64,000 bases of DNA from Nitzschia sp. pyKryTriq1 (taxonomy: Eukaryota > Bacillariophyta > Bacillariophyceae > Bacillariales > Bacillariaceae): assembly GCA_956465555.1 (NCBI GenBank), contig OY101122.1, forward strand, positions 135,001 through 199,000, written 5' to 3'. Below the pieces are notes generated by a model that made no database searches, was not told the origin of the DNA, and saw only the letters and a program-made list of their open reading frames with translations. The stretch's first letter is position 1. Every line of letters starts with the position of its first letter. Positions 1 to 64,000 of the stretch are shown in pieces. The translations under genes were made by a program, and so were the position numbers.

Positions 1-563
1 CCCATGGGCCAGTATTAAGATGCAACTGTAGTTCTTATTCGTAAGACCTTTTTAATATTTCAACAACAAGGCGTTGGCTCATACAGTAGTAGAGCAATAC
101 ATGGTGCATAGGAAGGAATAATCCCTTCCTACTAGTAGAGCTACTACTAGAGTCGAGTCATCGGGTCGAGTCCAGTAATACTCCTTCCTGGGTTATGTCG
201 TCGCATGACAGACAGAGAGAACAAGAAATAATCAACACAACAGAGATGTTAGTCGTCGTCGTCGATCATCATCATCATATCATCATTTTAAAAAATGTAT
301 GCTCAATTCTATACCGATCAGGACAAGTAGACAAGATTCATAATCAGCTCAAACATGAGATTGGTGGTATATTATTATTGTAATAATAGTCCACCATATT
401 CTGGCAAGGGTTTTAAAAAGGAGACGTCAAGGACATGGAAAAGTCCAAGAGTCGCTGCGTCTTGCGGCGGGATACATGGAATGGCGAGAACGAATGAACG
501 AACATACGTACGCAATATGACGAGACTCCGATAATCCATCACCTACCTGCTCGAATATATCCA
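1..563. other. Intergenic, downstream of UTP4
   Basis: I see no supported gene here. The stretch lies 3' of the minus-strand UTP4 gene and probably holds its terminator and 3' UTR. It contains CTA/TAG-rich and ATC-repeat tracts but no conserved-looking reading frame. Confidence 0.5.
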
Positions 564-1979
564 TTAGTTGCATCCATAGACTCTTCGTTGCAATGCTTCG
601 GGGAAGGTGGAAATAACTCGCAGCCATGGCTGTTCCACTACCACCATTTCGTTGGTAGAGCCAGCAGCAGCAGCAGCAGCAGCACTAGCATTCCCACCCA
701 AAAAGTCCAAATGCAGCATACTATTGTAATGCAGGCAGACGGTACAGTTTCGAGCATTGGGGTCATTCCCAAAGTGTAATGGCCGGCCATGGTTTCGATC
801 TTGGGGTGGAGCAAAAATGATGGGATTCGGTTTGTTGGCCACGGCTGCCAATGTTTCTTCGTCTCGGCCTCGTTTGCGTCGACGGCGGACATGCATTTCG
901 GGGATCATACGACAATGCTTGGGCAACTTGCCGTCCAAGTTGATCACCACAAAGGCTCCAAAGGAAGACTATACACCAATTACCACGAAGCAATTATCAG
1001 TCACATGAATGAATAGGTGAGAAATTATGGTAAAAAATGAATCGAAACAAAAGAAATGAAATGATGTGGCTCCCAACTATACCGTTTCCATCGGGCAATC
1101 TCCTACTAGAAGAGATCACTTGGCATGGGAACGGGCGAAAGTAGAGCCCTGGATCATCTTGCAAGAGAGAAACGCCAACAAAAGACCCCAAAAAGCAAAT
1201 GCCGGACAAAAAGTTCTGTTTGCGCCAAATAAAACAAATATGGTAAATATGTATGTAAATGCACGTACCATGATGAGTTGGGATGGATTCTGAGGATTGG
1301 CAAACAGCCGTACGGGAAAGTCTCGACGATACGAAATCTCTGAAGGCCACTTTTGGATAGGGAATCCATTCGCTTCACTCCACGGACTCAACTTCTTTTG
1401 AGCCAGATTGAAAATGAAAATCTGAAAGGATACAGTAGCCACTGCCAGTTGATCGTCATCATCATCAGCAGCAGCATGTCCTCCTCCTAGGAAGCAAATG
1501 GCAGCTGGTCGGGCATTTGCCAGTCCAGGAATCGTCCAGTAGGGACCATATTCAACAGCAAGATAGTCCTTGTTGTTGTTGTTGTTGTTGTTGTTGCTGT
1601 TGTTGTTGTTGTTGCCTTGCCGACGTTGAAAGATATGAATGCCATCCGAAGACGATTTCGTCATGGCGACCAAATACTTTCCATTGGCACTGGTGCGCAA
1701 GGAAAAAATTGGAAGATCAGATGTCGACAAACGGAGCGTCGAAACAATCGAAACTTGATGATGTTCATCGTCATTCTTGTCTTGCGATAACTGGACCACA
1801 TAGATAGAGTGCGTCGAATCGGCCACAAAGAGAGTGCTGGTAGCTTCACAAAAGTGAAGAGCCACGACCGTGATTCGATCCAGCGGTTTGGGCAGGGAGA
1901 CTTGTTCGGGTTCCAAATCCCCTCCTTCTTCCGAATCCTGTTCAATGTTCATTGCATCCGAGGACGAATGCGGTGGTGG

Positions 1980-2010
<31 letters not shown>

Positions 2011-4781
2011 TCCTTGAGCCGAAACAAAAAGAGACGTGTCGCATTGGCCACGGCCAGCCACTGTCCATTGGGACTGAGGCACGAATGAGATAGATTGGAT
2101 TGGGTTTCCAAGGCAATCTCTCCAATAAGTTCACTGGTAGTTGATGCCAATTTGATATTAGTCTTGTTGTTGGACGAAAAGCCCTTTTCTGGATCTTGCA
2201 GTTCTTCTTGACGAGGATCCAACAATTGATACAATTCAATGTGATTGTTTCGTTGCATGGACAAGATGCGGCGGGGACGACGAGTGGTCATAATTGTCGT
2301 CGTAGATGCATTATCCTCCTTTTTGTGGAAGCTCGAGTCCTTGGTGGTCGAAACGGGTGATTGGCTCGGCCAAGGATAGTAGACTTGAGGCCGTCGCTTG
2401 GCAAAGTCCGAAACGACGTAGGTACAAAGTTTCGTATCGACTCCGGCCGTCACGAGAGCTTCCAAGGCATTATTATTATTTCCATTGATATTATTATCCT
2501 CCGCATCATCATGGACGATCGCCATACATTTCACATCATGTGTATGAGGACGTTGTGCCGTAGTGAATTTCCATAGACCACGATCATTAGTTGTAGTAGT
2601 AGTATTTGTTGTTGTTGTCATTGTGCGTTCCAAACAAATGACCCGAGAATCGACTCCCGAGGCAAATAGTTTGGTTTGCGACGGATTGACGACAAGCTTG
2701 AGGACATCGGCCTTGAGTTCGGTTTGTTGAATCGATTGCATCAAGGTTCCCGTTACGGTATCCCAAATCTGGACTTGACCCAAAGAGTTGCCCGTGACCA
2801 ATGAACCATCGTCCAATGATTGCATCGTCCAAACCTTGGTCGGTGTGCGACGTCCACGTGATTCGACTGTCATGCGAAGATCGGGAGATTGCTTCAAGAC
2901 TTGAATCATAATACCGCTGCTGCTTGTATCATCATCATCACTGTGGTCTTCATCGCTGCCATTGTACTTGAAATCCAAGAGATATTTGCGGATCGTGCCA
3001 TCAGCAACTCCAGCATAGAGTTCGGTATAGAAGGTCGTATCGGTACTGCTATTACCGCCGACTTGACGGACACATCTCCACGCCACGGATAAAATGGCTG
3101 CACCAGCAGTCGATAGAGTGACGACCGGTGGTTCTTGCAATTGATAATGATGATGATTATGATGATGATGATGATGTGTGGTGCTGGCCATTGCTCTCGT
3201 TGTTTTTTTATGAATGACTTGCCAAATGCGCACGGATCCATCTTGACAGGCAGCAGCCACCAAGGGAAGAGAAGTAGTAGTAGCAGTCGTTCGTGGAAAG
3301 GCACAAGTCGTCAAATCAAAGACGCCTCCACCTCCACTGGCGATTCGAGATTGGAGCTGTCGTGTAGTTGATCCTCCCAACAAGTTGATCGTCCACAAGG
3401 TCCCATCGGGACTGGCAGCCACCAAAGCATTATTACTGCTGATGTTGTTGTTGTGGTTGTGGTTGTTGGTCGTCTTCGTTTTCGTTTGTACCCAAACGAG
3501 GGAATGTGCCACGGCACGTTTGGACCCTGCCATGGTACACAAGGGAAAGAGATGGGGAGTATATTTTTTGCCACTGGCATATTCGGGAATTTGTGTCGCT
3601 TCGAACAATTCGACACTTCCATCTTGCCTTGACACTGCCAAATAAGAACTAGAACTAGAACTAGAACTGCTAGCAGTAGTAGAACTACTAGCAGTAGTAG
3701 AACTGGAGGAAGAGTTTTTGTTGGTCGTGGTCATGGCAGTCATGGCCAAGACGGGAGAAGGGATATAGTCCAAGTGTCGAACGCGATGAACTTGAGCCGT
3801 CATGGTGGTGGTGGGCGGGTTCTGTTTCGTAGCAGTAGCAGTAGCAGTAGTAGCAGTAGTACTCTTGTCCTTCTTGGTTTTCAATGTGGAAGGAGTAGGA
3901 GTAGTAGTATTGGTCGTAGTATCCACGTCCATGGGGGGCGACTTCTCTTCTTCTTCTTCTTCCTCCTTGTCCAGCTCTTGTTTTGCATTGGTGGTAGAAC
4001 CTTTACTCTTTGCTTTCTTATTCTTGTTGGAAGACAACGGAGAAGAAGAAGAAGCAGCAGCAGTGGTGCTTTTACTACTTGTTTTGGGCGACTTTTTCTT
4101 GTTGGACGACAAGGAGGAGTTGTTGTTGTTCGCAGCAGCAGCAGCACTAGTAGTAGTACTACTACTACTCCCACCATTCTTGTTGTTGTTGTTGTTGTTG
4201 TTGTTTTCCGTGGCGGCTGTTGTTGGGGGTGTTTTTTTTTGGCTGAGCGGCGGTGTCTTAGTATTATTATTATTATTATTATTTGAGCTCTTGGATTTTT
4301 GGGAGGAGGAGGATGATTTGGGTTCCTTCTTTTTCGCCGAACTGGTGCTACTGCTGAGAGCTGCGGCTGATGCCGATGCTGCTGATGCTGCTGATGCTGC
4401 TGTTGGTGGTGCCATGTCTGAAGCGGAAGACGCTCGACGACGGCGTGGAGACATTCGTGATGGGGACATCAATAATGGAGCAGAAGCAGCAGCAGCAGTG
4501 GAATCGTCTGCAGCAACGTCATCAATCTTCATTATTTCATCATCATCTCCTCCTCCTCCTCCAGAGGAAGATGCTCGTGTTCGTCGGCGCTTGGAAGGAG
4601 TAGTAGGAGTACTAGTAACATCTTCTACCGCTGCTGATGGGGCAGCAGCAGCAGCAGCAGCAGCAGCCTGATGATATTCTTGCTCCTTCTTCTTGTTAGC
4701 CTCATCGGCGTCGTCGTCTGCCTTTTTGTTCTTTGTCTTATTGCTGTTGGGTGTGCGCGACTTTGATCTTGCTCGTGCCAT
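564..4781 (-). CDS. UTP4: U3 snoRNP / SSU processome WD40 protein UTP4 (cirhin-like)
   Basis: Nucleolar component of the t-UTP subcomplex needed for pre-18S rRNA transcription and processing. Two exons are visible: 4781-1269 and 968-564, joined across a 300-bp intron (donor GTACGT, acceptor TATAG), both in phase 0, giving about 1,305 residues. The WD-repeat part starts near residue 330 with VHRVRHLDYIP and contains LAVSRQDGSVELFE, close to the start of animal UTP4 (VHRVRFFNYVPS...LAVSRTDGTVEIYN). The second exon supplies the family's C-terminus (SSFGAFVVINLDGKLP, then CLHYNSMLHLDFLG and EMVVVEQPW). The first ~330 residues are Ser/Ala/Thr/Asn runs with Lys-rich patches and are absent from the usual ~690-residue family members. 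I chose the ATG at 4781 (MARARSKSR); an in-frame ATG at 4859 would add 26 residues. Identification is strong; the exact start is less sure. Confidence 0.9.
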
Positions 4782-6606
4782 GCTGGTGCTGATGTTGTGA
4801 TGTTGTGACGTTGTGATGATGGAATAATAAGGAAAGGAAAGGTGATGATCGATGCTCACAACAACTCTAATAAACTATTAACGATGATGAGTATACTTGT
4901 AACATAATATCATCATCATCATCAAAGGGATGGGGGAAATAGAAAGATCCATATTTTTTTGTTATTTTTTTGGTTGGCCTTCCGCGACTGCCGCCTGTCC
5001 GTCGGGCGGGGGTTCGAACGAAGCCCATGATGCGCGCATCATGCATGCCAACCACATACCGGTAGTACTGTACATCAGTACATAAGCTGTCCCATTGGAT
5101 ATCAGAGAGGTATAACAAGACTCGATGATTCAGGACTCAGAGCAGAAGGACGTCACGAAGACCATGAAGACACGATCAAGTAGTTTGCGACACTACCAGG
5201 ATACGGGAGATTGAACGAGGCTGCCGATAGTCACATAATGACTCTTAAAAAACAAGAAAGGTACACGTACCGATACGGAGCGTAGAGAAGATTACCCGAC
5301 AATTTGAATTTTTTGCGAGCCTGCTGTCGAGCTCGAGCTCCACAGCGCGCTCGCAAGCTCGCCGTCTCAGTGGTTATCGCGACACGCGACGACAAGATCC
5401 GTTTCCCGCCAAAATAATAGGAGAGGTGCGAGCGCGGTCCGTCGGTGGTGTGTGCGATGTTTTGATGAAATGCGCATGATGATGATGCAATGTTGTGTGA
5501 TCATCTCTTTTTGCGGGCGGGGGGTTGCTGCAGATGTTGTGGTATCTTTTATTTATGTGCGGACCATTGAGATGCGGTACCAGCAGGATCGATAGGGACG
5601 GGATGATGATTCATTCCCATGTCATTCACCACTAACTTCATTCATTCATTCATCCATTCATCCATTCAATCATTCTTGGTGGAACATTGAGTGACGCGAA
5701 GTATTACTTATTAGTATGACGCCTCCTCAATGGTCTGCGTATAATACTACTGGTAATCCAACCGCGAATGGAATGACAAATAAGAACAAGGCCCTTTGAT
5801 GTTCCGCCATTCCTCTCGATCTTGCAAATCTCTTCAATCCACCCAACACTACTGTACTACAAATCCGAATCCGGTTCCGAATCCGGTTCCATCATGATGG
5901 TCCTTATCTACTCACTATCTATGGTCTCACCTGCATAGTTGAGTCATGGTTCTCTACTGGAAGGCCCGGCCCTATCATTCCCATATTCGACATCACTTCG
6001 CTAACTACTTATGATTATGCCGATGATATGGTTATGATGATGGTTATGATGATGATCGTCGGTGGAGAGCATGAGCATAATTGTACTATTTGAGATGATC
6101 GATATATCGATAATCGAATACTCGTCAACGGATTCCTATACTACTACTAGTACAGTACTTCTTCCACCAGAAGGAGTATCTTCTTCTTCTATCCAAGCAA
6201 GAACTCAAACATCATCATAAATCAGCATCATCATTTATCATGCGATGACCATCATCGCAGCTATTACGTACGACTATAGTACACACAAAAACACCCAACC
6301 ACAACAACCACAATACTGGTGATGGATCGATGGATCGATTGTGGATTGCTGATAACTAACAACAAGACTTATTCATTCATTCATTCATCATCATCCGAAT
6401 CTTCTTCTATACTATTGGCATCGTCGACAACGGCATCGGCATCCACAGATCGATCATCATCTCACAACAATTGGAACCAAACATTTTGGAATTGATTGTT
6501 TCACTCACTTACTCACTCACTCACTCACTGATTGATTGATTCTACTACTACCAGCACTACTAGCGAATACGAGAGAAGAAGAAGAAGAAGTAGGATTGTT
6601 GTCGTG
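4782..6606. other. Divergent intergenic region (UTP4 / multi-b5 gene)
   Basis: About 1.8 kb between two divergently transcribed genes, so it must carry both promoters. It has tetranucleotide tracts: ATTC repeats near 5638-5675 and 6370-6390, and ACTC/GATT repeats at 6501-6540 just before the b5 gene. A copy of the palindrome TACCGGTA lies at 5057-5064. A T-loop-like string at about 5008-5018 lacks the arms of a tRNA. I see no gene. Confidence 0.5.
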
Positions 6607-9600
6607 ATGCAGGATCCTCCTCCTCCTCAGGAAGAACGTCGTCGCTCCTCCAGTGCGAGTGCGGAGAAAGTGCGTCAAGAGATTCTCCAGTTGCAAAAGC
6701 AGCAACAATCGCAACGACTTAGTTACTACGGTACTGGTGGTGGATGGAACTACTACGCATCCAACAACAAACCCACCACCAACAACAACAACCACAACAA
6801 CGACGATTCGTTCTTGTCCGGCGATGGTTTGATGACCAGCCGCTCCTCTTCCTCGTCGTATGAGTTGGGTGTTGGGGGCGGAGGTGGTGGTGGTGGTGGT
6901 TTTGTACCACCATCCCCCAGCACCAGATCACTTCGAGAAGACTTTGCTCTTCCCAAGGATGAAGATGAAGAACCCACCACCACCAGCAGCAGTCGAGCCA
7001 GCAAGTACCAACAAACGGCCGTCAGGATTTTGGCATGGGTGATTGGTGTCTCCATGGCGGTCGGTCTCGCAATGGGCATGGTAGCCTTGGTTGACTTTAT
7101 GAAGGCCAATCGGATCCAGCTCTCACCCACCGCCGGTACTGCTGGCAGCAGTAGTAGTGCATCTCTTACTCTTGTGACGGCTTCGGAGTTGGCCCTACAT
7201 GACAGTCCCCAAGATTGCTGGATTGTCTATTATGCCAAAGTCTATGAAATGTCTACCTATCCCAAACGACGTCATCCGGCCGGTCCAGGATGGATCACTC
7301 CCTGGTGCGGACAAGATGGAACAGAAGCGTATTCCGAGTTTCATTCCGAATCGCTCTTGCGTTCCGTCCAAGGGGATATTGTCGGAACGTATCAAGAAGA
7401 AGAAGAGGAAGAAGACCTTTCTGCTGTGGCATTGGCTCCTCCCAATGACGGAGGCGAGGATGCTTCCGACAATAATGAAAATGGAGTGGCTAATCCTCAA
7501 GAAGGTACGAGTCGTCTTGTCGATTGTTCGGTCGAGTATTGTGTTACCATGGAGGAAGTGGCACTGCACAATACTCCCGACGATTGTTGGTTGGTCTTGA
7601 ATGATCATTGGGTCTACGACTTGACCTACTATGCCGCAGCCATTCATCCTGCGGGAGCCTATATCATTACGTCTCTGGCGGGGACGGATGCGACGCAAGA
7701 GTATGCACGCTTTCATGATTTGAAGCTCTTGCCAGATATTGAACAGTACTTGATTGGTCCCATGGAGGGAGCTACTATCGTGAATGTGATTGCTCAAGAA
7801 GAAAAGGTTCAGCAAGGTACTACGAGCAGCGATTCTTCCGAGGAGGATGGGAACCGTTTCCGTACCTTCAAGGCGGACAGAAGGAAGAAGAGGAGAAAGA
7901 AGAAGAAGAAGGGAGGCAAAAAAACCAGCGAGCCAACGCAGGCTCCTGTCACTGGTGGTGGTGGTGGTGGTGGTGGTCGTGATGATGACGACAGTAAGAA
8001 CAAAGTGGTGGGCGATCCGGTGGATGCAATTTCCTTGTCCGAGCTAGCCTTGCATAATACTCCTGGAGACTGTTGGATGGAGGTCCATGGGGACGTGTAC
8101 AACCTTACTTCCTACAAGCACCCAGGACCTGATCTTAACCTTTGTGCTGTCCCCAAGCAGCGTCGAGGAGCTTTCCGAAGGTCATTGGTCGAGACGGTCC
8201 AACCACCAGATCAGAATCTGACTACAAGATTTGACCAAGCCGCGAATCCCGTCCACCCTCTTTCCTTTCTGCAACAGGTGGACCGTGTCGGCACATTGAT
8301 CCCAGACGCTGGCCCCATCAGCAACCCCTCGCCAGTGTCCAGCCCCACTGCCACTCCCGTCTCTACTCCTGTTTCAGGACCCATCACTGATCCAGTGGCG
8401 GCTCCGCAAGGTATCACCATGGCCGATGTTGCGACCCACAGCACGCCAACCGACTGCTGGGTAGTGTAAGTTTCATGCAAGCGTGATGATGTCGCGTGGC
8501 TTGGCTTTCGTTGTCTGCACGAAGAAGGCCACGAAAACGATTCGACGACCAACACGAGTTCAATAATGCCTCTTGAAACATATCTAACGTTATTGTTTTC
8601 CTTTGCTCTGCACAGCCTTTTCGGAATTGCATATGATTTGACGACGTACACCCATTTTGGTCCTCCGCTTTGTGGGGCCGGGAAAGCTGGAACCGATCTG
8701 ACCTCGGCCTATTTGGGAGCCAACACTCAGCCCACACACAACGAAGCGCTGCTCACTGGTAGCATGTCGAGCTATGTTGTGGGTCCGGTGGTCGCGACGG
8801 ACTCGGGACCTCCGAAGGTGGCCGATCCTGTGCCGGTCGCTAATCCCACGGTCGCCCCGGTCCCTGCGCCTACCATGCCCCCGACTACTCCGCTTACCCA
8901 GAGTCCTACTTTCCCCCCGACGATTGCCGATCCGGTGGCGGCTCCGCAAGGTATCACCATGGCCGATGTTGCGACCCACAGCACGCCAACCGACTGCTGG
9001 GTAGTGTAAGTTTCATGCAAGCGTGATGATGTCGCGTGGCTTGGCTTTCGTTGTCTGCACGAAGAAGGCCACGAAAACGATTCGACGACCAACACGAGTT
9101 CAATAATGCCTCTTGAAACATATCTAACGTTATTGTTTTCCTTTGCTCTGCACAGCCTTTTCGGAATTGCATATGATTTGACGACGTACACCCATTTTGG
9201 TCCTCCGCTTTGTGGGGCCGGGAAAGCTGGAACCGATCTGACCTCGGCCTATTTGGGAGCCAACACTCAGCCCACACACAACGAAGCGCTGCTCACTGGT
9301 AGCATGTCGAGCTATGTTGTGGGTCCGGTGGTCGCGACGGACTCGGGACCTCCGAAGGTGGCCGATCCTGTGCCGGTCGCTAATCCCACGGTCGCCCCGG
9401 TCCCTGCGCCTACCATGCCCCCGACTACTCCGCCGACCAAGAGTCCTACTGTTCCCCCGATGGTTGCCGATCCGGTGGCGGCTCCGCAAGGTATCACCAT
9501 GGCCGATGTTGCGACCCACAGCACGCCAACCGACTGCTGGGTAGTGTAAGTTTCATGCAAGCGTGATGATGTCGCGTGGCTTGGCTTTCGTTGTCTGCAC

Positions 9601-12600
9601 GAAGAAGGCCACGAAAACGATTCGACGACCAACACGAGTTCAATAATGCCTCTTGAAACATATCTAACGTTATTGTTTTCCTTTGCTCTGCACAGCCTTT
9701 TCGGAATTGCATATGATTTGACGACGTACACCCATTTTGGTCCTCCGCTTTGTGGGGCCGGGAAAGCTGGAACCGATCTGACCTCGGCCTATTTGGGAGC
9801 CAACACTCAGCCCACACACAACGAAGCGCTGCTCACTGGTAGCATGTCGAGCTATGTTGTGGGTCCGGTGGTCGCGACGGACTCGGGACCTCCGAAGGTG
9901 GCCGATCCTGTGCCGGTCGCTAATCCCACGGTCGCCCCGGTCCCTGCGCCTACCATGCCCCCGACTACTCCGCCGACCAAGAGTCCTACTGTTCCCCCGA
10001 TGGTTGCCGATCCGGTGGCGGCTCCGCAAGGTATCACCATGGCCGATGTTGCGACCCACAGCACGCCAACCGACTGCTGGGTAGTGTAAGTTTCATGCAA
10101 GCGTGATGATGTCGCGTGGCTTGGCTTTCGTTGTCTGCACGAAGAAGGCCACGAAAACGATTCGACGACCAACACGAGTTCAATAATGCCTCTTGAAACA
10201 TATCTAACGTTATTGTTTTCCTTTGCTCTGCACAGCCTTTTCGGAATTGCATATGATTTGACGACGTACACCCATTTTGGTCCTCCGCTTTGTGGGGCCG
10301 GGAAAGCTGGAACCGATCTGACCTCGGCCTATTTGGGAGCCAACACTCAGCCCACACACAACGAAGCGCTGCTCACTGGTAGCATGTCGAGCTATGTTGT
10401 GGGTCCGGTGGTCGCGACGGACTCGGGACCTCCGAAGGTGGCCGATCCTGTGCCGGTCGCTAATCCCACGGTCGCCCCGGTCCCTGCGCCTACCATGCCC
10501 CCGACTACTCCGCCGACCAAGAGTCCTACTGTTCCCCCGATGGTTGCCGATCCGGTGGCGGCTCCGCAAGGTATCACCATGGCCGATGTTGCGACCCACA
10601 GCACGCCAACCGACTGCTGGGTAGTGTAAGTTTCATGCAAGCGTGATGATGTCGCGTGGCTTGGCTTTCGTTGTCTGCACGAAGAAGGCCACGAAAACGA
10701 TTCGACGACCAACACGAGTTCAATAATGCCTCTTGAAACATATCTAACGTTATTGTTTTCCTTTGCTCTGCACAGCCTTTTCGGAATTGCATATGATTTG
10801 ACGACGTACACCCATTTTGGTCCTCCGCTTTGTGGGGCCGGGAAAGCTGGAACCGATCTGACCTCGGCCTATTTGGGAGCCAACACTCAGCCCACACACA
10901 ACGAAGCGCTGCTCACTGGTAGCATGTCGAGCTATGTTGTGGGTCCGGTGGTCGCGACGGACTCGGGACCTCCGAAGGTGGCCGATCCTGTGCCGGTCGC
11001 TAATCCCACGGTCGCCCCGGTCCCTGCGCCTACCATGCCCCCGACTACTCCGCCGACCAAGAGTCCTACTGTTCCCCCGATGGTTGCCGATCCGGTGGCG
11101 GCTCCGCAAGGTATCACCATGGCCGATGTTGCGACCCACAGCACGCCAACCGACTGCTGGGTAGTGTAAGTTTCATGCAAGCGTGATGATGTCGCGTGGC
11201 TTGGCTTTCGTTGTCTGCACGAAGAAGGCCACGAAAACGATTCGACGACCAACACGAGTTCAATAATGCCTCTTGAAACATATCTAACGTTATTGTTTTC
11301 CTTTGCTCTGCACAGCCTTTTCGGAATTGCATATGATTTGACGACGTACACCCATTTTGGTCCTCCGCTTTGTGGGGCCGGGAAAGCTGGAACCGATCTG
11401 ACCTCGGCCTATTTGGGAGCCAACACTCAGCCCACACACAACGAAGCGCTGCTCACTGGTAGCATGTCGAGCTATGTTGTGGGTCCGGTGGTCGCGACGG
11501 ACTCGGGACCTCCGAAGGTGGCCGATCCTGTGCCGGTCGCTAATCCCACGGTCGCCCCGGTCCCTGCGCCTACCATGCCCCCGACTACTCCGCCGACCAA
11601 GAGTCCTACTGTTCCCCCGATGGTTGCCGATCCGGTGGCGGCTCCGCAAGGTATCACCATGGCCGATGTTGCGACCCACAGCACGCCAACCGACTGCTGG
11701 GTAGTGTAAGTTTCATGCAAGCGTGATGATGTCGCGTGGCTTGGCTTTCGTTGTCTGCACGAAGAAGGCCACGAAAACGATTCGACGACCAACACGAGTT
11801 CAATAATGCCTCTTGAAACATATCTAACGTTATTGTTTTCCTTTGCTCTGCACAGCCTTTTCGGAATTGCATATGATTTGACGACGTACACCCATTTTGG
11901 TCCTCCGCTTTGTGGGGCCGGGAAAGCTGGAACCGATCTGACCTCGGCCTATTTGGGAGCCAACACTCAGCCCACACACAACGAAGCGCTGCTCACTGGT
12001 AGCATGTCGAGCTATGTTGTGGGTCCGGTGGTCGCGACGGACTCGGGACCTCCGAAGGTGGCCGATCCTGTGCCGGTCGCTAATCCCACGGTCGCCCCGG
12101 TCCCTGCGCCTACCATGCCCCCGACTACTCCGCCGACCAAGAGTCCTACTGTTCCCCCGATGGTTGCCGATCCGGTGGCGGCTCCGCAAGGTATCACCAT
12201 GGCCGATGTTGCGACCCACAGCACGCCAACCGACTGCTGGGTAGTGTAAGTTTCATGCAAGCGTGATGATGTCGCGTGGCTTGGCTTTCGTTGTCTGCAC
12301 GAAGAAGGCCACGAAAACGATTCGACGACCAACACGAGTTCAATAATGCCTCTTGAAACATATCTAACGTTATTGTTTTCCTTTGCTCTGCACAGCCTTT
12401 TCGGAATTGCATATGATTTGACGACGTACACCCATTTTGGTCCTCCGCTTTGTGGGGCCGGGAAAGCTGGAACCGATCTGACCTCGGCCTATTTGGGAGC
12501 CAACACTCAGCCCACACACAACGAAGCGCTGCTCACTGGTAGCATGTCGAGCTATGTTGTGGGTCCGGTGGTCGCGACGGACTCGGGACCTCCGAAGGTG

Positions 12601-15545
12601 GCCGATCCTGTGCCGGTCGCTAATCCCACGGTCGCCCCGGTCCCTGCGCCTACCATGCCCCCGACTACTCCGCCGACCAAGAGTCCTACTGTTCCCCCGA
12701 TGGTTGCCGATCCGGTGGCGGCTCCGCAAGGTATCACCATGGCCGATGTTGCGACCCACAGCACGCCAACCGACTGCTGGGTAGTGTAAGTTTCATGCAA
12801 GCGTGATGATGTCGCGTGGCTTGGCTTTCGTTGTCTGCACGAAGAAGGCCACGAAAACGATTCGACGACCAACACGAGTTCAATAATGCCTCTTGAAACA
12901 TATCTAACGTTATTGTTTTCCTTTGCTCTGCACAGCCTTTTCGGAATTGCATATGATTTGACGACGTACACCCATTTTGGTCCTCCGCTTTGTGGGGCCG
13001 GGAAAGCTGGAACCGATCTGACCTCGGCCTATTTGGGAGCCAACACTCAGCCCACACACAACGAAGCGCTGCTCACTGGTAGCATGTCGAGCTATGTTGT
13101 GGGTCCGGTGGTCGCGACGGACTCGGGACCTCCGAAGGTGGCCGATCCTGTGCCGGTCGCTAATCCCACGGTCGCCCCGGTCCCTGCGCCTACCATGCCC
13201 CCGACTACTCCGCCGACCAAGAGTCCTACTGTTCCCCCGACGATTGCCGATCCGGTGGCGGCTCCGCAAGGTATCACCATGGCCGATGTTGCGACCCACA
13301 GCACGCCAACCGACTGCTGGGTAGTGTAAGTTTCATGCAAGCGTGATGATGTCGCGTGGCTTGGCTTTCGTTGTCTGCACGAAGAAGGCCACGAAAACGA
13401 TTCGACGACCAACACGAGTTCAATAATGCCTCTTGAAACATATCTAACGTTATTGTTTTCCTTTGCTCTGCACAGCCTTTTCGGAATTGCATATGATTTG
13501 ACGACGTACACCCATTTTGGTCCTCCGCTTTGTGGGGCCGGGAAAGCTGGAACCGATCTGACCTCGGCCTATTTGGGAGCCAACACTCAGCCCACACACA
13601 ACGAAGCGCTGCTCACTGGTAGCATGTCGAGCTATGTTGTGGGTCCGGTGGTCGCGACGGACTCGGGACCTCCGAAGGTGGCCGATCCTGTGCCGGTCGC
13701 TAATCCCACGGTCGCCCCGGTCCCTGCGCCTACCATGCCCCCGACTACTCCGCTTACCCAGAGTCCTACTTTCCCCCCGACGATTGCCGATCCGGTGGCG
13801 GCTCCGCAAGGTATCACCATGGCCGATGTTGCGACCCACAGCACGCCAACCGACTGCTGGGTAGTGTAAGTTTTCTGGAATCTATTTTTCACGCGGCTTT
13901 CACCGTCTCCGCCTTCGAGGCCACAAGAACGTGAAGATTTTCTGGCTTGATCAATGTGACTCATACGCGCTTGTCTTTTCGTCTTTTTTTCTTCCATAGT
14001 TTCTTTAACGATGCTTACGACCTGACGAACTACTATCATGTTGGGCCAAATTTGTGTGTCCCTGGCAAGGCTGGAACGAACCAGACCGTTGCCTATTTGG
14101 GCGTCAACAGTGCCTCTGCTCCACCGCACAATGTTGGTCTCCTGTCCAGTGTTTTGGGCAACTTGATCGGTCCTGTGGTTGCCTCGTCTGTTGCTGTAAC
14201 GAGACCTCAGCTCGTGGCTGATCCTATTCTTTTGACGCCGATCACATCCTCGCCCACTGCAAGCCCGACAACGTTGGATGCAATCTCTCCTACCGAATTG
14301 TCCCTGCATAATACACCCGAAGACTGTTGGATGGAAATACACGGAGGCGTCTACAACCTCACTGCGTATCCACACCCTGGTCCCGGACTTTGTGTTGTTC
14401 CATCAGCGCGAAGGAATTTGGCTGGGGCCGTTATATTGGATCAGAGTCTAACGGCGAGATTTGATCTAGCCAGGTCTCCCTCCCATCCCATTTCTTTTCT
14501 CACCCAAGTCGAATCTTTACGTGTCGGAACCTTGCTTGGCTCGGTTCCACTGGATCTTGTACAAGTGGCTACTCCCACGACCTGTGTTAGTAGGTCTACG
14601 CTACAAGAGCACAACGGAAGAGACGACTGTTGGATTGTGTAAGTAGTATCAGGCTGTTTGAGAGTGGAACTTTGTTCGCATTGCCAGCTCTAACGCACTC
14701 TTTTTTCCCGCATCAGCGTGCATGGATCTGTTTACGACGTTTCCACCTATCAACATCCTGGTGGTCGGTTGGATTGTGGTGAAGATTTGACCGAAGACTT
14801 CGACGACGAAGATGAACCTAGACACACACTTGCCTTTCTTGATATGATTGCCTCTTATATGCTCGGGGCCTATGAGACCAATTGCGCTCCAGGAGTCGAC
14901 GAAGTCATCACTGGAGTCGGGAACGATACACCCACTGCCCTCGATTCTTCTGGAGTTACCAGTGCTCTACTCGTTGGGCACAATAGCAAGAATGATTGCT
15001 GGGTCGCCATTGACGGTACTGTCTACGATCTCTCCCGATACAGCCATCCTGGAGGGGATATGAAGAATTGCGGTTCCGATATCACGAACGCCTTTTTCGG
15101 GGCCAGAAGCAGCACTCCCCATACGACAAATCTCCTACTGGGCGAGATTTCCCAGTACATCGTGGGCCCATATCTTGGTGTCACTGCAGGAGGTGGCGGC
15201 GGCGGCGGCGGCGGAGGTGGAGTCGAAGGTGTGGTAAACAGTGGCAATACAATCACACTTGCACAGCTCTCTACGCATTCATCAAAGGGAAAGGATTGCT
15301 GGACTGCTTACCACGGCAATGTCTACGATCTGAGCAAGTTCAATCATCGTGGAGGCAATGGCTACATCCAATGTGGAGTCGATGATACGAATTCTTTTTC
15401 TACAAAGCATAGCGCAGGGCTTCTTGGAAGCATTTCCAACCTCAAGGTCGGGCCGCTGGAAGGTGGCTCTTCGTTCACACCTGGAGGTGGAGGTGGAGGT
15501 GGCGGAGATGACGACGACGACGACGATGATGATAGTGACGATTAA
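6607..15545 (+). CDS. Giant type II membrane protein with ~18 cytochrome b5-like domains
   Basis: Thirteen exons: 6607-8465; ten exons of 390 nt starting at 8616, 9156, 9696, 10236, 10776, 11316, 11856, 12396, 12936 and 13476; 14000-14638; 14717-15545. All introns are phase 2 with GTAAG donors, and the total is about 2,408 residues. A Ser/Asn/Gly-rich N-terminus precedes one membrane helix (about residues 141-164). The rest should be lumenal or extracellular: b5-like domains of the form xHNTPxDCWxVxxGxVYDLTxYxHPGG, joined by Pro/Thr linkers. Three complete domains are in exon 1, ten are completed by the repeat exons, and five follow. Both heme-ligand histidines are kept in each domain, although HPGG becomes HFGP in the repeats and HPAG, HPGP, HVGP or HRGG elsewhere. 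The C-terminus is Gly- then Asp-rich. The ATG at 6607 is the first in frame. Redox, heme-storage or adhesive roles are possible; function is not established. Confidence 0.85.
8389..13873 (+). repeat. 540-bp tandem array, ~10.2 copies (exon + intron units)
   Basis: Each unit is one 390-nt exon plus one 150-nt intron inside the b5 gene. Introns and exons look identical in all copies apart from a short linker segment. That segment is type A (encoding LTQSPTFPPTI) in the first and last units, type B (PTKSPTVPPMV) in units 2-8, and a B-then-A mixture (PTKSPTVPPTI) in unit 9. The intron has donor GTAAGT, a CTAAC branch-point candidate about 30 nt before the acceptor, and acceptor CACAG. Copy number could be misassembled. 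Confidence 0.97.
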
Positions 15546-15683
15546 GGAACAAACCCCCATCCTACTGCATATTTTTAGAAGATTTCAATCTGAAAGCTTC
15601 ATTTCCCTAAACTAATAGAGAGCAGATCTCATACAATTCAAAATTTCTCATAGTACTACTCGAGTGTACTAGTAGTAGAATAG

Positions 15684-18600
15684 CTAATTAGTTCTGAGAA
15701 GCTTCAGCAATTCCATATCAAGGGTTTTCTGTCGCTCTGCCATTGCCTCTTGCAATCGTGGGATCCAGTAGGAATCCACTCGATCGTTGACGAAGCAATT
15801 GTATTCCCATCCCGTGACGGGATTGTGATTGTGGCTGGGATTGGGAACGTTGTTAGGCCACGGAAAGCCAATGTGGCAACCCAAATGTTTCCTGGTAAAA
15901 TCGAATCGGCACTTGTTGGACCAGTTCTGAATTTGTCCCAAGTCCAAGCTCTTGGTATGAATCATCATGGCTTCGTTGACTTCATCGACACCACGTTCGG
16001 ACGGCGCCGATTCTCGAAAGTACCGCGTCCAGTGTTGATTTTTGCGTTGTGCCTCTTGATACGTTGTCATTGAGCCCTGAGTGATTGTCGAATAATGAAC
16101 AAAATGATTGATGACGTAGTCGGATCGATAGACTTGTTTGCGGGCCCTGTCCGCCCAGTCAGGCCTCGGGATAGGAGATCCATCACAATTGTAGGCTTGC
16201 AAAAATGTCGTATTTGCCAGTTTCGCTAGGTCCTTTCCACTCGATTTCGTATAGGCATGCCGTAGTTTACCACGTGAGCTTGGAAACGACAAGATGTTGG
16301 TATTCTCGGCTTGTTCCACCACCGATCGCAAACTAGTATGCTTGCCTTGGGGAATCAAGTATTCATCCGTATCAAACGAGGCAATCCATTCCGTCATGGG
16401 CCCGTAGCGCATCCGACAACTATTCTCTGCAGCATATTGTGAGCTTCTTTCACCTGTATTCTCATGGGCGGGTATGTTGTTATTACAAACCTTTCATCGA
16501 GTGATTGAGGTGGGTGAGTCCGAGTGTCTGAGTGCGTAGATAATCGTACGGAATCATAATCTTCCTACTGTACTGTTTGTTGCGTGGTGCGAATTAGTCA
16601 CGTACCTGACTCGGCCAATCGATCCATGTGATTTGCGAGGGAGGAAACGCCTCGACAATCGGCTTCAAATTATGAATAGTACGTGTAGTGGCATTATTCG
16701 TCGTCGTTCCATCATCGCCACTTCCACCACCACCACTATCAACAAAGGCCCCACTATTGTCATAGACGTATATATGATCAAATCCCACCATGAGATGAAA
16801 TTCGATCCATTCCATCAACCGTCGATGAGTACCATCAATGGTTTGTTTCGCATCGGTCTTGCCTCTCGTCCGAAACGAGGCCGCGGTCCATAAACACGCC
16901 GACAGCAAATGGGGTTTCTTGGAATTCGTGGAAGATGCTGATTCTGCAGTAATAGATCCGGTAGTACTACTACTACTACTACTAGCTGGTATAGTAGTAG
17001 TAGTAGTAGTACTGGGTACTACCAATGGACATAATGGAATATTCTCCCATCGTCCACTGGCTTGAGGCAATGGCAAGACATGATTTTCTCCCCATGCCTT
17101 GAGTGGACGAAATGAAAGTTTCGAGGCCTCGTATGGTCCGATTTGTTCTTCCGATAGATAATATCCGGAATGCGAGGCGTCGTTGTCGTCCAATAATTCT
17201 TCCGATGATGATGATGGTGGAAATCTCACCAATGTCCGAATTGGAATGATATCCACATGGAACAGTGGTATATGCTCGTTCGGCGTCATCATCCAATTCA
17301 TGTCTTGTGGACCTTGCTCTTGTTGTTGTTGTTGTTGTTGTTGTTCTGTCAATGACAATAGACTGGCGGGAAGGGGACAAGAAAACAAGAGGGATGCGGT
17401 CCAAAATTTGCCATTATCCCCCTTCCCATCCTTTGTCAATAATCCTCCTTGACGATGATTCATTTTTCGAAAGGCTGCCAATTCATAATTCAACAACGTG
17501 TTGGAGTTTGATGGTAATGATGATGATGATGGAGAAGAATAATACTCGGACAAGGTTTCTCCCAATTCCAAACGATAATCATCTGCAGAAGTAGCTGTAG
17601 CTGTAGCTGTAGTATTCCATGTATGGAACCGACAAATGAATCGAGTGTACTTGGCATCGGCATCGGCTTGTTCATAGGGAACGAGACGATATCGCGTAAT
17701 GGGTGTTGTTGTTGTTGTTGTTGTTGTTGTTGTCGTTGAATCATTGTTTGGATTCCATAACGTGGGTGCGATTTCCAATGCACGAGTATGGGATATCCGT
17801 TGAATGGGAACACTTTGTAGTAATGCGACTTGAGGTTCCAAGCGTTGTAGGTCGTTCAAATGTTTCGGACCCGTTTGACATCGTCGTTTGTTTTGGGCAA
17901 TAAAGTGCACTACTGGATGCTGCTGCTGATGATGATGCTGATTCTTTTTGCCAGAGGAGGAGGAGGAGGAGGAGGATAAAAAGACGTCATGAATCCAAGG
18001 CAAAAAGGGATCGGCATCAACTGGACAATGCGGAATGATGTCTTTGAGGAAGTTCGGCCGCCTGAGTTGATCTCCGACATTGGTCACCATCACATTCCCT
18101 TGCTGATCGTAGGAAACGCCCGCATCAATCGGAAGTTTGGCAGGAACATCCCGACAGGAACGAATGCGAGGATAGATGACCTTGTGTAAATGGTTGGGAC
18201 CTTGGGTTCTCAATGGAAGGGGAGATGTTGTTGAGGTTAATGTTGATGTGGGGGATGTTGGATTAGTATTCTTGTGTTTCAAGGCGGGCTCGAGAAAGGC
18301 GGTCACCGGCTTTAAAAGTATTCGTTCGTCAGCACTTTTGCCCTGATGATGTTGCTCTTCTTCGAGCCACTTGGATACTGTGATCAGGTGATCCTTCCAT
18401 TTTTGATGCTGGGTTTGTGCTTGTTGCTGCTGCTGCTGCTGCGGCTGCTGCTGATTTCCCGCTACTAGTAGGGGAAGATTCCCAGCTGCGGGAAAAGCGT
18501 ACGAAGAAGAATCATCATGAAGGGGTAGATGGTTTCCAATCAACAGAAACGAGCCCATAAAGTACACAAGCACCACCGATACCAGTGCCACAATCAAGCA

Positions 18601-18759
18601 GCGCTTGTTCCGCTTCCTATTATTCGTAGAACCACCACGGATTATTTTCAATGCTGTCGTTCGCCCACGGCCAGTACTTTTTGTACTCTGCGAGGAAGAT
18701 GCAGCATGATCATGTACTAGTAGATGTGCCGCCGTATCATTATTTTTTCGCAACATCAT
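15684..18759 (-). CDS. GT92 (DUF23) family glycosyltransferase, type II membrane protein
   Basis: Likely Golgi glycosyltransferase of family GT92. Exons are 18759-16606 and 16490-15684, with a 115-bp phase-0 intron (donor GTACGT), giving about 986 residues. The N-terminus is basic and Ser-rich, then has one hydrophobic helix (CLIVALVSVVLVYFMGSFLL, about residues 54-73). A long low-complexity stem follows. The catalytic part begins near SACLWTAASFRTRG and includes EWIEFHLMVGFDHIYVYDN. The splice joins WIDWPSQ to VCNNNIPAHENTGERSSQYA, leading into the metal-binding FDTDEYL (DxD) motif, all in the order typical of GT92. The C-terminal part has conserved Cys and His residues (NKCRFDF, HLGCHIGFPWPN, EYNCFVND). 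It ends 138 bp from the convergent b5 gene. Acceptor substrate is unknown. Two adjacent start ATGs exist; I took the first. Confidence 0.88.
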
Positions 18760-19380
18760 CGCATCCGACTTTATTGATGGGCCAATTTTAAGATCTGATA
18801 GGGCTTCAACATATATAACACATTTTGTTGCCTCTATGATACGTCAATGGTAATAAGCATAATACTCTATTTTGTATGATAGCCTCTCTCAAGACTTTGA
18901 AGATAAAGGAAGAGAGATGATATCATAAAAAATGTCGTCGCGAAAGGAAAAAGGGGAATAGACAGCAGAAAAGGGGAGACGACAGCCCAACAGACAGACA
19001 GTCGCGAGAGAGGAGAGAGTATGAAAGACATGAAAGACATGAAAGAAGATGATAACGGCATAGGGACAGACCGAAGACAGAATGCCGACTAACAATAATA
19101 ATCGACCTGTCCAAACGTACGGTACGAGTTGGGGCCGTAAACAAGTACTGTACCGGTAGACTACTGTACGTACAGAAGCGGTATTACGCTGGTTCCGATT
19201 GAGGAGCTTTTTTAGTACTTGCGTAAAGGAGAAGAATCTTTTATTTTTATGCTGTCGTCGTCGTCGTCGTCGTCGTCGATAAACAAGTAGTAGTAGGAAC
19301 CCGTCAGTTTTTTTCTGCTGCTGTTCTATTTTCAATAGTCTAGTAGTTTAACTCGCTATACTATATGATCATAATAATGG
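18760..19380. other. Intergenic, simple-repeat rich
   Basis: Upstream of the GT92 gene and downstream of a short minus-strand gene. It holds GACAGACAG/GAAAGACAT repeats at about 18990-19045, a GTC-repeat tract near 19250-19280, and one TACCGGTA palindrome at 19151-19158. I see no convincing reading frame. Confidence 0.45.
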
Positions 19381-19821
19381 TTATTGGGAGAAGGACAATG
19401 AGGAAGAACAGTGTTGCTGGTGCTCCAGCACCAGCGATTGGAGGTCTTCAAAATGTATCGAAGCCCGGCACATCCTCCCTTCTCGTCGAGCAGGACGACG
19501 ACAGCTTTTGGATCGCTGCTCCTCCTCGTGATCCATCATCATCATCACCATGCTGCTTGTCTTTGTGTGTGTGAATTCTTCTTGTTGTTGAGAGGACGAC
19601 GTAGTAGTAGTACCAAGAACGGGGATCTGCTGCATAACATGATGCTGGTGGATCGGAGCGTGGTGGTGCTGGTGATAAATATTTGGCGGAAGGATATCAT
19701 TGTTCCGTGCAATACTGTCGGTGGTGGTGCTGCTGCTTCTGCCGATAAACATGGTGCTCATCGTTTCTAGCAGTAGTTGCTGTTCTCGTTGTTGGACGAG
19801 GAAAGGATTACTGGAATACAT
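19381..19821 (-). CDS. Short Ser/His/Gln-rich protein with RASIHFEDLQSL tail (member A)
   Basis: 146 residues from the first in-frame ATG at 19821; I do not recognise a known domain. It begins MYSSNPFLVQQREQQ, carries a His-rich YHQHHHAPIHQHH segment and a basic stretch (SCRRPARREGR), and then MCRASIHFEDLQSL near the C-terminus. That tail also occurs in the gene ending at 21478 and in two decayed fragments between them. The HHHAPxHQ segment and MYxxN start recur in the gene at 23967-24765, so these look like paralogs. An upstream exon may exist, because the frame stays open to about 19870 before the ATG. The family role is unknown. Confidence 0.45.
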   Translation of the reverse strand: MYSSNPFLVQQREQQLLLETMSTMFIGRSSSTTTDSIARNNDILPPNIYHQHHHAPIHQHHVMQQIPVLGTTTTSSSQQQEEFTHTKTSSMVMMMMDHEEEQRSKSCRRPARREGRMCRASIHFEDLQSLVLEHQQHCSSSLSFSQ

Positions 19822-20108
19822 GATGGTGGTGTTGACAAGAAATAACGTTGTATCATTCAAATTATGAGGAGAGAGGCAGTGGTGATTAGCGGTTTGTGGA
19901 CGGAGTAGCTCTGATAAGCGAGGTTGTATTGGCGTGTTCTTCGCGTTCGGTTGTTCGTACAGGCGTATCGTGCGTATGAATTGCCCAGCTTTGCAATCGT
20001 GGCAAAGGTAACTTTCGCGGGGGAATTGGTGCGAGCTTCGCTCGCACCGCCAGCCGCATCCAACGATCGATCCCGGGCTTATTTTACCCGAACATAGCGA
20101 ACCCGAAC

Positions 20109-20253
20109 AATGGCGAACATCTTATGGTTCCTATTTTATTAAAAAACTAACCACAAATAACAGAACAACAATAAACAATAACAAGCATGCAAGCAAGAGA
20201 ACATTGCGAAATGCGGATCTCCATCATCATTCGTTCTTCTTCGCCATTTTCGA
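20109..20253. repeat. Direct repeat, copy 1 (~145 bp)
   Basis: Starts AATGGCGAACATCTTATGG and ends in TCGCCATTTTCGA. It is repeated almost exactly at 20464-20610, differing by a 2-3 bp indel in an A/T run. It lies between short minus-strand genes; there are no inverted ends or coding content. Confidence 0.85.
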
Positions 20254-20257
20254 TACG

Positions 20258-20443
20258 ATTAGCTACTACTAGCGCACCGGGGGCAGGGAGGCGAAACTTC
20301 GCTCGCCTCTCCTCTTTACTTGCACTACTGCTGGTGCTACTACTACTAGCTAGAGCGAAGATGACGAAGAACATCATCTCTTCTCGTTTCGGAGGGACTG
20401 GAGATATTGGAAATGAAGCGAAGCGCGTCGCATCCCATGATGC
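20258..20443 (-). pseudogene. Duplicated 3' end of the RRASLHF-tail gene (fragment B)
   Basis: About 186 bp nearly identical to 21381-21553, the 3' end and downstream flank of the gene at 21478-22086, apart from a short indel in a CTACTAG stretch. On the minus strand it encodes HHGMRRASLHFQYLQSLRN and then EKR-stop (stop at 20374-20376). The rest of the coding sequence is absent, because homology stops just upstream of the HHG codons. It is best read as a truncated duplicate. Confidence 0.6.
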
Positions 20444-20463
20444 CCGAACAGCGAGCCCAAAGA

Positions 20464-20610
20464 ATGGCGAACATCTTATGGTTCCTATTATTTTAATAAA
20501 AAACTAACCACAAATAACAGAACAACAATAAACAATAACAAGCATGCAAGCAAGAGAACATTGCGAAATGCGGATCTCCATCATCATTCGTTCTTCTTCG
20601 CCATTTTCGA
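20464..20610. repeat. Direct repeat, copy 2 (~147 bp)
   Basis: Partner of 20109-20253. The two copies flank fragment B, so the whole block probably arose by segmental duplication in this cluster. Confidence 0.85.
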
Positions 20611-20933
20611 CACCGCATTATTTCGTCCCACTACATACTTCCATCAGCTAGGAACAGAGGAAGAAAACACAAAAAATCCATTTCCCGCCGGACGCACGGG
20701 AGTCTCTACTACTATGTACTACAGTACTACTGACGAGTTAAAATATCTGTGCTCAGATAATATAACAATATGCATTGAGGAGGTTCTCCTTCTGGCGTAG
20801 TAAGCGTTCTTGTTTCTTCTACTCCTCGCTTGCAGTATGGTAAGAAAAACATGCACTGAGTACTAGGTACACTAGTAGTAGTAGGAAAGGATACGTGGTA
20901 ATAGAAATCTACTAGTAGAGTAGAGATAGTTCT

Positions 20934-21118
20934 ATTAGCGCACCGGCGGGGACGCGAAACTTCGCTCGTCTCTCCTCATTACTACTACTGTAGTGGTAAT
21001 GAACTACTAACACTACTGCTACTGCTAGCTAGTAGAGAGAAAAAATGATGAACTTCTCTTCTAGTTTCGGAGGGACTGGAGATCTTGGTGGAAATGAAGC
21101 AAAGCCCTTGGCGCGTGC
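20934..21118 (-). pseudogene. Diverged 3' end of the RRASLHF-tail family (fragment C)
   Basis: A diverged copy of the same module: it begins with ATTAGCGCACCGG, as in the other two copies. Read on the minus strand it encodes HAPRALLHFHQDLQSLRN followed by a stop at 21061-21063. Upstream coding sequence in this frame is not recognisable, so it is either a remnant or the last exon of a gene I cannot assemble. Confidence 0.45.
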
Positions 21119-21477
21119 AGACAACACATACAACAACAACAACGACAAGAGAACTCATTCTTCTGCTTCGCCATTGACATCGTATTCTTCCCATTACTTC
21201 CCAGGAACCGGAAAACAAGAGCAAAACATCCATTTCCCGGACGGCATTGATATTAAGAGTCGTTTGTTCTACTCCTCGCAGTAGTACTAGTACTACAACA
21301 AGTATGGTGGTAAGAAAAAAAATAGCGCACTGAGTAGTACTACTAGCAGGAGACGGCAAGCATTTCTAGTAATAGATACTATTAGCTACTACTAGCGCAC
21401 CGGGGGCAGGGAGGCGAAACTTCGCTCGCCTCTCCTCTTTACTTGCACTACTGCTGGTGCTACTAGAGCGAAGATGA

Positions 21478-22086
21478 CTAAGAACATCTCTTCTCGTTTC
21501 GGAGGGACTGGAGATCTTGGAAATGAAGCGAAGCGCGTCGCATCCCATGATGCGTTCGGACAAAACCAATTGGACAGGGGGGAGATGGACCGTATTTTCG
21601 AATGTCTTCCTCTTTCATTTCTTCATTTTCCTCGACGGCGGTAGTACTACTAACAGAAGAGAAACAAGAGCGGCCATAGTGATAGTCTTCTTCATAATCG
21701 TAGCAGTAGGAAAGAGCACCAGGATACCCCCACGAGGAAGGTAATGAAGATGACTCCCCTGATAATGCTCTTGATGAGGGTTCGCTTGCTAGACTGGAAG
21801 AACTGGTGCGTTGTGCTGGTGGCAAGGAAGCCTTCTTGTCCTCCAGCTTTGAAAGCTCGAATATTGTCGAGGACGAGGATGAGGTCTTGGTGTTGTTGTT
21901 GATGAATGATGAATGATGTTGCTCGAGAATGATCAGGGGTGCCTCCTCAGTTACGACCTTCCTATTAATAGCAATGGAATACTTGGGAACAGTGGAGGAG
22001 GAGGACATCCCCGGCAGTGGATCATGTAGTGAGCGACATGGGCGATGGTAGATCGATGATTTTCGTGGTGGTGGTGCTGTTACCAT
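21478..22086 (-). CDS. Short Ser-rich protein with MRRASLHFQDLQSL tail (member D)
   Basis: 202 residues from an ATG at 22086, with no recognised domain. It is rich in Ser, Pro and Glu, has a Tyr-rich patch (YCYDYEEDYHYGRS) and an acidic stretch (EENEEMKEED). It ends THHGMRRASLHFQDLQSL plus eight residues. The RRAS sequence fits a basophilic (AGC-type) kinase site; this is a motif match only. The tail is shared with member A (19381) and with fragments B and C. The 3' end has been duplicated at 20258-20443. No signal peptide or membrane helix is seen. Confidence 0.5.
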   Translation of the reverse strand: MVTAPPPRKSSIYHRPCRSLHDPLPGMSSSSTVPKYSIAINRKVVTEEAPLIILEQHHSSFINNNTKTSSSSSTIFELSKLEDKKASLPPAQRTSSSSLASEPSSRALSGESSSLPSSWGYPGALSYCYDYEEDYHYGRSCFSSVSSTTAVEENEEMKEEDIRKYGPSPPCPIGFVRTHHGMRRASLHFQDLQSLRNEKRCS

Positions 22087-23966
22087 TTTTGCTTCGTGTT
22101 GTTATGCTGCTTCTTGTTGTTTTGTTAGAGGCACGATAGTACTGGCAGGAGCTCAGGATTCGGATGATTTGTTCTTTTCTGGCTCTCTACTCTACTACTA
22201 GTAGCTAGTAGCAGTAGTATGAATACTCTACGAGTAGTGCTAGTAGAGCTAGGCTACTGTAGCGAAAAGTGAGACTCGTTTTCTTGCGTCCATGATGTTG
22301 TGATGATAGAGTTCGCGAATGTGCATTCCTTCCGAAGAACACTTCAACACCTTCTACGATTAGTGATGTTGTTGAAGTACGCCGACCCCGGTTCTTGGAA
22401 GCGAAGCTTATTTTTCTCCGAAGAAATGTCATTGGATTGGCGCTTGAATCAATTTCACCAAAGAAATACCGGGTAGTATTATATTTTTCTGATACGTCAC
22501 ATACAACAACAACATGCGAATCCTTATCCACTACTACTGTAACCAGGCAGACACCACAAAAGTTCTGAATTAGGAGGTTGGCGCATGAAGAAAAAAAAAT
22601 ATCATTTCTTTACCAGTGAAATAATAATATCATTTCTTTACCAGAATGCCAGAGCCAAACACTCCGTCCACGACGCAAGAAGTAAGCAAGGGCTCTTAAA
22701 AGATCTGCTGCAATGCATGGGCACATGAAGAATCATCATCTCTACTAGATAGAGTACCGGTACAAGATCAATTTGATGCCTGCGATCAGGCACCATAAAT
22801 CTCTCAACTACCGGTAGTAGCTGTACCTGCTGGCTGGCTGTACCGAAGTAACTCTCGTTGTCCGGCGGGACCATTCTTCGTAGTACCGCAGCTATTCGCA
22901 AGAAGGCTTCCCGATAGAACATTCTTTCGACGCTTGTAGTACTACTACTACGTCTACTAGTAGTAGATTTTGGAATTTTCACGATGACCAACAACGGTCC
23001 GCCTACTAGTAGTAGTAGCAGCAGTACTCTCTCTACTACTAATAGAAAAGAGCGTCCTCGTTGTCATCTGCTGCGCCCCGTCTCTTCTTGTTCCTCCGTT
23101 TTCGTAGAAGTGCGTTCTCGCGAAGACGACTGCGAACCAGCACCGATCAGGTAGTACTGTACAGTACCGGTACTGCTACTACTGTATCAGCATGTTCTTC
23201 ATTCTTGCGTCGTCATCATCCTCATTTATTAGACGCAAAAAGCAAGGCGGGAGAAATAATGAATAGTAGTATCAATGTGTGGTGGTAGGATTGGGCTTCC
23301 GAAGAACATCAATCTAAAAGAAGTACTAGTATAGGAGTACTACTGTACCGGTACAGTAGTGCCAGATCATTGCTTCTTGCTAGCTCTGAAAGACTTCTTA
23401 GTAGGTACTATTATTTTTGAAGGGGTGGTGATGGCCGGTGGTGAAAGGTTGGGGCGACGTACAGTACTAGCTACCACTAGCTATTAGTGCGTTTCTAAAC
23501 TTCTTTGATTCTTCTTGTTATTACTACATCTAGTAGTAGTACTGCAAGCCAAGCCATCACCATCCTAGTAGTAGTATCTCATTTCGTCTCCACAAACGAC
23601 ACATGCGAGCTCAATAGCTACTACTAGCTAGAACGTTTTTCCAAAAGTCCTACGGGTACTGTACTAGTACTACTGGGAATAGTATAAGTCAGCTATTATT
23701 GTCAACGTGAAAGTCGGAGTAGTAACCAGCTGGTATGATGTAGTTCGTGGGAGTCTTGCCGCCGCCGCCGCCGCCGCTTGAGTGGTTTGTATAATATGTT
23801 GTATGTACATACAACGACGACTGCGGGGGGGGTCGTCGTCGTCGTTGTTGGTGGTGCACGGGGTCGCAACTCCAAGAGTCCAGTCCAGTCCAGTCCAGTC
23901 CAGCTTGTTTGTTTGTTTGTTTGTTCATGAGGAAGAGGAAGAAGAGGAACTGCTGGCATCATCATC
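22087..23966. other. Intergenic, palindrome-rich
   Basis: About 1.9 kb with many TAGTAGTAG, ACTAGT and GTACTGTAC strings and four TACCGGTA palindromes (22755, 22809, 23165, 23346). A CAGTC repeat at 23880-23904 adjoins a TTTG repeat (23905-23923). Small frames exist on both strands, but none has conserved-looking content or splice support. Confidence 0.4.
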
Positions 23967-24765
23967 CTAGTCGGATAAAGATCCTAAAGAGCAAAGCTCC
24001 ATGGATCGTTCCGACCGTACCAGTCCTCGGCAGAGCCGCTTTCTGCTGCTGGGCATCATGAACGGTGATGATGATGATGATGATGACGCTTCGTCTTTGG
24101 AAGCGGACAACAGGGATAAGCGATCTGCTAACAGATCCATGCTGTGTTGTCCCTCCCCATGCTCCAACAAACGGAGAAAGCAATGGCTTCGAGATCGTTT
24201 GGTAGTGGTGGTGGTAGTGCTGGTGGTAGTGCTGGTGCTGGTGCTGGCAAGACTGCTGCTGCTGCTGCTTCTGCTTGGTCCATCCCCAAGGTCTGGATTA
24301 TGATTATTTTGATGAAGTGGAGCGTGATGATGGCGCTTGCTCATCATCATCCTATCTTGTTGGGCGGTGATGATGATGGAGGAAGATCGTACTACGATGA
24401 CTTGATTGGCACCATGATCGTGCGATGATTCTTGGAGCAGGTTGAGGTTGTACATGATAATATTATTATTATTATGCTGCCTGATGTTAGTCGATCTTGG
24501 ATAGAATGATTGATTGATTGGTAGCTAGGATAGAACTGTTGTTTGTTTGTTGTCAATGTGGTTGTTTGATGGTCGGAATAATGGGAACAACAACACGATG
24601 ATGAATGATGATGTTAGTAGTGGATGGAGACGGTTTTGTACTCCGTGCCATTACCAGTATGATGTACCGTACACTTACGTCGCCTCGATAGTCGATAGTA
24701 GGATCGAATAATGATGATGATGCGTTGGCTTGATTGAGAATTTCGTTGAAGTCGGCTTCCGCCAC
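23967..24765 (-). CDS. Two-exon Ser/His-rich short protein (member E), 5' end uncertain
   Basis: The 3' exon (24476-23967) joins a 5' exon (24679 and upstream) through a 202-bp intron with donor GTAAGT, a GACTAAC branch-point candidate and acceptor GGCAG, all in phase 0. The 5' exon encodes AEADFNEILNQANASSSLF and then DPTIDYRGD; the 3' exon continues HNNNNIIMYNLNLLQ. There is no ATG in the 5' exon before an upstream stop, so the true start is either in another exon or at the internal ATG at 24455. It shares HHHAPLHQ and a MYNLN start with member A. It ends RKRLCRGLVRSERSMELCSL plus GSLSD, perhaps a distant version of the family tail. Function unknown. Confidence 0.42.
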
Positions 24766-25561
24766 GTTCTTTAAGGATTAGTTTTTGTACTTATTGACTA
24801 GAAAATGCGATCGAATGGAAAGCCAATCATAGGTCTTGATTTGGTGTATGTCAGAATGCACTTGATGTCCGTACGAATTCGATTGCTGGCTGGGTTCGAT
24901 CGTCGTCGTCGTCGTCGTCGTTGTCACGCTACTCGTATGGAAGGAATCCGTAGACTACTGTACCAGTACTTGTACTACTGTGCTACATAACATTCTACCG
25001 GTATTCGCGTGCAAGTATTGGATATGACGTGATGATGTATGTTAGGGGTGATATGTGTGACGTGATGTGACGTGATGCGCAGAGATGATGTCAGAATTCT
25101 GTCTGAAAGTAAAAAGATTTCCCACCGCTATATGTCAGTTTTGTTTTTTCCAACATTAATTGGCGACTGAGCTCCAAATATTGAATGACGTACCTTTATT
25201 CTACCAATCAAAGTGCAGACGACACGTCACTTCTTTATTCAGTGCTGAATCCAACTTACTGTACGGTTCTGTACCTCGTACGGCCGGGGGACTGGCGTAC
25301 GTACCGGTACAGTACAGTACGGTACGAGTACTGGATGTAGAAGATGTTGTGAAGAAGATGTACTTCGTACCGGTACGGTAAGTGTTTCGTCGGATGCATC
25401 ATCGTCAAAAGCAAAACAGGGAGAAAAAGAGGAACGACGATGAATAACTAAGTGACTCCATACACGTAATAGTATTGAGCTCAAACAAACACACGAAGCT
25501 TATTGGATCTCTATTTTCATCTCGTCTAGACTACTACTACTACTACTACTACTACAACAAT
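24766..25561. other. Intergenic upstream of plastid-protein gene
   Basis: Contains a GTC-repeat tract (24900-24921) and three TACCGGTA palindromes (24996, 25302, 25368), the last two within a dense GTAC-rich block 200-300 bp before the downstream start codon. This is a plausible promoter region for the gene at 25562. Confidence 0.4.
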
Positions 25562-26992
25562 ATGGCTTTCACCACCACAGAAGGACGACGAGCCGCCTCC
25601 TGCTGCCGCCGACATCATCAGCACGGCTCGATCGCGCCGCTACCGGTAGTAGTCCTCGTTGTCTTCTGCTTGGGCGTGGTACTTCTTCCCTTTCGAGGAT
25701 CCCAGGCCTTTGTCCCGTATCCTTCGAGCAGTAGTTGGAAAGCAACCACCACCACCACAAGTAGTGGTTCATTCTTCGCGGCATTGGTGCCCAGTACTAC
25801 TACTATTCTTCTTTTTGCACATCATCATCATCATCATCATCAATTCAATGGTGGATACGACGCTTCCAAGGCCTCGGTCGTGATGTGGAATCCAATGCAA
25901 GCTGCGGAATTTCTCATTTACCACACGGGAGATCCTCAATCTGCTGGTCGACAGCTCCAGCCGCTGATCCAACATTGGACTGGAACGAATGTGGGTGAAT
26001 TCCTGACTCGACTGTATCTAGGAGAAATAGTAGTAGATACTGCTGCTGCCGCTCCTGCTCCTGACAAGCTTACCTTCGAGTCACGGAACGTCCGGACACC
26101 GCAATGGAAGGGATTAGCCGATGACCAAGGCCGTCAAGCCTTGAAGGATTTGTTACGGGTAGCCCTACCCGATCAAGTGTTGGAACCTCCGGAGATTACC
26201 CGATTTGCCGAAACCTTTCTATTAAGAGAGCATACATGGCCTGCTACTACGGCTGCTATCAGCAGCAGCAGCAGCACCACCACCACCACCAATCAAACGA
26301 CCGCCACCAGCACCACTACCACAGCCACAACGCCGACTCTGGAAAAGGACAGTTTTGCGAGTTTGGGTCACACGGCTGAAATCGCGAAACTCTTTGCGGC
26401 GCTACGAATGGAACGTCATGGAGCATTATTTACGGCCGACGACGTTTTGAGTATGGTCCTCTTGCCCGAACACAATGCCCAAGAACAATCGGTATTATTT
26501 TTACAAATGCACGATTTCTTTTGGCATATCGGCATTCGATTGACAGCCTCGGAAAAGATTGACATAGTCCAAGGTATGGCACAAAGTGGATGGGGACCGG
26601 CGAATATTGCCAAGTTTATTTCCAATATACAAGAAGTACCGGAACATGAAAAAATTGGCTTCCAGCCTACTAGTACTATGAGAGAACCGGCAGCAGCAGA
26701 TGATGATGATGATGCTACAAAGCAATCCTTGGGCTTGTCGGCCTTTTCTGCGCAAGAAGAAGAGGAGGAGGAGGACGACGATAATGATGACGACAACGAA
26801 ATGGTTCCTTCCTACTTTGGTGGAGGAACCACACAAGAGTACCTTAGTACTACTTCCGCGGCATCCGGCAATAATAACAACAACAATGAACTCAAACGAC
26901 GGTGGACGGAATCGGGGTATACCCCTATCCCTCAGTTTACAGATGAATCATGGTGGCCAGAAAACAACACCCCGACGACTCTGCCATCATGA
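25562..26992 (+). CDS. Plastid-targeted protein of unknown function
   Basis: 476 residues. The N-terminus has a basic stretch, a hydrophobic signal-peptide core (about residues 29-43, PVVVLVVFCLGVVLL), and then RGSQAFVPYPSSSSWK. The Ala-Phe cleavage motif followed by a Ser/Thr-rich transit region is the diatom bipartite plastid signal. The mature part has two helical regions, about WNPMQAAEFLIYHTGDPQSA and, later, TAEIAKLFAALRMERHGALF with MHDFFWHIGIRLTASEKIDI. They are separated by a Ser/Thr linker. The C-terminus is acidic and ends in Trp/Pro-rich sequence. I recognise no named domain. I used the ATG at 25562; upstream in-frame sequence has no better ATG and encodes a poly-Tyr tract from a CTA repeat. 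Confidence 0.75.
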   Translation: MAFTTTEGRRAASCCRRHHQHGSIAPLPVVVLVVFCLGVVLLPFRGSQAFVPYPSSSSWKATTTTTSSGSFFAALVPSTTTILLFAHHHHHHHQFNGGYDASKASVVMWNPMQAAEFLIYHTGDPQSAGRQLQPLIQHWTGTNVGEFLTRLYLGEIVVDTAAAAPAPDKLTFESRNVRTPQWKGLADDQGRQALKDLLRVALPDQVLEPPEITRFAETFLLREHTWPATTAAISSSSSTTTTTNQTTATSTTTTATTPTLEKDSFASLGHTAEIAKLFAALRMERHGALFTADDVLSMVLLPEHNAQEQSVLFLQMHDFFWHIGIRLTASEKIDIVQGMAQSGWGPANIAKFISNIQEVPEHEKIGFQPTSTMREPAAADDDDDATKQSLGLSAFSAQEEEEEEDDDNDDDNEMVPSYFGGGTTQEYLSTTSAASGNNNNNNELKRRWTESGYTPIPQFTDESWWPENNTPTTLPS

Positions 26993-27420
26993 TGATGATG
27001 ATGATAAGAAGAAGCAGTAGTACTACGATGAGTATAAGATATCTTTTTGCAGTCCACTAGTACTAGTACTTGGACTAGTACTTTAGTAGTACTACTACTA
27101 TAATAGTAGCTATTGTTGTAGCTATAACTTGTAGTATTACAGGCATGATGATGTATAGTATTGCGTTTGTATGATTTGGATTTGATTAGTAGTATGTTAC
27201 TAGTAGTAGCGGAATGAGTAGCGGAATGATTGATATAATGGTCAGGGAGAAGAATGCTGGCTGCTATGTGCTGGATTAGTTCGTAGTAGGTGGATAGCGT
27301 GTAAAATTCCTTTGTAGCGGCAGAAGCAGCAGCAGCAATTGAGTGGCATGATCATAGAGAGAGGGAGAGAGTTCTTGCAGAGTGCGATGCGAGGCGCCAT
27401 ATTGTATTTTTGGTTTGTTA
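26993..27420. other. Short convergent intergenic region
   Basis: Lies between convergent genes, rich in ACTAGTACT/TAGTAG strings; probably the two 3' UTRs. Nothing else seen. Confidence 0.4.
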
Positions 27421-28206
27421 TTAGGCGGCCACAGCCACTGTGGGCGGCTTGAGTAGAAGAACATTGGAAAGGATGCCTTCAAACTCTTGCACCGTAAAGC
27501 AGCACTGTGTTTCAGCGAGGCCTTGGGAGCAGAGGATGTTCTCCACCATTTCGAGGCGATCACAAGCTTGCTCGAATTCATCGCACTCGTAGAGGATTTG
27601 GGCCGAGTTGTTCAAGGCACCAACCTTGAGTAGGAAAGACACATCATCAAAAGGGATCTGCTTGTTGGAAGAAGATGATGATGATGATCGCTTTGGTGAT
27701 GGTGCGACGTTCAGAACGATTTGAAAGCAGGACTTGTAAAGTAACGCGGCCTTGTCCAAGAGAGAAGCCCGAACGTTGCCGAGCTGGAGCAACGACGCTT
27801 GGTGTTGGTGGAGAAGAGCAATGTTAAAGATCACACACGAGATGTAGATCTGGATGGCGCTTGGCTCTGACTGGCTGGTGTTGGGAAACAGCCGAAACAT
27901 TCGTTTGTAGACGAAGTTGCTCTCGGGGCTGCTTGGTTCGTGGGGCTGGAGGGCAGCGCAAGGGCTATCGATGATAGCGGCAAAGTTGCAACCCATAGCT
28001 TCGGTTGGCGAGGAGCTGTCTTGTTCTGAGCTGCATGCATCGTTCTGTTCTTCAGTCCCTTGATTCACAAGCATGGTCTTGAGAGTTCGAAGCGACTTTG
28101 TGAAGAGGACAATTCCTTCTTGCATGTCACTTTCTTCAGCGGATCGGGCGAGAAGCTCGATGGCTTCGTTGTTCAATTGGACAGCGTCGTTCAGAGAATT
28201 GGTCAT
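27421..28206 (-). CDS. TPR-like helical protein, algal expanded family
   Basis: 261 residues with an ATG at 28206. The start is AVQLNNEAIELLARSAEESD with EGIVLFTKSLRTLK, the pattern of a tetratricopeptide-type helix pair. The middle has IQIYISCVIFNIALLHQHQA and the end has LLKVGALNNSAQILYECDEF followed by a short hydrophobic tail ending in AVAA. The gene at 62534-63259 has the same order of elements (KVMTRSLQLIK; VYSAAVVYNIAVAHH; LLLNTIFLRRAPNQIAPAA), so the two are diverged paralogs. Helical scaffolding is likely; a specific function cannot be given. A run of Ser occurs in the middle. Confidence 0.7.
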   Translation of the reverse strand: MTNSLNDAVQLNNEAIELLARSAEESDMQEGIVLFTKSLRTLKTMLVNQGTEEQNDACSSEQDSSSPTEAMGCNFAAIIDSPCAALQPHEPSSPESNFVYKRMFRLFPNTSQSEPSAIQIYISCVIFNIALLHQHQASLLQLGNVRASLLDKAALLYKSCFQIVLNVAPSPKRSSSSSSSNKQIPFDDVSFLLKVGALNNSAQILYECDEFEQACDRLEMVENILCSQGLAETQCCFTVQEFEGILSNVLLLKPPTVAVAA

Positions 28207-30448
28207 TTTGAATGTTAGGATTTGTTATAGAACAAAGAGGAAAAGTTGAAAGATGAATGATACGCTTCAATTTGTTTTTATGATACCGTTGTCCCTCCTC
28301 CATTATTAGGAGGTTTGTCCTCGGGAAAGACAGAAGATAGACAGCTGCCTGCAGATCGTAATGAACAACTTCCACTTCTTCCTCATTATTCTACAGACCG
28401 ATTGTGAGAAGCCGGCGCTGGATTGTATTACAGCACATTACTGTACCAGATTTCCACCACGTAGGCGAAGTTTTCGTCCAGTCTCCTATGCCCTTCTCCA
28501 ATGCTGAGATGCCGAGCAATAGCCCTTCACGAACGCTGATACTCGAAGTTTCTCGCAACTTGAAGAAGACAAAACTCAAAGGCCTCTGACACTAGTGGCG
28601 GGGCGGTGGAATAAAGCACGACAGATGCCTCTAGTACCTCACAAAACGAACACCTCTCCTCATTGACCAATGGCAACAGCGAATTGTCTGACGTTGCAAG
28701 TTTTGGACAAAACCAAAATGTCAGTTGGGGCATAATAATAAAAAGCTGCAGCTGTCGAAAGAGACAAGAGTCGCTGCATTGCGTGCGTGCGTGGCGAGTA
28801 CTCTACGTCGGTCTTAGTACCGTACCCGTAATGCACGGTACAAGCCGGTCATAATAAAAAAGAATGACTGAGGCACAGAGAAGGAGTAATCCAACACTTT
28901 AGTGGAGATCGTAGGCTATTATTTATTCTCGTGTAGAGACGTTGTTCCATATTATTATATCCCTCGCGCTACTGTTCCATTTAACCGCATCAGCTACTAG
29001 CTTCTGCATAATCGTAGACTACACGTACCACTCGCTACATAACTCGTAGTGCACGACGACTCCTCCTCTCTATCGATCCACCTTATGCCTGCTCGTATGT
29101 AAAGCATAATCGAATGCTTCTATCCATTCTTCCGAACAAGCGAAGCCTCGACAGTGTTGATTGATGGCGTTGTTGATGAAAATCTTTTTCGTTTGAGCTT
29201 TGTGTATTCTTCGTAGACTATCGTACTACATACCGGTACGAGATACGATCTCTATCGTTCTCTCTGCCGATACCTGATTTGAGAAGGAAACGAGGGGTTG
29301 CAAAAGATTTCCTCTACTGTATGATCGTGGCCTTCACTTACCGGTGCTACAGTACAGTTCTACGGTACTGTATGTGTAGCCGACCGGCGAACAATCGCAT
29401 CAAGCCGAGGGCGGCGGTTTGATGCCAATGACACCGCTGTGGTCCCGTGTGCTGTGCGAAACTGCAAAAAGTGCGAAACGCAAACGAGAAGCCCCCGCCG
29501 TGCGTGCGTGCGTGTTGCGTACTGACTGTACGAACACAAATGAGAACCAATACAGTACCAATACAACAATACAAGTATGTGCCGTTGGTGAAGGTCTCTC
29601 GTCTAACATCATATATTGGTTACTACACAACAAGAGCTACCGTACTTTGCTGAGAGAGGAGAGAGCAGAGATAGCGTATTTCGTAGAGAGCAGGGTCAAA
29701 TAACAACTCATGCTGCTGTAGCGCTCCGCAACATGACCGCTCTACTCTACTACAGGTGTAATAGTGTCAACGACAATGGATGCCGACTATCTAGACAGTT
29801 TAGCTAGGGATACGGCACTATAGCTGCTAAGGTAAATAACAATAATATTATCCCACCATCACCGCCATGATGGTTGTTGTTGCCGCCAGCAGCAACAAAG
29901 CATCCTACTAGTAGTTAATGGGAGCTATATGGAACTCAATAGAATCAAGGCCGACGTCGAAAAGCGCGGTCGTTACTTTCTGCTACTGCTGCTGATTATC
30001 ATGATCATAATTATGGCTCTCCTCCGATTAGTATTCCATCATGATCATGAATATGAAAACTGCTCCTCCAAAAAGTGCCGATAAGCGAGCGCGGTGAACC
30101 AAAAATAATGGGACGCGAGTATCTATCAAGGAAAGGCAGGCTAACTGTGCGACATGTCTTATTCTTATGGTTATTAGGGGAAGTTTTCCGTTAATTTTGA
30201 AACATATACATTACGATATGCAATTATACATTTCTGAGTACGAGCAAAACACGCCTGTCAGGCACTTTCTCAGCACAGCAGGTCGCGAGTCGTCAGTCAA
30301 AAAATAATGGTGCAATTATTACCTCGATCAAAAATCATCAACCATCTATTCTCGCACTGCATTCATTCATTTTTTCGATATCCGATGAATCGATAATGAA
30401 GAAATGAGCACACCTTATTTACTGCTGTATCACCATCCGTTCGTTTCT

Positions 30449-30481
<33 letters not shown>

Positions 30482-30555
30482 CTATCATCAAAAACGCCCA
30501 TCCACCACCACTTCCATAACATTTCAAAAAGAAGAACGACATCATCATCATCATC
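28207..30555. other. Divergent intergenic region, 2.3 kb
   Basis: Promoter-containing region between a minus-strand TPR-like gene and a plus-strand GT47 gene. It contains short frames at 28391-28733 (minus strand) that I cannot support, one TACCGGTA at 29231, GTGCGTGC repeats near 28778 and 29497, and an ACA tract (30450-30480) 75 bp before the GT47 start. No RNA gene seen. Confidence 0.4.
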
Positions 30556-32589
30556 ATGCACCCGCCGTCGTCGATCTACATATTCGCGATGCTACTTGCG
30601 GTCCTAGTCATCCTCGTCAATCAAGGACGATTGCTGAGACTCGTCGAGTCCAAGCTGTTAGTATTGCCATCGTCCCACGACGACGACCGTTATCATCATG
30701 TCGACACGACGGCAGCACACGATGCATTTTCTTCGGCTCTACTATTAGCTCGAGGAGCTTCAGGAGCTGCTACTGGTATTTCTTCTCGACTGGAGCATCA
30801 TCATCATAAGCAGGAGGACAGCACCACGTTACTATTACTATCAAAAGAAGAAGACCAAGACTGTCCCTTTCGAGATTCGCCCTTGTATCGATCCGTCTTT
30901 GTGTATCCCAGCCCCAACGACAATGACGAGTGGGAAGGAGACATTTTGTCGGAATACGGTGCGGCGATGAATGCCACTTCTTGGCCTTGGATCGACATTG
31001 ATCAGCAGACTCGCACCAATGGTACCGTCCATTACGATCCGACCAGTCAGTCGGTACAATATACGACCGAACTGCTGGTCCGCGACATTTTGACCCATCC
31101 CGCTTCGTGCCTTCGCACGTACAATCCCGACAATGCCAAACTCTTTTATGTTCCGTACTTGCCATCTGTCGAATATCATAAAGGATCATCGTCCACCTTG
31201 GGAGATTATGAAACCAGTTCCTTTGGACAAGCCCTGATGGATGCGACTGGGCATGGAGATTATCGAGCCTGGGAATCGACCTTTGGTTTGACGTCGCGAT
31301 ACTGGCAACGACGAAAGGGTGCCGATCATATTTTGGTCTTTTCCGAACCCTTGCATGGTTTGTACCACCCCAAGTCGAAACGTGGATCCTTTCATTTCAT
31401 TCATACCCAAAAACAATTGACACCACCCATTGTCATTTCGGTCGAACTCAGTCGGACCTTTGTCGAAAAATATCCTCATTGTGCTCGAAAGAATATCCTC
31501 ATGCCGTATCCCAATACCGATGGAAATTGGTTTAATGGAGTCTATGAGAAACGTGCCAAGAAATTATATCAAGCTGGACTAGTAAAAGCATTCGATGCTA
31601 GTAATTCCATCACCACACCAGCGACTCTTCCTGCCGAACTCGAACTATTCTCATCACTGTCTCGTGGTGATCATACTTGGCACCAACAAGAACAACAACA
31701 TCTCCAGCCCCGTCCACTCGCTCAATTCTACAAGGGTGGTAATCATGGAACCTGTACGCGTCTTCGGAAAGCCCTCCAAACCGACTTTCGATGTACCGAG
31801 TCGGCGCGAGTGTTGAAAAAAGCGCAGGAGCGACTCCACAACAACAAGAACAAGAACAAAAAGAACTTGGATGACTACACCTTGGCGTATCGACAGGCTA
31901 CCTTTTGTCCTTGTCCGGGAGGTGATTCTCCCTCGGCCAAACGCATGTTTGATGCCTTGCATGCAGGATGCATTCCACTCATTTTAAGTCATGACTTTGT
32001 TTGGCCATTTTCCCCAGAATTCGATACCACCGCTACAACTACGACGACCACGATGATGATGAATGCTATTACTACGAATACTTCATCCTCGCCGACGACC
32101 ACGGCTCCTCAGCTCTTGGATCCCAATGACTTTTCGATACGACTCAAGGCAGAAGACTATCAGGATGCTTCTTACAATGAAAAATGTGAAATTGTTCTTC
32201 CAACAAAGTCATCGGGTGAGGATGATGATGATACTAACTCTAGTACCACTACTACATCCCAGCAGCACCAGCAGGAGGAGCAGCAGCAGCCTCAAAGAAC
32301 AAGAACGATTCAGCAATTCCTGGAGGAAACCATTTCTTCTACCGAGCTCTTGCGTCTGCGACAAGGCGTCCAGCGTGCCGCCGACCACTACGCCTACTAT
32401 AAACGGCGTCCCGACTTGCCTTTGAATCCCCTGCAAGAACGTGTCCTTCCCGATGGAGGGGCGGCTCATGCTCTCGTCCAAGCCTTGGCGGAACGGGCCG
32501 AGGGGGTCCTATGGCCCGCCTGTCAAAGGGAATTGGAACAAGGATCGGCCAAACCCAAGCAACGGGATGCGAGAGCGTTTCGATGCTAG
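30556..32589 (+). CDS. Exostosin-like glycosyltransferase (GT47)
   Basis: 677 residues. An N-terminal membrane anchor (SSIYIFAMLLAVLVILVNQG, about residues 5-24) indicates a Golgi type II protein. The exostosin domain shows FVYPSP, DNAKLFYVPYLPS, HILVFSEPLHG, IVISVEL and PLAQFYKGGNHGTCTRLRKA. It then shows the family's nucleotide-sugar region ATFCPCPGGDSPSAKRMFDA followed by LHAGCIPLILSHDFVWPF. Low-complexity Thr and Gln tracts interrupt the C-terminal part. GT47 enzymes transfer sugars such as GlcA, Xyl, Gal or Ara to cell-wall or proteoglycan chains; the donor here is unknown. No intron is needed. The ATG at 30556 was chosen because it directly precedes the anchor. Confidence 0.88.
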   Translation: MHPPSSIYIFAMLLAVLVILVNQGRLLRLVESKLLVLPSSHDDDRYHHVDTTAAHDAFSSALLLARGASGAATGISSRLEHHHHKQEDSTTLLLLSKEEDQDCPFRDSPLYRSVFVYPSPNDNDEWEGDILSEYGAAMNATSWPWIDIDQQTRTNGTVHYDPTSQSVQYTTELLVRDILTHPASCLRTYNPDNAKLFYVPYLPSVEYHKGSSSTLGDYETSSFGQALMDATGHGDYRAWESTFGLTSRYWQRRKGADHILVFSEPLHGLYHPKSKRGSFHFIHTQKQLTPPIVISVELSRTFVEKYPHCARKNILMPYPNTDGNWFNGVYEKRAKKLYQAGLVKAFDASNSITTPATLPAELELFSSLSRGDHTWHQQEQQHLQPRPLAQFYKGGNHGTCTRLRKALQTDFRCTESARVLKKAQERLHNNKNKNKKNLDDYTLAYRQATFCPCPGGDSPSAKRMFDALHAGCIPLILSHDFVWPFSPEFDTTATTTTTTMMMNAITTNTSSSPTTTAPQLLDPNDFSIRLKAEDYQDASYNEKCEIVLPTKSSGEDDDDTNSSTTTTSQQHQQEEQQQPQRTRTIQQFLEETISSTELLRLRQGVQRAADHYAYYKRRPDLPLNPLQERVLPDGGAAHALVQALAERAEGVLWPACQRELEQGSAKPKQRDARAFRC

Positions 32590-32959
32590 TAGTAGACGAG
32601 TTAGGAGCTACTACTATCCTTTTTAGTACGAGTAGCAGATTACGCGCGAGATGTTCATACTAAGGATCGAGCCTATGGTAGTAGTTGTCAATCATCGTCT
32701 GCACCTGCACCGAGTTGAAGCTCAATGGCATGGATCATGAAGACACCACCAGTACGCAATATCCGAACAATACAGGAGATTCCGAACCTGTCGCGACCTT
32801 TCTAGCTAGAAAGGTCATTGCTTGCTATGTGATTTGCCTCTGCCGACGTCATTATTATTTATTTCATGATGATAACAATATTATTATGACGACTGGGCCA
32901 CGCTATACCGGTACCTTTTTGCCCATCAACTCATCTTCTCTCGCGCAGTATTGAGTTGG
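32590..32959. other. Convergent intergenic region
   Basis: 370 bp between the 3' ends of the GT47 and 2OG-dioxygenase genes, with one TACCGGTA palindrome at 32906. No gene seen. Confidence 0.4.
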
Positions 32960-34147
32960 TCATGACGATCTTGAAAAACTGGCGACAAATACGACTCGGG
33001 TCCCACTTTGAATATGCAATCCAGAATGGTGGACTTGGCCTCCAAATAATACAATCGTCCCGGCCGGAGGTCGCAAAATCAAGGATGGATCATCTCGACC
33101 TTCTTGTGGTACAGCCTGACTCCAAAAGGCCGTTCCGCCTCCTGTAAAGTCTCCTCGTCCGGCAACAACATCATCATCAGCATCATCATCATCATCAGCA
33201 ATACCATCATGATCACTGTCGTCACTGGTGTCGGCACTGTCTTCTGCATTCATTTTTATCGGATCTGACAAGGGCATGAGAATCGTCAAAGCCTTTCCAT
33301 CTTTATGAATACCAAAATGACCATGTGGAGCTCGATACACATTAATGGCAGGTTCTCGTGTCGAAAATAGTAATTTATCGTTTCGAAAGAGTTGGACCAT
33401 GGATACCATCACCGGTAATAGTACAACATCATCATCATCAGCAACTTCTTCTTCTTCTTCTTCTTTGCTTGTTTTATCCACTGGTGCTTCTTTTTGGTCG
33501 TCGTCGTCGTCGTCCCCATGATCATCATCCTGATCATCATCACCATCATCATCACTACGTCGATTGCTATTGCTGCCACCACCAAATAGAGTCGCCTTTA
33601 ACGAGGGACAACAACATTCGAAAGAGTGAGGTTGTTTTTGTTGTTGTTTTTGTTGTAAATCGACTTCTTGTGGGTCCTCTTTTGGTTCTTTTCTAGTGGT
33701 ACACGTATTAGCAGTATCACCACCACCACCACCACCACCATCGATGAAATCAAACGTTCGTTCCATGATATCTTCCAACAAATTGGATACCGATTCGTTC
33801 AGGGCGCCTTGTTGTTCTTGTTCTTGTTCTTGTGGTGGACAATGATCTTCTTTCTTACTACTATCCCCCCCATCATCATTATTAGTCTTATTATTTCGTA
33901 CATCATCATAACAACAAACGCCGGTCGTCCGTCGTGGTCGTCGTCGTCGTGTTGGCATTCGAACGACCAGCCGCCCTTTAATGTCTTCGTTGTCCAAATA
34001 ATAATAATTGCTGCTGCTGCTACTTGCAGCACTATTAGCACTAGTACTAGTACTAGCACTAGTACTAGCAGCAGCATTATCCGCCTGCTCAAGAGAGGAT
34101 TGTAGCAAATAATATCGAATTTCTTCCGGAGTGAATGACGAGGCCAT
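32960..34147 (-). CDS. 2-oxoglutarate/Fe(II)-dependent dioxygenase (prolyl-4-hydroxylase-like fold)
   Basis: 395 residues. The C-terminal half has the double-stranded beta-helix signature. It contains HGHFGIHKDGKALTILMPLS with the metal-binding H-x-D at about residues 281-283, FTGGGTAFW, PPAGTIVLFGGQVHHSGLHI with the distal His, and SGTRVVFVASF with the 2OG-binding Arg. This is the usual P4H arrangement. An acidic loop of about 30 residues interrupts the core between H-x-D and the GGT motif. The N-terminal half is low complexity (Ser, Asp, Gln, Gly) with a short helix MASSFTPEEIRYYLLQSSLEQ at the start. No signal peptide is evident, so the enzyme may be cytosolic or nuclear. The upstream codon in frame is followed by a stop, which supports the ATG at 34147. 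The substrate is unknown. Confidence 0.82.
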   Translation of the reverse strand: MASSFTPEEIRYYLLQSSLEQADNAAASTSASTSTSANSAASSSSSNYYYLDNEDIKGRLVVRMPTRRRRPRRTTGVCCYDDVRNNKTNNDDGGDSSKKEDHCPPQEQEQEQQGALNESVSNLLEDIMERTFDFIDGGGGGGGDTANTCTTRKEPKEDPQEVDLQQKQQQKQPHSFECCCPSLKATLFGGGSNSNRRSDDDGDDDQDDDHGDDDDDDQKEAPVDKTSKEEEEEEVADDDDVVLLPVMVSMVQLFRNDKLLFSTREPAINVYRAPHGHFGIHKDGKALTILMPLSDPIKMNAEDSADTSDDSDHDGIADDDDDADDDVVAGRGDFTGGGTAFWSQAVPQEGRDDPSLILRPPAGTIVLFGGQVHHSGLHIQSGTRVVFVASFSRSS

Positions 34148-35895
34148 CACTCAATGTCAAGAGCGTCTGGCCGGATTGAATTCGTTCTCCCAACGAGGAC
34201 GACGACGGGGAGGAGGAGGAAAGTTCTTCCGTGTGTCGTCGTCGTCGTCGTCGCCTTTGGATCCAAATTTCTCGCCATTTGGTTGGTTTCTTCTTCATGA
34301 TGATGATGGTGATGGTGATGATGATGATGTTACCATATCATTATCATATGACGATGATGAAGATGCTGCATCGATCAATCTATCGATGGATGCTGCTTCT
34401 GTGATATACATAGTGGGGTGTGTGTATGTTCGAGTTCTTATTGTAGTGCGGTTTATTGTGCGGAGAGAGAGAGAAGACAGAATAATATAAGACCCCGTAC
34501 CGATTTTTCGCACAATTTTTTTTTCAATTTCAGGGAAACGCTCAATTAATTTTGCGCATCCCCAAATTCGTTTTCCTCATTCTTTTGCGAGTTCGAATAT
34601 TATTATGCAGCTGAAAGTTCTGTAGAGGGGGTTGAAGTAGTAGAGATCGAGGGACTAAAATAGTCGTTATTGCACAACATCACGAGGTTCATCGCGTGAT
34701 TTCAGCGTTTTGAGGAGTCATTCTGAGCAAAAATCGGTCATCGATCATCAAGCAACAACATCCACACAGTGTTCGTTTACCACAAGTTGTGCATGATTGG
34801 ATTGGCTGAATATTTTCGCTCCGACACGCATGATACTCGATGTAAAGCAAATGGGGTGATTGGGTCTGGAGAAAGCCCCATCAAATTCTTAGGAAGAATT
34901 TGTCTCATGGAGAATCCCCTGGAGAATCCCCTGGAGAACAGATCCACCATCCTGGAGATTCTGCGCCTCAGATGCTATCGAACCAAGAAGTAACCCCCTC
35001 TATCGAACCCAGCCTTAACTGCAAGTTACGGGCGGGGGTAGCAGCCCATACCTTCAGGTACCCCATCGTACTACTAGTAGAGTAGCGTCGTTGTCCCGAT
35101 GGCAGAGTGTTGATTTTCGTTGGAGGCATTGGAGCGGTTTTGGATTTTACGCGCCTGGGAATCGTTCATTACTTGCTATTTTTGATGATTGTACATGTCA
35201 TTATCGTGATATTTCCATCCTTTCCGGGAAGCGCTTACTGTTTTATTTGAGTTTTGGAAGGGCGCTTACCGTTTTATTTGGATTTTCGAAAGGTACAAAA
35301 CGTGAAAAACAAGCGATTATGGGCAGAAAAGGCCTCTTTTCGTCAGAAGTTTACTGGACTGCTGACTACGTGGCCGGAGTCGCCAACCACAATATAACGT
35401 AGCGTAGTAGTGCCATTTTTTATTTTTTTATTAGGCCATTCTGGTCGTGTTTCAGCTTGAAATTTCATGTAGTATCCGAGCGGATTGCGCTTTGAGTTTC
35501 TTCCCCTTCGTTGGAGCTTAAATGTGCAATCGTAGTTTTGTTAAGTAGATAGCACGAAAATGTCTTTTGGGTTCTGTGGGTGCAGAAAGTCAGTTTCCGA
35601 CTGCTATTCGGACATTTAACGTAAAACCCTTGATCGAATCGTAGGACGAAGGGGCAATTGAGAGAAAGAATCAGGCTTAAAAATGAACCCTCCACGTCAC
35701 GACGCGCTATCCGGAGAGTGAGGCAATGAGCGAGGAAGTCATCAAAGGCCGCCTTCGTCGGCGCGGGGCACTTATTTCTACCAACCTGCGTTTCTATCCA
35801 AAAATTCTGGAAGAGCCATGCAATCCTAGTCGTAGCTAATATTAGCTAGTTTCCGAAGCGAATTTGTCTCCCAAACAATAACACATTCATGCACG
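34148..35895. other. Divergent intergenic region, 1.7 kb
   Basis: Separates the dioxygenase gene and the first disordered paralog. It contains a 12-bp repeat of GGAGAATCCCCT (34914-34937) and two similar ~30-bp segments with GCGCTTAC(T/C)GTTTTATTTG (about 35231-35285). Frames of 60-103 codons exist but look non-coding. Confidence 0.4.
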
Positions 35896-38800
35896 ATGAA
35901 CACTATCGACTATTACCTACAGCACACTGGTATTGATGCTGCTGATGCTGATGCTGATATTCTTCTTGACAAGAAGAAGAATATCGATCATAATAACAAC
36001 CTATCGAATCACACCGCATCGACAGTGTCCATGAGTCCCTGCTGGAGCGTTAGCGAGAAAGCTCTGATGGCAGAGTCTGCCGAAGAGGAACAAGGAGCAA
36101 CACACCCGGCGACTATTTCTTATGGAAGCATCCCTCCACGACCACCACAAGAAGAGGATGATCACGATTCGGACTCTTGTTGTTTGGCTGCACCAGCATC
36201 CGCCAGTACTACTAGGGAAGAAAAGTTGGCTGCCTTTATATCCGAAACGGTTTCTCCACCTTTGAAAATGAGAAAGACTCAATCTCTCATGACTGTGCGC
36301 AATCAACGCTGGATTTCCGAGTCGCCTTCTCCTTCCTTTCAGAGCAAGCATTATATTACTACGAACCAAATCTGGCCAGGACGAGGAGCACCAGGCTGCT
36401 CCTCCTCCTCCTCGCCGGTCCCACCCATGAGGAAACAAACAAACCAACAATTGGAACAGCAAGAAGAAGAAGAGTATAGTAGAGAGGGCGACGAGGAGGA
36501 TCTCGATGAGATCAAGTTGTTGAACCGGTCCAACGATGCAAGTATGGCCCGACGATCTATACAGGATATGAGGCGTTGTGTTTCGAGCAACGATGCTAGA
36601 CTAATGATTACAATGAGTGTGTTGAGGGGGGCAGCATCCGCCAACGCTTCGTTCTTTAATGACAACGATCATGCCGAAAAGAACATGAACGACAAAAGCA
36701 CGGGGCCCAAGAATCATCTACTGCTACCGACAGCTAACAGCAAAAGCAAACCAAAGAAGAATGAGGAACAGGAGCATTCGGATGCTTCCGGCGACGAAAA
36801 GCATTCGTCAGAAAAAGACGCACAGCATAAGCGACTAGAAGAGTTGTATGGGGAGGCGCTTGCTATTTTGGACGGTGATGATGATGATATGTTTGCTACC
36901 AACAGCAGCAGCGGCACGAGGAGGAAAGGCATCCCAAGTAGCCCATCTGCCGATTCGATTGCAAAGACGACGACTACTACTTCTACTACTACTACATTGA
37001 ATAGTCAAAACCAAACAACCACGGGGCCTCCCAAGGTCCCTCGCCGCCAAACATGCTCCAACCTGCAAGCGATCGGGGAGGAAAGTTCTCGAGGAGGAAG
37101 GGGAGGTAAAAATAACATTGACACTTCCATACGAATGGACGAAAGTGACCATTGGACCGGAGCAGAGCTGGACCTCTCATTTCGAGGTAGCAAAACGTCG
37201 TTTGTATCGGTTCTTTCTACTGATTCCACTGTCGAGAGCGAGATGACCAAGAGTAACAGAAGCAACTCTTCCTCTCAGTCCATGGGACTGGCATCGGTCT
37301 TCCGACAACCGTCTCCTTCCAGTGCTGGAGCCAAGAAAAGGGCGATCGGCAACAGCAACACCAAGAACAATCTTGGCAATAGCATGGCCAGCGTGTTTTC
37401 CAATAGTGCCTTGACCGCAGAGCAGCAAGCCAAACTGGAAGAGCTTCGCAGAATTACTGCGTTGCAAAATGGTTCTTCGTCCTTACAGCGAGGAGTAGCC
37501 AGGCACGGTGTTGTTGGTGTTGTTGGTGCCGGACCAGCCATGGGAACCTTCTTTGGTCAGCAGCAGAAGACGACTCTTTCGGCTCCCTACTATCATGGAT
37601 TCACCCCTGCTCCGGCAGCCGGCCAACAGCGAAACACGTTTGCTGGTGGCCTCATGATACCAGGTGGTGGAGGCGCCGCATCCTCATCGTCGCCATCACG
37701 AGCAGGAATCTCGATGCCAGCACCCCAGCGAAAATCCAGCCTCACTTCTCAGTCTTCCTCGCAACAACAAGAGGAGATACTTTCACCAAGGCGAAGATCC
37801 AGAAACAGCTTGGGAAGCAGAGGGAAACTCGATGGAGCTCCACCATTGTCGCCTCAGAAAGCACTGCAGAGACGAAGTCTGGATGGCGTGAAAGACCTCT
37901 TGCCTTCTGCTGTTGCTCATCCGAGCACCACTACTGCAAGTAAAAAGAGAATGCCCTTTGGCTACAAGACCAAATCAACCAATGGACTCTTTGGTACGGT
38001 CAGCACTGGTGGGTCCAAGACGCCTTCTCCAAGATCTTCCAACGACTCGCTTCACAGCCGTTCCGGAGTTGAGAGGACGATCAAGGAAGGAACGATGCGT
38101 CGAAGCCATTCTTGGCTCGATGAAGCTCCGGTGAAGGGCGAGCAATTGGCGGCTATGAAGGCGTTACTTCTCGGTCTGGATGTTGCGTCCGCCTCTCCTT
38201 CAACAACGCAAAAGAAGCAGCTAATATCGAGATCTCAATTTGGATCCACCCCAGCCCTGGCTCCACTCGGTCGACAAAGATCGTTGCGGCAGAGTTCTGA
38301 TGGCTTTAAGGGAAAGTCCCTGTCACCACATCGAAAGACTGACATTTCTCAAAGTCTTCATGTCTCGACGTCGACTTCGGTTCTCAAGACGACGGCAAGC
38401 AGCAATCGATGCCAATCCTCATCTGTCACTCCTGTCCCTTCCAACCAAAGATGGGAAGCAAACAACAACAAGCAGCAGGGTACGCAATTATCTGCACCGC
38501 GACTAAGTGGACGCCGATCCACTTGCAACACTGCTCTACAAACAAGCGGTTCACCAGCAGAAGCCATGTTGGCTGGATTGCCGGTCGTGACCACGCCAGA
38601 AGCTATCGCTATGAATGCTCTGATGATGCGTGGTCAAGCCAAACAGGGAGGTGGAACTCGGCTGGGTAAAGCCCAAGCTAGCCTCGGCCAATTGAAGCGC
38701 TCCCGGCTTTCGCTAGCGAACTTGAAGCCAGAGAGCCCTGAGGAGGCCGAAGCCAGCAAGAGTGGTGGCATGAACAGCACTTGGGAAACAAATGAACACA

Positions 38801-39207
38801 ATGTCGTTTCGTCTCCACTTCTGAAGGCACACACCCACACGATTGACAGTACAGGACGTGATGGAGGGTCGTCCAATAATTCCAACATTTTCGCGTCCAT
38901 CATTTTGCCTTCTGTGGACAAAAGCCCAGGACGTCAAGCAAGAATTCGACAACTCTCCAAGAATTCTTCTTCACGTAGCAGCAGCAGGATAGACTTGGAT
39001 TCGAAATTGGCGACGAGAAAGAAGCACGATCAACATCGAGGAGTTGTCCAACAATCCGGTTCCATGATTGACTTGACGGCACTTCCTCTGCGCAACAAAT
39101 CTGATCTGAAACATATTGTGTTTAGCTCGGGTGGCCAATTGGCGAGTATTAAAAAAGGAAATTCCTCCGTCACCAATATGCAAACAATGGATAGACTCCG
39201 GCGATGA
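35896..39207 (+). CDS. Disordered motif-family protein, paralog 1 of 4
   Basis: 1,103 residues in one exon, mostly Ser/Thr/Asn/Gln-rich and predicted disordered. I know no named family. Conserved islands shared with the next three genes, in order: SVFSNSALTAEQQAKLEELR (about residue 500), KRMPFGYKTKSTNGLFG, LDEAPVKGEQLAAMKALLLG, NQRWEANNN, TPEAIAMNALMMRGQAKQGG, SLGQLKRSRLSLANL, and IFASIILPS near the C-terminus. Many SP/TP and RxxS sites suggest phosphorylation. The first ~30 residues (MNTIDYYLQHTGIDA) are not Ser-rich. No signal peptide or membrane helix is seen. It starts a head-to-tail tandem array. Confidence 0.78.
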   Translation: MNTIDYYLQHTGIDAADADADILLDKKKNIDHNNNLSNHTASTVSMSPCWSVSEKALMAESAEEEQGATHPATISYGSIPPRPPQEEDDHDSDSCCLAAPASASTTREEKLAAFISETVSPPLKMRKTQSLMTVRNQRWISESPSPSFQSKHYITTNQIWPGRGAPGCSSSSSPVPPMRKQTNQQLEQQEEEEYSREGDEEDLDEIKLLNRSNDASMARRSIQDMRRCVSSNDARLMITMSVLRGAASANASFFNDNDHAEKNMNDKSTGPKNHLLLPTANSKSKPKKNEEQEHSDASGDEKHSSEKDAQHKRLEELYGEALAILDGDDDDMFATNSSSGTRRKGIPSSPSADSIAKTTTTTSTTTTLNSQNQTTTGPPKVPRRQTCSNLQAIGEESSRGGRGGKNNIDTSIRMDESDHWTGAELDLSFRGSKTSFVSVLSTDSTVESEMTKSNRSNSSSQSMGLASVFRQPSPSSAGAKKRAIGNSNTKNNLGNSMASVFSNSALTAEQQAKLEELRRITALQNGSSSLQRGVARHGVVGVVGAGPAMGTFFGQQQKTTLSAPYYHGFTPAPAAGQQRNTFAGGLMIPGGGGAASSSSPSRAGISMPAPQRKSSLTSQSSSQQQEEILSPRRRSRNSLGSRGKLDGAPPLSPQKALQRRSLDGVKDLLPSAVAHPSTTTASKKRMPFGYKTKSTNGLFGTVSTGGSKTPSPRSSNDSLHSRSGVERTIKEGTMRRSHSWLDEAPVKGEQLAAMKALLLGLDVASASPSTTQKKQLISRSQFGSTPALAPLGRQRSLRQSSDGFKGKSLSPHRKTDISQSLHVSTSTSVLKTTASSNRCQSSSVTPVPSNQRWEANNNKQQGTQLSAPRLSGRRSTCNTALQTSGSPAEAMLAGLPVVTTPEAIAMNALMMRGQAKQGGGTRLGKAQASLGQLKRSRLSLANLKPESPEEAEASKSGGMNSTWETNEHNVVSSPLLKAHTHTIDSTGRDGGSSNNSNIFASIILPSVDKSPGRQARIRQLSKNSSSRSSSRIDLDSKLATRKKHDQHRGVVQQSGSMIDLTALPLRNKSDLKHIVFSSGGQLASIKKGNSSVTNMQTMDRLRR

Positions 39208-40279
39208 ATGTATAAAAACGCACAACAGCATTAATAGTACTAACTCTATTACTTCGCCCGCACTCTAGTACTATCTAGTCACCAGAAGTAACCCGCCCCT
39301 TTATCGTTGGACAACACCAACTTTGCGTGTTTACTACTTTTGGGCTCCCAATAAAATGTCCCAACACTGCTCTTTCTTCTTCTTCTTCTTCTTGTTGTTG
39401 TTGTTAAAGTTTGTTGTTGTTGCTCGTCCAGGGGTTGCATATGTACTACTTTGACGATCTTCTATCTTCCACTACCAGCTAGAGTGCAGATGGAGAGTTT
39501 TATGATAGAGAGTAGACTCCGCAAAGTATACAGAGTAGCTACAGTATACAGTAGTCTCCATCCACATGAATGAAGGAGGGAGAGTGGCACGAAGTTCCAT
39601 GAAATATGGCCCTTCAAGCCGCAGTACCTGCGGTACCGGCGGCTATTCAACAGTCAAACAGGCCATTTCTGTGTTCCGTAAAAAAAATTCGGAGTAAATT
39701 AAAGTTCCACACACGCACGGCATGAGAATTCCAGCCTTTTCGGATGCCTATGCTGTACTAAAGTATGGGATCCTTCGAGTGGACCGCGCGTGGAATGGTA
39801 CAAAACTCAACGCAGAACTCCGTACAAAATTTGGTCGAGGTAATTAAATTGTCTGGCAGCGGCCAGACTGCATGATAATTCTCGTGATGATCGAGTTTTC
39901 AAAAAATGAGTCGTTCTGCCGGACTCGGGCATATCTCCCAGTGAAACGTGGCGCTTAAGTAAGTGTTGGAGAATTCTGCGAATGCGACAGGGGGGAATTT
40001 GGATTTAATAGGGAGATGCGTGAGGTGGCAAGAACAGAGCGAATGCTCTGTTATTCATTTTGGAATTCCCGCATTGAAGAAAGACTGTGGAAGAGTTCTC
40101 GATGTTCTCGCCGCTTACTGCAAAAAGCGGGCTCATCTCCGCCCTGCGTGCGTTTTGCTTGCGCCCTAATTGTCCGACGTTCACAACATCACAACATGAT
40201 GATGCCGGTGGGCATCCATCGCATCCATCATCCATCATACTTGTACCCCGTCATAATCTCAGCAAAACAACAAACGGCC
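39208..40279. other. Intergenic between paralogs 1 and 2
   Basis: About 1.1 kb with a TTC tract near 39371-39390 and TTG repeats near 39390-39420. No gene seen. Confidence 0.4.
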
Positions 40280-42003
40280 ATGAATGAATGCAATATAGTG
40301 GTAAGCAACGTCGAAGTCTCCTGAAAACATTCCGCTTTGTTCTTTTATCGTCGTCGTGGCTTCTTCTTCTTCTTCTTCGTCATTGCGACGAGGAGGAGCC
40401 CCTCTTTTTCCGATTCACTCACAGTATCCATTTTTTGTTACAGATCGAAAACCTTGCTGAAGTTTCTCCCCGACTCAAGAAGTTTGAACACACAACGATG
40501 TCTCCTTCTTGGACCATGAGTCGCAAGATTAACAGTCTTGGTTTTGATGACTTGGTCAAGTGGGGTACTAATACTAGTACTTGTAAAAGAACAAGAAATC
40601 ACTCGAGTTCGTTGTTCTTTGGAGACGGGGGCGAGGAACCAGAAGGGCTTGGGGTGCTGGTTCAAAGGCAAGATGTTGATAATGGGCCATTGAATGATAG
40701 TGCTGGTATGTTGTCTCGTTCGGATTCTAGCTTGGGCTTACCCCCCAGGAGAGCCGCGTCACCCCCAAGAGGCAGGAGAGCAGGGGGTAGCACAAGCAGC
40801 AATACTTCGAGTGTTTTCTCGTCCAGTGAGCTATCCTCTCAAAACAAACATGATCTCAAAAAGCTTTTAGATGAGCAGCCGCTTCGGCAAACAATGAGCT
40901 TAGTACGATCCGGCAAAGGAGAGGAAATGATCCTCAGCCCGAGGACCATCAGTGGTGGTGGTTTGGCGGCCCAACACCAAGGCTACAGCAAAACAGTACG
41001 AACCACCCATCATGTTGCCTTTCAGCAATCGCCACCACCTCCCCCACTAGCTACGCATTCTCCTTCACCTCGATCTAAGAACAAGATGCCATTTGGCTTC
41101 AAAACCAAATCTGCCACTGGACTTTTTGGTTCTAGTAGTACACCAGCCACGATTGCTAGTAGTCGCATGAGCAGCAATTCTTGGTCCACCAAAGGAGGAG
41201 GAGATGCCGCAGCCGGAGGTAAACAAGACATGAAAAACTTTCGTTGGAGAACCACTGCCAGCTACATCGAAAAGTCATCGCCATCAGCACTTTTGTTGAT
41301 GTCACCGCATTCTCTGTCTTCCAGTTCTTGTTCGTCCTTGATCGACACGAGAGAATCTCGTTGGGAGGCTATTTCTCCAGTAACGTCGTTCCGTGCCGCC
41401 CTCGATGTATTGGACAGGAGTTTGAATGTTATTGAACAACAAGAAGAACCCACGGCCTATCAACAAGAATATTACAACGAAGAAGCGGCTAGTACTGCTA
41501 TACCTGACAACGGTGACGGTAATCGTAATAAAACTTCTACCAAGACTTCCTCGGACCAAGAAGAGGGTCATGCCGCGGAGCGCCGAAATTCATCGTCGGA
41601 TGAGCAGGCACTGCCACCGCCGTGCGGTTTGTTTCCCGACGAGACCACAGCCATCAAATCTTTAATCAAGAGTCAAGACGCGAAAAGAACGGCCGTCACT
41701 GGAATGCGTAGGGTGGGAAGTGAGATCCGCCCATCGGGATCTCTGCTGAACCAGCAGCTGCGTCGCTCCTCTCGAACATCGTCCCTAGCCTCGCCCCCGG
41801 TGTCTCCCTTGGCACACCATCATCATGAACACCAACGAACGACATCTTTGTCGAGACTGGATATCAAGGTTGTGACAAAAAAAAAGTCCTGGAGAGAAGG
41901 ACACCAGAAAGATCCTGCTGGTGCATTCCATACAAAGAACAGGAATGACACCTATACGATCTTGGATGCTCGACGCAAAACGTTCGCAACAGCAAGCGCA
42001 TAA
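40280..42003 (+). CDS. Disordered motif-family protein, paralog 2 of 4 (diverged)
   Basis: About 526 residues. The proposed model has a 21-nt first exon (40280-40300, MNECNIV), a 143-bp intron (donor GTAAGC, acceptor GTTACAG) and exon 2 from 40444 (IENLAEVSPRLKKFEHT). Reading through from the ATG at 40288 is also open but would add a hydrophobic segment that the paralogs lack. Family islands: SSVFSSSELSSQNKHDLKKL (the degenerate EQQAKL block), NKMPFGFKTKSATGLFG, ESRWEAISP, and ETTAIKSLIKSQDAKRTAV. The LAAMKALL island appears to be missing, making this the shortest and most diverged member. Ser- and Asn-rich linkers predominate. Function unknown. Confidence 0.7.
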
Positions 42004-42906
42004 AATTTTTGTATGGATATAATAGACAATAGACCTAGTGCATATTATCGCAATGCCCAGCTACCGCCCACACCATGCACGTTTCTGAGGTACCGGCAGG
42101 AGGACAAAGTGCGGTATACCAGCACCACACCCGAATCGTACTAATTTCAAGCGCAGAGGAGTCAGGAAGTGCAGAAAGTCGTAATCGAATGAGGCAATGC
42201 ATGTATGTTGTTGTCACCGCCTATATGATCGGTTGGTTCTCTTCAACGAGAATAATAGGCGACGCTTCCCTTCTCCTCTTTTGGAGGCGGGGAGAAGCCA
42301 CAAGAACAACATTATTTCAGTCGTCGCGTCGAAGATCCTTGCGGTCGCATGGATCTAAGTAGTACTTGTACGGTAGTAGTAAGCATAGTAAAGGATACTA
42401 CTAACAAAATCTTCGTTTCTCCGTCTTCGACCGCCTTTTGTCGCTTGGCGGGCGCGGTGGCGTGGTGGGTGGTACCGGTACGTACGGCATCACAACATCT
42501 GATGATCGACGACGAATGACTAGAGAAGATGGATGAGATTCATTAATTGATGTATTATTGCCTCTCTCCTTTGGCTTCCGTTCCGAAGGATTAAAGTTGT
42601 CGACGTGTTTAGAGTTCCACGATCAGCAAATAGCGTGAACCGACCATCCATCCATAATTGAAAAGGAGGCAACAAGGCAAGAACCGGAAAAACAATATCA
42701 GCGGCGAAGCGGAGGATTCTTTCAATCTCTCAAGAAGGCCTAACCTGTACCGTATCTAATATTAGTGCTATTACTACTACTGTACTACTAACCATGCATC
42801 GGTACGAACAGAACTTTTGTGATGAAACGGTACTGCTAACGAAACTTGCACCAAAAGTTGGTATCAATTGTCTTCCGGTACGCTATCATATTATAAGCTG
42901 GCGACA
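42004..42906. other. Intergenic between paralogs 2 and 3
   Basis: About 0.9 kb with one TACCGGTA palindrome (42473-42480) and otherwise unremarkable sequence. It should hold the paralog 3 promoter. Confidence 0.4.
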
Positions 42907-45426
42907 ATGAATATCCACTGCAGCATGATTCACATCAGAGATAACAATAATGAGCCATCCTCCTCCTTTTGTGCTACTGGCGGAGAGACGTCGATAGAAC
43001 GCTATCTCAAATTGCAAAGGGAAGAAGCAAGTCCAATGGAAAGATATAATAATGAATCCGCCGGCTCTATTCGAAGTTCCGTCACCCTTGGGTCCTCTAC
43101 TGTCTCCTCTCGCAAGTCACTCTCGAACCTTCTATCGATTCAAGAACAATCAGGACAGAGTAGTACTACAAGCAGCAAGAAGAACGACATGCATTGGGCG
43201 TCTCCTCGTACTAGTAATAATGCACCCAGAGTGGATTCGGTGCCGTTTAGCCCATTTTCTCAGGCCAGTCTTTCTTCCAGAGGAGAAGTTTCCAGTGTCT
43301 TCTCGACACAGCTTTCTACGGAACAACAGGCAAAGTTGAGAGAACTCCAAATGCCAGTGGGTGCTACCAGTGCTAGTAGTACTACTATTGCTCCAAAACT
43401 TTCTCCAGCTTCTTACAACGACACAAGAAGATCATCATCATCATCAAGGAATGATAACATCGCTCAATTCTTGTCCTCTTCACACTCATTGCCATGCGTC
43501 AAGCAGAACTCTCGACACATTCGAGAATTGCACCCGCTCTTGTCCCTGGCTCTAGGCGAGATAGATCTAGTGGGGTCGTCATCACTATTAGCCGACACGG
43601 CTCCTGCACTCCCGGAACGCACAACAACGCGATCGCTTCTGCCCTTTGGATACAAGGTCAAGTCTGCCAACGGTCTCTTGGATGGTCTTGTATCCCCCTC
43701 CTTGAAAAGAACCACTCAAAAGGAGAAGTATGAACCACGAAACAAGTCTTCCCCGTCCTTGTTAATGCTCAACTCGCGATGGAACACTTCTGGAAGTACT
43801 GAAGATCTAGCAAAACATCAATTGCAAGAAAAGAAGAACCACCGACAGCACCACAAGGAACATACTGCTCGGCGACTCGAAAATGCTCCCCTTTCCGATG
43901 ATCAACTGGCCGCCATGAAGGCGCTTCTCTTGGGTGACAACAAGAACGCTGGACCACCACGAATGTCTAGGAACTCCCGAACAACCACAAAGAATGATAA
44001 ACTGCGGGGAATGAATCGGTCGACCCCCGATCTTCGCCCATCTAGTACTTCTTCTTCAGCCTTGAACATTATGCTGGACACCAAAGGATCAAGGTGGGAA
44101 GCTACCACTCCCGACTTTGTCACTGATCGCAAGAAGCAGCTCTCACCCACAGCACCTCCCATCGGTGGTGGTGTTGGTGGTCGTCGAAACCACCGATCAG
44201 GAGGGCCCTTGCCGAAAAAGTTGGACCTCAGTCCCTCGTTGCAAGGAGGCGTCAAGGGCCGGGCTATGAACAACACGCGTCAGTGGGAAAGTGGTGCTCC
44301 TCCGCGGAGCCTGTCTCCCAAAAGTGATCTTTCTCTCTTGGTACTGCAAAAACAACAAGGCAATAGGGCGATGATGAGCCCAGGCTCTAGTGCTGGGCGA
44401 TGGCACGGGGGTGGAGCAGCTTCTTCTTGTTGCTCTCGTTGTTCGGGTCCTCCCGCGACTCCAGGAAGAAAGACCTCCATGCAGAGCCCCAAGAGTTGCC
44501 CAAGCCTACTACTACAAGATTTCAATAGCTTGAGAGCAGAAGAGAGCCCACCACCTTCAATACGAAGTCGACAAGGATATTCCCGTGGTAGCCTCAACAG
44601 CCTGGATTCCATCCTCTCTTCACCCGGAGCGGTAGCCTTGAATGCCCTGATGAAAGGACAAGATGACAAGAGTACTTCCGTCAAAATGATGCGCCAAGGA
44701 AAACAAGGAGGATCTCAAGCTACTACTACTAGTAGTAGCAGTTTGGGTCAACTTCGACGTTCAGGTCAATCACTTGCATCAATGTCTCGGAAAAATAATC
44801 ACGAGAGTGAGGAGGAGGATAGCCATCCAAGCCGTGGCCATAACAGTGATTGGGACAAGAAGCCATTACAGGGCGTGCTGCCTGGCTCGCCACCACTGAC
44901 CCACCATAAAACCAAGCCCAGCAGCAGCAGCAGCAGCAGCACCAAGAAGAAGAATATGTTTGATGATATCATCAATTGGAAACTTGACCGCGCAACCAAC
45001 ACCACGACCCGTTCAATTCATTTGTCCTCGTCGTCTTCTCGTGGGGCTTCTGGCAGCGCTGGTAGTATTTCAAGCAGAACGGTATTATCCAAGGCTGCCA
45101 TGATGTATTTCGAGGACGAGGATGAAGAAGAAGAAGTCGTCTCTCCGAATAACAACAAGAAGATGTCTATGCCTGTACTAGTGGTCACGCCGATGATGTT
45201 GAAAGCCCTACGATCACCAGGAATGAAGATGACCAGAACCAACAACAATCATCACCACCACTTGGAGGACCACGAGGATGACGACTTTATGCATCAATTG
45301 ATGGATGCTGCTCCTGCTGATGGCTCTTGTCGTCGTCCGCTGAAGAAATGTGATCTTCAACAAATGCTCCTCTCAGCGCGCAGGACCAAGTCTCAAAATG
45401 ACATCATGTTGGAGCAGGACTCGTAA
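42907..45426 (+). CDS. Disordered motif-family protein, paralog 3 of 4
   Basis: 839 residues from the ATG at 42907, the first in frame. Islands in order: a short N-terminal block (ETSIERYLKLQREEASPMER), SVFSTQLSTEQQAKLRELQ (about residue 129), LLPFGYKVKSANGLLDG, LENAPLSDDQLAAMKALLLG, NRSTPDLRPS, GSRWEATTPDF, DLSPSLQGGVKGR, SPGAVALNALMKGQDDKSTS then VKMMRQGKQGG, SLGQLRRSGQSLASM, and NMFDDIINWKLD. It ends LKKCDLQQMLLSARRTKSQN. Between the islands it is Ser, Asn, Arg and Pro rich. Spacing of islands differs from the other paralogs while order is kept, as expected for linear motifs in a disordered chain. Confidence 0.78.
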   Translation: MNIHCSMIHIRDNNNEPSSSFCATGGETSIERYLKLQREEASPMERYNNESAGSIRSSVTLGSSTVSSRKSLSNLLSIQEQSGQSSTTSSKKNDMHWASPRTSNNAPRVDSVPFSPFSQASLSSRGEVSSVFSTQLSTEQQAKLRELQMPVGATSASSTTIAPKLSPASYNDTRRSSSSSRNDNIAQFLSSSHSLPCVKQNSRHIRELHPLLSLALGEIDLVGSSSLLADTAPALPERTTTRSLLPFGYKVKSANGLLDGLVSPSLKRTTQKEKYEPRNKSSPSLLMLNSRWNTSGSTEDLAKHQLQEKKNHRQHHKEHTARRLENAPLSDDQLAAMKALLLGDNKNAGPPRMSRNSRTTTKNDKLRGMNRSTPDLRPSSTSSSALNIMLDTKGSRWEATTPDFVTDRKKQLSPTAPPIGGGVGGRRNHRSGGPLPKKLDLSPSLQGGVKGRAMNNTRQWESGAPPRSLSPKSDLSLLVLQKQQGNRAMMSPGSSAGRWHGGGAASSCCSRCSGPPATPGRKTSMQSPKSCPSLLLQDFNSLRAEESPPPSIRSRQGYSRGSLNSLDSILSSPGAVALNALMKGQDDKSTSVKMMRQGKQGGSQATTTSSSSLGQLRRSGQSLASMSRKNNHESEEEDSHPSRGHNSDWDKKPLQGVLPGSPPLTHHKTKPSSSSSSSTKKKNMFDDIINWKLDRATNTTTRSIHLSSSSSRGASGSAGSISSRTVLSKAAMMYFEDEDEEEEVVSPNNNKKMSMPVLVVTPMMLKALRSPGMKMTRTNNNHHHHLEDHEDDDFMHQLMDAAPADGSCRRPLKKCDLQQMLLSARRTKSQNDIMLEQDS

Positions 45427-46291
45427 CTAATAGTCTATTACGTAGTGGTCCTCTCTACTCTTTACTAGTAGAGTATTGCTGCTAGAGTAGTAGTGGTAGT
45501 AAACAAGAATGACGCATATTCCAGCAACAAAGGTGGAATAACTTTACGTCTCTGCGTCACTGCGCTCTACTACTGTACGGTAAGAGCTCTCTATTCTAAC
45601 GCGGTATCATCAGAGCTCGTACAGGTACAATTACTGTATGTACACACTCGTACCAGCATGTCTACAGTATACCGGTAGCGGGACGTATTCATCCTTCCGC
45701 CGCCGGGAGGGGCTTCTCTTTCGGCGGGTAGTCTTTTGATGGAAACCTGTTGGTCCTTAAAGACGTCAGAACGGCGAACCGTGATCTTTAAACTGCGTTG
45801 CATCCCGGCCGAGAACAAGAACTTCAACTTCCTACATGCAGGAAAAGAAATGGCAATTATCATGACAGTCTCTCATACCTCCAGGTAGGAGAGTTCTCCA
45901 TAGCACTTAAATCGAAAGAAGGTGCTCTCGGGTTCGCAGGTTGACGCAATTCAATAATTAAGCCATCCTTCAACAAGGACACATAGAGCATGTAACTTAT
46001 CCGAAGACTAATAGATTTAATGTATAGATATCGAACTTCTTTTTGTATTTTTTATTCGTGCATGCATGTGTTATCTGGTATGGCCGGGGAATGGAGAAGC
46101 TACTAGTGTACGTATACCGCAGTAGCTGACCCGATAGTATATGGGAGTGCAAAACCATAGCATCGCCCTTTTTTCCTTATGCAAAAGCGCGCAGCATCAG
46201 CAAAAGGTGCAATAAGGTTCCTCCATACACCATTGGACGTATCGCAAAACAACAACAACACATCAGCAATAATATAACGACAAGAACAACA
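45427..46291. other. Intergenic between paralogs 3 and 4
   Basis: Contains a possible small minus-strand gene (45591-45991), described separately, and a TACCGGTA palindrome (45670-45677) inside its 3' part. Confidence 0.4.
45591..45991 (-). CDS. Possible small two-exon gene (hypothetical)
   Basis: Two open segments join in frame. The first runs 45991-45879 from an ATG (MLYVSLLKDGLIIELRQPAN, ending SAMENSPTW). The second runs 45831-45591 (RKLKFLFSAGMQRSLKITVR then RSDVFKDQQVSIKRLPAERE). The donor is AG|GTATGAG and the acceptor is CATGTAG, giving about 117 residues. The implied 47-bp intron is short for this window. I recognise no family, and the C-terminal 30 residues look random. It may be a gene fragment. 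Confidence 0.27.
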
Positions 46292-49200
46292 ATGGTTTCA
46301 ACGTTTATGATGAGCAACAACCAAGAGGGAACCCTCGACAGGACATCAAGAAATACTAGCAATAAAAATACGAAGTCCTCCTCCTCCTCCTCCTCCTTGA
46401 GTGAATTCTTGGAAACTCATGATGTAAAGGAGAAGCCGGACGAGCGCAATATTATCATCAGGGATGATGGTGCCGGCGGCGGTCCCAGCAACAATAAGAG
46501 CAATCACAACAAAACTTCATCATCATCATGGGGAATGCTTCTCTCGCCATCCACAAAATCATGCTGTTCCGGTGACGGGGGGGGGGATAATAATGATGAT
46601 GATGATGATGATGGAGATCATGATAGTACTAGTAGTAGCACATCCTCGCGAGACGCGAAAAACCCAACACGGGGACCCTTATTATTATCGCCGTTGGCGG
46701 AAGAGTGGGGATCGGTGCGACAACAAGGCACAACCACCAGCACGATGTATGCGCCCAAAAGTCCCTGTTCGATGAAAAGTGGTGGTGGTGGGGCCACTAG
46801 TTTCAAGCTACCTATTAATATTATTCCTACCTTTTTGACATCAGCGAGTCAACTTCCAGCAGTAGCAGAAGGAGGACGAGGATCATCGCAACCCAAAATG
46901 GAAGAAGAACATCGGGGCCGCACCAAGAATCTTACTACTACGACTACCACTACCACTTTGCCAGGAAGTGCTGATTCAGCTGGAAATGCCTTGTTTGCCA
47001 AGATGATGCTGGCAAAGAGGTATACTCTTGGTGGTGGTGGGGCAGCAGGAGGCTATGGCAGCAACATCACCAAAAGAGCGACACCAGCACAGCATCAAAC
47101 AACAACAAGAACAACACGAACGACGAATTCCCATGAGGGTCTTTTGAATCTCGTTGCCGTTCGAGGAGAGGACGGTGGTACTACTAGTAATACCATCATC
47201 ATGATGAGGAGGGGGCTTCTTCTTGACGACCCATCATCGAACCATACTAGTGGAAGCAACACTTCTTCATGGAGGAGTGATAATGCTTCTTGGAGGAGTC
47301 AGGCGCATTCTTGTTCAGGAAACAACAACAACAACAACAACAACAACAGCAGCAGCAGCTTTGGTACTATTGCGAGTGTGTTCACGAGAAAGCTTGCTCC
47401 AGAACAAGAAGCAAAGCTCAAAGAGCTTCAAGAGCTCACCATTCGAGCGAGCAGCGGCCACTCACCACGCAACAAAGACACAGCACTACCATCACCCGAT
47501 ATGAAGAAGGTTATTCTTCGTCATGATGCAACATCGCCTTTTTCTTCTCGCTCGGTACCATCAGGAGCAGCCACCACATCACCATCTTCTTTTTCTGTCG
47601 TTAAAAATCCAACAATGACGATGGCAAGGAAATCTATTTCGCCATGTCGGGGAGGAGGAGGACAACGACGAACGGTAGGCAGTCTACCGCTTCGGTACAA
47701 AACCAAGTCTGCGGATGGCCTTTTCGAAATGTCACGAGGACCTCTTCTTGGAGGAGCAGTATTAAGAACAGGAGGAGGTTCTTCTTCTCTCACCGGCACC
47801 GAGCAATGGAACTCGTCCAGAAGTCAGGAAGATCTGGTCAAGAAAGTACACGATAATAAGGAAATACAAGCAAGCCGACGCAACAGCAAGAAGAAAGCGA
47901 CAAGCACTTCTTCTATGTCCGTGAGGCGTCTAGAGGATGCGCCTATTGAAGCAGAACAACTTGCTGCTATGAAAGCGCTGCTCACAGGTGATACGACGAC
48001 TCCTCATCGTACTGGTGGTGTTCCTACTATTTCTACTACTCATAAAAGTAGGAGGAGCAGCTCCAAGCCCACGAGTCCGCAAAAAAATAGTGGTGGTAAT
48101 TGTGATGAGATAAAGGAGGTTCGCAGGAATCGATCGACAACGGATTTGCTGTCGTCCGCTCATCGATGGGAGGCGACTACTTCTGACCGCGCCCTTCAAA
48201 ATCGGAAGAAACTATCCACGTCAGCCAACAATAACACCACCAGCAGCAAGATGCTGATGGATCTCACCCCCTTGTTACAAGGAGCCATCCGAACGCATGA
48301 TCTGAATTTTAGGAGCTCCTCCAAGCCCATGATGAGTTCGCAAATTAGTGGTGGTGGCGGTGATGAGATCAAGGAGGAGGTTCGCAGGAACCGATCGACT
48401 CCCGATTTACTGTCCAGTTCCCGAGTGGCTCGATGGGAGGCCACTACTCCTGACCGTGCTATTCAAGGTCGGAAGAAACTATCCGCCTCCAAGGATCCCA
48501 CTACCAACACCTACAACAAGATGATGATGGATCTCACTCCTTTGTTGCAAGGAGGCATCAAAACGCATGATTTGAATGCTTCGCGATGGACGACTAGTTA
48601 TGCACTCGAAGACCCGATGAAAAGTCGCAACTTGACTAGAAGCACTAGTTCGGATAGATGGAATGTCGACGCTTCCCATCGCTCTTGTCCTTCCGTGACT
48701 CGTGGTCTGGGGGAACCATTTCCGAGAAACCAAGGAGGAGAAGACAACAGCGATTCTGCTCGAGAAACCAGGAGTTGCGAGGGAGGTCTAGGGGAGTACT
48801 TGAAGAAAAAGGTGGCAGGGGGACCTGGGCCGTTCCTTCGTGCAAATCTTCCGTCGGGCAGCGTGTACAGCAAACACAGCGTCACCAGTCGAAATACAAC
48901 GACATCTTCGAGTGAATGGATCTCCTCATCTCCCGAGGCGTTGGCCATCAGTGCACTCATGAAGAATCAAACTGGAAAGATGACGTCGGTCAAAATGTTA
49001 TCCCGAGGGGTAGGTGGATCCCGAGAACGACTGTCGGAAAGCTTGGGGACGCTTCGACGTTCACGCGAGAATCTCACGAGTGTGGCTTCTGTGGAAAAAG
49101 CAGTCCCGTTCCAGGCCGACCAAGATGTTAGCCTTCGGAATAGTACTTGGGGAGAGCAAAAACACCCAGCACCAAGGAACATGTTTGATATCATCATCAA

Positions 49201-49522
49201 TCCCAGAAGTGGTAGTGACGATGATAATGCAGATACGCTCACTCCTCGTTCTCCCGCTTCGTGCGGAAGCAGAAATTCAGCATTCCGACAAGCGATTTTG
49301 AGGGCTGGCAGCACGGCGCGTGCTGCAGTAGACGAAGAGGAGGAGCTCTCATTGGCAGATAGTGATGAGGAATCGTCTTCGTGTAGCTCGGAAGAATCTC
49401 CTTATTGCAGTGACGAGGAATCCGAATTGGTCTCGGATGATGAGGAAGAGGAAAATCAAGATGGGAGGGAGGACGACGACGACGAGGAACCAGCATCTAT
49501 ATCCGGAGATGAAGAAGAGTAG
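46292..49522 (+). CDS. Disordered motif-family protein, paralog 4 of 4
   Basis: 1,076 residues in one exon with an ATG at 46292. The N-terminal third is Ser/Asn/Gly/Asp low complexity. Islands: SVFTRKLAPEQEAKLKELQE (about residue 361), SLPLRYKTKSADGLFE, RLEDAPIEAEQLAAMKALLT, two successive copies of a ~95-residue unit (EVRRNRSTxDLLSS...RWEATTxDRA...DLTPLLQGxIxTHDLN), SPEALAISALMKNQTGKMTS then VKMLSRG, SLGTLRRSRENLTSV, and NMFDIIINPRSG. The C-terminal ~50 residues are strongly acidic with Ser/Glu/Asp clusters, unlike the other paralogs. No membrane or secretion signal is seen. Function unknown. Confidence 0.78.
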   Translation: MVSTFMMSNNQEGTLDRTSRNTSNKNTKSSSSSSSLSEFLETHDVKEKPDERNIIIRDDGAGGGPSNNKSNHNKTSSSSWGMLLSPSTKSCCSGDGGGDNNDDDDDDGDHDSTSSSTSSRDAKNPTRGPLLLSPLAEEWGSVRQQGTTTSTMYAPKSPCSMKSGGGGATSFKLPINIIPTFLTSASQLPAVAEGGRGSSQPKMEEEHRGRTKNLTTTTTTTTLPGSADSAGNALFAKMMLAKRYTLGGGGAAGGYGSNITKRATPAQHQTTTRTTRTTNSHEGLLNLVAVRGEDGGTTSNTIIMMRRGLLLDDPSSNHTSGSNTSSWRSDNASWRSQAHSCSGNNNNNNNNNSSSSFGTIASVFTRKLAPEQEAKLKELQELTIRASSGHSPRNKDTALPSPDMKKVILRHDATSPFSSRSVPSGAATTSPSSFSVVKNPTMTMARKSISPCRGGGGQRRTVGSLPLRYKTKSADGLFEMSRGPLLGGAVLRTGGGSSSLTGTEQWNSSRSQEDLVKKVHDNKEIQASRRNSKKKATSTSSMSVRRLEDAPIEAEQLAAMKALLTGDTTTPHRTGGVPTISTTHKSRRSSSKPTSPQKNSGGNCDEIKEVRRNRSTTDLLSSAHRWEATTSDRALQNRKKLSTSANNNTTSSKMLMDLTPLLQGAIRTHDLNFRSSSKPMMSSQISGGGGDEIKEEVRRNRSTPDLLSSSRVARWEATTPDRAIQGRKKLSASKDPTTNTYNKMMMDLTPLLQGGIKTHDLNASRWTTSYALEDPMKSRNLTRSTSSDRWNVDASHRSCPSVTRGLGEPFPRNQGGEDNSDSARETRSCEGGLGEYLKKKVAGGPGPFLRANLPSGSVYSKHSVTSRNTTTSSSEWISSSPEALAISALMKNQTGKMTSVKMLSRGVGGSRERLSESLGTLRRSRENLTSVASVEKAVPFQADQDVSLRNSTWGEQKHPAPRNMFDIIINPRSGSDDDNADTLTPRSPASCGSRNSAFRQAILRAGSTARAAVDEEEELSLADSDEESSSCSSEESPYCSDEESELVSDDEEEENQDGREDDDDEEPASISGDEEE

Positions 49523-49891
49523 TACCTTAAAGTGTGGTGTTGCTCTACTAGTAGTTGAGACGAAGAGCTTTCCATGCATTTTCATGGGAAGACTCGCTTA
49601 CTCAAGCCAAGAGGAGCGTATCATCTACTGATTCATAGAGTTGAAAGTTGTAGCTATTCAATATGGATTTACAGATCAAGAAATTATGAAATAGTATGTA
49701 GTAACGCCGGTTGTTGGGTGCGGTCGAATGAGCTCAGTCTAGCGAAATTTCCCCAATGAAAGATAATTTGTTTTGGTGGAGCCATTCGGAGCAAACAAGT
49801 TGCTGCATTAGTTTCCCGACGGCGGAAGGATTGTAGAAACAGTAGTATTGTAGACGCTTGTCTAGAGACGCATCATCATCATGATTTGCTG
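49523..49891. other. Convergent intergenic region
   Basis: 369 bp between the 3' end of paralog 4 and a convergent minus-strand gene. Nothing notable seen. Confidence 0.4.
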
Positions 49892-50734
49892 CTAGCCACC
49901 CTCGAGTGGTTCGGGAATTTCCCCTAGTCCAAGCAAATCCATGATTGAGGTTGGACTCTTCCCGTTGTTCGAGGCGACAAACAAGTCGGATCCCTTGCTG
50001 CTGAGCGGTTCAATACTTCGGCAGCTGTCTTGCCAGCAGGAAGAGGCGGCTTCTGCAAGTGCATCTCCTTGGTCCTGGTCGTTATCGGCTTCTTCAACCT
50101 CGTAGAGATGTGAGAGCGCATCTTCTTTTTGTAATGTTTTTGTTTGCGTTTCAGAGGAACTGGTCGGTGCATCATCCTTTCCACCACCAGATTCTTGTTG
50201 ATGCTGTTCGTCTTGTAGTAATATGCAGCGAGATGCCAATGTAGTAGCAGCAGACGACTCTCGAGAGTAATGAATGCTTTGTGAAACGTCCAATGTGGAC
50301 GCAACACCTGCCATATTATGATATGGTCTTTCAAAGTTGTCCAATATAAGCGTGACATCCTCCTTTGGGTTCCCTACACCTTTCTCGTCGAACAAATCGA
50401 ACAGGAAAGAGCACAGAAGGCTTGTTGGTGTTAGGGAATCCTCCATGCTACTGGCGGAAATAGTGGATACACTCGAATTCGTCCGGGGACGAGATGAAAT
50501 CTTGCTGGCTCGAAAGCGGCTGCTTGTTCTTGGTGGATACCTGTCGTCCGAGCAGCGTTCCAGTAATTGTTCGATGGGACTCCCCAGCAATTCTTGAAGA
50601 AAAGGCGGAGGCGGCGGTCGAGGAGGATAAATATTCGATATCCGCATCCTTCTGGATGTTTCATCTTTCATTGGAACTCCAGTTTCTGACAATAGCGATG
50701 AGCTTCTTTCATCACGATTGTGAGCCCCCGACAT
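49892..50734 (-). CDS. Hypothetical Ser/Pro-rich protein
   Basis: 280 residues from the first in-frame ATG at 50734. It has a polyproline stretch followed by an amphipathic segment (PPPPPFLQELLGSPIEQLLE), a basic Ser/Arg region, a hydrophobic helix-like stretch (PTSLLCSFLFDLFDEKGVGN), and a C-terminal SIMDLLGLGEIPEPLEGG. It lies tail-to-tail with paralog 4 but lacks that family's islands. I recognise no domain. The open frame and non-repetitive segments support a real gene; function unknown. Confidence 0.6.
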   Translation of the reverse strand: MSGAHNRDERSSSLLSETGVPMKDETSRRMRISNIYPPRPPPPPFLQELLGSPIEQLLERCSDDRYPPRTSSRFRASKISSRPRTNSSVSTISASSMEDSLTPTSLLCSFLFDLFDEKGVGNPKEDVTLILDNFERPYHNMAGVASTLDVSQSIHYSRESSAATTLASRCILLQDEQHQQESGGGKDDAPTSSSETQTKTLQKEDALSHLYEVEEADNDQDQGDALAEAASSCWQDSCRSIEPLSSKGSDLFVASNNGKSPTSIMDLLGLGEIPEPLEGG

Positions 50735-51620
50735 GCTGTTCTTGTGCGACCCCAGCACGCAACAACAACAACAACAGCGATGACAACACTTGGGTTGTCG
50801 ATGCGCTTTCGCTTGAAACTGAGTTTGCCGACACTTATTTTATACCCGCCCTATCTCTTTTCCATCTCCATTTTTTGATCTGTTGATAATGCTTTGGCAA
50901 AGTTCAATGTTTCTTCCGGCAGTAGAAGATCTTGTGAACCTTCAAACGTGTAGGTACATGAAAGGGAAAGCCAAATTTGGCGAACAAATCAGTCGTTGGC
51001 AGGCGGGCTCGACAAAAAAGCGAAACAATTCGCATCCCGCGAAGGTCATAGGCATAATTATTTTGGAAAAACGGACGTTTGAAATTAAAATAGCTTCTGG
51101 CGGGCGTACCAACGGAGTTCAAGGGCATCGAAATATTTAACCCCATAGTAGAATCGTAGACGCACGAGAGATTGATTGTTTTCACTACGAGTACTTAAAT
51201 GCAAACCTGTTTCGCTCTGACGACAGGGCTTTAATGGGAGGTCTCGGTAGGCAATAATGTATCGATTAATTGAATCTGTTCAATTGAATTTTAAGTTGAA
51301 GTAATCGTTCTCAAACGTACCGGTAATTATGGATCAGGAAGGCGGAGGTGAGAAAACCGCTCTACCGTGTAAGAACTACTGTACCGGTACATAGCTCTGG
51401 TATCATCATGCATAAGCACTACCTGGTATTCGGTAGACAGGTACCGGTAGTACAATTACGGCGGTACACTACTGTATTTTGTTCAGCTAAAAACGCGACG
51501 TCGCTTGATATTGCGAGCCTTGCGCCTATCAAATAATGCGCAAAGGACAAAAGTACCGGTAGGGATCGAGTCAAGCGCAACTATCTTGCATTCTCAACAT
51601 GCATTATCATTATACCGACC
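50735..51620. other. Divergent intergenic region
   Basis: About 0.9 kb. It holds four TACCGGTA palindromes within 240 bp (51318, 51382, 51442, 51554), the densest cluster in the window, ending 60 bp before the ATG of the next gene. Confidence 0.5.
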
Positions 51621-52247
51621 ATGCAGTTTAATACCGACTTTGATCGTAAATCATCATATTCAATGGATCAGACAGGCGGAGGCGCCTCCATTGGCAATTC
51701 CTCGAGCACCACCAATGAGTTCGAACCTGATCCGATTTCCCAACAGTGGGCTGGCATACATGTCGTCAGCACGATCGACCGACTCCCGTCATCTTTGATC
51801 CACAACTCGGACGATTATCTCGTCCTGCTATCGCAACTATCACAAACGGCTTCTTCAAATCCCTTCCAAGGGTACACGACTCCGTCGGCAGCAGCAGTAC
51901 GAGGGCAACCATTCTCGCAAGGCGTTGGTGATGACACCTTCTCAATGGATCTCGAGCCCGCACCGATTCTGGACAGAAGCGATAACACGTCCATGGACCA
52001 GTCATTAACCCGAGCGTCAGGAACGCCTCCGATTTCAAACCGACTACTACCGCACTCCCATCATCCGTCCTTCCTTGGTGGCTTGGGCCAGGAAGACCAG
52101 CTTTTGTCCTCTTCCTCGCAGCAACAATCCTATTCGGCTCAACTAAAATATCGGTCCGCAGCAGCATCCAGCAGGACGACTTTCAACCCTTCCAACAGTT
52201 TGTCTTCAGCAAATTACAATGATTTTGATTTGACGGATGGTTTTTAG
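51621..52247 (+). CDS. Hypothetical Ser/Gln-rich protein with acidic-aromatic C-terminus
   Basis: 208 residues, one exon, ATG at 51621. Largely polar (Ser, Gln, Asp, Pro), with a more ordered-looking segment ISQQWAGIHVVSTIDRLPSS and IHNSDDYLVLLSQLSQTASS, and a C-terminus ending NYNDFDLTDGF. Such a tail could be an activation-type or docking motif, but this is a guess. There is no signal peptide, helix or known domain. It is preceded by a dense cluster of TACCGGTA palindromes. Confidence 0.55.
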   Translation: MQFNTDFDRKSSYSMDQTGGGASIGNSSSTTNEFEPDPISQQWAGIHVVSTIDRLPSSLIHNSDDYLVLLSQLSQTASSNPFQGYTTPSAAAVRGQPFSQGVGDDTFSMDLEPAPILDRSDNTSMDQSLTRASGTPPISNRLLPHSHHPSFLGGLGQEDQLLSSSSQQQSYSAQLKYRSAAASSRTTFNPSNSLSSANYNDFDLTDGF

Positions 52248-54927
52248 CTTGACAAAAAGTTGACTGGTGACTACTATAGCCCGCATGTTGATTAACTTTT
52301 TAGAATGTAATACCCTACTACTATAGTCGTGCTCCTTTTCTACATAAATGATAGTAGATCGCAGTTATAAACCTCTAGTATAGTTAACATGTTGTATTAT
52401 TCGTTGAGGACTAAGAAACCAAAACCTCACAAATAATAGTAGCCAAGAAAGGACGACAAGTCTCCGCATCTTGTCAACTCTATTGATGTCTGCATCAGGA
52501 GTCGAATACTATTACCGGTACCTTGTACTTGTACCGATGCGCGCACATCGGAACCTTTAGCGGAGAAAACTCTACTACTAGTAGGGAACAATACAGTCTG
52601 TACCGCTGTACTACTACTTTACCGGTACAGTATGTCGCTATTGAAGTTCGCAACGCATACGGCACAAAATAGTCATTCACATTTTACTTAGTAGTGCATG
52701 TTGAATTATTCTTTGCCACCACCTCTAACAACCGTTGGAAATGTACCTGTGCGATTACTGTACTGGTACAGTACTTGTAGTACTGCTTCCAACCGGGGTA
52801 CAAGTACAGTCTCCAGAATTCTCTCCAAGAGTTGCAGGTGTTGTCTGAAGCTACCGTGTAGGTAGCTCTTACCGAGAATTTATCTCTGACTGCCAACGGA
52901 CAGAAGTTCGACTCATCGGAGTAAAATTTTTTCACTTTTCCTCCTCTCTCTACGGTACCGGTAGAGTTGTCGCTCCATACTGTACGATCATGAGGATACT
53001 CAGCTTCTTCAGACTGGTGCCACGCTTGACCTTCGGAGGTCGACTAGAAGGCAGGTGACTGCGGTCACGCACTAGTAAATCCTGCCCATTATTCTCCAAT
53101 ACCAGCGACTGATCTGATCAATTTGATCTGATTGTAGAAGAGACGAGCTGACGTCTCCGTTGTGAGACGCAGTAGCAAGATGAAATAATAATAGAGTGCA
53201 GTACTTCTTGCACAGCGTATTCTGAAATAAAATGGACTAATTCGATTGCATCCTTGTACTTTACCTCAGACCCGGAGGTGCGCGCACTCTCTACTGGGTC
53301 CACGCCAGCTGGCAAGAGAAAACCAAGAACCAAGCAGGACCAGCAACGTGGGGTAAATCCACGTGACTGCGCGATCGACCCAATCGACTCAATAGCCATC
53401 TGTCGTGTTGATGTTCTATCCTGTCGGCTTTTTGAAGAACACACATGAAAAGTAACGGTTTTCGCGCCTGCAAAGCCATTCTTATGCGTGCCAATTGCTG
53501 ACGTTGAGCTGTCAAGCCCGGGCCATTTATACGTGCATCATGTTCGAGCTCCCGGCAGCTGACGTTACGGTCATGGCTGAGTCGCGCGGCTCTGATGATT
53601 CGGAAGCCAACCCCCGTCCCGTTTGAAAACTGCACAGGCTGATTTCCATGGACGGAATTCAGACAAATGTCTGAATTGCGAATTGAATTCAGACAAATGT
53701 CTGAATTGAATTCAGACAAATGTCTGAATTCGTTTTGAGATTCCTAATTCCTTTCCAAAACGGGGGCACCTTTACGATTGCATACCCTTGATCGAGCCGA
53801 GCCCTCCCCTCCCCGGTGAAGGTCGTCGACCAAGCTTCGAGTACAGTATGCTGCCGTCTGATTTTGATTATCGTACAGGAACATGTAGAAGTGTAAACAT
53901 GATTTAATTATGGCCTTAGAATTAGTTTCTCTGCTGATGAAATTGTTCGTCAAGAAGTGGATACAAAGGGGCTCTACCGGTAAAGAAAATCGTTGGATAA
54001 CACCGAATGAGAAAAGTTGTGGTGCGCTGCGATGATGGATTGATTTTCTATTGAGAACATGCCGAACGAATGAATGGCGATACATACGACTTGCACGATC
54101 AAATCGGCGATAAAGGGGGAACGTGAAAACTGCACAGTCTGAATTCGACGGACGGAATTCAGACATTATTCTGAATTCAATTCTCAATTCCTGCACAGTC
54201 TGAATTCAATTCTCAATTCAGACATTTGTCTGAATTCCGTCCGAGGAATTCAGACTGTGCAGTTTTAGGTGTTTTTGAGTTTTTATTGTGTTTCCGCGAT
54301 GGTGAGTCGTGCTTTTAGTGCACGGAAGGACTAAAGGGCAGACAAATAAAATTTACGACCTCGTAGTTCATTGGTAGAGATCGGACGCATGGTCAACATG
54401 AAGGTCATTCTACCTCTCGGGCCTGCCGTTGAATAACGGTCCAACATGAAATAGAGAGTAGGCGGGCCGCGCTCGTCGCAGGGCCCAGGCGCCTGGCGCG
54501 TGCGTTGAACTTAAAGTCGTATGAGTCAAATAATTAATGCAGTCACTTTTACCCCACGTTGCAGTCAAGTTGAAGATTCGCGTCACGATGGATGATGATT
54601 CGATTCTTCATTGTGCTGTACCTCATACGCTACCGGTAGCTCTGCTCCTCTTCTTTTGCGCCACCGCCTATCTGCATGCGATGATTGTATTCTTTCAGGC
54701 GCGCATCATCATTTCAGAACCGGATGTACGGAATTATGCTGCATATCCCAGGTAGTACTGTAGCAACAGCCTACAATGCACAACAAAAGTACTCTGTCGG
54801 CATTCACGTCTTGAACTCCATAATAATAATCGTATTATATCCTGGCGGAATAATCCATCAATATCGCATCCCACAGTATATAATAATAAGAACAACCGCA
54901 ACGCGAAATACAATACAATATACTAAG
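52248..54927. other. Intergenic, 2.7 kb, with foldback repeats
   Basis: No supported gene. It contains five TACCGGTA palindromes (52513, 52620, 52956, 53975, 54631), the inverted-repeat element at 53626-54266 described separately, and, at 54877-54884, a TATA-like string (TATATAAT) about 50 bp before the ATG of the next gene. Frames of 60-150 codons here look random. Confidence 0.45.
53626..54266. mobile_element. Foldback/MITE-like element with AAAACTGCACAG ends
   Basis: The left end AAAACTGCACAG (53626) is matched by its inverse at 54266, suggesting a 641-bp nonautonomous element. Inside its right part is a compact foldback (54126-54266, 141 bp) whose outer 21 bp are a perfect inverted repeat and whose next ~20 bp also match. 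Near the left end a 23-bp perfect palindrome (GAATTCAGACAA... and its inverse) occurs three times at 53655, 53685 and 53708. I see no transposase and no clear target-site duplication. Alternatively, these are two separate decayed MITEs. Confidence 0.6.
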
Positions 54928-55203
54928 ATGCCTCTCAGTGAATCTGCCAGTGTCTCGATTACCATGATGTGGATCATGGCGATTGCCTGCGTGGCATGTG
55001 TCATGCTCAAGAGCCCGTGGGGATTTTTATTTCTCTTTGGACTAGTATGGTGCTTTGCTTCTACCCTCAAGGAGCTAATGTCACCTGGTGGGAACGACGC
55101 ATCATCAGACCGCGATGGAACCATGAAAGATGAGATGGAGATGCAACCTTTGGGGAAGATTCGAGGCGACATGACACTGGGTGAGATTCTATCCAGGTAC
55201 TGA
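54928..55203 (+). CDS. Small two-helix membrane protein with EMQPL tail
   Basis: 91 residues with an ATG at 54928. Two adjacent hydrophobic segments (SITMMWIMAIACVACVML, then WGFLFLFGLVWCFASTL) are followed by an acidic linker and the tail DEMEMQPLGKIRGDMTLGEI. The gene at 55990-56304 has the same layout and a matching DLEMQPL...LTLYQAF tail, so they are paralogs. The open frame extends further upstream, but that part looks non-coding and a TATA-like string lies within it. Membrane location is likely; function unknown. Confidence 0.55.
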   Translation: MPLSESASVSITMMWIMAIACVACVMLKSPWGFLFLFGLVWCFASTLKELMSPGGNDASSDRDGTMKDEMEMQPLGKIRGDMTLGEILSRY

Positions 55204-55989
55204 AGAAAAGAAGCCTCGCAATTTTGGAAACCGAGGGACGGCCGGCAAATCAAAGCTGCTGTGGTGATTTTACTGAAATCCTCCTATCCATCATCTCGCT
55301 CTTCCCCCCATCATGCAGTCTCGCTCTAGTCTCCTACGATTTCGGCAGTCTCTTACGATTTCGTCGTCGACATGCGCATCTTTTATTTCCAGGGTGGCGG
55401 CCCACCACCACCATCGATCCATAGCTCCCAACAACTAGTATTTGTCTATTGTTAATATTAGCTGTAATGACTCTGGTCAACTGTTGCCCTCGTTGGAATC
55501 TTCACTTCATCATGGTCGGGGCCCGCATGCCCAGTAGAATGATTTCTAGAATAAATAACAAACTAATAGTGCCGGCAAAAACTCGTCCTGTTGGGCTTTT
55601 CGTTTTCTGGTTGAAAGAAAAGTATGTAGTACGACTTGGCCCCCTTTTCCTAGTACTTCCTCCCTGAAGGCTCCTGCTATCTGAATGTTGGATCAAGACT
55701 CAGTGCAGGTATTTTGGTAGGTTGATGTAAGGAAAAAATGGTTGGATTGCTGGCAAAATGTAGCCCTCCCATTGAGCGGGGAGTGATATGAGGATCAACA
55801 AGCACAAGATTCTTTGTCCGAGCTAGTATTAGCCAGGAATTTTTTCACTCATAGCCAAATTCTTGTGCCCTCGATGCGTAAGTTTTGTCTTGTCTTGTCT
55901 TGGCTTGTCCTGGTTGCGTCTTGAAATAATCACGATCATCATCATTGTTTCATTAATTGTGCCTCATCATCATCATCATCATCATTTTT
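55204..55989. other. Convergent intergenic region
   Basis: About 0.8 kb between the two small membrane-protein genes. It includes a TCTTG repeat (about 55887-55905) and ATC repeats. No gene seen. Confidence 0.4.
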
Positions 55990-56304
55990 TCATGTTGTAT
56001 ATGTGGAAGCAAAGGCTTGACGGAAGGCTTGATACAACGTCAAATTCGGTCGTCGTTGAGGAACTACACCGGCTTGTTCGAGAGGCTGCATCTCCAGATC
56101 CATATCGTTGGGTTCCAGTACCATCACTTGGGATTGTAAGAGCCTTTGTAACGCCCATCCACTGGACATGACACAGGGAATACTCAGCGCGACACTTTGC
56201 AGAACAATCAGACTGACTACCGTGGCAAAGAGACTGGACCAAAGCCACCAGAAAATCCGATGCAGCCGCAAACCGGCAGGATCAGTATGATGAGAAGACG
56301 ACAT
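55990..56304 (-). CDS. Small two-helix membrane protein with EMQPL tail (paralog)
   Basis: 104 residues with an ATG at 56304. A hydrophobic region (FWWLWSSLFATVVSLIVLQS, continuing VALSIPCV) is followed by DMDLEMQPLEQAGVV and PNLTLYQAFRQAFAS. It shares the membrane region plus EMQPL plus TL-x-x-x-(I/F) layout with the gene at 54928-55203, to which it is convergent. The RRP sequence between these blocks is basic. Function unknown. Confidence 0.55.
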   Translation of the reverse strand: MSSSHHTDPAGLRLHRIFWWLWSSLFATVVSLIVLQSVALSIPCVMSSGWALQRLLQSQVMVLEPNDMDLEMQPLEQAGVVPQRRPNLTLYQAFRQAFASTYTT

Positions 56305-56777
56305 GTTCTTTCGGAGGTATATGACCGACCGCGTGTTATTCTTTCGTTCTTATTTGACGCACGGATGGATAATATTATATGGAGCCCTGCACGATATGCT
56401 TTGGTTCAAGAAGGCTTGGTATATTTCTTCTTTCTTGAGCAAGCGCGAAACGATGATGTTTTGCTTGTTGTTGGCGACGCGGCGCGGGAGAAAGAGAGCT
56501 AACGAGGCGCAGCAGGAGTAGTTATGGCAGAGGCGGAGATGAAATGAAAGAGCCCGAGATGTTGCTGATGTTGTTATGTTGAAGCTATGCGTGCTGTTGT
56601 CGTCCCATCAATGATGCGCATCAGCATTCATTCATTCGTGTGATCACGCACCGCGTTATGCCTTCTCATCTCTCATCATATCGTCGCGAGTCGTCGCGAG
56701 AGTGCGGGCTTTTATGCACGTCTATATAGTACTGATGTAGTTCTTTTGAAAGATGACCAACACGACTGAGGATTCAT
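56305..56777. other. Intergenic
   Basis: About 0.5 kb, upstream of the small membrane-protein gene and downstream of the AAA/TPR gene. No gene seen; a TCGTCGCGAG repeat occurs at about 56683-56701. Confidence 0.35.
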
Positions 56778-59700
56778 TCATACAAACAATAATATGCCCT
56801 CGCTTTCGCCAAAAAATGAAATGATCGTGTGGGTCACCGAACCGAACGACCCAAATTTCTCGGTGGCCACTTTTTGGGTTTCGGCACCGGAGTGATGATG
56901 GAGACGACCATGACCCTGTACAACATCATGAGTCCACTTTCTGATGCACAAAAGTAGTAGGTCCTACTACTAGTACTAATACTAAACTCATAAATAATCA
57001 TACTCCTAATGAAAAGGTACTCACTCCGCCAGCTTCCGGAATCACCGTGCCTTTGACATGGTTGACTTTGATCAACGCGCCCCAGTCTCGATACGACGTG
57101 CAACAATCCTCCAAGTAATCCAAGGCATGGTCTTCTTCGGCGCACATGCGTAACGTTAATCCAGCATGCTCACCAAATAAAGCCTTGTCGGCAATCGATC
57201 CATTCTGGTCGGCCATGTCAATGGCTCTTTGAAATAATTCCATACAGGCTGCGGTGTTCCCCTCGAGTGCCTGTAGCTGACCCTGGACCATCAATACCTT
57301 GTGCTCGACATTCTCCGAAGAATGACTGGATAAGGTCTGGAGAACTTCCAAGGACTCTTTCACGGCGGCTAAAAGTTGCGTTTGGCGTTTCTTGTCATTT
57401 GCAGTCAGGACATTACTACTAACGCCGTCTTGGGCCTGTCGCTTGTACCACCACAACAAGCGCACTGCCGTCATGGCATTCCAGAATTCCAGTGAAATTT
57501 GCATCGAACCCAAAAGCGCATGGGGATACTTTTGGAACAATGCCCGACAATTTTCCAGCATTTCCCGAGCCCTACCAAATTTGTGCAAATAAAAGTTTAC
57601 CACGGCTTGGCACCACAATAAACAGCATTCAATCTCCCTACTACTTGAAGGATGTTCTTGAAGGAAACGGAGATCGTCGGCTTCCTTCATGATGGTACCC
57701 GTCAAGACGGATGCGTCAACTTCGGGCGAGACTCCCATGAGATTCAAGATTAGTTGATAAAAGGGACGCAATATTCTTTGGAGAGTGTCTTGATTCTTTC
57801 GTTGGAGGAGTTGATAGACCGATTTCATGGCTTCGGCAATCGGTGGCAGTGGTCCCCCTGCGGCCAGCATATTCATTGTAGAGAGCACGGGACATATCAT
57901 GGAAAACTGAACAACAACAACAACAACAACAACAATAAATATAGCGACGCAATGAAAAATGCCGATATTGTGAGAGTGTGCATCTGCCGTACTTGGTGCC
58001 CTCGCACGATCCTCAACTCTCACCTCGGAATCTCCGCTTTTGATACATTCTCGATAGGCAAGTTTCAAAGGTTCTTGGCATATCCGCCAAGGCTTGACAA
58101 ATCGACTCAACAACCCCCAGTGAATCGTCATGACTCGTCCCTTGGATGCCTTGTCATGGATTGATTCGACCAGTGTCATGCCAGTATCACTGCACCAAAC
58201 ACCCAATTCGATCTCTCCTTTCAGACACAAGACGACACCCAAACAGCATAGAGCCAAAGGCGACGAGCTCGCGACTCCATGTTTGTACGTGAGTTTGACC
58301 ATACGACAAACCAACAAGGGAATCAAATCACCTTGTAGAATCAACAAGGGCGCGATGAGAAGGCCCATGACCTGCATAGTTCCTAGTATTTTGGGGTCCG
58401 TCATGGGGGGATATGTCAAGAGACTGCAATCTTCCAGTGGGATGGCTCCTGTGCTGCCGTCCGTATTAATATTCTCCAATAGTAGCTTACGGACCGCCTT
58501 GAGCTCTGTATTGACGGATGTATTCGTCCAACGAAGTGGTTCCCCATTCTTCTTTAGAATCGCCAAACCCTCTATAATCGCCTCGGAGTATTTCATTTGC
58601 ACAATCAGGGCTTCCATTTGAATTTGCGTCGCCAGCAGTTTATGCGACGGATCTTTGGCATGATTCATGGCTTCTCCCAATAAGGCATCCATTTCGGGAT
58701 ATTTCCCCAATTGACTCGCGACTTGGGCCGTATCACAATACAAGTCGGTAATGAGGGAAGCATGGGTCTTCCAAAACCGGGGAGTACAATCCACCAGGAG
58801 CGAAATGCCCAATTGCAAATATTTGGCGCTCATTACCAAGGCATTCCACTGACGGGCCCGACGGCCCGCCTCGACACAGTACCCAATCAATAACTCCTTG
58901 GCTTTGGGTGCCAAGTTATCTCCAGCGAGGGCCATGTGAACGACCACTCGAAAGATCCCCACACGGTTTATGTGTTGTCGAAAGACCATCCCGATAGCTG
59001 TATGTTTCATTTTGCGTTCATCGGGGGTAAGCATATTGTACAAGAGTTCTCGATAAGAAGTATTGGCAAATCGATATTCCCCTCGTTGAAGATCGTGCAA
59101 TTCTCCTGGCAATTTTCGCTCCAAACTAGTAGTCGTCGGCGCTTTGTCTGTCTCCTTTTCTTCTTCGTCTTCTATTGCGTCCTCCTCAGAGGAGGCGGGT
59201 GGAGAATGGAGTGTGTCATAGTACTGAAACTCGAGTATTCCATACTGCTCCGCTTCGGCCAGCAATAGAGGGATGTCATAATCGGTCGATCCATCCCCCA
59301 GAATCTCTGCCAAATGGGGAATATCCACGACTGTTCCCATGCACGCGGCCGTACTGCAGAGCGTTTGACATTCTTTCGACAACATTTGAAACAATAGTGG
59401 GAATAATTTTGTGATATCTGCACCGGCTTGCAATGGCGTTCCTCCTGTTTCTTGCACAATTTCTTGATTCCAATTCATAATCGACAAACACAAGTGTACC
59501 GCCAAGGCATTTCCCTCGTCGGTTCCCTCGGCAATCGTGGTGGATATTTGATCCTTTTGATAGTCCGTCAAACCCTTCATGTTGTATGACTCGAGCCATT
59601 CGTAAATCGACGCATAATCCATCGGCGTGGGAATAATGGGAATCATACCGACTCCGGAGACTTCCAAAGTTTGTAATAAGACGGATGTGGGATGTTGTGT

Positions 59701-60354
59701 ACTGACGGGTCGGAAGGCAACGACCGTGAATATGGCTGTGTTGGCCACCAATAGTTTCACGACTTCGAGCGACGAGGCGTCATCAGCATGATGAAGATTG
59801 TCTAAAAACCAAACCATGGGTCGGGATGGATGGGTGACGGCACGTAAGAAACTTCCAAAAATGAGTAAGAAATTGAATGGTCCTGCATTCACTGCTACTG
59901 CTGCTGCTGCTGCTGCTACTGCTTGGTCGTCATTTGCCTTTAGATTCATCAAATCTCCAAAGAGCGGAACGAGGATCGCGAGTGCTTTCATATCGGACAC
60001 TTCCATACATTGATGGACGGATTGGATGATAGCCGCCAACTCGACTTTATCGCACCGATCAATCAATTGTTCCAAGAGTTGTTCTGTCGCATCAATCCAA
60101 GGAGCAAATGGCTCGGGACGGTCCAAATCATGATCAAACCGACCTTGCACAAAATAACCTCTATCTCTATCGACTACCCATGGTATCAACGCTTTTTGGA
60201 TCAAACATGTCTTTCCACATCCGGCTGGTCCCACAGACAATACCAAATGAGTAGAACTTGGCCTCGAATGTTGGCGTCGATAATTCTCGTAAGCGTCCAC
60301 TAGCTTGGCAATGTCCTCTTCCCGATTGTAGAGTTTCGGCAGCATCGTCATCAT
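56778..60354 (-). CDS. AAA-type ATPase with C-terminal TPR-like helical repeats
   Basis: About 1,123 residues in three exons: 60354-58024, 57906-57025 and 56936-56778. The ATPase has LYNREEDIAKLVDAYENY, Walker A (GPAGCGKT, about residue 44) and Walker B (MVWFLDNLHHADD), the AAA_16/STAND layout that in algal and fungal sensor proteins precedes TPR-like repeats. The rest is helical (for example GEIELGVWCSDTGMTLVE and QGQLQALEGNTAACMELFQR). No kinase, PAS or cyclase domain follows. The first intron (57907-58023, 117 bp) is in frame and stop-free, but its GTGAG donor, CAG acceptor and low-complexity translation argue it is spliced. The last exon is uncertain: an alternative acceptor 4 nt earlier would stop after four codons (KVDS) at 56926. 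Probable signalling or scaffold ATPase. Confidence 0.78.
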
Positions 60355-61136
60355 CCTCGTGCGTGCTTATGGTTCCACAGAAGCACCAAAAAGGGCAGGA
60401 ACAGCTCTACCGAGATGAAGAAGCCGAGATGGTCTTTACTATTAGGAACGGAAGGGTCGATCAGGCTCTTGAATAATGGAGGACCATATACTCACTACTA
60501 ATATAATCTATATTCTGTCTTTCTTGAGGAGTGATGGTGTAGGAGTTGTTGTTGAAGCGAAAGTTCGGTCATCGATCTTTTTGTTGCTCTTGGTATCTAT
60601 CATCTTCCCACTGTACGTCATCCCTGCGATTTTTATTGGCGGGAAAATCGTTATTGCCTCTCCACCCCCAGCGCAGCGCCCCCCCCCCCCCCCAATAAAA
60701 ATCAAACAAGACTGACGACTCCATGGACTAAATAATTTGTATCGTGTCTCGTCCCCAATAATAACATACAGCATTTTAGTGGAGGATGCAGCTCGTCCTC
60801 GAGACGAATGAGAGGAACATCCGAGTATAGTTGTCTATGATAGATAGTTTAAAAATAGTTGAGCGCTCTCATCTAGTAGAGAGCATATAAAAGATGGTGG
60901 TGTGTCAAGCGTAGTAGATTTCAAAGCAGTTAACAAAGTCACGACGAAGCATCATTATGTTGTTATTACTAGTAGTTTTACGTATAGTTAGTCAACGCTT
61001 GCTTATGCTGTTTTTGTTTTGTGGTTATCATTCTCTTGCAACAGCACCTTTATTTACTATACGCGGTGATATTCCCTTTGTTTGGCTGTTTTCCTCGTGC
61101 CCATATCGTCCCTATATTAGCACTACTAATTCTTCT
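60355..61136. other. Intergenic
   Basis: About 0.8 kb holding the AAA/TPR promoter. There is a C-run of about 16 at 60679-60694. The frame at 60957-61163 is short and looks non-coding. Confidence 0.4.
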
Positions 61137-61784
61137 TTATTGGGACGGCTCCCGACGTCCTAAACGACACTCAATATCCAAATGCAAGATAATTTTGTGA
61201 CAATTCGGATCCTCCATTTGCTTTTGAGCTTGAAGCTTTTGCTTGGCATACATGCGCATACGAATCGCAGCAATTTTAGAGCCACTCAACTTGAAGCTTT
61301 CATCGTTCAAGTAGTCGTAACCATCATCATCATCGTCAGCATCATGCTTGTTGTTGTTGTTGTTGTTTTCGTCCTCGTTTGACTTATTGCCACCCAAACA
61401 ACACTCCACTTGGACGTTCTTCAACACGACTTCGGGACAGGTCTTGTTGGCCAATACTTGCTCTCGGACTTGATCTTTCTCTTTGGGGGTGTAGATGATC
61501 TTTAGATCCGTGATGGATCGATTGGGAAAAGTACCCTTTTGCAAATAAAAGTACTGCTCTCCCGTTGCTTCGTCCTTGAAGAGATTCACAGGGACACGAT
61601 AGACCTTTTGATTGGAAGCGTTCAATTCATTCTTATTTTTATCGGCGGGCGCCGACGACGGCGGCGGCGGCGCTTCGTCTTCGGAAGCATCATCATCGAG
61701 GGCCGCAAAGATGCCGCCTACGCTTTCTTCTTCCTCACCATCACTGAGTAGTTCATTATTGTTGTGGCTGCTGTTATCCGACAT
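61137..61784 (-). CDS. Hypothetical acidic protein
   Basis: 215 residues with an ATG at 61784. The acidic, Ser-rich N-terminus (ELLSDGEEEESVGGIFAALD) precedes an ordered-looking region. That region contains VYRVPVNLFKDEATGEQYFY, GTFPNRSITDLKIIYTPKEK, CPEVVLKNVQVECCLGG, an Asn/Asp run, then GSKIAAIRMRMYAKQKLQAQ and CHKIILHLDIECRLGRR. The last two parts repeat an hxLxxVQVECxLG-like pattern, hinting at two related strands. I do not recognise the family. Non-repetitive hydrophobic-pattern segments make it a convincing gene; no targeting signal is seen. Confidence 0.65.
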   Translation of the reverse strand: MSDNSSHNNNELLSDGEEEESVGGIFAALDDDASEDEAPPPPSSAPADKNKNELNASNQKVYRVPVNLFKDEATGEQYFYLQKGTFPNRSITDLKIIYTPKEKDQVREQVLANKTCPEVVLKNVQVECCLGGNKSNEDENNNNNNKHDADDDDDGYDYLNDESFKLSGSKIAAIRMRMYAKQKLQAQKQMEDPNCHKIILHLDIECRLGRREPSQ

Positions 61785-62533
61785 GATGATCGATTGATTG
61801 CAGTCGGTTATGTGATGAAATGAAATGAAATGTGTGTAAATACTGCGTTTTATTACCAGATAAGATATTACGCATATGCTGCGTTATGGGCACAAAGAAT
61901 AATTGTTATGACTGCTGGCTTTTTGGCAAGACTAAAAATTGCGCAAGCTACGATTGGTCGAAGGGTTCGACTTCTTGCTTCCGGATGGCGGGCGGGTGGC
62001 AAGACGGCAAGCGATATGCTGCTGATATTCTGCTGGTAGGAGTCCTACGTATCTACTGGTACTATTAAAGAGCAGTCTTGACTCTGGCTGGAGGAGTTTC
62101 CCTCCAATAATGATGATGGAGCCAACTCGCTGGCTACTGGCTAGTAGTAGTAGTAGTAGTAGTAGTAGTAGCAAGAATGCACAAGTCTACTAGCTAGTAC
62201 TAGAGCAGGAGGCAGGAATAGAATAATTTTGTAAGAAGAAACGTCGTCGTGTTCTTGTCGCTTCTCAAGCAAGCTTTGTTGTTTCTTGACGTTCTTCTTC
62301 TTCTCGTACTCCTGCTGGTGCTTTCGCCTGTAGTAGGGTAGTACTACGACTATAGTCTAAAAGGGACGCAAAATGACAATGTGGGAACCACCGCCGATGA
62401 TCAACGACAACAAGATTGGAAAAATAACAACATGTGCTATACTAAATACATACTCGCTCTGTAGCGTGCGGTGTAGAATTATGAGCTGAAATTGACTTGT
62501 GTTACTATGATTCCGATGCTGTTATAGTACTAG
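61785..62533. other. Intergenic
   Basis: About 0.75 kb with a long TAG tract (62142-62171). No supported gene. Confidence 0.4.
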
Positions 62534-63259
62534 TTATGCGGCCGGAGCGATTTGGTTTGGCGCCCTTCTTAAGAAAATTGTGTTTAGAAGAAGGAGCCCT
62601 TGCTGCATTTGTACTGGCGCGTTTGCCTCCGCAGTATTCTCTGCCGCCGAAAAAAGGCTTGCACTCATGATGTCCAAATAGCGTTTAGCAGCAGTCTCAT
62701 CATCTGCGCCCTTGTAGAAAGAGAGAAGGTGAGCCAGGTTGGTGCAGCACGCAAGCTGAAGAAGAGCAGCCGATTCCTGCTGAGTACGGCAGTTGAGAGC
62801 ACGGCATGAAATCATCTTCATGACCGTTTGGTAGAGCTTTTCCGATTTTTCTTGTATTGGGATTCCGTGGTGAATGACTTGTAGATGATGGGCCACGGCA
62901 ATATTGTAGACAACAGCGGCAGAATAAACTTGAATATCTTCGTCTGTTGCGAAATGAGCGTCATCGTGGAAGTTCACGATGAAGGCGTGATTGAAGTCGA
63001 TCATGGCCCTTGCCAAATCGGTTACATCTGCGATTTCGAACGTATTGATCCCAGCCGAGGTATAGCGCGATAGCATTCCTTGCGGCTGATCTTCTTCTGG
63101 CGCGTTGTTGTTCTCGCCCACCATCACCGCAACCACATGCATCTTGATGAGTTGTAATGATCGGGTCATGACCTTGATGGCTTCCTCATACTTGCGGTCT
63201 TCTGCGAGGAGCTTTACACCAAGTGTATTCTGAGCTGCGGCTTGTTGCATTAGGCTCAT
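62534..63259 (-). CDS. TPR-like helical protein, algal expanded family (second copy)
   Basis: 241 residues with an ATG at 63259. The N-terminal helix pair AAAQNTLGVKLLAEDRKYEE with AIKVMTRSLQLIK fits a TPR unit. Then come DIQVYSAAVVYNIAVAHHLQ, a helical segment with LLQLACCTNLAHLLSFYKGA, and a hydrophobic end LLLNTIFLRRAPNQIAPAA. The gene at 27421-28206 has the same order of elements and a similar hydrophobic C-terminus, so both belong to one family. A specific function cannot be assigned; protein-protein interaction is likely. Confidence 0.7.
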   Translation of the reverse strand: MSLMQQAAAQNTLGVKLLAEDRKYEEAIKVMTRSLQLIKMHVVAVMVGENNNAPEEDQPQGMLSRYTSAGINTFEIADVTDLARAMIDFNHAFIVNFHDDAHFATDEDIQVYSAAVVYNIAVAHHLQVIHHGIPIQEKSEKLYQTVMKMISCRALNCRTQQESAALLQLACCTNLAHLLSFYKGADDETAAKRYLDIMSASLFSAAENTAEANAPVQMQQGLLLLNTIFLRRAPNQIAPAA

Positions 63260-64000
63260 GATGTCGATAGTAAAGCTTTGCGGCTTGGCGTTGTTTCGAA
63301 TTGTGTGCCTCTAGTGTCTGAAAATGATACAATTATGTGGGCTTGGTGCTTTTTTTATACTTCTTTTTGCGGATCGAGCGATCGGCGATCGGCATAAGGC
63401 CTTGTTCGCGTGCTTTTCGTGCATCGATCACCTGTAAAAGTACCGGTACTTGTGCATTACCCGCCCAAATCCCACGTCAGCGCCGACAAACTATCTTCCC
63501 AAGATACATAAAAACACTCTTACAGCAATGTAGTACCAAAGAACAAGTGGCGTGTCAGTGAGACGATCCTGTTCGGTAGAATTGCCCCACGAACTACGAC
63601 GAATCTTCGCTACCATCTTGAGGGACGAGGTCGTTGTTTCTGGCGAGGTCGCAAAATGCTGCGAATTCCCTCAAAGTGATGTCTGGATTCCAGATTCCTA
63701 AACTATGAAAAGCTCGTATTCAGGACCTCTTGTTCTTGCGACCGACGCTCGATCGCAAGAACAAGTACAACAACAACAGCATTGTAACACAAATAGAAGT
63801 CTATTGATTTCTCTATATATCTATCTACAGTAGTGTTGCTGATTGTCGCATTGACAATCATGAAACTTCTCTCTCTACTAGCTAGCAGTAGTCTACTACC
63901 GTAGTAAAGTAGCGTCGGTCCTTCCCCCGGTCGACCGAACCAAGGATTTCAGTCGAATCGATCGAACCAAGCATTGAATCCTAGTGATCGAACCTAGCAT
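63260..64000. other. Intergenic, window end
   Basis: About 0.74 kb upstream of the TPR-like gene. It has a TACCGGTA palindrome (63441-63448), a 13-bp stem hairpin (63729-63765) and three loose copies of a GATCGAACCAAGC-like string in the last 70 bases. No gene seen. Confidence 0.4.
63729..63765. repeat. Perfect 13-bp inverted repeat with 11-nt loop
   Basis: CTTGTTCTTGCGA at 63729-63741 is the exact reverse complement of 63753-63765. It could be a hairpin, a protein site or part of a decayed element. No coding context. Confidence 0.6.

Follow-up and report, generated by a model that had tools for sequence, protein, structure and literature searches.

The window analysed here, a 64,000-nt stretch of contig OY101122.1 from the diatom Nitzschia sp. 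pyKryTriq1, contains at positions 6607-15545 on the forward strand (the strand of all exons, introns and domains given below unless otherwise noted) one clean gene model with 13 exons and 12 introns. When joined, the 13 exons amount to 7227 nt and give 2408 codons with one terminal stop. Inside this gene sits a tandem array of cytochrome b5-encoding exons and their introns. A sequence-only reading of the locus had described the array by itself; the array is real, but it makes up the middle of the larger gene. Exon 1 (6607-8465), which lies in the open frame 6532-8469 and joins the next exon in frame, carries the ATG, an N-terminal tail, a predicted transmembrane segment, b5 domains 1-3 and the first part of domain 4. 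Downstream of the array, exon 12 (14000-14638) encodes the second part of domain 14, domain 15 and the first part of domain 16, and exon 13 (14717-15545) encodes the second part of domain 16, domains 17 and 18, an acidic tail and the stop.

In total 18 b5 domains are predicted in the protein and 18 DCW motifs were found, one per domain. Eight of these domains fall outside the ten of the array, including domain 1 (7168-7401; PF00173 E 3.2e-13), domain 2 (7537-7770; E 2e-14) and domain 3 (8023-8307; E 2.9e-8). Domains 3 and 15 (14277-14543), which flank the array region, share an insert-bearing form of the b5 domain, as seen from the alignment, and this likeness suggests an older duplication of a larger block that would have preceded the expansion of the array. 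The domains of the array itself are connected by proline/threonine-rich linkers. The protein has a single strongly hydrophobic segment, the predicted transmembrane segment at residues 141-164 (7027-7098), where the 19-residue Kyte-Doolittle mean reaches its maximum for the protein (up to 2.19, at residue 141); the next-highest hydropathy peak (1.65, at residue 1968) falls where domain 14 ends. With this lone segment close to the N-terminus, the protein would probably be of type II and cross the membrane once, all b5 domains being lumenal or outside the cell, and this predicted topology fits the lumenal or cell-surface protein that had been proposed from the sequence.

The array consists of ten 540-bp units (8466-13865), each made up of a 150-nt intron followed by a 390-nt exon, and the period is exactly 540. 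This confirms the ten near-identical units of the sequence-only reading, for which 8389-13873, the range of period-540 identity, had been given as limits. The array introns start at 8466+540k (k = 0 to 9), the first at 8466-8615, and introns 2-10 follow in steps of 540; all of them are 150 nt long, run from GTAAGT to GCACAG and are identical (10/10). The array exons start at 8616+540k and have phase 2 at both borders (codon split GT/C). With an exon length that is a multiple of three, the units are frame-neutral, as had been claimed, and tandem frame-preserving exon-intron units are thus present inside one gene. Each b5 domain of the array spans an exon junction, with its first part encoded at the end of one exon and its second part at the beginning of the following one, and the array yields ten complete and identical b5 domains plus the N-terminal half of an eleventh, the C-terminal half of which (in exon 12) has diverged.

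Two unit types, A and B, and one hybrid between them can be distinguished. Type A is represented by unit 1 (exon 8616-9005) and unit 10 (13476-13865), which agree with each other at all variable sites and differ from unit 2 at seven positions. Type B comprises unit 2 (9156-9545) and the six units without any difference from it, namely units 3 (9696-10085), 4 (10236-10625), 5 (10776-11165), 6 (11316-11705), 7 (11856-12245) and 8 (12396-12785). Unit 9 (12936-13325) differs from unit 2 at two positions and is a B/A hybrid, being of type B through position 298 (sites 279-298) and of type A from position 306 (sites 306-308). The order of the units is accordingly A, seven times B, the hybrid, and A.

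The only variable exon positions are 279, 280, 284, 296, 298, 306 and 308, all inside 30 nt of the proline/threonine-rich linker. They affect five codons and all of them change the amino acid (L/P, Q/K, F/V, T/M and I/V). When seven sites were placed at random in the exon, none of 2,000,000 placements had them within 30 nt (an approximation gave 2e-7). Given this clustering beyond chance, types A and B differ by one block rather than by independent mutations, and this block was later spread or exchanged among units. The hybrid unit 9 has the form that a B and an A unit would produce through one crossover or one conversion endpoint. A donor for the type-B linker block was searched for with a 30-nt pattern allowing at most 3 mismatches, and all eight matches were in the array (7 exact and 1 with one mismatch). 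Besides the seven sites, the period-540 identity is interrupted between 8389 and 13873 by one extra mismatch, at 8394. The start of this homogenised zone at 8389 corresponds to exon position 314, just beyond the variable block, and its end at 13873 lies 8 nt inside intron 11, the last bases being mostly those of the splice donor, which are expected to be shared anyway. The introns are at least as alike as the exons, as had been stated earlier, and in fact more invariant, with 0 of 150 variable sites compared with 7 of 390.

All 12 introns of the gene start with GTAAGT, end with AG and occupy a homologous phase-2 site, where they split a valine codon after DCW(V/I). Retention of any of the three kinds of intron (array intron, intron 11 and intron 12) leads to an immediate in-frame TAA, since the phase-2 donor reads GTAA. 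The array intron has a length divisible by three, and the donor-site TAA is its only in-frame stop, so that the frame evidence is weaker here than for intron 11 (13866-13999), which at 134 nt has to be removed to keep the frame. For the array introns, splicing is predicted from the in-frame model, the splice consensus and the TAA. The sequence CTAAC, which we take to be the branch point, begins 32 nt from the 3' end of intron 1 and 27 nt from that of intron 12 and is absent from intron 11.

Intron 11 occupies the same place in its domain as the array introns do in theirs and is a diverged relative of them. In a global alignment with the array intron, its inner score was matched by 4 of 2000 dinucleotide shuffles; blastn between the two gave short pieces only, the best of 14 nt at E 0.15. 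Given an alignment above nearly all shuffles, the exon-intron unit had probably already been duplicated before the recent amplification. Intron 12 (14639-14716; 78 nt) lies at the same phase-2 place in domain 16. Insertion of introner-type elements was also considered as a source of identical introns and was rejected: the 540-bp unit, intron included, had no matches outside the array within the sensitivity of the search, and introns 11 and 12, which interrupt their domains at the corresponding position, are unlike in both sequence and length.

The cytochrome b5 identity proposed earlier is well supported. When the ten array domains are counted as one type, the protein has nine domain types, and 9/9 of these pass the PF00173 cut-off of 23.7 bits (25.3 to 53.8 bits); the array domain scores 33.2 bits (E 5.2e-8) and domain 14 scores 25.3 bits. 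H34 and H59, presumably the axial heme-ligand positions, are invariant in the alignment of all nine types, and we infer heme binding by the predicted chain from these positions. The motif at the first of these positions varies, being HPGG in domains 16 and 17, HRGG in domain 18, HPAG in domains 1 and 2, HPGP in domains 3 and 15, HFGP in the array domain and HVGP in domain 14. The low Pfam score of the array domain and the replacement of HPGG by HFGP (HVGP in domain 14) mean that heme affinity could be lost. Besides the DCW cysteine, a second cysteine follows the first ligand-position histidine in 8/9 domain types (domain 2 being the one without), and such a pair would suit a disulphide outside the cytosol.

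A sequence search against solved structures gave cytochrome b2 entries and 1cxy (cytochrome b5) as best b5 matches. The entry ranked highest, a pentatricopeptide protein, was rejected as a relative: its score was a sum of sub-significant pieces, none of which passed alone, and most of the other entries were b5 proteins. No NCBIfam model matched the array unit. Among the viral contigs searched for relatives, 9 stretches fitted the pattern and none was confirmed. Among prokaryote genomes, 1 of 62 stretches was confirmed as a relative, with domains 17-18 as query. This is a protein from a Saccharibacteria metagenome-assembled genome (L041:4980-5378), with 47% identity in the best segment, and like the diatom protein it has a hydrophobic N-terminal stretch followed by a b5 domain with the DCW motif and the second cysteine. 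In contrast to the diatom protein it is 132 amino acids long, with one domain and no array.

The assembly comprises 40.65 Mb in 20 contigs, one of them of 4.74 Mb. A search of it with the unit as query, in which only the best candidates were scored and very common words were skipped, gave 11 matches (9 full-length and 2 partial). With 11/11 of these inside the array, chance is not an issue. A protein search with the array domain gave 35 matches, of which 28 were in the array-bearing gene and the other seven were weak (E 2.4e-4 to 0.15). At least 31 PF00173 matches are present in the assembly, seven of them in the array-bearing gene and at least 24 elsewhere, and none of the latter was close to the array domain in the protein query. 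Among the 5 of these at least 24 other matches for which the gene context was read, no sister gene with the same layout was found. These five b5 matches, all at 894-905 kb of contig C1, belong to flavoprotein-like frames, which we assume to be fumarate-reductase-like, with the b5 domains at the C-terminal end. For the silicon-transporter family, eight matches were found in the assembly, all above the family cut-off, compared with one match, below the cut-off, among 14 control genomes, which identifies the organism as a diatom.

Two more of the PF00173 matches outside the gene, at C1:3920 kb and C3:2773 kb, were aligned to one another at the DNA level. The stretch around an equal-scoring b5-coding frame is present twice there, at C1:3916000-3925500 and C3:2769000-2778500, with 99.5-100% identity, a longest piece of 5.7 kb and insertion/deletion differences; this could be a recent segmental duplication or a mobile element. 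Repeats of other kinds also occur in the window. A two-copy tandem repeat of about 270 bp (about 76% identical) is found at 48053-48577, within the open frame 46292-49522, for which Pfam gave nothing at E 0.001. At 20087-21553 there is a cluster of segments that recur with 68-94% identity and are 173-276 bp long, and at 53624-54266 there are repeats of 113-144 bp in both direct and inverted orientation, with 76-84% identity. Pfam recognises an exostosin GT47 domain (E 8.5e-25) in the open frame at 30556-32589.

Beyond intron 11, domain 14 has 56% protein identity to the array domain and the neighbouring intron is barely alignable, whereas the array introns are identical. This contrast indicates that the array is either recent or homogenised, and the earlier proposal of a very recent or continually homogenised array is supported by the identical introns together with the recombinant unit 9. 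For Phaeodactylum tricornutum a base-substitution rate of 4.77e-10 per site per generation is given (PMC6604790). With this rate, the lack of any change in 540 nt among the seven B units corresponds to a total branch length of at most about 1.2e7 unit-generations (95%), or, for a star-like history, to an upper bound of about 1.7e6 generations per unit, both being orders of magnitude only as the rate comes from another diatom or another strain.

Two neighbouring flavoprotein-like genes on the minus strand of contig C1 (L020:1634-4009 and 4346-6769), each carrying a C-terminal pair of b5 domains, are 96-100% identical along a tract of about 800 nt in the middle. Seven consecutive 100-column bins of their alignment are at 100%, the bins at the tract edges are at 96% and 88%, and all other bins are at 33-82%. 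The tract looks like recent gene conversion and suggests that homogenisation occurs in this genome.

Taken as a whole, the locus is probably best explained as encoding a type II chain of 18 b5 domains, ten of which derive from a 540-bp array that is altered by unequal crossing-over or gene conversion. Unequal crossing-over between units would add or remove whole units, and gene conversion would copy sequence from one unit to another. Given a 390-nt exon with phase-2 borders and an intron that brings its own splice sites, every recombination product would remain in frame, and each step would alter the protein by exactly 130 residues, that is one domain and one linker. The same exchanges would also keep exons and introns alike, and the order of A and B types, including the hybrid, is what would be expected from unequal crossing-over or from gene conversion. 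The chain would form an extended stalk, the length of which, and the heme number if heme is bound, would be set by the number of units, and this length-adjustable stalk may be capable of redox reactions or serve to hold heme. A bolder version, which we consider rather unlikely, is a surface-anchored multi-heme chain in which recombination, through unit-number alleles, would adjust how far an extracellular redox polymer reaches or what capacity it has; longer or shorter chains would then cross the outer cell layers and might, for instance, transfer electrons out of the cell for iron reduction or keep heme bound. As for the sequence-only reading, its interpretation is supported in part, namely in the exon-intron structure, the frame, the b5 identity and the fit of the topology.

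The copy number, which comes from one assembly, is the main doubt, and change of copy number over time, like the expansion and the stepwise change of protein length named in the sequence-only reading, is a prediction from the structure of the array. Units 2-8 are identical over 540 nt, which is the very case where assemblers fail, and mis-counted identical coding repeats have been documented (PMC6868369). An assembler could thus have expanded or collapsed identical copies, leaving the true number of units lower or higher. We regard such an artefact as improbable given that the few and large contigs suggest long reads able to span the 5.5-kb array, that every unit copy found belongs to this array, none lying at another place in the assembly, and that the A, B and hybrid types can be told apart and follow an order. 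A gene that is a relic or is not expressed, in which the array would no longer make protein, is very unlikely: the frame is free of stops through 2408 codons and 13 exons, GTAAGT...AG is found at 12/12 introns and the heme-ligand positions are invariant.

Two further explanations concern the exons themselves. Exons of equal length with symmetric phase-2 borders can be freely skipped or swapped, as would be needed for a Dscam-like array in which the exons are alternatives, mutually exclusive or regulated, and one is chosen at a time. Such a choice among exons that are nearly identical rather than diverged (0-7 of 390 sites differ) would give almost the same protein, and inclusion of all exons gives complete in-frame b5 domains; this explanation appears a shade less probable even than a relic. 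The least probable is that the units are old and that purifying selection on the protein has prevented their divergence. As this would require, the exons of the ten units agree almost throughout, but the introns are identical too, and past intron 11, itself diverged, domain 14 has not kept the array sequence.

The sequence-only reading knew of no b5 protein built in this way. In agreement with this, no b5-built or diatom exon-intron array was found in the open-licence literature, among the matches listed; the principle, on the other hand, has been published for other genes. Bacterial surface-protein genes have no introns. In the bacterial surface proteins Ilm of Yersinia ruckeri and SasG, identical domain repeats, here Ig-like or B repeats, can vary in number (PMC6868369). 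The same genomic plan is already known from human LPA KIV-2 and from the spider MaSp2 and flagelliform silk genes, and less exactly from fish piccolo b.

In human LPA (apolipoprotein(a)), the KIV-2 repeat is likewise a tandem exon-intron array inside a gene, through which the protein gains or loses complete domains; its unit types are called A, B and C, and "amazingly little" variation had been reported earlier (PMC4378929, PMC11462820). The LPA unit differs in being 5.6 kb long, with two short exons, introns of about 4 kb and about 1.2 kb and a kringle domain, and its copy-number polymorphism in humans (1 to about 40 units) has been measured, whereas the diatom array is known from one assembly. 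KIV-2 units also vary more than the diatom units; variation may exceed earlier belief (PMC4378929), and A and B standards had 87 and 120 differences in two amplicons (PMC11462820). Spider MaSp2 genes share with the diatom gene repeated exon-intron pairs with introns homogenised within the gene (94.3-99.7% alike, depending on the gene), unequal crossing-over has been proposed for spider silk genes, and flagelliform silk genes are cited as repeated exon-intron pairs in the same source (PMC9779670). Silk repeats are rich in few amino acids, in contrast to the folded heme domain here, and silk introns arose independently within a genus (PMC9779670), whereas in the diatom gene twelve domains are interrupted by an intron at one and the same homologous position. 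In teleost piccolo b, one domain-encoding (zinc-finger) exon has been amplified 8-16 times, again with unequal crossing-over proposed, but the zebrafish exons are 702-1350 bp long with frame 0 at both ends and change events are rare (PMC3484663).

What looks new here is such an array in a diatom and built from a heme domain. The homogenised exon-intron arrays found in print are animal genes, and the ten-unit diatom case would represent the same solution in a distant eukaryote, in a unicellular system where gain and loss of units could be counted directly. Ten identical donor and acceptor sites in one pre-mRNA also test the fidelity of splicing strictly. Should heme binding and surface location be confirmed, the protein, with 18 b5 domains in a chain on one membrane anchor and both heme-ligand positions kept, would have an unusual multi-heme architecture.
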